From a virus, in the IMG/VR virus record IMGVR_UViG_3300017971_000137, positions 1 to 39,917 of that record: 39,917 nt of DNA, one strand, 5' to 3'. Position 1 is the first letter of the stretch; the number at the start of each line of letters is the position of its first letter. The notes under the pieces were generated by a model. That model saw only the letters and a list, made by a program, of their open reading frames with translations. It had not been told where the DNA came from and did not search any database. Shown here piece after piece: positions 1 through 39,917 of the stretch. The position numbers and the translations under genes were made by a program.

Positions 1-123
1 ACCGAGTCGTGAAGAGGAAGTGCCAGCGGTACTATGATTTCGGGAGAAGAGCCTATCAATGGAACAGGGTTTCGAAAGACTTGTTCTGCATGTACCGAGG
101 GAAAGAATACAGGATTTTCGTAT
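1..123. repeat. Terminal direct repeat (copy 1) marking circular closure
   Basis: Bases 1-123 are identical to 39795-39917. An open reading frame that enters the window at base 3 is continuous with one starting at 39707 and leaving at the end, so the repeat is best read as the overlap of a circular or circularly permuted assembly. A true short packaged terminal repeat cannot be excluded from sequence alone. Confidence 0.95.
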
Positions 124-167
124 TAAGCAGATTCGGATATTGCATTTCAATAAGGGGGAAAAAATGA
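3..167 (+). CDS. Small basic protein, C-terminal part of a join-spanning gene
   Basis: This is the 3' part of a gene that starts at 39707 and continues through the circular join, 84 residues in all. The protein is rich in Lys, Arg and aromatic residues (RRAYQWNRVSKDLFCMYRG is a typical stretch). I recognise no domain. The stop (165-167) overlaps the next start (164) in the ATGA arrangement common in this genome, which supports the reading frame. The start codon lies just downstream of the hammerhead ribozyme at 39625-39691, so the message would begin 26 nt before its ATG after cleavage. Confidence 0.75.
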   Translation, partial: RVVKRKCQRYYDFGRRAYQWNRVSKDLFCMYRGKEYRIFVLSRFGYCISIRGKK

Positions 168-358
168 AAACGGTCAGGCTCAAAAACATCGAATTACGGT
201 ACTTGTCAAGACTCATTGAACACTGCGGCATTCGCGTTTCTGAAGCAAAAGAGTTCAACGGGCTTGACCTCGGCGAACTGTACATCAAAGTTAATCCGCC
301 GACAAGCTTCAAAGGTTCAAGAGCTGTCGAAGAACTTTACGAGAGGGGGAACGCATGA
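164..358 (+). CDS. Small hypothetical early protein (64 aa)
   Basis: The start at 164 is chosen because it follows a TAAGGGGGA ribosome-binding site and overlaps the preceding stop. An in-frame upstream ATG at 59 lacks such a site and lies inside the join-spanning gene. The protein has an amphipathic N-terminal helix and a central LDLGELYIKV segment. No family is recognised. It overlaps the next gene by four bases, so translation is probably coupled. Confidence 0.7.
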   Translation: MKTVRLKNIELRYLSRLIEHCGIRVSEAKEFNGLDLGELYIKVNPPTSFKGSRAVEELYERGNA

Positions 359-555
359 AGAAAGATCGAACCGGACGCATAAACAGAGTTCGTTGGGAAT
401 GGACACAAACTGAACGGATGATCGCATATTGTCCGTTCTGCCATGACGCGACGATCGCTTTCGAACGCGAAGACGGCGCGCCTGTTATCGTTCAGCGTTG
501 CCGCCATTATGACGGTTGCAGTTCTGAAGCTGTGATTTTCAATTACGATCTATGA
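355..555 (+). CDS. Small Cys/His protein, putative zinc-binding (66 aa)
   Basis: A CPFC knuckle at about residues 26-29 and a second CRHYDGC segment near residue 49 give four possible metal ligands in a compact 66-residue protein, as in many small phage zinc-ribbon proteins. The start overlaps the upstream stop and follows GAGAGGGGGA. The function is unknown. Zinc binding is inferred from Cys spacing only. Confidence 0.7.
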   Translation: MKKDRTGRINRVRWEWTQTERMIAYCPFCHDATIAFEREDGAPVIVQRCRHYDGCSSEAVIFNYDL

Positions 556-566
556 AAGGGGGAATC

Positions 567-1040
567 ATGTTCACGAAAGAAGAACTCAGAGAGCTGGCAG
601 TTCAGTATAGACAGAAAGCTGCTGCAGCTGAAGGCAAAGCGCAAGAGAGCTTCGATCGCTGCGACACCGACGGCTGTGTGTCGCAGTTCTGCGATCAGAA
701 GAACGCTCAGCTTTACATGACGCTGGCGAAAATCTGCGAGAACGGCGGAGTCGGCGAACGTCCAGTATTGAAAGACGGAGATCGCACAGTCGACGCGAAG
801 CTGATTCAAGGACAGTACGGGCTATGCTGGATTCTCGACGCCGAAGAGGAAAAGCGGTATGATCGGAAGTTCGTTCCGCATGGAACGCGAAGTCGCATTC
901 AGAGAGAACTCGGGCTTCATGAAGAAACAGAACTTCGCCGAATCTGGGCGACACTCGCCGGACACGGAACAGGGCTTTCAGGATTGTCGACGCTGTATGT
1001 TCACGTTTACGAAATCAAGGATCAAGAGGGGGTACAATGA
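567..1040 (+). CDS. Hypothetical early protein (157 aa)
   Basis: The start at 567 follows AAAGGGGGAATC directly. An in-frame ATG at 552 overlaps the upstream stop and would place the ribosome-binding site inside the gene, so 567 is preferred. The N-terminal third is a charged helix (KEELRELAVQYRQKAAAAEGKA), followed by a Cys-containing segment and a more globular C-terminal part ending at a coupled ATG. No family is recognised. Confidence 0.7.
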   Translation: MFTKEELRELAVQYRQKAAAAEGKAQESFDRCDTDGCVSQFCDQKNAQLYMTLAKICENGGVGERPVLKDGDRTVDAKLIQGQYGLCWILDAEEEKRYDRKFVPHGTRSRIQRELGLHEETELRRIWATLAGHGTGLSGLSTLYVHVYEIKDQEGVQ

Positions 1041-1381
1041 GAACGAACGAAGTTGTTTTATGTACGACGTGCGGCTCGGAGTGTTACTGGAGAACAGGTT
1101 GCGCGTCATGGGTATGTCGGCGATGCGGAGATCATCAACACACCGACCGTTGTAAAAAATGCGGATGGGTCGAGCCGTCAATTGAATCATGGGTAAAATC
1201 CGACGGCGAACCTTGTCCGATATGTAACGGAGTGACTGAATTTTGTATCGTCGGCGCGTATCACGTCGCAGAACGCTGTCCGAGCTGCCGCTGGCAGGTA
1301 AACTTTTTTCCTGAAACGAAAGGTGTTTTATTCGGTTCAAAAGTCGAGTCTTTGACGGACACACCGGAGGGGAACAAATGA
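1037..1381 (+). CDS. Multi-zinc-ribbon protein (114 aa)
   Basis: Five CxxC knuckles occur in order (CTTC, CRRC, CKKC, CPIC and CPSC), enough for two or more zinc ribbons across residues 9 to about 85. Proteins with arrays of such ribbons usually bind nucleic acid or act as adaptors, but no specific role can be read here. It follows AGAGGGGGTACA and overlaps its upstream neighbour by four bases, consistent with the early operon. Confidence 0.75.
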   Translation: MRTNEVVLCTTCGSECYWRTGCASWVCRRCGDHQHTDRCKKCGWVEPSIESWVKSDGEPCPICNGVTEFCIVGAYHVAERCPSCRWQVNFFPETKGVLFGSKVESLTDTPEGNK

Positions 1382-1554
1382 AGATTCAGATCGCGAAACA
1401 TGAACTTGATATGATCATCGACGCGCTCGAATACCTTCGCGGAGACTATCAGAAGCTGCAGTCGATTTTCTTCACTGACGCGACAGAACGGCGTGTCGTC
1501 GATCTGTTCAAGCTCATTGCAAAATTAAAACTGGAAAGGAGACGGAACACATGA
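1378..1554 (+). CDS. Small hypothetical early protein (58 aa)
   Basis: The ATG at 1378 follows GGAGGGGAACAA and overlaps the upstream stop. The 58-residue product is predicted largely helical (HELDMIIDALEYLRGDYQKL) with a basic C-terminus. Its stop overlaps the next ATG. No family is recognised. Tight coupling on both sides argues that the frame is real. Confidence 0.65.
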   Translation: MKIQIAKHELDMIIDALEYLRGDYQKLQSIFFTDATERRVVDLFKLIAKLKLERRRNT

Positions 1555-1799
1555 CGTCGGAAAAGTACAATAGAGCTATTGAGATCAACAGAGAGATCGT
1601 CGAACTGAAAGAAGCAGGGGATCGCCTCGACAAAGACGGAGCGATCATTTCAACGTTGTCGATCCGTAATCAAGGAATGGGCGATTATCCGTTCGATGTT
1701 CACGCTTTCAAAGAGTTCGAACTGAAGCTCCGCGCTGAATTGATGGAGCTTTTAAATCGACGGATCTCGGCACTGAATGACGAGTTTGAATCGCTCTGA
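1551..1799 (+). CDS. Small helical early protein ending inside a ribozyme (82 aa)
   Basis: A mostly helical, charged protein (RAIEINREIVELKEAGDRL near the N-terminus; a second helix near the C-terminus). It follows AAAGGAGACGG. Its last codons, Ser-Leu-stop, are written in the stem I strand and catalytic core of the hammerhead at 1784-1849. The gene at 39439-39642 ends in the same Ser-Leu-stop for the same reason. The function is unknown. Confidence 0.7.
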   Translation: MTSEKYNRAIEINREIVELKEAGDRLDKDGAIISTLSIRNQGMGDYPFDVHAFKEFELKLRAELMELLNRRISALNDEFESL

Positions 1800-1849
1800 C
1801 GAGTTCGGAAGAACGAAACGCTCTCTTCGGAGAGCGTCAGCGATTAAAC
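1784..1849 (+). ncRNA. Hammerhead ribozyme, type I (copy B)
   Basis: All core elements are present in the right order. CUGACGA lies at 1796-1802. Stem II is 1803-1806 paired with 1811-1814, capped by GGAA. GAA (G12-A14) lies at 1815-1817. Stem III is 1818-1825 paired with 1830-1837, capped by UUCG. C17 is at 1838. Stem I is 1789-1795 paired with 1839-1845, and extends to 1784/1849 if G1788 bulges. The open helix is stem I, which defines type I. Known hammerhead chemistry predicts cleavage between 1838 and 1839, leaving a 5'-hydroxyl RNA that begins 28 nt before the next ATG. Catalysis itself is inferred. Confidence 0.93.
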
Positions 1850-1866
1850 GAAAGGGGAAAAAGAAA

Positions 1867-2049
1867 ATGACAGTCGAAGCAATGAAAGAATTGATTCGAG
1901 AAATGCCAGACGAGATGCATGTTATTATTCGCGAAAAGCACGGCCGGAAGTTCACAGTGAACGCCGCTGACTATGTTCGCGAATACGACAGCGAAGGCGT
2001 CGCGGTGTCAAGTCGGCTTGAATTAATTGAAGGAGGTACATCGACGTGA
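1867..2049 (+). CDS. Small protein of an intragenomic family (60 aa)
   Basis: The start at 1867 follows GAAAGGGGAAAAAG and is the first ATG after the ribozyme cleavage site. The N-terminus (MTVEAMKELIREMPDEMHVII) resembles those at 8219 and 13513: a short helix with Leu/Met pairs, a 'P-D/K' turn, then a beta strand. The three look like distant paralogues. The C-terminus alternates strand-like segments. The function is unknown. Confidence 0.7.
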   Translation: MTVEAMKELIREMPDEMHVIIREKHGRKFTVNAADYVREYDSEGVAVSSRLELIEGGTST

Positions 2050-2219
2050 GGTACATAAAAATCGTTTTGACGATCATTGCTGTATTGCTTTTCGCGAACT
2101 TGATCAAAGGAACGCTTGTTCGCGAGCCGATCGCATCGGGTGTTACGAACGTCAATATTCAATCGGTAGGCGGCGCGACGATTTTCGGCGGCGTCCTTCC
2201 AGTAAAGGGGGTAAAATGA
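2046..2219 (+). CDS. Small single-span membrane protein, GTG start (57 aa)
   Basis: The GTG at 2046 follows a strong AAGGAGG site, one of the few canonical Shine-Dalgarno sequences in this genome. The N-terminus is one hydrophobic segment (IKIVLTIIAVLLFANLI) followed by a short exterior tail containing Thr/Gly/Val. It overlaps its neighbours by four bases on each side. It could be a membrane-acting early protein; no family is recognised. Confidence 0.65.
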   Translation: MRYIKIVLTIIAVLLFANLIKGTLVREPIASGVTNVNIQSVGGATIFGGVLPVKGVK

Positions 2220-2392
2220 AAAGAGCAATCAGAGAGAGGATTCGGCGACAGTGGGAAGAAAACTGCGAAATGTTCGAAGACAAGTCGACACCATTCGTCG
2301 TGAAGATCACAGCTGATCAATGCGGCGTACAGTACAACGACGTGATCGACGCAGTCATGAAGTCGCCGGAAGAAAGCGAGGTCAAATCATGA
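2216..2392 (+). CDS. Small hypothetical early protein (58 aa)
   Basis: The ATG at 2216 follows AAAGGGGGTAAA. The product has a basic N-terminal helix (KRAIRERIRRQWEENCEMF) and an acidic C-terminus. It overlaps both neighbours by four bases. No family is recognised. Confidence 0.65.
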   Translation: MKRAIRERIRRQWEENCEMFEDKSTPFVVKITADQCGVQYNDVIDAVMKSPEESEVKS

Positions 2393-2589
2393 CATTGATC
2401 AAGGCAAACGACGCGACGGAAGTCGGGCGCGAGTTCGGCAGGATATCTGGACAGCTTTCGTATTTGCTGCAGAACCCTGAAACGCGAAAGTTCCTTCTCG
2501 ATTTCGAAGAACAGGTCGAGTATATCAAAAACGAGCTGGTCAGAATCGGAGCGCAAGTCATAACAAAAGGCAGCCCTGACGAGTCGTGA
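2389..2589 (+). CDS. Small helical early protein ending inside a ribozyme (66 aa)
   Basis: A charged, helical protein (GREFGRISGQLSYLLQNPET...), possibly a coiled-coil oligomer. The start overlaps the preceding stop. The last residues (SPDES and the stop) are encoded by stem I, core and stem II of the hammerhead at 2570-2628, so the stop stays on the 5' cleavage product. No family is recognised. Confidence 0.7.
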   Translation: MTLIKANDATEVGREFGRISGQLSYLLQNPETRKFLLDFEEQVEYIKNELVRIGAQVITKGSPDES

Positions 2590-2628
2590 ACGACGAAACG
2601 AGCGACAAAAGTGTCGCTCGTCGGCTGT
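2570..2628 (+). ncRNA. Hammerhead ribozyme, type I (copy C)
   Basis: CUGACGA lies at 2576-2582. Stem II is 2583-2586 paired with 2591-2594, loop UGAA. GAA lies at 2595-2597. Stem III has 9 bp, 2598-2606 with 2613-2621, loop of six. C17 is at 2622. Stem I has five Watson-Crick pairs plus a G-U pair, 2570-2575 with 2623-2628. The stems differ in sequence from copies A and B but keep pairing and core, which is the covariation expected of a functional RNA. Predicted cleavage is between 2622 and 2623, just upstream of the promoter at 2639. Confidence 0.9.
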
Positions 2629-2638
2629 GAAAAAACGC

Positions 2639-2667
2639 TTGACATATTTAGCACAGTTTTGTAAGTT
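2639..2667 (+). promoter_or_regulatory. Putative promoter of the recombination/replication genes
   Basis: A perfect -35 hexamer TTGACA (2639-2644) is followed after 17 bases by a weak -10 candidate TAAGTT (2662-2667). The interval before the next ATG is AT-rich and holds a direct repeat of TTTGTAA. It sits immediately after the third ribozyme, so a new transcript would start where the processed early RNA ends. The weak -10 limits confidence. Confidence 0.5.
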
Positions 2668-2698
2668 TGTAAAAATCTTTTGAAAGGGGATCAATCAA

Positions 2699-2869
2699 AT
2701 GGCTTGGGATAGACGAAACGTTGCGATCAGCACTGAAGCTGGAGTCGTTCTCGAAAAGTATATCAACGCTTTCAGGCTGAAGCCGAAAATCAAAGACGTC
2801 GTCGAAGCTGCTCTTGAAGAGTATTACGAACGACATCCTGCTCCAAATGAAATGAAGAAAGGAGCTTGA
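2699..2869 (+). CDS. Small DNA-binding-like protein, possible ribbon-helix-helix (56 aa)
   Basis: The start at 2699 follows GAAAGGGGATCAA. The layout of a short strand (RRNVAIST), a helix, a turn and a second helix (KIKDVVEAALEEYYERH) matches small ribbon-helix-helix regulators such as Arc/CopG in length and pattern. It is the first gene after the 2639 promoter, so autoregulation is possible. The fold assignment is inferred by eye. Confidence 0.6.
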   Translation: MAWDRRNVAISTEAGVVLEKYINAFRLKPKIKDVVEAALEEYYERHPAPNEMKKGA

Positions 2870-2872
2870 CGG

Positions 2873-3757
2873 ATGGGAAAAGAACTCGCTCGAAGAGAGA
2901 CGGAAGTCGACTTCTGGAACGGCTACTCTGACGAAGAGAAAGAGATCATTAAACAGACAGTCGCGTTTAACATTAAGTTAAGCGACGCTGAATGGAAGCT
3001 GTTCGGTTACATCTGCAAAAAAGCTGACCTGAATCCATTTCTCAAACAGATTTACGTTGTCAAGAAATCGATCGGTGGCGTTCTGAAGATGGTAGTCATG
3101 ATCGGGATTGACGGCTATCGATCGATCGCGGAGAGAACGGGGAGGTTCGGCGGAGTCAGCGAATACACGTTCGACAAAGGCCTGACTCAATATGAAATGA
3201 TCGAGAAGTATGGCAAGGAAAAAGACAACGTCGACAAACGCGAAGCCGACGAGAAGCGCGATCGTTTCTCACCGCCGAATATAATTCCGCGAACAGCGAC
3301 GTGTTCTGTTTACAAGGTCGTTCACAACGTCAAAATCGAAACGACAGCAACTGTTCGCTGGTCAGAATATTATCCGACGAACAAAAACAATCGCTTCATG
3401 TGGAATAAAATGCCGTTTAATCAGCTCGGCAAATGCGCGGAAGCGAAAGCACACCGTAAGGCGTTCCCGGGGTTATTCGGAGAGCTGTACATCCCCGAAG
3501 AACTCGGAGTCGACGTCACAGAGTATACCGAAGAGACAGTCGATCTGCAGAACGAAGCTGCGACGCTGTATTCGGAGCTGCAGTTCAATCGCGCTGCGAT
3601 TATCGATTTCAATGTCGGGCATTGCTCGAAGGGAAACCTCGCCGACATGAATCGTTATGAGCTGGAATCTCTTGTCGATCGGTTAAAACAGAAAGTAAAG
3701 GAGACGTTCGAAAATGGAGACGAAAAAACCGACGCTGTCATGGTCGAAGATTCATAA
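2873..3757 (+). CDS. recT: RecT/Bet-type single-strand annealing recombinase
   Basis: The 294-residue protein has the RecT family hallmarks: an N-terminal region of the type NP(F)LKQIYVVKK (residues 52-65), the VMIGIDGYRSIAERTGRF block (about 75-92), and the NQLGKCAEAKAHRKAFPGL block (about 183-201). RecT anneals complementary single strands and works with a 5'-3' exonuclease, which here is the next gene. The ATG at 2873 follows AAAGGAGCTTGACGG. The length matches the family, and the acidic C-terminal tail is typical of annealases. Confidence 0.9.
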   Translation: MGKELARRETEVDFWNGYSDEEKEIIKQTVAFNIKLSDAEWKLFGYICKKADLNPFLKQIYVVKKSIGGVLKMVVMIGIDGYRSIAERTGRFGGVSEYTFDKGLTQYEMIEKYGKEKDNVDKREADEKRDRFSPPNIIPRTATCSVYKVVHNVKIETTATVRWSEYYPTNKNNRFMWNKMPFNQLGKCAEAKAHRKAFPGLFGELYIPEELGVDVTEYTEETVDLQNEAATLYSELQFNRAAIIDFNVGHCSKGNLADMNRYELESLVDRLKQKVKETFENGDEKTDAVMVEDS

Positions 3758-4847
3758 AGCAAAGTGTTTACTCCGATATAAGCATCACTACATTGACAAA
3801 GACATTCAGGATGAACAGACTGACCCCATGAAAGTCGGCGCGCTTGTTCACGATATTATATTCGCGTATTCGCAAGCGTGTATCGATCAACACGTCGACG
3901 GCGATTATGAGCTGCTCACGGAGCTGGTCGACAATATGTTCAAGGAATCAGAACTCGACCTCGAATATTACAAACAAGTTCGCGGTTCTGTTATCCGATT
4001 CGCTGAACGATCGTTTCGGTTCGAGTACATGAAAGACTTCGAGCGCGAAGGAACGGCGGAGATCGGCGTCGACTCGAAGGGAATGCCGATTCTTATAGCG
4101 TACAAGATCGATCGAACCGACGTCGAAGAAACTCCGAGCGGACCCTGCCTGTTCACGATCGACTACAAAAACCAGTTGAACCTTTTGAGCGAGACGGAAG
4201 TCGCAGATCATGAGCAGCTGCAGCTTTACGACTACTTGAACTGCTATCACATACACCCGAATTACGCTATTCATCAACGCGGAATCTATTTCATTCGATG
4301 GGGATCGCTGCGATGGGCTGGCGAGTACCGAACGCTCGGCGAGGACACAGAATACTTCGACAACATAGAAGCGTGGCTTCGTATGCAATGGGAGCGTATC
4401 ATCTATGCGACGAAGTATTATCCGACGCCTGGCAAATACTGCTTTGACCCTTGTCCTGTCTTCACTGCTGGTAAGTGTCCGATCTGGTCGAAGGAACAAG
4501 TCGAAGCATACAGAACAGGACACGAACTGATCGAGAAAGTTCGCTATCTTCGACGGCTTGATCATATGAGAAAACAGGCATACGATGAGGTGAAAGCTCT
4601 CGCGCCAGACGAAGAGACAGTCGAGGTTGACGGAACAGAAGTCGGCTACACTGTGAGCGAGTCGTACAATTACGGCTTCGACGAGCTGCTCAAATGGTGC
4701 AAGAAAAACGGCGTCAGCTTGTCCGATATGGGGCTGTCAAAGTATGCAGTCGAGAAGACAGTCAAGCGACAGCTCGACACGCATTATTTGCCTGAATCGA
4801 TAGAGGGTATACGCAATGAAACAAGAACAAAAAAGTTCGTATTCTGA
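3714..4847 (+). CDS. Cas4/RecB-like PD-(D/E)XK exonuclease
   Basis: The 377-residue protein carries a PD-(D/E)XK-type site: an upstream GALVHDIIF helix (about residues 42-50) and the catalytic strand FTIDYKNQL, in which Asp and Lys act with a metal. One Cys near residue 18 and three more in CFDPCPVFTAGKC (about 243-255) match the four-Cys iron-sulfur staple of Cas4 and AddB proteins. It partners RecT by supplying single strands. The start follows AAAGGAGACG and overlaps recT by 44 bases, so the two are likely translated together. Confidence 0.85.
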   Translation: METKKPTLSWSKIHKAKCLLRYKHHYIDKDIQDEQTDPMKVGALVHDIIFAYSQACIDQHVDGDYELLTELVDNMFKESELDLEYYKQVRGSVIRFAERSFRFEYMKDFEREGTAEIGVDSKGMPILIAYKIDRTDVEETPSGPCLFTIDYKNQLNLLSETEVADHEQLQLYDYLNCYHIHPNYAIHQRGIYFIRWGSLRWAGEYRTLGEDTEYFDNIEAWLRMQWERIIYATKYYPTPGKYCFDPCPVFTAGKCPIWSKEQVEAYRTGHELIEKVRYLRRLDHMRKQAYDEVKALAPDEETVEVDGTEVGYTVSESYNYGFDELLKWCKKNGVSLSDMGLSKYAVEKTVKRQLDTHYLPESIEGIRNETRTKKFVF

Positions 4848-5028
4848 CAATTACACCAAAGTCGTTAACTACGCAGACGACCTGTACAAACGCGGCGAGC
4901 TGGTCACAGTTAACCGCGTCTGTGAAGCTCTCTCGATCGACTTCATTGAAGTTCATTCGTATTTATGTCAAGCTGGTTATGTCGAATTATACGAGTGTAT
5001 AATGGTAAAAGACGAGGCTCATCCATGA
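4816..5028 (+). CDS. Small helical protein, possible helix-turn-helix (70 aa)
   Basis: The start at 4816 lies inside the end of the nuclease gene and follows GAGGG. The middle segment (GELVTVNRVCEALSIDFIEVHSYLCQAGYV) resembles a helix-turn-helix with a recognition helix, but the match is weak. It overlaps the next start by four bases. It may assist replication initiation by position; no family is recognised. Confidence 0.6.
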   Translation: MKQEQKSSYSDNYTKVVNYADDLYKRGELVTVNRVCEALSIDFIEVHSYLCQAGYVELYECIMVKDEAHP

Positions 5029-5771
5029 AGAAATACTGTGTCGTCTTGTGGGAAGTTCGGAGAGATCTCGACGTTTCCGTGATGGAGTACGCGCTGCTTG
5101 ACACAGTGTATTATCTGTCGAGGAAGAAAGGTTTCTGTTATGCGTCTCGCGAGTACCTCGCCGAACACATGGGTATCACACGGATGGGGCTTCACAAGCT
5201 GGTCGAGCGAATGGTTGAACGCGGCTTTCTGTCGAAAACTCCGAGCGGAAAGCTCGTCGTGACGGAAAAATGGGAACAAATATATAGTTGCGAAGATAGT
5301 AAACAAAGTTTACAGTACAGTAAACAAAGTTTACATTCTGACGTAAACAAAGTTGACAAAAAAGGTAAACAGAGTTTACACAATACTAATAGTATATCAA
5401 AAGATGATACTAAAAGAGAGACGTGGCGCGCCGTTACAGATTTCTATCTTGAAAAAATGACGGAGACGATGAACGGAAAGAAGCCGATCATCAAATGGGC
5501 GATCGTCAAAAAGGTTTTGAAAGAAACGTTCGAAGAGGACGGAGCGCAAGGCACTATCGAAGCACTGAAGCAATTTTTCGCTGACCCTTACGTCAGAGAG
5601 CGAGGATATCCGATTACGCTTTATACATCAAGAGTGAACAAATACAGGGGAGCGAGCAGTTACGACCCCGTGAAAGGACTCGGAGTCGCCGACTACTTGA
5701 AGTCAGAGCGAGCGAAGCTTCCGGAGAAGGGGCGCGATGAAAAAGTGTCGAATATGTCAGAAGCCGTATAA
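5025..5771 (+). CDS. Phage replication initiator (lambda O-like)
   Basis: The start at 5025 overlaps the upstream stop and is preferred over an upstream in-frame GTG-like start at 4965. Residues 12-80 form a winged helix (YASREYLAEHMGITRMGLHKLVERM is the core). A low-complexity linker (about 88-120) is encoded by the four iterons at 5299-5379. The C-terminal 110 residues are helical and probably contact the loader encoded next. This layout, with an origin inside the initiator gene and a DnaC-like gene downstream, is the lambda O/P-type arrangement. Length 248 aa. Confidence 0.8.
   Translation: MKKYCVVLWEVRRDLDVSVMEYALLDTVYYLSRKKGFCYASREYLAEHMGITRMGLHKLVERMVERGFLSKTPSGKLVVTEKWEQIYSCEDSKQSLQYSKQSLHSDVNKVDKKGKQSLHNTNSISKDDTKRETWRAVTDFYLEKMTETMNGKKPIIKWAIVKKVLKETFEEDGAQGTIEALKQFFADPYVRERGYPITLYTSRVNKYRGASSYDPVKGLGVADYLKSERAKLPEKGRDEKVSNMSEAV
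5299..5379. repeat. Replication origin: four iterons inside the initiator gene
   Basis: Four copies of the 15-base imperfect palindrome GTAAACAAAGTTTAC lie at 5299-5313, 5320-5334, 5343-5357 (one change) and 5365-5379 (one change). The spacing of 21, 23 and 22 bases puts all copies on the same face of the helix. They translate as repeated SKQSL-like peptides. An AT-rich stretch with the inverted repeat ATACTAATAGTAT (5383-5395) follows and is the likely unwinding element. Confidence 0.85.
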
Positions 5772-6450
5772 AGACGTGTCTGTCGATCTCGTCGACGAAG
5801 AGAACCTCGTCTTTTCATTTCCAGACTGTAACTGTTATGCGGACAAATACGACACGGAACAAAAGCAGCGTGTCGTTCACAAACTGCTCGATCATTCAAA
5901 CATCTATCACGATAGGTGGAAAGACGATTTGAAAGACTTCAGATGGGCGGAAGGATATCTCGAAGCGCGGAAGGTATTCGGTCACTATCTGAAGCAGCTC
6001 AGAGAGAACATCACAGCTGGTCGCGGACTGTTTCTGTTCGGGCCGAAGGGAACAGGCAAGACGCGCCTGTCGTGTTACGTTCTCGTCAAAATCATGAAGT
6101 CGCTTTTGATTCCCTGCCAGTATTATCACACAACGGAATTGTTCGATTTGCTCCGTGAGCCCCAAGATCGCTTTCATGTTCTGGAACGCTGCAGGAACGT
6201 GAAAGTTCTCTTGATCGACGACATAGGAGAGTCAATCGCTGACTACTGGATTCGAATCTATCTCAAACAGATCATCAATCACCGATACGAACGCAAGAAG
6301 ACTCTGCTCGTAAACTCTATGCGCTCGATCGAAGAGCTGCGCGACGAACGGTACCTCGGCGAGCATATGCTGTCCAGACTGATTGAAGTCTGCGACGTTG
6401 CAGAGATCAAGACTTCAGCTGATTACAGGAAACAAGGTGTCAGCGCATGA
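5737..6450 (+). CDS. DnaC-like helicase-loader ATPase
   Basis: A 237-residue AAA+ protein with Walker A GPKGTGKT (about residues 101-108), Walker B VLLIDDIGE (about 154-162) and an arginine-rich C-terminal part, the pattern of DnaC/IstB loaders. The N-terminal CRIC...CNC Cys set may bind zinc. It probably delivers the host replicative helicase to the iteron origin, since no phage helicase is seen. The start overlaps the initiator gene by 35 bases. Confidence 0.88.
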   Translation: MKKCRICQKPYKDVSVDLVDEENLVFSFPDCNCYADKYDTEQKQRVVHKLLDHSNIYHDRWKDDLKDFRWAEGYLEARKVFGHYLKQLRENITAGRGLFLFGPKGTGKTRLSCYVLVKIMKSLLIPCQYYHTTELFDLLREPQDRFHVLERCRNVKVLLIDDIGESIADYWIRIYLKQIINHRYERKKTLLVNSMRSIEELRDERYLGEHMLSRLIEVCDVAEIKTSADYRKQGVSA

Positions 6451-6466
6451 AAGGAGTGTAAAACGA

Positions 6467-6805
6467 ATGACGCTCGAAGAACGAGAGAAATGGAAAAGGA
6501 GAATCATGTCGGCATTACCTGACGGAATCGATCGCGCTATAAACGGCGACGAACTCATGTCAAGAATCGGAATGCATAAAGAACACAAGTCGCAGCTGCG
6601 CGAGCTGGTTCACGAACTGCGCCTCGCGGCTCGGCCTGTCGGATCTACGAACGAAGGCTATTTCAAAATCACGAACCACACTGAAAAGTTCGCTGTCATT
6701 AAGCATCTGCGATCGAGAACGTCTTCGATCGAGGAAGCAATCGACGGGCTCTGGCGAATAGATTTTGACGACTCGCCAGAAAGAGAGCTGTTCAATGAAA
6801 AATAG
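6467..6805 (+). CDS. Hypothetical replication-region protein, possible winged helix (112 aa)
   Basis: The ATG at 6467 follows AAAGGAGTGTAAAACG, a clear site, and is preferred over an in-frame start at 6383 inside the loader gene. The segment NGDELMSRIGMHKEHKSQLRELVHEL and a following strand pair resemble small winged-helix proteins that sit near phage replication genes. The assignment is by pattern only. Confidence 0.6.
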   Translation: MTLEEREKWKRRIMSALPDGIDRAINGDELMSRIGMHKEHKSQLRELVHELRLAARPVGSTNEGYFKITNHTEKFAVIKHLRSRTSSIEEAIDGLWRIDFDDSPERELFNEK

Positions 6806-6896
6806 AACGAAGCATATTATCTATTTAGCAGTTGCTGCAGCTGGCGGCTTCGTCTTGTCGCTGTACGCGATATACAGACTGGCGGTGATGCAATGA
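6795..6896 (+). CDS. Very small membrane protein (33 aa)
   Basis: A 33-codon frame with a basic N-terminus (MKNRTKH) and one hydrophobic segment of about 20 residues (IIYLAVAAAGGFVLSLYAIY). It overlaps the stop of the previous gene and shares ATGA with the next. Its coupling and membrane-like composition support it despite the small size. Confidence 0.5.
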   Translation: MKNRTKHIIYLAVAAAGGFVLSLYAIYRLAVMQ

Positions 6897-7090
6897 AAAA
6901 CATAACAAGCGAAGATCTCGGAAAGTTAGTGCTACATGACGGAGTGCCATATGTAGTAATCTCGTACAGCGACAAGACGACAATAACACTGCAGCCATAC
7001 GGCAACGGCGATAAAAACTCATGGATTTCATGCACGACTGATTCACCTATAGCTCACAAATTAAAGCGTCTCGTTCCAGAAACCGACTAA
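6893..7090 (+). CDS. Small beta-rich hypothetical protein (65 aa)
   Basis: The product alternates short strands (LGKLVLHDGVPYVVISYSDKT), which suggests a small beta barrel. It begins in an ATGA overlap with the 33-residue membrane protein. No family is recognised. Confidence 0.6.
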   Translation: MKNITSEDLGKLVLHDGVPYVVISYSDKTTITLQPYGNGDKNSWISCTTDSPIAHKLKRLVPETD

Positions 7091-7099
7091 GGGGGTTAC

Positions 7100-7468
7100 A
7101 TGAGAATCAAGATCGACAACATTGATATTATCAGCGACAATTTTCGGACTATACCTGTCATACGAAAAGGAAAGCCTACTCAGGTGTCGAATGCAGATTA
7201 TGCGAAATGCAAGAAATCACTTGCGGAGCTTTTCAACGCTGCGAGAGTGAACCGGAATCTCCCGACGTACAATTCGCATATCCGCATCACGATAAACGCG
7301 TTCACGTTTAAAGATATCACGAACATTGTCAAGGTGATCGTCGACGCTCTCGAACTCGGAAAGGTCATCAAGAACGATCGCTATGTAACGGAAGTTCACC
7401 TCTTCAAAAATGCGATCAAGAGAGGGGAGCGCGAACGAGTTACAGTCGACGTCTCCGGCATGATATGA
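7100..7468 (+). CDS. rusA: RusA-like Holliday junction resolvase
   Basis: The 122-residue length matches RusA. The motif DITNIVKVIVDAL (about residues 74-86) is the RusA signature DxxN...K...DAL, which holds metal-binding acidic residues. A following NDRYVTEVHLFK strand also fits. RusA cuts four-way junctions left by recombination and replication, so it belongs with RecT and the nuclease upstream. The start follows TAAGGGGGTTAC. The first D of the usual DxDN motif aligns with Asp74; the second position is Thr, a mild variation. Confidence 0.8.
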   Translation: MRIKIDNIDIISDNFRTIPVIRKGKPTQVSNADYAKCKKSLAELFNAARVNRNLPTYNSHIRITINAFTFKDITNIVKVIVDALELGKVIKNDRYVTEVHLFKNAIKRGERERVTVDVSGMI

Positions 7469-7869
7469 AATACTATATCGAGAAAACGATCTTCATTCTG
7501 AAAGTCCAGCCGTTCGGGTGCATGATCGCGTATTTGAACGAAAAGAGAGCGCGAATCACAGAGGTTCATCACCGGATGCACGACACGAAGACGAACCGAA
7601 AGCTATACCCGAACTTCATCGATTCTATTTTCAACCTATGGGGCGTCAATCACAATTGGCACATGAAGTTCCCATTTGCAGGAAAGATCAACGAGAGAAC
7701 AGCGAACGCGATCGAAAGCTATTTGCTGGAATACCCGTCAGTGTCTGAATGGGCGAACAGCGTTCCGCGCATCACTGAAGAGCTGCTCGAATCGTTTTAC
7801 AAAATCGCGAGAGCTTTCGAATTAGGGGGAAACTATGAAGAGAACGGACGTATCGTTCACGGTCAGTGA
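7465..7869 (+). CDS. Hypothetical protein (134 aa)
   Basis: It starts in an ATGA overlap with the RusA-like gene. The sequence has an aromatic, His-containing middle (NLWGVNHNWHMKFPFAG) and a helical C-terminus. The last 12 residues overlap the next gene. I recognise no family. Confidence 0.6.
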   Translation: MKYYIEKTIFILKVQPFGCMIAYLNEKRARITEVHHRMHDTKTNRKLYPNFIDSIFNLWGVNHNWHMKFPFAGKINERTANAIESYLLEYPSVSEWANSVPRITEELLESFYKIARAFELGGNYEENGRIVHGQ

Positions 7870-8026
7870 AACACAGCTCGAAGAAATAAAGAGGTATGCT
7901 CACATAAAAGGCTACCATACTGCAGCAGGGCTCGCGAGGGCTGCGACATTCGCGTATATGCGTCGTAATCCGATTTCTTCGAAGGAACTCGACAAATATC
8001 GCGAAGAACACAAAATCTCTCGCTGA
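7835..8026 (+). CDS. Ribbon-helix-helix-like small regulator (63 aa)
   Basis: The start follows TTAGGGGGAAACT. The strand (TDVSFTVSE), first helix (TQLEEIKRYAHIKG) and second helix (TAAGLARAATFAYMRR) match the CopG/Arc fold in length and spacing. Such proteins act as DNA-binding dimers, and this could be the regulator of this accessory region. The binding site is not identified. Confidence 0.6.
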   Translation: MKRTDVSFTVSETQLEEIKRYAHIKGYHTAAGLARAATFAYMRRNPISSKELDKYREEHKISR

Positions 8027-8064
8027 CAGGCCGCTGCGCTACAGCAGGAGGGAATTAAAAGCAC

Positions 8065-8190
8065 ATGACAGCAATCTTGACGCGATTCGAATATAAAGCG
8101 AGAGCAGAAACGATATCGCGTGTAGATAACGGCTCGCTCGTTGAGCAGCCAAGGCTCAAATATTCATTGTACAACAAAAGTAAAGGTTGA
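8065..8190 (+). CDS. Possible small protein (41 aa)
   Basis: A 41-codon frame begins 12 bases after AGGAGGG and uses codons like its neighbours. It occupies most of an otherwise empty interval (8027-8218). Nothing in the sequence identifies a function, and it could be fortuitous. Confidence 0.35.
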   Translation: MTAILTRFEYKARAETISRVDNGSLVEQPRLKYSLYNKSKG

Positions 8191-8218
8191 TCAGCTGCTC
8201 TCGCAAAAGGGGGAAATG

Positions 8219-8401
8219 ATGACAATCAGAGACTTGAAAAAGTTTATCGATTCTCTGCCGAAAGATGCAGACGAAGCAGACGTCGCTCTATACAGCAACG
8301 AGGACGATTTGTACACTAATCTCAATTCTCTCGAATACAGGATCGTATACATAGGAGAGAATGACGATCTCGGAAAAACGCTTGCATTTATTGAGGACTG
8401 A
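8219..8401 (+). CDS. Small protein of an intragenomic family (60 aa)
   Basis: Two tandem ATG codons (8216, 8219) follow AAAAGGGGG. The second has normal spacing and is preferred; a longer in-frame start at 8141 has no binding site. The N-terminus MTIRDLKKFIDSLPKDAD resembles 1867 and 13513. The rest is acidic with beta strands. The function is unknown. Confidence 0.65.
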   Translation: MTIRDLKKFIDSLPKDADEADVALYSNEDDLYTNLNSLEYRIVYIGENDDLGKTLAFIED

Positions 8402-8413
8402 AAGGGGTTCGTT

Positions 8414-8617
8414 ATGAACGCATATTTTTACGAAACAGTCGGAAAGTCTTTTGCATTTGTGCCGACATTCGGAATGTTGATGATTTTCGCATATGCTGCA
8501 ATGTCGTTTGTTCTGATGTATTTCAAAGAGAGAAAATGCTGGTTGTTCGGCGTGTTCGCTGTATCGACAATCGCATTGATTCTCGTTTTCTTCTGGCTGA
8601 CAACAACAGCGTACTAA
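8414..8617 (+). CDS. Small two-span membrane protein (67 aa)
   Basis: Two hydrophobic stretches (about residues 14-36 and 43-63) are separated by a short basic loop (KERKC). The start follows GAAAGGGGTTCG. The size and topology would suit a small inner-membrane protein such as an exclusion factor or early-expressed holin-like protein, but neither can be asserted. Confidence 0.65.
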   Translation: MNAYFYETVGKSFAFVPTFGMLMIFAYAAMSFVLMYFKERKCWLFGVFAVSTIALILVFFWLTTTAY

Positions 8618-8626
8618 GGGGGAGAA

Positions 8627-9070
8627 ATGAGCAGTAAACCGAAACGAAAGAACCCGCGTCTCAGCAATTATCAGAAACAGAAAAAAGCAGAGAAGGAAGG
8701 GCGTCGTGGATACAGCGTCGGCTCGGTAGTGACAGTCAACAACGCAGTGAATGAAGTCATCGCAGAGAATCGCATCGGCGAGTTTAACATCGATTCGAAG
8801 CTGATCGACGGCGTTCCTTTCGCTCACTATCAGCTGTTACAGAGTCAGTTCGTAATAGTGCGAATGGAGCCGCTTCCGCACAACAAAGGAATATTCATCG
8901 TTCGAGCTTTCTCGCCGATCTTCGAAGCTCACGACTCGCTTCCGCCTGTTATCCCGAAATACAAAATCGATATGAAATTGAGCCTTCCAGAAAAAGAAGG
9001 CGACGAAGTGCAGCTCGACATCAAAGCGGAGAAAATGACGAGCAGTCAAATTATTCTGCCTGGACAATGA
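8627..9070 (+). CDS. Hypothetical protein with basic N-terminus (147 aa)
   Basis: The start follows TAAGGGGGAGAA. The first 27 residues are strongly basic (KPKRKNPRLSNYQKQKKAEK), suggesting nucleic-acid contact. The remainder is beta-rich. It overlaps the next gene in ATGA. No family is recognised. Confidence 0.65.
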   Translation: MSSKPKRKNPRLSNYQKQKKAEKEGRRGYSVGSVVTVNNAVNEVIAENRIGEFNIDSKLIDGVPFAHYQLLQSQFVIVRMEPLPHNKGIFIVRAFSPIFEAHDSLPPVIPKYKIDMKLSLPEKEGDEVQLDIKAEKMTSSQIILPGQ

Positions 9071-9264
9071 CGAAATTGAAAAGCTTCAAGCTGTTCTGGG
9101 ACTTGAATCGGCAAGACGCCGACAGGAGGCTTCTCGCGTTCAAAGCTTCTGACGAATACAAGTTCATGAGAGAGAAGCTTCAGAAGCTGTACGCTGAAGC
9201 GTATCATCAAAATTACGGCGGAGGGTTGAAACGCTATGGAACAAACAACGTCGTCGACGATTGA
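9067..9264 (+). CDS. Small hypothetical protein (65 aa)
   Basis: It starts in the ATGA overlap and is helical and basic (FWDLNRQDADRRLLAFKA). It overlaps the ParB-like gene by 29 bases. Position links it to that gene; no family is recognised. Confidence 0.6.
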   Translation: MTKLKSFKLFWDLNRQDADRRLLAFKASDEYKFMREKLQKLYAEAYHQNYGGGLKRYGTNNVVDD

Positions 9265-9748
9265 AATCTATAATCCGATTAAACTTCCGACGATCGATTT
9301 TAAGCTGCTTGTCGAGCTACAGGAAGACTTCAAGAAATCAACGCCAGAAAGCATCGAGTCTTTAAAGAACAGCATCCTGCAGGAAGGTTTCAGGTTCCCC
9401 AAGTTCGTATGGCTGAACGATGACAAGACGTACATTCTCGACGGTCATCAAACGAAGAAAGCTCTCGAAGAGCTTGCATACGAGGGGTACGACATTCCAG
9501 AAATACCGATCGTACCGATTCCGGCTGACAACAGAGATCACGCGATTTCATTGTTGTTCATCTTGAACTCGCGGTTCGGCGACGTCGACCCCGGATCTGA
9601 TTTCCTGCTTAAATACATGGAGCTGCTTGCCGAGCTGCGAAAGCGTGACATCGTGCGGCTGCCAGAAGTGAAGATACCGATGTTCGAGATTCCAAAAGCT
9701 CGGAAAGAAGCGACAAAAAAATGCCCGAAATGTGGGTTCGAATGGTGA
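9236..9748 (+). CDS. ParB-like protein with C-terminal zinc knuckle
   Basis: The 170-residue protein has a ParB/sulfiredoxin-type domain: a strand set (KFVWLNDDKTYILDGHQTKKALEEL) containing the GHxx box at about residues 70-73 where ParB proteins have GERR or GHRR. It ends in CPKCGFEW, a zinc-knuckle half. Stand-alone domains of this type in phages are often next to enzymes that modify DNA or nucleotides rather than being partition proteins, and no partition ATPase is present here. It directly precedes and overlaps the coupling region of the radical SAM gene. Confidence 0.75.
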   Translation: MEQTTSSTIEIYNPIKLPTIDFKLLVELQEDFKKSTPESIESLKNSILQEGFRFPKFVWLNDDKTYILDGHQTKKALEELAYEGYDIPEIPIVPIPADNRDHAISLLFILNSRFGDVDPGSDFLLKYMELLAELRKRDIVRLPEVKIPMFEIPKARKEATKKCPKCGFEW

Positions 9749-9755
9749 GCGAAAA

Positions 9756-11027
9756 ATGAAAAAACGCAAGGTAGGACTTCTGATTCTTCCGTCGACAGTA
9801 GACAGGCGATATAATAATCGGAGATCTGTCGACAACCTTCCGCTATACGGTTTCCGATACATCATAAGCGAGATTGACAACAGCCGGAATCAAGTCGAAT
9901 GGGTATCGCCGCGTAAGGTCGATGATTACGACGCGGTTCTCTGCAGCTTGCACAGTTACAGAGACGTGGTCGCGCTGTCGGAGATCGGGAGCGGTCATAA
10001 AGCGCGGATAATCGCAGGAGGGCCCGGGGTCCTGAACTTGAAGCTGCTCGCTGATTATATCGACGTCGGCGTTCTCGGTCGCGGCGAAGGACTGATCAAC
10101 GCTTTGCTCGAAGACGGCGAAGCTCTTGGCGTCTGGCAGAAGCGATTCGACCCTGAAGTAAACGATGTCTATCACGTTCGGCAGCTGTCCGAGTTCGTCG
10201 ACTATGACGATTACCACGAAGAGAGCGTCGGCTGCCGCCGACATTGCGCGTTCTGTCAGTATTCATGGAAGCATACGTTCAAGACGCGAAGCAAAAAAGA
10301 GAGTTATTCGAGCGACCTTTCAGATCAAGAAATTGAACTCGATAAATTGAAGTTCGGTTCGAAGCGATATCTCTATGCTGGCATGGACGGATTAACAGAA
10401 GAGATTCGTCGAGTCGTCAACAAACAGATAACGAAAGAACAGGTGATGTTCTCGTTACGGCAAATATACGACGCTGAACATTCGAGTTATACGCTCCGGC
10501 TTTACAATATCGTGAACTTCCCTTTCGCTCCTGATAACGACTATTCAGAGTTTCAAGAGTGCTTGAATGAAGCAGACGGAGAGAGCAATAAAAAACTGTT
10601 AATCTTCATGATGAACTCGCCGTTCATGCCCGAGCCGCTCACGCCTATGGAACAAGAGCGAGTAATTATCAAGCAGCACAGACGCGAGCATTTCTATTTT
10701 GAGGGAAGCTCGATTCAGTGTATCAAGACAAAAGAGTCTCGAAGCTTTCTGTCAGCGATCGAGCAGACGTGCGTCAACCGCTGCGATCGAGCGAGATCTG
10801 CGACACTGCTCGCGATGCTTCGCTCTTCGAGATACAGAAACTCTGGAGTCTTGGCACGTTACGCAATGCTGAAAGAAACGATCGGTACTGACCTGTTCGG
10901 CGAGCTGGACAAGCCGCCGCTTCCGTTCATCGCGTCGCCGAAAGGCCTCGAGCGAGCGAAGGATTTATACTACGAAAGGAAGGTGCAATACCTTGACAGA
11001 ACTCATTCGGTACTTCAAAGACACTGA
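9756..11027 (+). CDS. Radical SAM enzyme with B12-binding-like N-terminal domain
   Basis: The 423-residue protein starts at the ATG at 9756, eight bases after the ParB-like stop; a GTG at 9732 is less likely. Residues 1-125 look like a cobalamin-binding Rossmann domain of the class-B radical SAM type (KVGLLILPST..., DDYDAVLCSL, IIAGGPGVLN, GVLGRGEG). The motif C160-x3-C164-x2-C167 (GCRRHCAFC) is the canonical 4Fe-4S radical SAM site. The downstream barrel includes MFSLRQIYDAEHSS and LRLYNIVNFPF. The substrate is unknown. Base cobalamin contact (the DxHxxG motif) is not evident, so B12 binding is uncertain. Confidence 0.82.
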   Translation: MKKRKVGLLILPSTVDRRYNNRRSVDNLPLYGFRYIISEIDNSRNQVEWVSPRKVDDYDAVLCSLHSYRDVVALSEIGSGHKARIIAGGPGVLNLKLLADYIDVGVLGRGEGLINALLEDGEALGVWQKRFDPEVNDVYHVRQLSEFVDYDDYHEESVGCRRHCAFCQYSWKHTFKTRSKKESYSSDLSDQEIELDKLKFGSKRYLYAGMDGLTEEIRRVVNKQITKEQVMFSLRQIYDAEHSSYTLRLYNIVNFPFAPDNDYSEFQECLNEADGESNKKLLIFMMNSPFMPEPLTPMEQERVIIKQHRREHFYFEGSSIQCIKTKESRSFLSAIEQTCVNRCDRARSATLLAMLRSSRYRNSGVLARYAMLKETIGTDLFGELDKPPLPFIASPKGLERAKDLYYERKVQYLDRTHSVLQRH

Positions 11028-11286
11028 ACACGCGAAAGCGTTCTGGCAGAAAAACTGTCGCGCATGTAAAAAGCTGAAGAAATGCTCAAACGCTGCGTCG
11101 ATCGAAACTGTTCTGAATATCGATTACGAGAAAGCACCGTATCCGAGCGAGCCTCAATGGATGAAAATAATCTGCAGATCGAGAAAGTTCCGCGTGACCG
11201 AGCATGACAAAGTCGGTTACTGCGAAATCGGTAGCGGAAGAGATAAAGGAGTCAGGCCGGACAAAGCATTTTTCAAAATCGATTAA
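10993..11286 (+). CDS. Cys-containing partner of the radical SAM gene (97 aa, TTG start)
   Basis: A TTG start after AAAGGAAGGTGCAA overlaps the radical SAM gene by 35 bases. The segment CRACKKLKKC (about residues 18-27) with further Cys residues near 57 and 72 could ligate a metal or an iron-sulfur cluster. The tight overlap suggests it works with the radical SAM enzyme, perhaps as a specificity or redox partner. No family is recognised. Confidence 0.65.
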   Translation: MTELIRYFKDTEHAKAFWQKNCRACKKLKKCSNAASIETVLNIDYEKAPYPSEPQWMKIICRSRKFRVTEHDKVGYCEIGSGRDKGVRPDKAFFKID

Positions 11287-11296
11287 AGGGGGATTT

Positions 11297-11521
11297 ATGC
11301 AGAGAGTCTTCGCGAACATCAACGATGTTCACCCGTCTATGATGAGCAGCACATCATACAATTCGCAAGAGGTCGAACTATATAAATGCATCAATGTTGA
11401 CATACTCTTGAACAGGCTCGAAAAAAAGCTGCAAGGTGGCAGCGAACATCATTGTATAGCGTCTGAAGATGCGATCAAAATGATTGAGCAGTTTCGAAAT
11501 GGGGAGCAGGGCGCATGTTAA
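11297..11521 (+). CDS. Small hypothetical protein (74 aa)
   Basis: The start follows TAAAGGGGGATTT; an in-frame ATG at 11204 lies in the previous gene. The product is mixed helix and loop. It marks the beginning of a lower-GC block of small genes. No family is recognised. Confidence 0.6.
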   Translation: MQRVFANINDVHPSMMSSTSYNSQEVELYKCINVDILLNRLEKKLQGGSEHHCIASEDAIKMIEQFRNGEQGAC

Positions 11522-11565
11522 TCGACGATTATTATTATATGCGCGAAGTTCTGAAAGGGGAAACT

Positions 11566-11841
11566 ATGAACAAGCCGAAAAAGAAATTATCGAGTGAAGT
11601 TGCAAAGTATGTGGGTTATGGACAGCTGGTTTATTGGTATCCTGCCGACGAAATGGATGCGTATGTGCGTGAGCTTGCAAAGCGTGTGTTGCCGTTGTTT
11701 GAACTTGCTCCGCATGAGTGGGGGTGCAATATACAGAAATGGGGTTTTGTCGGCAATAAATGCAACTGTTCATATGCCGGAATATTAGCCGAACTTGAAC
11801 AACTGGCGAAAGGGGGAGAGGATGAGTGTATCAATTCTTGA
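11566..11841 (+). CDS. Accessory-island protein 1 (91 aa)
   Basis: The ATG at 11566 follows GAAAGGGGAAACT. An alternative in-frame ATG at 11515 overlaps the previous stop and would add 17 residues. The protein has aromatic N-terminal strands (YVGYGQLVYWYPADEM), a Trp/Cys-containing middle and the C-terminal AKGGEDE peptide encoded by the ribosome-binding junction of the next gene. It uses fewer CGA and TCG codons than the core genes, a sign of separate origin. Confidence 0.65.
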   Translation: MNKPKKKLSSEVAKYVGYGQLVYWYPADEMDAYVRELAKRVLPLFELAPHEWGCNIQKWGFVGNKCNCSYAGILAELEQLAKGGEDECINS

Positions 11842-12049
11842 AGCATTACAGGGAGCAGACTACAATTTGAGGCATGGTATGGGGATTGGATTAATGGTTG
11901 CAAAAGACCAGATTCATAATGCTGTAACGCTGCTGGAAAAAGGGTACGGTTTATACGAGCAAGTTGAACCATTGCTTGAGAAATATGGCGATGTAGAGAA
12001 TGTGCCAGCCAAAGGGGGAAAGGATGAAGAGATTAATAGAGATAGATGA
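11822..12049 (+). CDS. Accessory-island protein 2 (75 aa)
   Basis: It starts at the first junction repeat and overlaps the upstream gene by 20 bases. The protein is helical (AKDQIHNAVTLLEKGYGLYE) and ends AKGGKDE plus a short tail. No family is recognised. Confidence 0.6.
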   Translation: MSVSILEALQGADYNLRHGMGIGLMVAKDQIHNAVTLLEKGYGLYEQVEPLLEKYGDVENVPAKGGKDEEINRDR

Positions 12050-12224
12050 TATTGTAATGGTTATCTGGAAAAGTGGCATAATACAAAGGGGGCGAGTTGA
12101 ACACAGCCCTGCGGACTCGGGCGATATGTGGTACATACGAGAAGGAAAAACACTACACGCAATAAACCCGTCTTGTTCAGACCTTATAGAAATCACATTG
12201 ATAGCCACAAGGGGGAGAGGATGA
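12024..12224 (+). CDS. Accessory-island protein 3 (66 aa)
   Basis: The start follows the second junction repeat. The protein is beta-rich with an SH3-like run (DIVMVIWKSGIIQRGRVEHS). Here the junction is read in a different frame and gives ATRGRG at the C-terminus. No family is recognised. Confidence 0.6.
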   Translation: MKRLIEIDDIVMVIWKSGIIQRGRVEHSPADSGDMWYIREGKTLHAINPSCSDLIEITLIATRGRG

Positions 12225-12439
12225 GCATAGGTGATGATTTGAGAGATATGGTTTTTAAACGTACAGGTTTGAGGGAAGATGAATTATATTGCCCACGAGA
12301 AAAGTCGGATATGACACCGTGTGTAGCAAGAGATGGCGATTGTGCTATGACTAATGATTTCTATTGTGTTGGGTGCGGTGTATCAGTACAGGAATTAATA
12401 GAAGAAGAGATAGCCAAAGGGGGAGAGGATGAAGTGTAA
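12221..12439 (+). CDS. Accessory-island protein 4, Cys-rich (72 aa)
   Basis: It begins at the third junction. Four or more Cys residues (YC, PC, DC, CVGC) suggest a zinc site. It ends AKGGEDEV through the next junction. Small zinc proteins of this kind are common in phage accessory regions; the function is unknown. Confidence 0.65.
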   Translation: MSIGDDLRDMVFKRTGLREDELYCPREKSDMTPCVARDGDCAMTNDFYCVGCGVSVQELIEEEIAKGGEDEV

Positions 12440-12635
12440 GTATTGCGGAAAGGAAAGAGAAACGAACAGCCCAATTGTATCATACAAACGTTCTGAATGG
12501 CGTGGGGCTGGCAACTGGATGGGGGCTTATGAATATGAAACTGAAGAGTTCACTGACAGTGGGGCGTTCTGTTCAGATAAATGTCTGTTCAAATATTTGA
12601 GCGAAAAGACGCTTATTTATAGCCAAAGGGGTTGA
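12429..12635 (+). CDS. Accessory-island protein 5, zinc-finger-like (68 aa)
   Basis: CKYC at residues 3-6 and FCSDKC at about residues 48-53 form a Cys4 treble-clef pattern like TRASH/FCS-type fingers. It starts at the fourth junction and ends at the fifth. No specific role can be assigned. Confidence 0.65.
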   Translation: MKCKYCGKERETNSPIVSYKRSEWRGAGNWMGAYEYETEEFTDSGAFCSDKCLFKYLSEKTLIYSQRG

Positions 12636-12638
12636 GGA

Positions 12639-12848
12639 ATGGAGGAATTAGCAAAGGCACTAAATGAATATGATGGAGCAGATGAAAGCCTTAATAATTT
12701 AAATGAAGCTGCAAATAAATGGGCTTTTTTTGTGTTAAAAGCTCATAATGGCAAATTGAGAAAACGTGGCATGGATATTACATTTGCGATATGTGATTAT
12801 ATAGACGCATTACAACTCGCCAAAGGGGGAGAGGATGAACACATATAG
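12639..12848 (+). CDS. Accessory-island protein 6, helical (69 aa)
   Basis: The start follows the divergent fifth junction (AAAGGGGTTGAGGA). The product is almost all helical (LAKALNEYDGADESLNNL...) and ends LAKGGEDEHI. No family is recognised. Confidence 0.6.
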   Translation: MEELAKALNEYDGADESLNNLNEAANKWAFFVLKAHNGKLRKRGMDITFAICDYIDALQLAKGGEDEHI

Positions 12849-13107
12849 GTGTTTTTTTTATCTATTAGACGGTGGGCAGGAGTTCGGCAAACCGAAGGGC
12901 GATGTTCAATATCAGTTTCCAGAAGTAAAAACAATGGTAATACTCAGCGACCACGAGCAAGCCCTTGCCGAGAAAGACAAAGAGTGCGAGCGGTACAAGG
13001 TGGCGCTACAAAAAGCACACGAAGCATCTGATTTCAAAACAGCAATAAAGATAACTGGCGAAGCACTGAAAGGGGGAGAGGATGGAACATCACGAAGCTT
13101 TGAATAA
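12835..13107 (+). CDS. Accessory-island protein 7, partial coiled coil (90 aa)
   Basis: It starts at the sixth junction. After a short strand-rich N-terminus, the segment EQALAEKDKECERYKVALQ forms a coiled coil shared with the next gene; 25 bases (12955-12979) are repeated exactly at 13163-13187. It ends LKGGEDG plus a short tail. No family is recognised. Confidence 0.6.
   Translation: MNTYRCFFYLLDGGQEFGKPKGDVQYQFPEVKTMVILSDHEQALAEKDKECERYKVALQKAHEASDFKTAIKITGEALKGGEDGTSRSFE
12955..12979 (+). repeat. 25-base direct repeat, copy 1 (copy 2 at 13163-13187)
   Basis: The sequence encoding EQALAEKD is identical over 25 bases in two neighbouring genes. A second shared stretch, TGCGAGCGGTAC plus flanks, lies at 12985-13003 and 13343-13361 with one mismatch. 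This points to recent duplication or recombination between adjacent coiled-coil genes. Confidence 0.85.
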
Positions 13108-13516
13108 GTTAAAAGATACCGAAGGTGCTTTGTTTAGAGAATGCGAGAAAGTCGTAAAACTTGAGCAAGCCCTTGCCGAGAAAGACACAGAGCTGACGGA
13201 ACACAAGAAGGCATTAGTTATGCAGGTGGAAGAGACAACAAGGCTTCGTCGGGAGATAGAGCGGTTAAGGGAAGTACATGCTGATGAAAAAGTGGCATGG
13301 AAAGCAAAACATAATGCAGAAATGACGGTTATTGAGCAACAATGCGAGCGGTACAGGGTGGAACTCATAGAAGCGTTAAAATGGAAAGCCGATATGATAG
13401 AGTATCATCAAGGGGCACAATATGTAATTGAATTAAGAAAACGCATCGAAGCACTGAAAGAAAAGAATGACGATCACGACAGAGAAAGCCAGCCGATAGC
13501 GGACAGACTCGAATGA
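13082..13516 (+). CDS. Accessory-island protein 8, long coiled coil (144 aa)
   Basis: Nearly the whole protein is heptad-rich (LEQALAEKDTELTEHKKAL, then LRREIERLREV...). It starts at the seventh junction and shares repeated segments with the previous gene. The end overlaps the next gene by four bases, and codon use returns to the core pattern there. It may be structural or a spacer; no family is recognised. Confidence 0.65.
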   Translation: MEHHEALNKLKDTEGALFRECEKVVKLEQALAEKDTELTEHKKALVMQVEETTRLRREIERLREVHADEKVAWKAKHNAEMTVIEQQCERYRVELIEALKWKADMIEYHQGAQYVIELRKRIEALKEKNDDHDRESQPIADRLE

Positions 13517-13695
13517 GAATAAAAGAACTGGTCGAATATCTGCAAGACATGAATCAAGAGCTTCGCGTCGTCGTGCGTGTCGATATGGATTCTATAAAAA
13601 ATTACATGGACGATCTCGAATATTACGACACTGGACTCCTGACGTTCTCTGTCAGTCGGGAAGATGACGACTGCATTATAGAGGCCGGAATATGA
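13513..13695 (+). CDS. Small protein of an intragenomic family (60 aa)
   Basis: The start is an ATGA overlap. The N-terminus MRIKELVEYLQDMNQELRVV parallels those at 1867 and 8219. The C-terminal half is acidic and beta-rich. The function is unknown. Confidence 0.65.
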   Translation: MRIKELVEYLQDMNQELRVVVRVDMDSIKNYMDDLEYYDTGLLTFSVSREDDDCIIEAGI

Positions 13696-13769
13696 ACAAG
13701 AGAAACGAGCAGCTCGAAAAAGTCGCAAGGGGGAATGATGAAAACATACTTCACAGACACGCTCATTGA
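13692..13769 (+). CDS. Possible 25-residue peptide
   Basis: A short frame begins in an ATGA overlap with the previous stop and contains the ribosome-binding site of the next gene (CAAGGGGGAATG). It may serve only to carry ribosomes to that site. There is no other support. Confidence 0.3.
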   Translation: MNKRNEQLEKVARGNDENILHRHAH

Positions 13770-13971
13770 AGAGCTTGTTCCGGCTGGAGTGCCAGTTCCG
13801 AGAGACTGCGCTGCAGAAGTCATCAAAGCAGACGATCTGCGAGCCTATCTGCATACAAGGCGTGTATCGGTTCAGTATAAAACAGGGCTCGGCGGAATAA
13901 AGCGAAGCGCGAAGCTGGAGATAATCGACGAGCTGATCGAAGAGGTTACGCGCAGTAAAACTGACAATTAA
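13738..13971 (+). CDS. Hypothetical protein (77 aa)
   Basis: Two tandem ATG codons (13735, 13738) follow AAGGGGGA; the second has better spacing. The product is mixed alpha/beta with a basic C-terminal half (RRVSVQYKTGLGGIKRSAKLE). It is the last gene before the late promoter. No family is recognised. Confidence 0.6.
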   Translation: MKTYFTDTLIEELVPAGVPVPRDCAAEVIKADDLRAYLHTRRVSVQYKTGLGGIKRSAKLEIIDELIEEVTRSKTDN

Positions 13972-13990
13972 CAGAATTATGCTTTATAAT
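13961..13990 (+). promoter_or_regulatory. Late promoter upstream of the terminase operon
   Basis: CTGACA (13961-13966), an 18-base AT-rich spacer and a perfect TATAAT (13985-13990) lie in the only gap before the packaging genes. Transcription would start about 13 bases before the next ATG. No further promoter or terminator of this strength is seen until 38984, so it may serve the whole 25-kb late operon. Confidence 0.7.
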
Positions 13991-14009
13991 AAAAACGCAG
14001 GGGGAATCT

Positions 14010-14243
14010 ATGAGAGTCTGGACATACAACGACCTTGCAGCTGTTGACTTGCCGTCAAGCACGAAGTTCGTCGAGTATGAAGAACACGAAGCAGAACGGC
14101 TGCGTCAAGTGAAAACGTCGAACGAATCGATTGGGTCTGCTATGAGCCTTGTCGCTTCAATGGCTGATATCATCGCGAAGCAAGCGGAAGCGATCACGGA
14201 ATTGATTACGAAGCTCGAAACGATGAAAGCTGCGAAAGAATAA
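14010..14243 (+). CDS. Hypothetical protein before the terminase (77 aa)
   Basis: The start follows GCAGGGGGAATCT. The N-terminal part is mixed; the C-terminal 35 residues form a coiled coil (IIAKQAEAITELITKLETM). It is the first gene of the late operon. Its place before the small terminase is where HNH nucleases often sit, but no HNH motif is present. Confidence 0.6.
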   Translation: MRVWTYNDLAAVDLPSSTKFVEYEEHEAERLRQVKTSNESIGSAMSLVASMADIIAKQAEAITELITKLETMKAAKE

Positions 14244-14261
14244 TCGAATGGAGCTGTAGAC

Positions 14262-14618
14262 ATGAGCAAGTTTGTAAAAGGCGACCCAAGAATCAATCGG
14301 AAAGGCCGACCGAAGAAAGGCGATACTGTCGTCGAGCTGCTCGAACAGCTGGGCGGAAGAAAGCCAGTCAGCGAAGCAATGCTGAAACACTTCAAAGAGT
14401 ATTGTCCAGACGAAGAACCGACGCTGCATAAAGTTGTATTGCTGAACCTCATATTGAGAGCAGCGAACGGGGAAGGCTCGTCTGTGCGCGAATATTTTAA
14501 TCGGCTTGTAGGGCTGCCGCGACAGACGATCGAGCATTCAGGGCATGTACTGAACAACCTTCAAGACATACTCACTCTTGCAGAGTACAACGACGAAGAT
14601 GATCGCGACGAAGACTGA
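14262..14618 (+). CDS. terS: Terminase small subunit (putative)
   Basis: The 118-residue protein begins with a basic GDPRINRKGRPKKGD segment characteristic of a group of phage small-terminase or DUF5681-like proteins, followed by helices suited to ring assembly. It lies directly before the large terminase with a 20-base overlap. It would recognise phage DNA and regulate the packaging motor. The family link is by motif and position. Confidence 0.7.
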   Translation: MSKFVKGDPRINRKGRPKKGDTVVELLEQLGGRKPVSEAMLKHFKEYCPDEEPTLHKVVLLNLILRAANGEGSSVREYFNRLVGLPRQTIEHSGHVLNNLQDILTLAEYNDEDDRDED

Positions 14619-16080
14619 ACTGTCGCCAGCTGAAGCGAGACGTCTTGTAAGAACGTGGCGTAATGATTGGAACGTGTTCGCTCGCGATATGCTGGCGGTA
14701 AAACTCGATAAAGAGCAGCAAGAATGTTTACATGGAATACAAAACTCACATCGAATCAGTATCCGTTCAGGCAACGCGAGAGGGAAAGACTTCGTCGCAG
14801 CTGTAGCGAGCGTCTGCTTTCTGGAACTGAACGTTCCGTCGAAAGTGATCGAAACAGCCCCTACCGGAAGACAAGCAATCTCGATCATGATGAGCGAAAT
14901 CAAAAAGCTGTACATGAACGCAGAAGGCATATTGCCGCTGGGCGGCTTTCCGATGACAGACAAGATCGTATTCCCGGCAAACCCCGACCGCTATTTAATG
15001 GCGTTCAAAGCAGGAGAGAAGCAAGCAGAGCCGTGGAGCGGTTTCCATTCTCCGCATCTAATGGTTGTAGTCACAGAAGCGACAGGCCTCGCAGATGAAG
15101 TGTTCGACGCTGTCGAATCGATACTGACTGGCGACTCGAAGCTTCTGATCTGCTTTAACCCGTATACATTGAGCGGCGAAGCGTATCGATCGATAACGTC
15201 TCCGGCGTATAAAAAGTATCGATTGAACTGTCTCGACGCGCCGAACGTTGTCGCGAAAAAGATATTGATACCAGGACAAGTCGATTATGCCTGGGTAAAT
15301 AACTTGATTGTCGAGAAGAAATGGGCTAAAATAATAAACGAGGAAGACTTCAAGGACGAAGAGAACGACTTCGAGTTTCAAGGTAAGCTGTATAGACCGA
15401 ACGATCTCTTCAGGATAAAAGTCCTTGGTGAGCCGCCGAAAGAATCAGACGACCTTCTCATTCCCCTCGCATGGATTGATTCAGCATTCAAACGATTCGA
15501 AGATATCGAAGATCTGGAAGAGATCAAAAAGGCGCGCTGTAGCATCGGTGCGGATATTGCAGGGGAAGGTCGCGACTTCACAGTTTTTTTCCATCGCTTC
15601 GAAGACGTGGCGACGCATTTTCAAGAGTTCGGTCGCCAAGACCACATGGTCACAGTCGGAAGACTCGGAGAAGCTCTCGGCGAGAATGCGAGGGCTTTCA
15701 TTGATACTATTGGCGAAGGTGCTGGCGTTTATAGTCGAGCAAGAGAGCTGAAGCTGAACGTCGTTTCGGCGAAGTTCTCTGAAAGCGCGAAAGGGCTGCG
15801 AGACTATTCGCGGCAACGGAGTTTCGTCAATATTCGAGCGTATTGTTACTGGGCGATTCGCGACGCTTTGAATCCAGAATACGACGTCAATCTGGCGATC
15901 TGTCCAGACGAAGAGCTGCGCGAAGAACTTCATGAAATACACTGGTCTATGAGAAGCAATGGCGATATCATCCTCGAACCGAAAGAAAACATCAAATCGA
16001 GAATCGGGCGATCTCCTGATAAAGCCGACGCTCTCGCTCTCTCTTACTATCCGAAAAGGCATCACGGAATCCATGTATAG
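14599..16080 (+). CDS. terL: Terminase large subunit
   Basis: 493 residues from the ATG at 14599; a TTG start at 14578 would add seven. Walker A-like SGNARGKD (residues 57-64) and Walker B LMVVVTEATG (156-165, catalytic Glu162) define the packaging ATPase. The RNase H-like nuclease shows Asp321 (GADIAGEGRD), Asp371 (FIDTIGEGAGV) and the C-terminal DKADALALSY segment. It cuts concatemers and drives DNA into the prohead through the portal encoded next. Confidence 0.92.
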   Translation: MIATKTELSPAEARRLVRTWRNDWNVFARDMLAVKLDKEQQECLHGIQNSHRISIRSGNARGKDFVAAVASVCFLELNVPSKVIETAPTGRQAISIMMSEIKKLYMNAEGILPLGGFPMTDKIVFPANPDRYLMAFKAGEKQAEPWSGFHSPHLMVVVTEATGLADEVFDAVESILTGDSKLLICFNPYTLSGEAYRSITSPAYKKYRLNCLDAPNVVAKKILIPGQVDYAWVNNLIVEKKWAKIINEEDFKDEENDFEFQGKLYRPNDLFRIKVLGEPPKESDDLLIPLAWIDSAFKRFEDIEDLEEIKKARCSIGADIAGEGRDFTVFFHRFEDVATHFQEFGRQDHMVTVGRLGEALGENARAFIDTIGEGAGVYSRARELKLNVVSAKFSESAKGLRDYSRQRSFVNIRAYCYWAIRDALNPEYDVNLAICPDEELREELHEIHWSMRSNGDIILEPKENIKSRIGRSPDKADALALSYYPKRHHGIHV

Positions 16081-16089
16081 AGGTTAACA

Positions 16090-18198
16090 ATGGGTGTAAT
16101 CGACACTATACGAACAGGTCTATCAAAAGCGATCGCTCCGAAACAGGAAAAGGCGATCGGCGGAAACTGGCAGACAGTCGGAACAGTCGTTCCGCCAGGT
16201 GACTCGTTTCTGCATTTCTTATCGATCGCGACTGAAGAGGATTATCCGCAATACATAAGAATCACTGACCCTTATCTCGATAACGCGTGGGTTTTCGCTT
16301 GCGTTGATCAAATGCAGATGAACCTCGCGCAAGCTCCGCTTACGTTAATGCGTGGAGACGAATTAGTCGATCGCGGCGGTTCTGATCACTGGATGTGGAG
16401 CTTGTTCAATAACGTATCGCCGTACATGAACAAGTTCACGCTGGTAAGTTCGATACTGACGTTTCTCGCTTCTCGCGGAGAATGCTTCTGGCGAATACGG
16501 CGAAACCTCGCGACAGATATCCCGGTTCGAATAGACGTCGTGAACCCTGATCAAATGGAAGCTGTTATACGAGACGAAGAACTCGTCGGCTGGAAGCGGA
16601 TGAACGAAATCGGCAAGATCGAGTCGATCGAGAAAGAAGACATTATTCAGTTCAAGTATTTCAACCCGTATAACAAGTTTCGCGGAATGTCGCCGCTCAC
16701 AGCTTCGCTTCTTGGGCTTCATATCGATTATGCAGCTGCAGCGTACAACTATTACTTTTTCAACAATCAGGCGACGCCGTCGATGATACTCACAACTGAA
16801 CAGGAGCTGACCGATGAAGAAGCAGATGCGGTGCTGGCGAAGTTCAACAAAAAGCATCGCGGACTACAGCGATCAGGGAAGACGTCGATTCTGTCAAGAG
16901 GGGCGAAAGCGCAACAGGTCGCTATGTCGCAGCGAGACATTGACTATATCGCGCAGCGCAAATGGAGCAGAGAAGAGGTGTTCGCAGTTCTCGGAGTTCC
17001 GCCAGCTCTCGCGCAAGTTCTCGAACACGCCTCGATTAAATCGAATATCAAAGAGCAGCGGAAACAGTTCTTCGAAAACAACCTGATACCGAAAGCTGTA
17101 TTCTTCGAAGACGTATTGAGGACGGATTTCTTCGAGCGGCTCGGATATCCTGACTACTCGCTGAAGTTCGACTTCTCGCAAGTGTCCGCGCTGCAGACAG
17201 AGAACAGCGAGAAAGTGAAGAACACGCTATATTTGACGAAAGCAGGATTCACCCGGAACGAGATCAACGAAATGCTCGAACTCGGATTTGAAGAAAGGCC
17301 GTGGGGCGATGCGTGGTGGGTTCCGTCTGGAATGAATCCGATCACCGATAAAACGGATCTGGAGAACTACCGACAAGTCATACCTGATCAGCTCGCCGGA
17401 AACAATGCCCCAGCTCCGCCGGAGAAACGAAAGAAGCAATCTCTGACTGAACGAATGAAAGCTTCATATGTCAGAGAGAGCGATCGTCTGGAGAGAAGCT
17501 TCGCGAAAGACATTCGGTCATATGTTTATACGCTCCGGCAAGAGGTCATCACAAACGCAATGGACAAAGAGGGGTACAAAGACATTGACCCGACTGCGAT
17601 GAGCTACGATATATTGTTCGACGTGGAGAAAGCGAACGAGAAACTCGTCGCTATGGCAACGCCGCATTTTCGAAACGCATATGAAGCAGGAATTGCGACG
17701 CTCCCTGATCTCGGCGTTGAATACGGACTGACGAGCCCTCGAGCTGTCGCTTCTGTTCATGCAAGAGTCGAAGCGTTGAAAGAAGTCAACGTCACGATCG
17801 CGAAACAGCTGCAGGAGCATATCGAGCCGATACTCGAACGCGGAATCGAGCAAGGGCTGAACTACGAAGCAGTCGCTGGCGAGATCGTCGACGAGACGCG
17901 GCACATCATGAACAACGCTCGATCGCGAGCTGGAACGATCGCTCGGACAGAGATCAACGCAGTCATGAATCAAAGCCGTTTCGATCTCATGGAGGAATCA
18001 GGAACGGAACATCATAAATGGATCTGTACATTTCACAATTCGCGAGAATCACATATAATCCTTGATTCGCAAGTTCGGAAAGTCGGCGATGATTTCAAGC
18101 TCGGGCTGCCGCATCCTCACGCGATCGGCGCGCCAGCTGAAGAGGTCGTCAACTGTAACTGTTTTACTGTTCCGGTTCTCGCAGAGGAAGCGTCATAA
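16090..18198 (+). CDS. Portal protein fused to a MuF-type head morphogenesis domain
   Basis: The 702-residue length exceeds ordinary HK97-type portals (about 400-450). Residues 1 to about 420 have the portal pattern (IQFKYFNPYNKFRGMSPLTA, VFAVLGVPPALAQV). The C-terminal part is the Mu F-like domain (GTIARTEINAVMNQSR, then HPHAIGAPAEEVVNCNCF with its conserved Cys/His). Portal and MuF are usually separate neighbouring genes; here they form one chain with no sign of a frameshift. It forms the DNA entry vertex, and the MuF part probably enters the capsid. Confidence 0.9.
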   Translation: MGVIDTIRTGLSKAIAPKQEKAIGGNWQTVGTVVPPGDSFLHFLSIATEEDYPQYIRITDPYLDNAWVFACVDQMQMNLAQAPLTLMRGDELVDRGGSDHWMWSLFNNVSPYMNKFTLVSSILTFLASRGECFWRIRRNLATDIPVRIDVVNPDQMEAVIRDEELVGWKRMNEIGKIESIEKEDIIQFKYFNPYNKFRGMSPLTASLLGLHIDYAAAAYNYYFFNNQATPSMILTTEQELTDEEADAVLAKFNKKHRGLQRSGKTSILSRGAKAQQVAMSQRDIDYIAQRKWSREEVFAVLGVPPALAQVLEHASIKSNIKEQRKQFFENNLIPKAVFFEDVLRTDFFERLGYPDYSLKFDFSQVSALQTENSEKVKNTLYLTKAGFTRNEINEMLELGFEERPWGDAWWVPSGMNPITDKTDLENYRQVIPDQLAGNNAPAPPEKRKKQSLTERMKASYVRESDRLERSFAKDIRSYVYTLRQEVITNAMDKEGYKDIDPTAMSYDILFDVEKANEKLVAMATPHFRNAYEAGIATLPDLGVEYGLTSPRAVASVHARVEALKEVNVTIAKQLQEHIEPILERGIEQGLNYEAVAGEIVDETRHIMNNARSRAGTIARTEINAVMNQSRFDLMEESGTEHHKWICTFHNSRESHIILDSQVRKVGDDFKLGLPHPHAIGAPAEEVVNCNCFTVPVLAEEAS

Positions 18199-19322
18199 TG
18201 CCGTTACCGAAACCGCGACGCGGAGAATCAGAAGATGCTTTCATGGCTCGGTGCATGGCGAATGCAGCAATGCGGCAGGAGTACCCGAAAGAAGATCAGC
18301 GAGCCGCTGTATGTCATTCTCAGTATAGGGGTGGAAAAATGGAAAAGCTTTTGCTGGAATGCGTCATTGAGAAAACGAAAGACGGGACGTATCATTTCGT
18401 AGGTAGTGACGAGAACATCGACCGCGACGGCGAGATAATCAAAGTCAGCGGATGGGATCTGACCGAGTTCAAAAAGAACCCCGTCATTCTCTGGGGACAT
18501 AATCACAGTGTGCCAGCGATCGGCAAAGCGGAGAAAGTGTACAAGCGCAACAAGCAGCTGCATTTCAACGTCCGCTTCGCTTCAGAAGGGATTCACGAAC
18601 TTGCAGACACTGTGCGAAAGCTCATTGATGACGGAATACTAAAAGCTGTCTCTGTCGGGTACATATCGAAAAAGCGCGAATATAATGATCTTGAAGAGTC
18701 AGCCGAAACAGGACATCGCATAACGACTCTCGAGGCCGAGCTTTACGAGCTGTCAGTCGTGAACGTCGGAGCGAATCAGAATGCGCTTCTCGCATCGAAA
18801 GGCTACACAGAAGATGAGATCGCGATATTAACTGGCGAAGCAGATATCGAAGTCGAAGACGAGGTCGTCATGTTCAAAGATGAACCTTCGACAAAAGATA
18901 TCGAGGTCAGTGACACAACGCTGCGTGTACTCGGCGAGCTGGTTCAGGACGAAGTAAAGAAGATGTTCTCTGACAAAGGAATCGATTACGACGCATTCAA
19001 CGGAGAGCTGAACAGCGATAAACCTATTGTACAGGTTGACGGAAAAGCGATCGGAGACGTTCTCGAAAAAGTCGAGCCAGGGCAAAGCGATATCAACGCG
19101 AATGCTCTCTATTCTCTATACGCCACAATGGAAAAAGACGAGCAAGCAGAGTTCCTGCAAATGCTCTCTGTCAGCATATTGAAAGAAATGACGGATGAAG
19201 GAAAGTACAGCGACGCGTTGTCAGTCGACAAAGAGTCGGGAAAAGCTGACGATGGAAGCGTGTCAAAACCGCTGTTCAAACCTGAAAGCCGTTTATCAGA
19301 TACATTCAAACGAAAGGAATAA
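18198..19322 (+). CDS. HK97-type prohead protease (S78 family) with N-terminal extension
   Basis: The 374-residue protein has catalytic His101 or His103 (VILWGHNH) and Ser152 (LKAVSVGYI), followed by LYELSVVNVGANQNA. A separate N-terminal 47-residue module starts MPLPKPRRGESEDAFMARCM, a module seen on several phage proteases and morphogenesis proteins. A second in-frame ATG at 18339, preceded by AGGGGTGG, could make the protease without it. The C-terminal 170 residues are acidic and helical and may act as scaffold. It overlaps the portal stop. Confidence 0.88.
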   Translation: MPLPKPRRGESEDAFMARCMANAAMRQEYPKEDQRAAVCHSQYRGGKMEKLLLECVIEKTKDGTYHFVGSDENIDRDGEIIKVSGWDLTEFKKNPVILWGHNHSVPAIGKAEKVYKRNKQLHFNVRFASEGIHELADTVRKLIDDGILKAVSVGYISKKREYNDLEESAETGHRITTLEAELYELSVVNVGANQNALLASKGYTEDEIAILTGEADIEVEDEVVMFKDEPSTKDIEVSDTTLRVLGELVQDEVKKMFSDKGIDYDAFNGELNSDKPIVQVDGKAIGDVLEKVEPGQSDINANALYSLYATMEKDEQAEFLQMLSVSILKEMTDEGKYSDALSVDKESGKADDGSVSKPLFKPESRLSDTFKRKE

Positions 19323-19327
19323 ATACT

Positions 19328-20569
19328 ATGCCTAAAAACATAGCAGAAATGGTCGCAGAGATCGGCGAAGATACAACTGTGTCAGACTTCAAAACCGTTC
19401 TCTCCGAGATCACAACGCAGTATGAAGAGCGGCTCTCAGCAAAAGAAACCGCGATCTCAGACTTGAACGAGAAAGTCGTCAAGCTCATGGACGCAGCAGT
19501 TGCAGCTCCAGCAGAAGAGCAGAGTCCTGACGATCGATCGAACGCGTTTTTCAAGTCGGCGATACACGGGAACATTCCGGCAGTCTTCAAGAACAAAGGC
19601 CGGATGGTACGCAACGACGACAGCTGGACAGAAGCGAAATGGGACCTCGGCAAAAACGACGTTGCAGAAAAAGCTGCTCTCGGAACCGTTCTCCGAGGTG
19701 ACGCGACGACAGGCTCTTATCTTGTCCCTGAAGCATACGAGAGCGAAGTCTTCCGTCTCTCGCTTCAAGCGTCGGTCATGATGGGGCGTGTACGCTCTAT
19801 CCCGATGGCGACTCGAAAGATTTACTGGCCTGCCGAAAACGCGACTCCGTCTCTGACGTGGGTGACAGACGAGACGACCGCGAAGACAGAGACGAACCCG
19901 ACCTTCTCGCAGATCTCGCTTGAATGCGAAACGTGCGCTGCTTGGCTTACGGTGACAGACGAGCTGGTCGAAGATTCCCTCGTCAACCTTGCGGAGTTCT
20001 TCCGAATGCAGTTCGCGGAAGCCTGGGGAGCAGAGTTCGACAAGCAAGTCTTGAACTCGAACGCGTCTCCTTTCACATCGATTCTGTACAATTCCAGTTC
20101 AACGATTCGGAACATGGCAGCTGGAAAAACAGACTACACCGATATCGAGTATGAAGATCTGCTCGATCTCGAAGAGGACGTCTCGGCAGCTGCCGGAGAA
20201 GTTGCGCTGAACGGTGCAATCTGGATAATGCATCGGAAGGTTTTCAACGCTCTTCGCAGACTGAAGAACGACGTCGGCGACCCGATCTATCAGAAGCCAG
20301 CTGACGGAGTCCCTGCGACGTTGTACGGATACCCGTATGTGATCAGCGAACAAATGCCGTCAACGACAGCTGCAGACGCTCCGTTCCTGATTCTCGGCAA
20401 CCCGAAATACTGGCTGCATGGAAACAGAGTCGGGATGCAGTTCCAGACTTACAACAACACGATTCGAAACGTCGACTACGATCAGATATTCTACAAGTTC
20501 CGTATTCGCCAGGCGTTTGTAGGAGCTATCCCGAAAGCATTCGGCGTTCTTGAAACCGCAGCGTCATAA
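19328..20569 (+). CDS. Major capsid protein (HK97 fold)
   Basis: 413 residues. An N-terminal coiled coil (about residues 35-60) is the expected delta/scaffold segment removed by the protease. The body has GSYLVPEAYESEVFRL and the WVTDETTAKTETNPTF/LTVTDELVEDS pattern of HK97-type capsids. It starts after AAAGGAATAAATACT and is followed by two stable hairpins, consistent with high expression. Confidence 0.92.
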   Translation: MPKNIAEMVAEIGEDTTVSDFKTVLSEITTQYEERLSAKETAISDLNEKVVKLMDAAVAAPAEEQSPDDRSNAFFKSAIHGNIPAVFKNKGRMVRNDDSWTEAKWDLGKNDVAEKAALGTVLRGDATTGSYLVPEAYESEVFRLSLQASVMMGRVRSIPMATRKIYWPAENATPSLTWVTDETTAKTETNPTFSQISLECETCAAWLTVTDELVEDSLVNLAEFFRMQFAEAWGAEFDKQVLNSNASPFTSILYNSSSTIRNMAAGKTDYTDIEYEDLLDLEEDVSAAAGEVALNGAIWIMHRKVFNALRRLKNDVGDPIYQKPADGVPATLYGYPYVISEQMPSTTAADAPFLILGNPKYWLHGNRVGMQFQTYNNTIRNVDYDQIFYKFRIRQAFVGAIPKAFGVLETAAS

Positions 20570-20570
20570 T

Positions 20571-20634
20571 CACGGCTGTTAGTCGTGAGTATTGAGGGGG
20601 AGTAAGATCGCGATCGCGAAGCTCCCCCAATACT
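20571..20634 (+). other. Tandem hairpins after the capsid gene
   Basis: Hairpin 1 (20571-20587) has a 7-bp stem including one G-U and a GTT loop. Hairpin 2 (20588-20634) pairs AGTATTG-A-GGGGGAG with CTCCCCCAATACT, one bulged A, around a 19-base loop that holds the palindrome CGCGATCGCG. No T-tract follows, so a simple intrinsic terminator is unlikely; transcript stabilisation or processing fits better. Confidence 0.75.
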
Positions 20635-20668
20635 ATACAACACACTTTATGAATGGAGGTTCAAAGAC

Positions 20669-21268
20669 ATGAGTCTTTACGGAGCTTACATTTCAGGATT
20701 TTCAGTCGTCGACCGTCACACCGAGACGGCAGGAACGGCGATCACAGAGAACATTCAAGGTCGAAATGGAAAGCGGCTTGCACTGATCGCTTACGAAGTT
20801 TCGACAGGCGCGACAGCTCACACGTTGCACCTCATGCAGCCAGGCACAGCGACAGGCTGCAGAACGACAACGTCAGCGGCTGCCGCTGCAGCGCAGAAAG
20901 ACATTGTCTGTACAGATGCACCGAAAGATCCTGCAGGAAACGCAGCTGCCGCGAACGACGTCGTAGCCTACCAGCTACCGACAGGCGCGTGGGAGTTCAA
21001 CACGGTTGCGTCGTTGTCCGGATCGACGATCACGCTCGGAACGAATATCGCAGTCGCGGTAGCGGCTGGAGCGCGAATCGTTATCTTCGGAGTTACAGGG
21101 GATAACGTCGGGCAGATATTCACTCTGGCAGCGAGTACGGCGAATGCAGCTTCAGGAAAAATCATCGCAGTGAACCCGTACAAAGGCGATCCGTGGCATC
21201 TGCATATTGCGAACGCGACAAACGCATCGACGATCTACGGAATGACGTTCGCGTATATCAACAAGTAA
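20669..21268 (+). CDS. Putative head decoration protein
   Basis: The 199-residue, Ala/Thr/Gly-rich, beta-strand-rich protein follows the capsid gene and has its own GGAGG site. It is followed by hairpins as the capsid gene is, suggesting abundance. Such position and composition suit a capsid decoration or cement protein; a small fibre is the alternative. No specific family is recognised. Confidence 0.6.
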   Translation: MSLYGAYISGFSVVDRHTETAGTAITENIQGRNGKRLALIAYEVSTGATAHTLHLMQPGTATGCRTTTSAAAAAAQKDIVCTDAPKDPAGNAAAANDVVAYQLPTGAWEFNTVASLSGSTITLGTNIAVAVAAGARIVIFGVTGDNVGQIFTLAASTANAASGKIIAVNPYKGDPWHLHIANATNASTIYGMTFAYINK

Positions 21269-21327
21269 CCCCTTTTCGAGCGAGGGGTTCTATTCTGGCG
21301 CGAGAGATTTCCTCCTTTACTCTCGCG
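21267..21327 (+). other. Two hairpins after the putative decoration gene
   Basis: AACCCCT (21267-21273) pairs with AGGGGTT (21283-21289), and CGCGAGAG (21299-21306) pairs with CTCTCGCG (21320-21327). Both stems are perfect and neither is followed by a T-run. They repeat the arrangement seen after the capsid gene. Confidence 0.75.
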
Positions 21328-21338
21328 TCTGATATAGG

Positions 21339-21698
21339 ATGTGCAAGCAAAGTGAACCGAATATTGAAATCACAGTGCAAGGAAAAAAGATCTGCGTCGA
21401 TCGATGCATTGCTCCGATTGTCCAGGCACTGAACGACGCAGGGATTGCGACGAGTGAATCATGTTGTGGCCACGGCGAAGAGCTGGGCCATATCATGACG
21501 TATCACAACGGGAAGTACAGATTGCTGCTCATGTTCGCAGACGGCGACGATTCGCTCGACGCGTACAAATACTATTCAAAAGTCAGTGCTTTTCATGAGT
21601 GCCGACGAAAGGAAATTAATTATGGCATTGCTCGATCAGGCAAAAGCGATAAACACGGAGGCGGACTTACAAAGCTTTTTAGAAACGGCAGCGACTAA
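21339..21698 (+). CDS. Conserved-type small Cys/His protein (119 aa)
   Basis: The middle segment DRCIAPIVQALNDAGIATSE, followed by SCCGHG, is a pattern I associate with small hypothetical phage proteins of unknown function. The clustered Cys and His residues suggest metal binding. The last 26 residues overlap the next gene in another frame, so the true C-terminus may be less conserved. Its place in the head operon is unusual and may mark an insertion. Confidence 0.65.
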   Translation: MCKQSEPNIEITVQGKKICVDRCIAPIVQALNDAGIATSESCCGHGEELGHIMTYHNGKYRLLLMFADGDDSLDAYKYYSKVSAFHECRRKEINYGIARSGKSDKHGGGLTKLFRNGSD

Positions 21699-21792
21699 AA
21701 TCGACGATCTGGAATCGAAGGTCGGGCGATACGACAACAAGAAAAAGACGCCGCCGAAAGACAAGCAAATCAAATCAAGCAGGAATAAATAA
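21622..21792 (+). CDS. Small helical head-region protein (56 aa)
   Basis: The ATG at 21622 follows CGAAAGGAAATT and is preferred to a frame start at 21586. The protein has an N-terminal helix pair and a strongly basic tail (KKKTPPKDKQIKSSRNK). It shares a base with the connector start. The function is unknown. Confidence 0.65.
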   Translation: MALLDQAKAINTEADLQSFLETAATKIDDLESKVGRYDNKKKTPPKDKQIKSSRNK

Positions 21793-22388
21793 TGCCGTAC
21801 ACTGTAGCCCTCGACACAGACAACAATCTGATCGATCTTGAAGACGCGAAAACTGCGATCGGAATCGACTTGGGCGATCGAACGCAAGACAACAAGCTCC
21901 ACCAGCTCATAAACGGTGCGAGCTGGGCGGCGAACTCGATCACGAAACGCAAGCTCAAAAGCCGCACACTGACAGAGCATTACTCAGGCGACGGCACAAA
22001 CGAGCTGTTCACGAATCAATATCCGATCACGACGCTGACTTCAGTCCATGACGATCTGGCTCGGGCATACGGCTCAGACACGCTCGTCGATTCTGACGAC
22101 TTGGCGATTATGCCGAACGACCTCGCGTACAAAATCGTATACGACGGCGGAGCTTTCTCGAAAGGAATCAAGAACTTGAAAGTCGTGTACATTGCAGGAT
22201 ACATAACGATCCCGTGGGATCTCGCGCAAGCGGTGATCGAGATTGTTATGTTCGGCTGGAATCAGCGCGACAAAGGGTATCTCGGAGTAATCAGCCAGCA
22301 ACTGGCGGACGGTTCGATTCAGCTTGCAGCTGCCGATATGCCGAAATCAGCGAAAGACATTTTGAACATTTACAAAAAGAAATGGTGA
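21792..22388 (+). CDS. Head-tail connector (HK97 gp6-like)
   Basis: The 198-residue protein begins LIDLEDAKTAIGI and continues with a helix-rich core and the YPITTLTSVHDD strand, typical of gp6/gp15-like adaptors that sit under the portal. It lies between the head genes and the gp10-like gene, as expected. The last helices (QAVIEIVMFGWNQRDKG) also fit. Confidence 0.8.
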   Translation: MPYTVALDTDNNLIDLEDAKTAIGIDLGDRTQDNKLHQLINGASWAANSITKRKLKSRTLTEHYSGDGTNELFTNQYPITTLTSVHDDLARAYGSDTLVDSDDLAIMPNDLAYKIVYDGGAFSKGIKNLKVVYIAGYITIPWDLAQAVIEIVMFGWNQRDKGYLGVISQQLADGSIQLAAADMPKSAKDILNIYKKKW

Positions 22389-22391
22389 ACG

Positions 22392-22814
22392 ATGAGCGTC
22401 AGCATAAGACTCGACGACAGGAACTTCCAGCGGTTCATAAAGAAGCTACCGAAGGAAGCGATGCGGCTTGCGATCAGGCCTCTATATCGCGCTGCAGACA
22501 TGATCAGGGGTATTTCGCAAGATCGATACTTGAGAGGACAATCGCTGACGCCGCGAACGCATACGCTAATCAATTCGGTTCGCGCTTTCGTTAATACGCA
22601 TTCGAGATATCCGATCGCCGGAGTTCGGGCGAGAGCAGTTTCTGCGCGAGGGTTTGACTATGCTTCATACTGGGAATGGGACGGGTCAGCACATGGAGGG
22701 CCGCGAGAATATTTGCAGCCAGCGCGAGACGATCATCAGCGCGAATGGTTGACAGAGTTCGAGCGAGCTTTCGAACAGGAGTTTAACGCGTGGGCATCAG
22801 GGAATCGATTTTAG
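22392..22814 (+). CDS. HK97 gp10-like tail completion protein
   Basis: The 140-residue protein has the gp10-like pattern: MSVSIRLDDRNFQRFIKKLP, a central helix, and YASYWEWDGSAHGGPREYLQPA in the C-terminal half. It would act at the neck between head and tail. Gene order with the connector and tail terminator supports this. Confidence 0.8.
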   Translation: MSVSIRLDDRNFQRFIKKLPKEAMRLAIRPLYRAADMIRGISQDRYLRGQSLTPRTHTLINSVRAFVNTHSRYPIAGVRARAVSARGFDYASYWEWDGSAHGGPREYLQPARDDHQREWLTEFERAFEQEFNAWASGNRF

Positions 22815-23245
22815 CAGACATTGAAACGACGCTAAAGACAATTATGAAAAGCGGCAGCTACAATAACGACCACGGACTCGTAACGCGCTTAATGACGGAC
22901 TGGATGCGTCTTCAGCCGAAAGATTATCCAGCAGCGATAATTCAAAGCACGACAGACGAGCGAGAGCCTGTCGATCTGCAAAGTACGAATATAATGGCGC
23001 AGCTGATCGTCATAATTCGAGGTTGCGTTAAGACAGCGAGCGACGGTTCGGACATTGACACACTTTGCAATAAATGGGCTGAAGATATCGAGAAAGCGTT
23101 ACACGTCGACGACGAACGCGGCGGCAATGCGAACTATACAGATCCAGTTATGTTCCGCATGTACCAGCTGCCGCCAGAAACGAAAATCGGCGTGTTCGAT
23201 TTCACGTTTATGATTCAGTACAATTATTTAAAAGGGAGCCCATAA
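22790..23245 (+). CDS. Tail terminator protein (putative, GTG start)
   Basis: The 151-residue protein starts with GTG inside the gp10-like gene. It has the helix-strand pattern of minor tail U/tail terminator proteins (RESILADIETTLKTI, then PAAIIQ and LIVIIRG strands), and sits just before the tail tube. It would cap the growing tail and join the head. Confidence 0.65.
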   Translation: MGIRESILADIETTLKTIMKSGSYNNDHGLVTRLMTDWMRLQPKDYPAAIIQSTTDEREPVDLQSTNIMAQLIVIIRGCVKTASDGSDIDTLCNKWAEDIEKALHVDDERGGNANYTDPVMFRMYQLPPETKIGVFDFTFMIQYNYLKGSP

Positions 23246-23246
23246 A

Positions 23247-23420
23247 ATGAAAGTCAAAACAAAAGGCGCGTTTATAACGAAGACGAATCGCGTGATCAGC
23301 AAAGGCGAGGGGGAAATCATCGACATGCCGGAAGCTGATTATAACGAAGTGAAGTCGCTCTGCGTTGTGATAGACGAGCCGAAAACAAAAGTTAAGAAAG
23401 CGGAGGTTAACGAAAAATGA
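23247..23420 (+). CDS. Small hypothetical tail-region protein (57 aa)
   Basis: A 57-residue basic protein follows AAAGGGAGCCC and overlaps the tail tube start in ATGA. The middle (GEGEIIDMPEADYNEVKSL) resembles a small beta-turn domain found next to some tail tube genes. No firm assignment. Confidence 0.65.
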   Translation: MKVKTKGAFITKTNRVISKGEGEIIDMPEADYNEVKSLCVVIDEPKTKVKKAEVNEK

Positions 23421-24388
23421 GAATCGGTTCAGGGATTACAGCCGGAATCGTCAAAGAGGCAAGTTTCGGGGCTGGCGGTACCATTGACACATACCTCGAA
23501 CTCATTGACGAAGGAATGCTTCCGGAAATCGAAATACTGAAGAGCCCTCAAATGTTCGGAAGCCGCTTCATGTATAGCTACCATCACGGCAGCAAACACG
23601 CTGGCGGCTCGATCAGCATGATCATAAATCCAGACAATATCGGGCTTCTCATGTATGCGACGTTCGGAACAGAAGCAGCAGCAGCGCAAGTTCTCGCAAC
23701 GACTGCTTATGATCACGAATTCACGCCAGCAAACCACGCGACGGATCTCGGTTCGCTACATCTGGAGATTGATCGCGGAGAGACGCTCGTTCGTTACCCT
23801 GGCACTGTCGTCGACAACTGGAACTGCTCTATTGCTCGCGGAGCTTATGCAGAGTCTTCGTTCGATCTGGTCGCGCAGCAAGAGAGCGATGATCAGTCAA
23901 CGCCAGCATCGCTGACGCCGTCGACAAAGCATCCGTATGTTTTCAGACACGGTTCGATCGAGATCGACGACGGGGCTGTCGCGTATGTCATGGCGGCGAA
24001 CTGGCAGTATCAGAACTTCATCGATGCGGAAGCTGGTCATGTTCTCGACGGGAACGCATATCCTGCGTTTCTGAAGAAACAAAACGCGATGATCTCGGGA
24101 ACTCTTGAATGCGTCTGGGACTCGAACAGCGACGCGCTTCGCGATGCTCTTCTCGACAACACGTCGAAGAAACTCGAAGTCTTTTTGACGAGTCATGAGC
24201 AAATCGAATCGGGCTATTACTACACGCTGACACTTGAAGTCCCGATCACGAAGATCGTCGGCGATTCGCCAGTCGGTTCGACAAGAGACAGGATTCCGTT
24301 CTCTGTGAACTTCGAAGGCGTCTACGACAGCACGAACAGCGTTAAGCTCACGTTGAGAGACGCGAGAACCACGCAATGGTCAGCATAA
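23417..24388 (+). CDS. Major tail tube protein
   Basis: 323 residues, beta-rich, with the tube-like GSGITAGIVKEASFG start and an IPFSVNFEGVYDS end. It is placed between the terminator and the chaperones, the usual siphovirus order. The length suggests an extra surface domain beyond the minimal tube fold (about 200 residues). Confidence 0.78.
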   Translation: MRIGSGITAGIVKEASFGAGGTIDTYLELIDEGMLPEIEILKSPQMFGSRFMYSYHHGSKHAGGSISMIINPDNIGLLMYATFGTEAAAAQVLATTAYDHEFTPANHATDLGSLHLEIDRGETLVRYPGTVVDNWNCSIARGAYAESSFDLVAQQESDDQSTPASLTPSTKHPYVFRHGSIEIDDGAVAYVMAANWQYQNFIDAEAGHVLDGNAYPAFLKKQNAMISGTLECVWDSNSDALRDALLDNTSKKLEVFLTSHEQIESGYYYTLTLEVPITKIVGDSPVGSTRDRIPFSVNFEGVYDSTNSVKLTLRDARTTQWSA

Positions 24389-24409
24389 CGTTTCACAATA
24401 GGGGGAATT

Positions 24410-24817
24410 ATGAAACTGAAGATTGACGACGTCAGAGACGGGCGTCAGACACGGCAAGTTGACATACAGCCGTTTACGTCAGAGAAGATTCAAGAGAAGC
24501 ACCCTGACCCGATTTATTTGACTATCCGCACATTGACTGTCGAAGAGCGCGACGCGAACCTTGGAATGCTTACGCAGTTCACGCAGTTCGACAGGAAAGA
24601 CGGAACAGGGCGGTTCACTGGTCCCGATTGGATTCACAAAAGCAGGATTCAGCTCCTGCTTGCTGCAGTTGTAGTCGATGACAGCTTCCCGTTCGAGAAA
24701 TGGGACGAAGAGTTCGTCGAGCAGCTGGGGCGTCAGAATCCGGCATTGATCAATCATCTGTCGGAAGAGATCGAGGCCTTAAATAGCCCTTTACGGAACA
24801 CGAGCGATACGAAATAA
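24410..24817 (+). CDS. Tail assembly chaperone G (frame 0 product)
   Basis: The 135-residue acidic protein follows ATAGGGGGAATT and precedes the tape measure. It corresponds to lambda gpG-type chaperones that coat the tape measure. Its last seven codons lie beyond a slippery CCCTTTA, so a share of ribosomes would make the longer G-T form. Its stop lies in the loop of the hairpin at 24800-24831. Confidence 0.8.
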   Translation: MKLKIDDVRDGRQTRQVDIQPFTSEKIQEKHPDPIYLTIRTLTVEERDANLGMLTQFTQFDRKDGTGRFTGPDWIHKSRIQLLLAAVVVDDSFPFEKWDEEFVEQLGRQNPALINHLSEEIEALNSPLRNTSDTK

Positions 24818-24831
24818 AACATATCGCTCGT
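24787..24831 (+). promoter_or_regulatory. Programmed -1 frameshift site
   Basis: The heptamer C CCT TTA (24787-24793) fits X XXY YYZ in the chaperone frame. A -1 frame stop TAG (24784-24786) lies immediately upstream, so the shift must occur at or after it. Six bases later a perfect 10-bp stem (24800-24809 with 24822-24831) begins. The -1 frame is then open to 25065. All elements of a bacterial-phage frameshift signal are present. Confidence 0.85.
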
Positions 24832-25065
24832 ATAATGTTTCGTGGCTTGCCGATCGCGCAGGAAGGCGAAGCTGCAGAATGGGCTCGGAAATGGGGACGA
24901 TGGGTTTATATGTTCGACAATCTCCGCGACGCTGCAGGAGACTATCGGCATTTTCCGAGAGCTGGCGGCTATTACGATCAGCCAGCGATTGTCCTTGATA
25001 TACTGAACGCTATTCGCGACGTGTACAAGACGGAGCGAAAAAAGGAACAACCGGGTGCCCCCTAA
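24793..25065 (+). CDS. Tail assembly chaperone T domain (made by -1 frameshift)
   Basis: This frame continues the chaperone after the slip and adds about 90 residues, giving a G-T fusion of about 218 residues. It contains FRGLPIAQEGEAAEWARKWGRW. An internal ATG at 24835 could also start it but has no good ribosome-binding site. In lambda the GT protein bridges the tape measure and tail tube; the same role is inferred here. The coordinates give the post-slip frame only. Confidence 0.75.
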   Translation, partial: TEHERYEIKHIARIMFRGLPIAQEGEAAEWARKWGRWVYMFDNLRDAAGDYRHFPRAGGYYDQPAIVLDILNAIRDVYKTERKKEQPGAP

Positions 25066-27103
25066 ATCAGAAATCATTCTTGGACTTCGAGACATGACAG
25101 GGCCGGGGCTCGCGAAAGCTTCGAAGAGCATGAAAGCTTTCGGGCAGTCTCTGAACAGAGTCGGAAAGCGCATGTCGCTTTTCGTGACGGGCCCTCTTGT
25201 CGCGATGGGAGCTGTCGCGCTGAAGAACGCCGCGCAGTTCGAGAAGCAGACAGTCGCGTTCGAAGTTCTTCTCGGATCAGCTGAAAAAGCTCAAGTCTTG
25301 CTGAAAGACATTGAGAAGTTCGCAGCGACTACCCCGTTTCAAATGCCAGGACTTATTGACGGAGCGCAGCGGTTGCTCGCGTTCGGAATCGAAGCAGAGA
25401 AAGTCGTCGATACGATGCGGAGCCTCGGCGATCTGGCTATGGGCGATCAGCAAAAGCTCGACCGACTGACAGACGCGTTCGGGAAAGTCGCTTCTCGCGG
25501 CAAAGCGTCAATGCGTGAGCTGAATATGTTCATCTATTCAGGAGTTCCTGTCGTTCAGCAGCTCGCCGATCAGTTCGACGTCACGACAGAAGAGCTGTTC
25601 AAAATGTCAGAGCAAGGGCTGGTCACGTTCGAAGCTGTACAGAAAGCAGTCTCTTCTATGACGGGCGAAGGCGGTCAGTTCTACAGAATGACAGAGAAGC
25701 AATCGAAAACGCTCGCCGGACTGTTCTCCACACTGAAAGACAATATCGGAATGCTCGGTCGCGAGATCATGGAAGTCATAATGCCAGCCCTGAAGAACTT
25801 TATCGATAAAGCGATAACGTTCGTTCAGAAGCTCCGCAACATGGACGACGACACGAAAAAGCTCATTCTGAAAATGGTTGCGATCGCAGCTGCTATCGGG
25901 CCTGTCATCATGGCGATCGCCGCGCTCGCGACAGCTCTCGGCGTGATCATTTCTCCGATCGGGCTTGTCGTTCTCGCAATCGGCGCGCTCGGGACAATTG
26001 CTATCCTCGTCTTGAAGAACTGGGAAAAGGTTTCAGGATTCCTGAAAGACTTGTGGCTTGATATCGCAGATTTCGCGAACAGGATATTCCAGCATATAAA
26101 AGTCGCAGTCATGACACCGATTCGCGAGGTTCTGGAGTTCGTTCTAAAAATCGCAGAGACGACGAAGAAAGTCTTCAAAGGCATTAACCTCGAAGGAATC
26201 GAATCTGCTCTTGCTGGCGTGAACGATAAAATCGACGAAAGCCGGAACACGCTTGAAGCTCTCCGCGAGCAAGGGTACAGAACAACAGACGATTTCAAAG
26301 CGTTCGGAGAAAACGTCGCGAGCCTTGCGAAAAAAGTCGGCGCGCTCGCTGTTAAACTGAAAGACGTCATTGTCGACGGCTTCAATATGGGCGACATGGT
26401 AGGCGGCGTCGCTGACGAAATGAAGGGCATGGCAGACGCTCTCAATGCAGCTGACGACAGCTTGCGGCAGCACGAAGAGGGCATCGGCAGAATGGGGCGC
26501 GCTTACTACGGGCTGTCTGGAGCTGTGCAAATCGGAACGTCTTCGCTTGCGAGCGCAGCTGAAGCCTACGAGAAAGCGAAAGCTGACGCTGCAGAGTATG
26601 AATCGTACATCATGAGCATAACGAACAAAACGCTCCCGATCTGGTCGAACGCATGGACAAAGATCGGCGACTCGACAGCGAAGGTTCTCGACAGCTTGAA
26701 AGAAGCAATGAAGGACACGTTCGCAGCACTGCTTGAAATGCTCGGAAAAGAAATGCTCGTTCGTGCGATGAAAGCATTAATTCCGGCGATCGGCGTATTC
26801 AATCCAGCTGCTGCCGCGCCAGCATTCGCAGCGTCTGCCGCCGCTTTTGCAGCTGCAGGGTTCATCCGATCGCTCGCGCAAGGCGGACAGTTTACAACGA
26901 GCGGCCCTGAAATGGTAATGGTCGGAGATAATCCGTCAGGTCGAGAGCGAGTCACAGTCGAGCCGCTTGGCGGAGCTGAAGAACCTTCCGAACGAGTAAT
27001 CGAAAATGTTATATCTATCGACGGGCAGTCGTTCTTTAAAGCGTTGACGAGAGCGACGAAATCAGGCGAGTTCATTGTCCATAGAAAGGCGGTCGTCGGA
27101 TGA
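25055..27103 (+). CDS. Tail tape measure protein
   Basis: The 682-residue protein starts with GTG overlapping the T frame. It has a tape-measure domain (FEVLLGSAEKAQVLLKDIEK, TTPFQMPGLIDGAQRLLAFG), two or three hydrophobic stretches near residues 270-320 and a helical remainder. By the usual rule of about 1.5 angstroms per residue it predicts a tail near 100 nm. The end overlaps the next gene. Confidence 0.9.
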   Translation: MPPKSEIILGLRDMTGPGLAKASKSMKAFGQSLNRVGKRMSLFVTGPLVAMGAVALKNAAQFEKQTVAFEVLLGSAEKAQVLLKDIEKFAATTPFQMPGLIDGAQRLLAFGIEAEKVVDTMRSLGDLAMGDQQKLDRLTDAFGKVASRGKASMRELNMFIYSGVPVVQQLADQFDVTTEELFKMSEQGLVTFEAVQKAVSSMTGEGGQFYRMTEKQSKTLAGLFSTLKDNIGMLGREIMEVIMPALKNFIDKAITFVQKLRNMDDDTKKLILKMVAIAAAIGPVIMAIAALATALGVIISPIGLVVLAIGALGTIAILVLKNWEKVSGFLKDLWLDIADFANRIFQHIKVAVMTPIREVLEFVLKIAETTKKVFKGINLEGIESALAGVNDKIDESRNTLEALREQGYRTTDDFKAFGENVASLAKKVGALAVKLKDVIVDGFNMGDMVGGVADEMKGMADALNAADDSLRQHEEGIGRMGRAYYGLSGAVQIGTSSLASAAEAYEKAKADAAEYESYIMSITNKTLPIWSNAWTKIGDSTAKVLDSLKEAMKDTFAALLEMLGKEMLVRAMKALIPAIGVFNPAAAAPAFAASAAAFAAAGFIRSLAQGGQFTTSGPEMVMVGDNPSGRERVTVEPLGGAEEPSERVIENVISIDGQSFFKALTRATKSGEFIVHRKAVVG

Positions 27104-27846
27104 GGTTTCTATACACAAACGAGTTTGATGACACCGACTACACGATAACGGAGAACTCAGAAAACGCTTCATACCCTGTCGAGAATGCGCGAGATCCGCA
27201 GCTCACAAGAAAATACTGGACGACTGGAGATTCGGCGGAATGGGTGAAGCTCGACGGCGGAGCATCTGAAGCGATTACTGCGAACTGTGCGTTCATCGCC
27301 GGACACAATCTGACGAACGGCGGCACATATGCGATCGAGGGAAACAACACAGACAGCTGGGGAACCCCTACTGTTGATGAAGCGATCACTCATGCAGCTG
27401 GCGTCATGTGGAAAGCGTTCACTTCCGACGATCTCAGATACTGGAGATTCAATCTCGTTGATGCAGCGAACCCCGACGGCGTTCTGAAAGTCGGCCGGCT
27501 CGGACTCGGAACGTATTTCGATCTCTCAGTATACGCGCAGTCGTTCTTCTCTCGGAATTATGTCGATACATCGAAAATGAAGCGAGGGCTGACAGGACAG
27601 GTTTTCGCGAACGAAGGAATCACATACCTCGAATACGATTTCACTTTTGACTTTTTAACGAATGCTGACAGGTTGAATCTTGAAGCTATGTGGACGGCGA
27701 ATAAAAAAGCGAAGCCGATCGTGTTTATTCCGAACCCATCCGACTCGACGCTGCTTCCGTTTTACGGGTATATATCGAAGTTCAGCCTGACGCATAAAGT
27801 CGCGTGGACATGGCAAGCAAGGATCACGCTTACAGAGGGGTTATAA
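27100..27846 (+). CDS. Tail tip protein, putative distal tail or adsorption component (248 aa)
   Basis: The protein is beta-rich. The first half resembles a galactose-binding jelly roll (YPVENARDPQLTRKYWTT, then CAFIAGHNL, WRFNLVDA); the second half is also strand-rich (TYLEYDFTFDFLTNADRL). It sits after the tape measure where distal-tail proteins lie. The start is coupled to the tape measure stop. Confidence 0.65.
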   Translation: MRFLYTNEFDDTDYTITENSENASYPVENARDPQLTRKYWTTGDSAEWVKLDGGASEAITANCAFIAGHNLTNGGTYAIEGNNTDSWGTPTVDEAITHAAGVMWKAFTSDDLRYWRFNLVDAANPDGVLKVGRLGLGTYFDLSVYAQSFFSRNYVDTSKMKRGLTGQVFANEGITYLEYDFTFDFLTNADRLNLEAMWTANKKAKPIVFIPNPSDSTLLPFYGYISKFSLTHKVAWTWQARITLTEGL

Positions 27847-27847
27847 A

Positions 27848-28678
27848 ATGAGCGGTTCAATTGTAGAAACTCCATCGTCAGGCGCAGCCTGGGCGACATG
27901 GACTGAAATGATGGAAGGAATCAGAAAGGGCTTGATTCCTTTATCGCTTACGAATTATGACGCGACGACAGTTCCGCAGATCGCCAGCGGTTCATGGATT
28001 GAAGCTGCAGGAGCAATATACAAGTTTACATCGAACGATACTATCTCAGGAACTCCGTCTTCTGGACAAGTAAATTATGTAACAATGGTCCCTTCAGGAA
28101 CTGGCGCGAGTGCGATCGTGACTCCGACATGGTCGACTTCTGCGCCGACATGGAGCGACGCATATCAAGGGTTCTATTCAGGGACGACTCGGTATGCGGC
28201 GGCGATGTGGTATGACGGAACGAATTATGTTTCTAAAAGTGTATATACAAACCGTCACGCAGGCCCTAAAACAAGGTATTATTCCCCTTCTTTTTCGTTC
28301 ACTTCCGAAGACTTGGCTGAAATGGCAATGCTCGGCGACTCGCTTGAGAATGGAAACCCCGGGGGTTTTGATCAGGCGAGAATAGCTGTGATTCTGCCTC
28401 AAGGAGCGATCGTCACAGAGCTATACTCTTATTGTTCAGCATTTACAGACGGAACGCATCAAGTTGAACTAATCAGATCAGCACACACAGCGGCGACCGA
28501 GACTCAAATGGCAACAGTCACTCATTCAGGAACAGGCGAGCTTACTGACACAACAATTACGTCTCCTGTTATAGATAACGAAACGTATGGGTATTTTATC
28601 GAGTTCGACCCTTCAACAGGAGGAACAGCGACGTTGTCAGGGATCAGACTCGAATATATAGAGATAGTACGATGTTAA
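27848..28678 (+). CDS. Tail tip protein of unknown type (276 aa)
   Basis: The start follows AGAGGGGTTATAAA. The protein is rich in Ser, Thr and Gly with many strands, typical of tail-tip or baseplate surface proteins. No specific family is recognised. Its end overlaps the lipoprotein-like gene by seven bases. Confidence 0.6.
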   Translation: MSGSIVETPSSGAAWATWTEMMEGIRKGLIPLSLTNYDATTVPQIASGSWIEAAGAIYKFTSNDTISGTPSSGQVNYVTMVPSGTGASAIVTPTWSTSAPTWSDAYQGFYSGTTRYAAAMWYDGTNYVSKSVYTNRHAGPKTRYYSPSFSFTSEDLAEMAMLGDSLENGNPGGFDQARIAVILPQGAIVTELYSYCSAFTDGTHQVELIRSAHTAATETQMATVTHSGTGELTDTTITSPVIDNETYGYFIEFDPSTGGTATLSGIRLEYIEIVRC

Positions 28679-29124
28679 AAAGATGGGTTTTAGCGTTGTG
28701 TTTAATAAGTAGCGGATGCTCGTCAGGTTTCGAAATCTGGGATTATAGCTTCGATGACGGCTTGTCAATAGAAAGCATAGAAGATGCTTTCTCATATTGC
28801 CGGGATAACATTATGTACTCACAAATCAATGAAGCAGAATGGCAACTGCCGCACGAAACTATCGAAAAAGGGCGAGGTGATTGCGAAGACTTCGCGCTGT
28901 TATTTATGTATTTAGTGTACAAATATCGCGAGACAGATGCTGTTTATTTAGTGCGCCTCGACATGGTAAATGCCCCTGGGCATCCTCATTTTATCGCACA
29001 AGTGGACGGCACCTTTTACGACCCTACAGCAGGATATGGGTTCGAATATAAATTAAATCCGATATGGAAAATAACTGATATACATAATTACGGTCATTCG
29101 ATATTCATAGCGATGGTTAAATAA
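28672..29124 (+). CDS. Transglutaminase-like cysteine peptidase with lipoprotein-like signal
   Basis: The 150-residue protein starts with a short basic and hydrophobic signal ending SSGC at residues 13-16, a relaxed lipobox. The rest has the transglutaminase-like triad: Cys71 in RGDCEDFALL, His104 or His106 in GHPHFIAQV, and Asp117 in GTFYDPT. Such enzymes hydrolyse or cross-link peptide amides. Placement between tail genes suggests either a virion wall-processing enzyme or a membrane-anchored host-altering protein. Codon use is more AT-rich than its neighbours, suggesting later acquisition. Confidence 0.75.
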   Translation: MLKRWVLALCLISSGCSSGFEIWDYSFDDGLSIESIEDAFSYCRDNIMYSQINEAEWQLPHETIEKGRGDCEDFALLFMYLVYKYRETDAVYLVRLDMVNAPGHPHFIAQVDGTFYDPTAGYGFEYKLNPIWKITDIHNYGHSIFIAMVK

Positions 29125-29125
29125 T

Positions 29126-31459
29126 ATGGCGTGGGCTGACGAAGCATCGAAAACGAATCAAAGACATATCGTGCTTGTCGAAGCGAATGTCGGCAAATCA
29201 GATCTCCCGTTCGTGAACGAAGGCCCTGGCATTTGGAAAGCGCGGATTTTCGGAGAATGGAAAGACGAACCGTATGGATATGAGGAAGCGTTTCTCGTCG
29301 GGCTGTTCGAAGAGTCTGGCGATGCTGATCTCATGACGCCGCAATTCTCTTATTCTGTCGACGTCGGAGAAGCTTCAGAAGACGGCGTCGCTTTGACGGA
29401 ACGTGCGACTTACGCTTTAATGTACGCGAACGCTGGTTCGTATTATTGGGACAGAGACGAGCAAGAGGTTTACGTTCATTGTGTCAGTAGCGGCTTTATT
29501 CACGACCACGTCGTCAGCGTTGGAATCAAGTTCAACCTGACGAACGATTCAGCAGCGAACGACCTCGGAGAAGGGTTCTACGACGAACGGCTCATGAGTG
29601 TCGGGGGACTGACAAAGACGAAAGACAATCTCTCTTACGGCTTGATTCAGAACGCGAGCGGCTCGATCGAAATCAACAACCACGACGGGCGGTTCGACTG
29701 GCTCGCTGAATCAGACATATTCGGACAGCAGCTCACAATCAAGTATGGATTTTTCGGGCTGGCGTATGCTGATTATATAAACCTTACTCGGACATATACA
29801 GAGAGCGCGAAGTTCACGACAGCGAAAGTACAGCTCCAGCTCCGCGACGACCGACAGCGGCTGCAGCGCAAGTTCCCGTTAAGCGTTTTCAGCACTGGCG
29901 ATTATCCGAACTTGAGCGAAGAAGACGTCGGGAAGCCGATTCCGTGGCGGTATGGCGAGCTGAAAAGAGTACGTTGTATTTGCACGAACAGGACAGAGAG
30001 CAGCCCGACTACATTCGATTATAAGCTTGTCGACGTCGCTGATCATCCAGGCGGAATAATTGACGTCACAAAAGTGATCGCCGGAGATCAAGAGATCGCT
30101 ACAGCGAACTGGACAGTCGATCTTTTGACAGGAGTTCTCTCAATAACACGGAATGCTTCGAGGTGGGGCGGTGATGATTTCGACCCTGAATCAGAAGTTT
30201 ATGCTGATATTATCGGTTTCGGCACAAGAAACCTTGTTTTGCGTGGGGATTGCGAAAGCGAATCTGAACCGATGATATTCAATGAAACGACTCCCGAAAA
30301 CTCAAACGCAACGTGGGAAAGGAGCTCGGCTCAGGCGCATGAAGGAACTTTCAGTTATCTATTGACGAAGACGAGTTCAGGGGGCGGCGGAAACGCGAGG
30401 GTCGCATTAATTAATAATTGGTCGGTTACTGACGATATGCATGGGTTTTCGCCGGGGGATCAGATCACATACACGGCATGGGTTTACACTGACGTGGCGA
30501 CAGCAAGCAATATGTATATTTCAATCGAAGAGTATTATGGAGCTTCGTGGAACATTACGACAGATGCGGCGACAACGACGGGGGCATGGGAGAAGCTGTC
30601 TATTACTCTTACGATCAATTCTGGGACAACTGGTATTCTGTTCGGGATTAAAATATTGAGCGCGGAAGCAGCCGGAAAAGTATGTTATGTTGATGAAATA
30701 CAAATAGAGAAAGCAGCCGCAGCGACCGACTTCATCTTGCGAGAGCAGCTGCAGGAACCTCTCGACATACTCGAAGACGTGATCGAGACTATCGCAGAGA
30801 TCACCTACAACGGAACAAACTTCGATACGACGGCGTGGGAGGCTTTGAAAACACATCCGCTCGCGCAGAAAGTCGGAATTGATATCAGCAAAGCGACGTC
30901 GGTTCTCGATATCATCGAGCTTGTCTGTCGCAGTATAGGCGGTCATTTTATCCGCCAGGACGACGGAACATACACAATCAAGATTACCGACGCAGCGGCG
31001 GCGATCTCCGAGACGATCACGCTTGACGACTACATGGGCGAAGCTGATATCGACCCTGATACAGATAACTTGATCAGCGTTGCGCGAGTCGAGTTCACAT
31101 ACAATCAGAACAGGCGCGATGCAGCTCTCGTCGTTCTGGATTCCGAGCGGACATACGTTTTCTCGAAATACGGGATTGACAACGAAGTCGAGCTGAAAAC
31201 AGCACTGACGAAGAACGAGAACGCGACAGCTCTCGGACAGCACATCTTATCATTGTTCAAAGACGCGTTCCCGATCGTGAGCGTTCCTGTCTGGCATAAC
31301 TTCATGGAGCTTGACGTCATGGATGTGGTACAGCTCGCAGTAAAACGAGACGACGGAGCGACGATCATTCCTGATATCGTCGGCGAAGTTAATAGAATAA
31401 AGAAAGACCCGGTCAACGGAATCGTCGAGCTTGAAGTCAGAAAATTGAGGACTGCGTGA
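29126..31459 (+). CDS. Tail hub or tip protein with inserted carbohydrate-binding-like domain
   Basis: 777 residues. The N-terminal and C-terminal parts resemble tail-tip or hub proteins (GSIEINNHDGRFDWL; then VARVEFTYNQNRRDA and VVQLAVKRDDGA). Residues about 375-540 form a jelly-roll-like domain of the carbohydrate-binding CBM4/9 type (AHEGTFSYLLTKTSSGGGG, FSPGDQITYTAWVYTD, VCYVDEIQIEK). It probably forms the tail tip and binds surface sugars. Confidence 0.72.
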   Translation: MAWADEASKTNQRHIVLVEANVGKSDLPFVNEGPGIWKARIFGEWKDEPYGYEEAFLVGLFEESGDADLMTPQFSYSVDVGEASEDGVALTERATYALMYANAGSYYWDRDEQEVYVHCVSSGFIHDHVVSVGIKFNLTNDSAANDLGEGFYDERLMSVGGLTKTKDNLSYGLIQNASGSIEINNHDGRFDWLAESDIFGQQLTIKYGFFGLAYADYINLTRTYTESAKFTTAKVQLQLRDDRQRLQRKFPLSVFSTGDYPNLSEEDVGKPIPWRYGELKRVRCICTNRTESSPTTFDYKLVDVADHPGGIIDVTKVIAGDQEIATANWTVDLLTGVLSITRNASRWGGDDFDPESEVYADIIGFGTRNLVLRGDCESESEPMIFNETTPENSNATWERSSAQAHEGTFSYLLTKTSSGGGGNARVALINNWSVTDDMHGFSPGDQITYTAWVYTDVATASNMYISIEEYYGASWNITTDAATTTGAWEKLSITLTINSGTTGILFGIKILSAEAAGKVCYVDEIQIEKAAAATDFILREQLQEPLDILEDVIETIAEITYNGTNFDTTAWEALKTHPLAQKVGIDISKATSVLDIIELVCRSIGGHFIRQDDGTYTIKITDAAAAISETITLDDYMGEADIDPDTDNLISVARVEFTYNQNRRDAALVVLDSERTYVFSKYGIDNEVELKTALTKNENATALGQHILSLFKDAFPIVSVPVWHNFMELDVMDVVQLAVKRDDGATIIPDIVGEVNRIKKDPVNGIVELEVRKLRTA

Positions 31460-31983
31460 GCAAGCTCAGCATAAACGATATCAGCGAGCTTCGTAATTTC
31501 TCTATGAACGAGCAGTCGACGTTCGGAGATCCGATCTTTGGCAAAGCAGACGAGCTTGACCGTGACGGTGTGTTCTTTCTCGATCGTTTTACGACATGGA
31601 TAAAACGACGCTACAGACGGCGAGAAGGGTTCTCTCTTCGAGCTGGTCGCTGTATCGTTCATGATTTCAACATGCGAAAGCACGACGGGCAAGACCACCC
31701 TAAAGGCATCGCGTACGACGTTCACTTCTCGGAGATCTCGCTTCGCCTGACAGTTTTCGAAGCGATCGCTTTCGGCTGGCAAAAGATATTTTTCTATCCA
31801 GAATGGGACCCTCCCGGCGTTCACCTCGCGTATTATCCAGAATGGACGAAGCTTTTGCTCGGGTACGGTCACTATAAGCGCAGCTGGCGGAACGGGAAAG
31901 TTATTCAGGAGCAGCACTATATAACGAACACATGGAAGCCTGTCGAGGTTTATCGTATGTTATGCGGCGAAAGCGCGGAGTAA
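31456..31983 (+). CDS. M15-like peptidase, probable endolysin
   Basis: The 175-residue protein (GTG start) has HPKGIAYD at residues 81-88, matching the HxxGxAxD zinc motif of M15 D,D-peptidases, with a further His at 123 (GVHLAYY). These are ligands in D-alanyl-D-alanine carboxypeptidase-type endolysins. It is followed by a holin candidate. No signal peptide is seen, so release would need the holin. Confidence 0.7.
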   Translation: MSKLSINDISELRNFSMNEQSTFGDPIFGKADELDRDGVFFLDRFTTWIKRRYRRREGFSLRAGRCIVHDFNMRKHDGQDHPKGIAYDVHFSEISLRLTVFEAIAFGWQKIFFYPEWDPPGVHLAYYPEWTKLLLGYGHYKRSWRNGKVIQEQHYITNTWKPVEVYRMLCGESAE

Positions 31984-32028
31984 GAGGGGGAGCAGCGCGG
32001 AAGCGCGAGATCAAATATAGGGGGTTGT
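31984..32028 (+). other. Short intergenic hairpin region before the holin
   Basis: The interval contains GCGCGGAAGCGC (4-bp stem with a GGAA tetraloop) and a GGGGGAG run that parallels the 20588 hairpin. The ribosome-binding site TATAGGGGGTTGT follows. It is too short for a confident function. Confidence 0.4.
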
Positions 32029-32379
32029 ATGAAACTTCTGAAGAGTAAAACTTTCTGGACTGCAATCGTTGCGATACTTTCGGGTATCGTAGCTTTTGCA
32101 ACACAAGAAATAACGTTCTCAGAGTTCTTCGTTATTTTCGTGGGCGGCTTGGGGACGATATTTCTTCGAAGCACTATCGATCAAAAGCTTCATGCGTTTT
32201 TCGGACGTTGGAAGTTCTGGACTTCGAAGACGTTCTGGGCTGGGATCGTGACGGTTCTCACAGCTGCCGGAGCTTACATCGGCGGTCAAATGGAGCTTAT
32301 GACATTTTTGATTACAGCTTTCACGGCGATTGCTGGAATCTTCATTCGCTCCGCCGTTAATACAGGGGAACCGACTTGA
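32029..32379 (+). CDS. Probable holin with internally duplicated two-span unit
   Basis: The 116 residues form two copies of the same unit: residues 6-50 (SKTFWTAIVAILSGI...) and 66-110 (SKTFWAGIVTVLTAA...), offset by exactly 60. Each carries two hydrophobic segments, giving four predicted spans. The gene follows the endolysin, as a holin should. Most small holins are a single unit; this looks like a tandem duplication. Confidence 0.68.
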   Translation: MKLLKSKTFWTAIVAILSGIVAFATQEITFSEFFVIFVGGLGTIFLRSTIDQKLHAFFGRWKFWTSKTFWAGIVTVLTAAGAYIGGQMELMTFLITAFTAIAGIFIRSAVNTGEPT

Positions 32380-32636
32380 CGGCTTTCTGGATTGCTCTCG
32401 CAGCGATCGTCATTGTCGGATTAACGTGCTTCGTCTTAGGGCGCGTCTCTAAAACGAATAAACAGCCGTCGGGCGTTTCCCCCTTGCCCGACGAGCTGAA
32501 AAAAGAGGTGCTTGACTATGTCGAAGAGAAAATTAAACAGAAGATCGAAGACGGTCAAACTTCTGACGATATCATTCGCGATATTCGCGATCTTCTCGAT
32601 AACGCTCCACACCTTCGCGATCGAAGTTCCGGATGA
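32376..32636 (+). CDS. Inner-membrane spanin-like protein (86 aa, TTG start)
   Basis: One N-terminal hydrophobic segment (FWIALAAIVIVGLTCFVLG) is followed by a charged helical ectodomain (KKEVLDYVEEKIKQKIEDG). Such layout suits an i-spanin or a holin-associated protein. It starts at the overlap with the holin and its 3' half overlaps the next gene in another frame. Confidence 0.55.
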   Translation: MTAFWIALAAIVIVGLTCFVLGRVSKTNKQPSGVSPLPDELKKEVLDYVEEKIKQKIEDGQTSDDIIRDIRDLLDNAPHLRDRSSG

Positions 32637-32958
32637 ATGGTACTACAAAGCGATCGAAACGATGGCGCGATCTGAAGAGCAGATTCTGCATTTGCAAGGC
32701 AGAGTCGACGACTTGACAGATGAACTCGTTCAGAAGAAAATGGAGGTCGTAGTTCTGGAGGCGAAAATTGACAGGCTCTCTCAAACGAGGAAAGACGAAA
32801 CGCGCGGCGTCTGGGTGGGTGGCGGCAGCGGTTATCCTTTCGGTGTATATGGCAGCTTTAATTATCAGTTTAATTCGCGCTTTATGGTGAACAGCTCAGC
32901 TGGGTATATGGACGGCTTTTTAATTCAGGTCGGATTTACAGCGAGGGTTCGAAAATGA
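32518..32958 (+). CDS. Secreted coiled-coil protein with outer-membrane-like C-terminus (146 aa)
   Basis: The ATG at 32518 follows AGAGGTG and lies 119 bases inside the previous gene, a nested arrangement like Rz/Rz1 spanins. A signal peptide (residues about 13-34, cleavage after HTFA) leads to a coiled coil (ILHLQGRVDDLTDELVQKK). The last 50 residues (GVYGSFNYQFNSRF, GFLIQVGFTARV) alternate like beta-barrel hairpins and end in an aromatic strand. It could link the inner and outer membranes in lysis. Confidence 0.6.
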   Translation: MSKRKLNRRSKTVKLLTISFAIFAIFSITLHTFAIEVPDEWYYKAIETMARSEEQILHLQGRVDDLTDELVQKKMEVVVLEAKIDRLSQTRKDETRGVWVGGGSGYPFGVYGSFNYQFNSRFMVNSSAGYMDGFLIQVGFTARVRK

Positions 32959-33326
32959 CACATAGCAAAAACATTACAATGCTTGAAACAATCATCAAAG
33001 CGGACAGCGGCGACGCTGTTTCGTACGAAACAGAGGAAGGCGAGATCATCGGGCATCCTTTGTTGAAGACTGACGAGATCGCGATTCAGCGAGCAGTCGC
33101 CAATAAAGGCGCGAAGATCATCGAGCATCCCCATAATGAAATGGAGATTCTCGTCGTCATTACAGGGCGGATGATAGTCAAGTTCGGAAGCATGGAAAAA
33201 GAGCTTACAGCAGGAGAGGTCGCGTATGTTCCGCCGGATACGATGCATCATGTAATCGCGATCGAAGAAACAGACATGATCGGAATCACAATTCCAGCTT
33301 CCGAGGATTATCCGAATGCCCCTTGA
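32955..33326 (+). CDS. Cupin-fold protein
   Basis: The 123 residues contain cupin motif 1 (HPHNEMEILVVITG: His58, His60 and Glu64 as metal ligands) and motif 2 (GEVAYVPPDTMHHV, His98 or His99). Small cupins bind a metal and act as sugar isomerases, epimerases, dioxygenases or binding proteins. It lies within the lysis cassette and overlaps its neighbours. The role is unknown; a metabolic or surface-sugar function is conceivable. Confidence 0.8.
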   Translation: MTHSKNITMLETIIKADSGDAVSYETEEGEIIGHPLLKTDEIAIQRAVANKGAKIIEHPHNEMEILVVITGRMIVKFGSMEKELTAGEVAYVPPDTMHHVIAIEETDMIGITIPASEDYPNAP

Positions 33327-33633
33327 CAGAGACGACACTTGGGACAAATGCAAACTGTTTGTTCTGGAAGAACTCAAAAGAGTGAACGAGGAAAACGACA
33401 AGCTGCGTGAAGATCTGGAAGAGGTTCGGTCGAATACGAACACGGTCAAACATGCAGTCAAAGCGATTGACGAAATCAGAGAAGCGCAGCGGATCTCTGC
33501 CGACTGCATGACAGCGGTAAAGCTTGACGTGAACACGATAAACACGAAGCTGCAGACATGGAACAAGGTTTTGACAGCAGGGCTGGCGATTATTACGGTC
33601 GCGCTTGCGATTGTAACAATAATACTATCATGA
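33316..33633 (+). CDS. XhlA-like coiled-coil protein with C-terminal anchor (105 aa)
   Basis: A long coiled coil (LEELKRVNEENDKLREDLEEV...) precedes a C-terminal hydrophobic segment (VLTAGLAIITVALAIVTIILS). This is the architecture of XhlA-type proteins, which work with holins and endolysins. It overlaps the cupin gene by 11 bases. Confidence 0.65.
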   Translation: MPLDRDDTWDKCKLFVLEELKRVNEENDKLREDLEEVRSNTNTVKHAVKAIDEIREAQRISADCMTAVKLDVNTINTKLQTWNKVLTAGLAIITVALAIVTIILS

Positions 33634-33642
33634 GGGGGAACT

Positions 33643-33774
33643 ATGAAAACAGGTAAAATGATCGTGTTTTTCTTTTTGGAACTGGTGCTTGTTGGAGCGG
33701 TTGTTTTCGGAATCGGTTTTTGCAGCGGTCGAGATTATGAGAAGAACAACCCGAGAGAGGAAGTAGTCAAATGA
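33643..33774 (+). CDS. Small single-span membrane protein (43 aa)
   Basis: A 43-residue frame with a hydrophobic segment (MIVFFFLELVLVGAVVFGIGF) and a short charged tail follows TGAGGGGGAACT and overlaps the next start. It may be a second holin, antiholin or lysis accessory protein. Confidence 0.55.
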   Translation: MKTGKMIVFFFLELVLVGAVVFGIGFCSGRDYEKNNPREEVVK

Positions 33775-34196
33775 AAAGAACAACCTGGTTTTTATTGATA
33801 GGGTTCTTGTTCTGTGCTTTTGCGTTCGTCACAGCACAAGAAATAGACTGGGCTTCACAAAACACTTATGAATGGGACGAAGTGACGACGTATGTCGACG
33901 GCGGCATCATTCCTGCAGAATATCTGCCTGTCACATACCGACCATTCATGGCTGAATGGGACCATGTCGCAGCTCGGCGCGTTGACGGAACAGAAGCTGC
34001 AGTCGGCGAAACCACAGATCTGTTTTTCACATACACGATACCGTACGGCCTACATGACGTTGGAGTGCAAGCGGTTATATTTTACGGCAGCTATGCTTCA
34101 ACCTCAACGATCACATGGCTAAGCGAACAAGCAGATTCAAGAGTCGCGGGAAACGCGCGCGCCCCGGCTGCTCCAGCAACAATAGCTAAACAGTAG
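33771..34196 (+). CDS. Secreted protein of unknown function (141 aa)
   Basis: A signal peptide (MKRTTWFLLIGFLFCAFAFVTA, cleavage likely after VTA or AQ) precedes a beta-rich domain (EVTTYVDGGIIPAEYLP, TYTIPYGLHDVGVQ) and an Ala/Pro-rich tail. It could be a periplasmic or surface factor. No family is recognised. Confidence 0.6.
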   Translation: MKRTTWFLLIGFLFCAFAFVTAQEIDWASQNTYEWDEVTTYVDGGIIPAEYLPVTYRPFMAEWDHVAARRVDGTEAAVGETTDLFFTYTIPYGLHDVGVQAVIFYGSYASTSTITWLSEQADSRVAGNARAPAAPATIAKQ

Positions 34197-34206
34197 TCGG
34201 GGAGCT

Positions 34207-34407
34207 ATGAGCGATAGCGATTCAGAAGAACCGCTGATATACGAGTTGGAAGTCGCGTCTCTTGACGACGCGCTTCCTCTCGTTGAAAGAGAAAACCGGA
34301 TTTACCTCCGGGTATCTCTAACAGAGGCACAGAGAGCCTTTAATCTTGCACTGCTGCAGCGCAGCGCGTCGTCACGGCGTTTAAAGCTGGTAGTCAGTAA
34401 ATCATAA
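34207..34407 (+). CDS. Small hypothetical protein (66 aa)
   Basis: The start follows GTCGGGGAGCT. The acidic N-terminus is followed by an amphipathic helix (LTEAQRAFNLALLQRSA) and a basic end. An 82-base gap (34408-34489) with no recognised feature follows. The function is unknown. Confidence 0.55.
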   Translation: MSDSDSEEPLIYELEVASLDDALPLVERENRIYLRVSLTEAQRAFNLALLQRSASSRRLKLVVSKS

Positions 34408-34489
34408 GGGCGGCAGTTTTTCGGCTCTAATTCGCTGTAATAGGGGCTCGATCTTCTTATTCGTATCGGTTCGCCAGAGAGGAGATAAA

Positions 34490-34966
34490 ATGGCTCAAGT
34501 AATTTTAATTAAAAACGTGAATACTTCTGAAAAGGCTTTAAATGATCTCGTAGATATTGTGGAGGACGACCACAAATTCAGCCCATTGACATTGGCAGAA
34601 TATACCATACGGAAAATACCGGGTTTCACAAAAACAGAATTACAAACGTGGTTAAAAACAAATAAATGGATACAAACCACAAGTGTATGGAAAGCGAAAA
34701 CACTTGAGTGGACATTAGAGGAGTCTGAACATCGGAAAGCGTGGAAAGATTACGACGGTAAATGGTATTTTTTAGAGAGCAAGCCTAAGTATCCATACAC
34801 TTTTAATGATGTTTTGCCTGCTCAATGGACAGTTCTGGAAGATGCTGGTGCGACACGGTTACAAAAAGAAATGGCTCTATCTTCTGTAAAAGCACATACA
34901 AAATTGAGAGTGGAAAATCAAACAGAAGTACCTGACGTTAATAAATCAGTAATCACGGAATTGTAA
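34490..34966 (+). CDS. Hypothetical protein of the fibre region (158 aa)
   Basis: The AT-rich gene (for example ATTTTAATTAAAAACGTG near its start) follows AGAGGAGATAAA. The protein is Lys- and Trp-rich. Its codon use differs from the upstream lysis genes and continues into the first half of the next gene, so the pair may have been acquired together. It could be a fibre assembly or attachment protein. Confidence 0.6.
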   Translation: MAQVILIKNVNTSEKALNDLVDIVEDDHKFSPLTLAEYTIRKIPGFTKTELQTWLKTNKWIQTTSVWKAKTLEWTLEESEHRKAWKDYDGKWYFLESKPKYPYTFNDVLPAQWTVLEDAGATRLQKEMALSSVKAHTKLRVENQTEVPDVNKSVITEL

Positions 34967-36886
34967 ATGGCAACTGTTATATACGCAATCTGTTCAGCAG
35001 CCGATTGGGGCTCACCATCATGGGCTGAAAAGGGTTCAGAGGTTGCGAGAGATGCATATTACTCTGGATATTATACAACGGTTGCAGCATGGGAAAGCGC
35101 GAGAGATGGCGCGAGCTCTGCAGGTGATGATGAAATTGGCGAAATATGCGGTGATGATTGGGGTGGCTCACCGACGACATCAAAACTTAACATATCTACA
35201 TGGAATGCTGACACGGTGACATTAAAAGCTGTCGGTTCTGCGAGACACCAAGGACAATATGACAGTACAAACTATCATGCGTTTGAGGTTGCTGACGATG
35301 CATGTATAACATGGGCAGAAAGGATATATTTAGACGGTTTACAATGTTATATGTATTACAGTAGTTCAGATACATATGAGGATTGTTTGACTACAACAAC
35401 AAACGCCGATCTTGATATATCAAATTGTATAGTAAAAGTGAATGCTGGAGGATCGACGACAAAATACATAGGAATGGATTTAAATAACGCCAATACCACT
35501 AAAGTGTGGAACTGTCTTGTATATGATGCTCCGAGAAGGGGCATAGATTGTTCTGATTCAGCAGGGACATACGAAATTTATAATTGTACCGTTCATAATA
35601 TATCAACGGTTGATGGAATACGAGCGGCTACTGGTGCTACCAGTACCGCGAAGAACTGTGTTGTTTTTGACACAGCAGATGATTTTCAAGACATAGATAC
35701 CATTGACTATTGTGCATCTGACGATGGGGATGGGACTAACACGCAATCGCCGAGTGGCGCAGATTGGGCAAATGAGTTTACTGATTATACAACCGATGAT
35801 TTTAGCTTGAAATCTGGCGGTAATATGGTCGGTAATGGAGTCGATAATCCGGGCAGTGGTTTGTACTCGGATGATATTCTCGGCAATGCAAGGACGAGTA
35901 CATGGGATATCGGAGCGTTTGAATATGTATCAGGGGTTTCTGATTTATCTATCAATATAAGCGATTCATTTTCATTGGGCGAAAGTTTAGGGCAGTCGGA
36001 GAATCTCGGCCCTGCGTCAGTGTCTGATAGTATATCGCTTGCGGAACTCGCAGCTGCAATCGCGAGCATTGCAGGAATCAACGTTTCAGACTCTATGTCG
36101 CTTGCTGAAGCGATAACAGCTGCTCTCAGCATATCGCCGAACATCGCAGACACGCTGTCTCTCAGCGAGTTGGTAACGCTTGTAATAACAGGGCTCAGCG
36201 CGAGCGCAGCCGACACGATATCGATCGGCGAGCTGGTTGACGTGTTTATAAACATCGGGGCGATTAATGTTTCAGATTCGTTCTCGCTCAGCGAGCTGGT
36301 CAGCGTATCAATACTTTCTGGGCTCGGCATAAGCGTTTCAGATTCGTTCAGCCTGGCAGAAGCAGTCACTGTTCTGAAGAGCATTCTCGAAATCAATGTT
36401 TCTGATTCATTCAGTCTGTCTGACACTGCAGCAGCTGCTCTCGAAGGAATTATCGAAAATCTCAGCATCGACATTTATGATTCGCTGTCGTTTTCTGAAG
36501 CTGTGACTATGGCGGTGCAGCTCGGCGCGATATCTGTTCAAGACACGATGAGCATAAGCGAAGCTTTGACGACGAGCGTCTCGATTGAACCGACTGTCTC
36601 GGATTCTGTGTCGCTTGCTGAAGCGATCTCCGCTTCAGTCCCTGTCAGCGCGTCAGTCGCAGACGCTTTATCGATCGACGAGTCAGTCTTGCTGGCGCGA
36701 GAAGCGTTCGCGAGCGTCTCTGATTCGTTTGGATTGACAGAATACGTTCGAGCAGCGATACTTATTGCGACAGGAAAAGCGACAATATCGTTCACAATTA
36801 AAAAGCCAGGTATCGCTATGTCAGGGAAAAAACCCGGCGTCGGTTTCGCCATAAAGAAACCGAACATAACCTTTTCAGGGGAGTGA
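34967..36886 (+). CDS. Putative tail fibre or receptor-binding protein, beta-helix plus 13 repeats
   Basis: 639 residues. The first about 320 look like a right-handed beta-helix of the choice-of-anchor type (repeating WNCLVYDAPRRGIDCSDSAG-like rungs, ending in WDIGAFEYV). Next come 13 copies of [SA]D[ST]xSLxE (such as VSDSFSLAE) spaced about 19-30 residues apart, then three IKKPG units at the end. The N-terminal half is AT-rich and the repeats match core codon use, so the gene appears chimeric. It is the best candidate for host recognition. Confidence 0.7.
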   Translation: MATVIYAICSAADWGSPSWAEKGSEVARDAYYSGYYTTVAAWESARDGASSAGDDEIGEICGDDWGGSPTTSKLNISTWNADTVTLKAVGSARHQGQYDSTNYHAFEVADDACITWAERIYLDGLQCYMYYSSSDTYEDCLTTTTNADLDISNCIVKVNAGGSTTKYIGMDLNNANTTKVWNCLVYDAPRRGIDCSDSAGTYEIYNCTVHNISTVDGIRAATGATSTAKNCVVFDTADDFQDIDTIDYCASDDGDGTNTQSPSGADWANEFTDYTTDDFSLKSGGNMVGNGVDNPGSGLYSDDILGNARTSTWDIGAFEYVSGVSDLSINISDSFSLGESLGQSENLGPASVSDSISLAELAAAIASIAGINVSDSMSLAEAITAALSISPNIADTLSLSELVTLVITGLSASAADTISIGELVDVFINIGAINVSDSFSLSELVSVSILSGLGISVSDSFSLAEAVTVLKSILEINVSDSFSLSDTAAAALEGIIENLSIDIYDSLSFSEAVTMAVQLGAISVQDTMSISEALTTSVSIEPTVSDSVSLAEAISASVPVSASVADALSIDESVLLAREAFASVSDSFGLTEYVRAAILIATGKATISFTIKKPGIAMSGKKPGVGFAIKKPNITFSGE

Positions 36887-36892
36887 AAAAAA

Positions 36893-37375
36893 ATGAAACA
36901 AGCCGCATTGAAAGACCCCGTATCCCTCAAAGGTTTTTTGAGAATTAAAATTGGTCGGAACGAGGGCGACGAAGTGATCGTCGAGGGCGACTCCGGCTGG
37001 GTGCAAAATCAAATCGTCAATCTCGGCTGGCAGGATTACATACTCGCCGCGATCGGCGGAGTCGGCGGCTCGAAGCAAGTCGGACGAGCAATGCTCGGAA
37101 CTGGCGGCGCGCCAGCTTCGAACGCAACAGCTCTTCCGGGCGAGACTACGAGGTCGACGAACATCAACGCCGCGACTGTCGGCAGCTTCACGTTGCGCTT
37201 TACGACACAATGGGCGAGTGGGGATCATCCGGGGGGGACGCCGGATATTGCGAACGCAGCATTGATCAACAATACTGCTTCCGGTGGAACGATTCTCGCT
37301 GGTCAGACTTTTGCTTCGTCAACGTGGAACTCAAACCAAGGGGTGAGTCTTACGTATGAACTCCAGAAAGCCTAA
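36893..37375 (+). CDS. Putative structural protein of the fibre region (160 aa)
   Basis: The start follows CAGGGGAGTG. The beta-rich, Gly/Ala/Thr-rich protein (QVGRAMLGTGGAPASNAT) resembles small fibre or tip proteins. It overlaps the methyltransferase gene by 20 bases. No family is recognised. Confidence 0.6.
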   Translation: MKQAALKDPVSLKGFLRIKIGRNEGDEVIVEGDSGWVQNQIVNLGWQDYILAAIGGVGGSKQVGRAMLGTGGAPASNATALPGETTRSTNINAATVGSFTLRFTTQWASGDHPGGTPDIANAALINNTASGGTILAGQTFASSTWNSNQGVSLTYELQKA

Positions 37376-37907
37376 GTTAAATGTTGACATAGGCTGCGGA
37401 GAAAACGTTCAGGCCGGATTTGTCGGCATGGACAAAAGGCCCCTCGAGACGGTTGACGTTGTTCACGACGCAGAAGTGTTTCCGTGGCCTTTCGAAGACG
37501 GGGAAGCTTCTGTCGTCATGATGAGCCATTTCGTCGAACACGTTAAACCGTGGTTTCAGATCGACTTGATAAATGAATGCTGGCGGATACTCGAAGACAA
37601 CGGGCTGCTCCTGATCGCGACTCCGTACGGCGGCAGCTTCCGCTACAATCAAGACCCGACTCATTGCTCGCCGTGGAACGAAGCAACAGTCGAGTATTTC
37701 GTCGAAGGGACGCCGCTCTTTCAAGTCTACAAGCCGAAACCTTGGAAGATGGAAAAGAGAACATGGTACGTTCTCGGAGACTTGGAAGTCGCGCTGCGAA
37801 AAATAGGGGGAGAGAAAACGAATGGAAGTCTTGAAACAGAACTCGAATCCGCGATGGAAAAAGCGACTCCTGGTATCGACTCCGACGCTGGGCGTAATAC
37901 GATTTGA
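37356..37907 (+). CDS. SAM-dependent methyltransferase (type 11-like)
   Basis: The 183 residues begin LNVDIGCGENVQAGFVGMDKR, the SAM-binding motif I, followed by an acidic end of strand 2 and PWPFEDGEASVVMMSHFVEHV as motif IV-V. It resembles small-molecule or sugar methyltransferases more than DNA ones; no (N/D)PP(Y/F) motif is present. The last 28 residues overlap the next gene. The substrate may be a glycan. Confidence 0.8.
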   Translation: MNSRKPKLNVDIGCGENVQAGFVGMDKRPLETVDVVHDAEVFPWPFEDGEASVVMMSHFVEHVKPWFQIDLINECWRILEDNGLLLIATPYGGSFRYNQDPTHCSPWNEATVEYFVEGTPLFQVYKPKPWKMEKRTWYVLGDLEVALRKIGGEKTNGSLETELESAMEKATPGIDSDAGRNTI

Positions 37908-38601
37908 GTGGGCTCATGCTCGGTTCGGTCAGTCTGTGCCGCTCAATTGGGAAGCGACCGGATTCGATATTCGATACATTCCGAGCGACGGGCTGTTCGG
38001 GTGGAACCCTGTCGGCTTCTCGATCGACGACGCATACAACGCGATCGTGAAAAAGGCGATCGAGCTTGACGTCGACTGGCTGCTGGTCATTGAAGACGAC
38101 GTCGTCGTTCCGCCGGATCTCATGTTGAAAGTCGCGGAGTATATGAACAAAGGGAAAGTACCGATCGTCAGCGGCTTGTATTATCTGAAGGGAGAGCCGA
38201 CACAGCCGCTCGTCTTTCGAGGCCGCGGCAACGGGGCTTTCTCTGACTTCAAGATCGGTCAGAAAGTCTGGGCGGACGGCGTTCCTATGGGCTGCTTTCT
38301 GATTCATACTTCGATCTTGAAATGGTTCTGGGAACGCGAGCCGGAGTACATCATGTCAAACGGAGAGACAGCGAGGCGAGTTTTCGAGACGCCGCGAAAG
38401 CTTTTCGTCGACCCTCAAACATTCGGGATTTACACGCAAGCAGGGACGCAGGATCTGCATTTCTGTGATAGAATCATCGATCAGAAAGTTCTATTCGAGA
38501 CAGGCTGGGAGAAGATCGGCGCGCTGGAATATCCGTTTCTCGTCGACACGTCAATCTTCTGTCGGCACATAGACAGGAACACTGGTCGACAATATCCATA
38601 G
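37822..38601 (+). CDS. GT-A type glycosyltransferase
   Basis: The 259 residues have a Rossmann start (KRLLVSTPTLGVIRFEW), the strand WLLVIEDDVVVPPDLM with a DxD-like Glu-Asp-Asp at 91-93 for metal and nucleotide sugar, and FRGRGNGAFSDF/VPMGCFLI acceptor-site segments. It follows AAATAGGGGGAGAG and overlaps the methyltransferase by 86 bases. The pair may modify a glycan on the virion, its DNA or the host surface. Confidence 0.8.
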   Translation: MEVLKQNSNPRWKKRLLVSTPTLGVIRFEWAHARFGQSVPLNWEATGFDIRYIPSDGLFGWNPVGFSIDDAYNAIVKKAIELDVDWLLVIEDDVVVPPDLMLKVAEYMNKGKVPIVSGLYYLKGEPTQPLVFRGRGNGAFSDFKIGQKVWADGVPMGCFLIHTSILKWFWEREPEYIMSNGETARRVFETPRKLFVDPQTFGIYTQAGTQDLHFCDRIIDQKVLFETGWEKIGALEYPFLVDTSIFCRHIDRNTGRQYP

Positions 38602-38610
38602 GGGGCAACT

Positions 38611-38958
38611 ATGCCTGTCAAGATTTCAAACGAAGACGAAGCTGTCGAAGGTTCGTCATACACGATCGAGACGACGTTCACTGACGAAGACGACGCGGAG
38701 CTGACGCCGAACACGTTCAACTGGAGCGAGACGGACGAAGAGGGAACCGTCATAAACGGTCATTCAGCTGAAACCGAAACCCCGTCCTCGACTGTCGCAG
38801 TCACTCTGAAAGGAGACGACCTCGCGATGCAGACTGGCGAGAGCGAATACGGCTATCGGGTTTACACAGTCTGGGGAACGTACAATTCGACTTACGGAAC
38901 TGACCTCCCGTATCAAGAGTCCTGCCGATTCAGAGTCAGGAACTTGATCGCGAAATAG
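38611..38958 (+). CDS. Ig-like structural protein (115 aa)
   Basis: The start follows TAGGGGGCAACT. The sequence has the strand pattern of an immunoglobulin-like domain (SYTIETTFTDEDDAELTPNTFNW, YGYRVYTVWGTYN). Such domains decorate phage capsids and tails. It is the last late gene before the terminator. Confidence 0.65.
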   Translation: MPVKISNEDEAVEGSSYTIETTFTDEDDAELTPNTFNWSETDEEGTVINGHSAETETPSSTVAVTLKGDDLAMQTGESEYGYRVYTVWGTYNSTYGTDLPYQESCRFRVRNLIAK

Positions 38959-38983
38959 ATATCCTTCCTATACCTCCACACAG

Positions 38984-39021
38984 ACGGAGCGCGGAACCTG
39001 TCCGCCGCGTTCCGTTTTTTT
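38984..39021 (+). terminator. Intrinsic terminator of the late operon
   Basis: An 11-bp stem (38984-38994 with 39005-39015, one G-U pair) with a 10-base loop is followed at once by seven T residues. It lies 26 bases after the last late gene and 60 bases before the early promoter region. It is the only clear Rho-independent terminator in the window. Confidence 0.92.
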
Positions 39022-39034
39022 ATTGTCATACTTG

Positions 39035-39110
39035 GCGAAAAAAAACTTCAAAAAAAGTGAAAAAAGTTGCAAAAAAAGCTTGACAGACTTTGCAAAAATG
39101 TGCTAATATA
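39035..39110 (+). promoter_or_regulatory. Early promoter with A-tract upstream element
   Basis: TTGACA (39081-39086), an 18-base spacer and TAATAT (39105-39110) are preceded by phased A-tracts that could act as an UP element. The TTGCAAAAA direct repeats flanking the -35 box (about 39068 and 39091) may bind a regulator. A TATAAG overlapping the -10 is an alternative. It faces the early genes and the ribozymes. Confidence 0.8.
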
Positions 39111-39172
39111 AGGGTATGAAACATACGATATTAAAAAAGAATGATGATTCAAACAACGAAAGGGGAAACGAA

Positions 39173-39442
39173 ATGAAAGCTTCCGAACATCAAATGAGAA
39201 ACTCGCTCGAAGTTATCAACGACATGATTGAACGCCGCACGAAACGCTACAACGAATTGAACGAAGCTCTCGACAAAGAATGGAATCCGGTTCTTTCTCG
39301 TGAGCGTCTCGCGACCTTCCGCGAAATGAACGATCTCTTCACAATCGCCGATCATCTTCGCTATGATCTGATTCAGATCGCGATCGCTAATCTCCGAAAC
39401 TCAAACAACAAAATCGAAGACTCAATAAGGGGGAACAAATGA
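39173..39442 (+). CDS. First early protein, helical (89 aa)
   Basis: The ATG at 39173 follows GAAAGGGGAAACG. An in-frame ATG at 39116 lies only about six bases past the -10 box and is unlikely. The protein is helical and charged (MIERRTKRYNELNEALDKEW). It overlaps the next gene by four bases. The function is unknown. Confidence 0.65.
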   Translation: MKASEHQMRNSLEVINDMIERRTKRYNELNEALDKEWNPVLSRERLATFREMNDLFTIADHLRYDLIQIAIANLRNSNNKIEDSIRGNK

Positions 39443-39642
39443 TTCCGAGAATCGAAGCCATGAAAGCAGTCGAGAAACTTGATCAAGTCGAGAAGATTGA
39501 TCTCGCCAGTTTTTTACTGTCCGATATCGTCAGTGAAGAGTATATCACAGACGAAGAGGAAGAGAAGATCGCTGAACTCAGCATTGAGCTGAATAAAATC
39601 TTCCTCAAGATCAACGACAGGTATGAAGACGCGTCGCTCTGA
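39439..39642 (+). CDS. Early acidic protein ending inside a ribozyme (67 aa)
   Basis: The start follows ATAAGGGGGAACA. The acidic helical protein (YITDEEEEKIAELSIELNK) ends in Ser-Leu-stop, written in stem I and core of the hammerhead at 39625-39691. The function is unknown. Confidence 0.65.
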   Translation: MIPRIEAMKAVEKLDQVEKIDLASFLLSDIVSEEYITDEEEEKIAELSIELNKIFLKINDRYEDASL

Positions 39643-39691
39643 CGAGCCGCTAAACGGCGAAACCGCTCTTCGGAGCGGTCAGCGACTATTC
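39625..39691 (+). ncRNA. Hammerhead ribozyme, type I (copy A)
   Basis: CUGACGA lies at 39639-39645. Stem II is 39646-39649 paired with 39655-39658, loop CUAAA. GAA lies at 39659-39661. Stem III is 39662-39668 paired with 39673-39679, loop UUCG. C17 is at 39680. Stem I has 6 bp (39633-39638 with 39681-39686). An internal loop and GAA/TTC pairs out to 39625/39691 resemble the stem I loop that contacts stem II in natural fast-cleaving hammerheads. The predicted cut is between 39680 and 39681, 26 nt before the next ATG. Confidence 0.92.
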
Positions 39692-39706
39692 GAAAGGGGA
39701 ATCAAA

Positions 39707-39917
39707 ATGAAGCGTTCGAAATCAAAAGACAAGATAACGGTTTTAAAAGAGTTTGACGGATTTCAAGAGACAGCGACAGTCGTAGAAACGGTCGACCGAG
39801 TCGTGAAGAGGAAGTGCCAGCGGTACTATGATTTCGGGAGAAGAGCCTATCAATGGAACAGGGTTTCGAAAGACTTGTTCTGCATGTACCGAGGGAAAGA
39901 ATACAGGATTTTCGTAT
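39707..39917 (+). CDS. Small basic protein, N-terminal part of a join-spanning gene
   Basis: The start follows GAAAGGGGAATCAAA. The frame stays open to the window end and continues at base 3 of the window, ending at 167; total 84 residues. The N-terminus is Lys/Ser-rich. See the entry at 3-167. Confidence 0.75.
   Translation, partial: MKRSKSKDKITVLKEFDGFQETATVVETVDRVVKRKCQRYYDFGRRAYQWNRVSKDLFCMYRGKEYRIFV
39795..39917. repeat. Terminal direct repeat (copy 2)
   Basis: Identical to 1-123. Joining the copies restores one uninterrupted gene and links the early promoter to the early genes at the window start. Confidence 0.95.

Follow-up and report, generated by a model that had tools for sequence, protein, structure and literature searches.

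The window analysed here, the 39,917-nucleotide virus record IMGVR_UViG_3300017971_000137 taken at its full length, contains three complete type I hammerhead ribozymes, which are intact by sequence and predicted to cleave themselves. The window is a compact example in that each of its three ribozymes stands at a border between translationally coupled gene blocks. We put the chance that the three hammerheads act in cis as mRNA punctuation at about two in three. This function is what we infer from four observed properties: the architecture of the ribozymes, its covariation across phages, their placement and a spacing rule at gene junctions.

Identification of the three hammerheads

Both strands of the window were scanned with a mechanical descriptor, which consisted of the invariant core (CUGANGA/GAAA/UH) and three stems. 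The scan detected exactly three hammerheads, all of type I and all on the + strand, with cores at 1796, 2576 and 39639. Relaxing the stems, allowing type II topology or accepting one-mismatch cores did not reveal any further hammerhead in the window. The same descriptor found none in 100 first-order Markov-shuffled windows.

For a covariance model, 13 hammerheads of other phages served as the training set, with the window sequence excluded. The members were of equal stem length, because the MAFFT alignment of mixed stem lengths misplaced stem III. Among the 13 training hammerheads 99.5% of the base-pair cells were paired, as against 66% in shuffles, and changes on both sides occurred in 12 of the 15 pairs. 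The model matched copy A (1789–1845, 51.9 bits), copy B (2570–2628, 54.2 bits) and copy C (39633–39686, 52.7 bits) over the full length, with E values from 1.1e-15 to 6.6e-15. The fourth-best match in the window scored only 10.2 bits (E 0.63). A chance motif was rejected on the basis of the E values of about 1e-15 and the lack of hits in the Markov-shuffled windows. Descriptor and covariance model thus agree with the original prediction of three intact hammerheads on one strand, in one operon and at gene junctions.

All three copies contain C3 U4 G5 A6 N7 G8 A9, G12 A13 A14, the A15.1-U16.1 pair and H17 at the cut site, and in all three the core is surrounded by three helices, with stem I open-ended. 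The stems I/II/III comprise 7/4/7, 6/5/9 and 6/4/6 pairs in the three copies; the stem sequences vary, and pairing is kept in each. Stem I of copy A can be extended to 1784–1849 by GUUU/AAAC. For the minimal domains 2570–2628 and 39633–39686 the minimum-energy fold is the hammerhead, and for that of copy A (1784) the hammerhead fold lies at most 0.1 kcal/mol from the energy minimum. When copy C (39633) was folded with its flanks, a rival fold was lower by a few kcal/mol. This predicted competing structure counts against the explanation by cutting in cis.

Fast hammerhead cutting at cellular Mg2+ concentration needs tertiary contacts. The stem II loops of the window copies are GGAA, UGAA and CUAAA, similar to the loops found in other phages, and a bulge in stem I is present in copy A (1784) only.

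The hammerhead models of Rfam gave misaligned matches of 16.6–19.3 bits on the two copies tested, compared with cut-offs of 34–48.5, a cut-off being a database threshold and not a structural criterion. Searches at Rfam's own thresholds and with E up to 10 yielded no usable match for the whole window, and weak, misaligned ones when restricted to the region. With scores below the cut-offs, annotation by Rfam would miss the window copies. At the Rfam 15 gathering thresholds no hammerheads are listed in seven other phage loci, which hold about thirty. Because the models miss the hammerheads of these seven loci too, the sub-threshold scores of the window copies reflect model coverage. Phage hammerheads are probably under-annotated, the Rfam cut-offs missing them.

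Operon layout, predicted cut products and other features of the window

The virus record is circular; its ends overlap by 123 nt. A likely terminator on the + strand, a hairpin followed by TTTTTTTATT (38982–39017), would close the preceding (late) operon; the 55-nt terminator segment folds at −21.7 kcal/mol. Behind it, in the intergenic gap, the + strand carries a sigma-70-type promoter sequence (39080–39109), TTGACA-18-TAATAT with a TG before the −10 element, which matches the consensus in 10 of 12 positions. The predicted transcript start is near 39116.

The genes that follow, all on the + strand, fall into four blocks. Block 1 (39173–39642) consists of two small genes, 39173–39442 and 39439–39642, which overlap by 4 nt. 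The first gene of block 2 (39707–39917) is open at the record end, continues across the circular join to 167 and overlaps the gene at 164 by 4 nt. The rest of the block (164–1799) comprises genes 164–358, 355–555, 567–1040, 1037–1381, 1378–1554 and 1551–1799, with 4-nt overlaps between neighbours and a single 11-nt gap. Block 3 (1867–2589) contains genes 1867–2049, 2046–2219, 2216–2392 and 2389–2589, and here all overlaps are 4 nt. Block 4 starts (2699–4847) with gene 2699–2869, followed by the genes of a RecT-family annealing protein (2873–3757; Pfam RecT, 2.3e-21) and a PD-(D/E)XK nuclease (3714–4847; Pfam PDDEXK_1, 3.2e-16). A DnaC-like helicase loader is encoded further downstream. The presence of these three predicted functions supports calling the transcription unit an early operon.

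From 39173 to 4847, a 4-nt overlap (ATGA or GTGA) is the usual arrangement of neighbouring genes; apart from it there are one overlap of 44 nt and two short gaps, of 3 and 11 nt. Gaps longer than 11 nt occur only at the three ribozyme junctions (64, 67 and 109 nt). Since wide gaps are confined to these junctions and elsewhere 4-nt overlaps prevail, each ribozyme delimits one translationally coupled block from the next. A wide gap at a ribozyme is in part expected, because the 55-nt ribozyme needs room. On this gene map none of the predicted cuts breaks translational coupling; each falls between coupled blocks.

Cleavage is predicted at 39680/39681 (copy C), 1838/1839 (copy A) and 2622/2623 (copy B). 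The next start codons are at 39707, 1867 and 2699, respectively, so that the leaders from cut to start would be 26, 28 and 76 nt long. Counted from the start near 39116, the predicted pieces are 565, 1,952 and 784 nt. These values reproduce the pieces of about 570, 1,950 and 780 nt that had been proposed, as well as the leaders of 26–28 nt proposed for two of the copies, copy B being the one that lies 76 nt before its start. The ribozymes had also been described as standing directly after small genes. Their position at gene ends is correct, but they are not separate from the genes, since they overlap those ends. The stop codons of genes 39439–39642 (copy C) and 1551–1799 (copy A) share their UGA with the catalytic CUGA, and the stop codon of gene 2389–2589 lies inside the stem II loop of copy B.

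Just 3′ of copy B, an A/T-rich gap contains a TTGACA at 2639, which resembles the −35 region at 39080. We conjecture that it belongs to a second promoter (2639–2667, + strand), in which the exact TTGACA is followed, after 17 nt, by a weak TAAGTT; the promoter scan did not report this candidate. Such a promoter would free part of the downstream expression level from cutting and would thus count against the explanation by cutting in cis.

Three other regions of the window have features of their own. In region 9732–11027 Pfam gives two weak, sub-threshold matches to radical SAM domains, which are unusual for a phage of this size, and the region adjoins a small gene (9236–9748) that looks ParB-like by eye only. 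Within a run of small genes (11204–13107) we noticed by eye that the C-termini repeat KGGED(E), because the SD sequence of the next gene is read as coding near the gene border. The product of 34967–36886 is likely a tail-fibre protein; it matches a beta-helix weakly and contains numerous SDSFSLSE-like repeats.

Hammerheads at gene junctions of other phages

IMG/VR was scanned with three patterns, in each of which three stem I bases were fixed. The scans returned 10, 16 and 38 stretches, most of which are hammerheads by structure. A pattern scan of genome contigs gave four matches, none of which passed the structure filter. The covariance model matched all 50 phage records searched, with at least two copies in 16 and at least three in seven. 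In the multi-copy records the copies were always on one strand.

The position of 64 distinct phage hammerheads relative to genes was compared with random positions. A same-strand stop codon within −15 to +30 of the ribozyme 5′ end was found for 84% (random positions 9%), an SD-preceded start codon 0–45 nt past the ribozyme 3′ end for 77% (9%), and both together for 70% (1.9%); these percentages are approximate, because they are based on simple one-strand gene calls and on a sample picked by stem I sequence, in which records with many copies were more likely to be drawn. The stop ends cluster at −4 to +4, +9 to +11 and +18 to +21 of the ribozyme. With the wider comparison, the proximity of hammerheads to phage genes becomes a junction rule that can be measured and that clearly predicts RNA ends.

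Two records have especially dense arrays. In IMGVR_UViG_3300015371_000033 (24818–29535) 11 same-strand type I hammerheads stand within 4.7 kb at distances of 208–634 nt, close to one for each small gene. A similar leader (CUACCAG-AAGGA) connects most of these hammerheads with the next start codon. In IMGVR_UViG_3300037466_000798 (8691–13233) small genes are separated by seven same-strand type I hammerheads.

It had been proposed that related phages be searched for ribozymes at equivalent gene junctions. Within other phage groups, matching junctions indeed keep ribozymes with intact cores and compensatory changes in the stems. An example from one group is the change of stem II from UCC/GGA to ACC/GGU; in another group, with flanks that are 80% identical, stems II and III are rearranged. 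For the window phage itself, the early region had no DNA similarity to isolate phages. Isolate phages likewise lacked a match to the regions with several ribozymes in three other contigs, and no isolate relative was found for the array of IMGVR_UViG_3300015371_000033. With copy C as query, blastn returned three short partial matches only. Relatives were sought via terminase, RecT, nuclease and capsid, and none that covers the early region was found; the yield was only a distant RecT contig without a descriptor hammerhead and short capsid-region contigs that end before the early region.

Self-cleavage as probable mRNA punctuation

If the hammerheads punctuate the mRNA, RNA polymerase would make a single early transcript from 39080, and each emerging ribozyme would fold cotranscriptionally and cut after GUC. 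The upstream product would keep its stop codon and would end with the stem II and stem III hairpins and a 2′,3′-cyclic phosphate, an end resembling those made by terminators. The downstream product would start with a 5′-OH and, in the case of copies C and A, the short leader of 26–28 nt, followed by the SD sequence and the start codon. The position of the ribozymes, immediately 3′ of a stop codon and separated by a short leader from the next SD, agrees with cotranscriptional cutting that yields separate mRNAs. As cuts would occur only between translationally coupled blocks, each block would become an mRNA of its own with its own decay rate. Cutting in the host, a change of stability dependent on the ends and the resulting relative expression levels are the parts of this reading that we infer.

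In one assay a 5′-hydroxylated substrate was reportedly cleaved poorly by RNase E, and in E. coli hammerhead-made ends seem to be phosphorylated inefficiently; in both respects the phage host may differ. By analogy, protection of the 5′-OH products against decay is plausible. It would be at best partial, because RNase E can act by direct entry, which does not need a 5′ phosphate and can act on 5′-OH RNA too (PMC4191395).

The most serious competing explanation, which we nevertheless regard as unlikely, is that cleavage is gated by ribosomes. A translating ribosome would keep the ribozyme unfolded, and the cut would take place once upstream translation paused or ended; the ribozyme would then report translation, without constitutive action. 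The stop codons located in the CUGA core (copies A and C) or in the stem II loop (copy B) leave room for translation-gated cutting, and so does the clustering of the phage stop ends described above. In many phages, however, the stop codon sits merely at the outer edge of stem I, and the overlap with stop codons may be plain genome compactness.

The ease with which hammerheads arise and their frequent occurrence in selfish elements (PMC3088659) would suit mobile or chance passengers with no role in the phage. We find this improbable in view of the coding-strand placement at gene junctions, which is far above chance, the covariation, the persistence with compensatory changes in related phages and the absence of decayed copies in the window.

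The short and narrow distance between ribozyme and start codon could also suggest a translation switch, in which the cut would unmask the ribosome-binding site and turn on the downstream gene. The predicted accessibility of the SD sequence was nearly equal in precursor and product (mean 0.51 vs 0.54 over 51 junctions), and no junction shifted by more than 0.3. This similarity argues against release of the ribosome-binding site, which we disfavour as very improbable. Least credible of all is cutting followed by religation into circular or rearranged RNAs spanning whole blocks: tandem same-strand hammerheads could set free a unit whose ends can be ligated, as happens in retrozymes (PMC7761336), but a search by Perreault et al. 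for spliced or circular products was negative (PMC3088659), and the units of the window are unlike in length and content.

Processing of the transcript by hammerheads, our preferred reading, has precedents. The original prediction knew of no described phage operon organised in this way; this does not hold, as clusters of hammerheads in phages were described as early as 2011, and the window phage adds another case. Perreault et al. (2011, PMC3088659) reported prophages in which multiple hammerheads flank genes or short gene blocks, the ardA triple array of Agrobacterium tumefaciens being one such cluster, and suggested that the transcripts are processed to mRNAs of operon or gene length. Cleavage was shown for tandem arrays in vitro and for a triple array also in E. 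coli, whereas 4 of 18 consensus hammerheads were inactive in vitro (PMC3088659). The window shares the defining property of those clusters, in that several hammerheads on the same strand border genes or gene blocks within a single phage transcript. It differs in the phage and the genes, and here the position of the ribozymes with respect to stops, starts and coupled blocks has been worked out.

Three further systems are comparable. HHphage of haloviruses HF1 and HF2 also lies upstream of an early polycistronic gene set, and a mapped 5′ end of the halovirus early transcript is at most 3 nt from the hammerhead cut site; unlike the window hammerheads, it is a single copy with a variant core, in an archaeal host and 13 nt before the start codon (PMC3088659). 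The accessible text of a 2017 review describes close-set, clustered prokaryotic hammerheads flanking small, non-conserved, phage-linked ORFs and calls their role an open question; that text, in contrast to the present analysis, contains no junction grammar (PMC6155905). The junction spacing, which dozens of further phage contigs show too, makes the role testable. Theta ribozymes of gut phages are likewise small self-cleaving ribozymes placed to process transcripts, but they are HDV-like and cut tRNA 3′ ends, not mRNA junctions (PMC10879173). The quantified junction rule, the match to coupled-block borders, the 11-copy array and the omission from Rfam in seven loci may be new; subscription papers and supplements aside, we did not find them stated in the literature.

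We tentatively suggest, with the odds a little short of even, that many phages use hammerheads as a systematic, RNA-only mRNA punctuation, with a stop-ribozyme-SD-start grammar at the borders of coupled blocks, largely unannotated given the Rfam cut-offs. If true, the array of IMGVR_UViG_3300015371_000033 would provide a ribozyme-made mRNA for almost every gene.

As a separate observation, IMGVR_UViG_3300006923_000078 contains a type II hammerhead candidate within a type I cluster, and the two topologies may thus be mixed within one operon.
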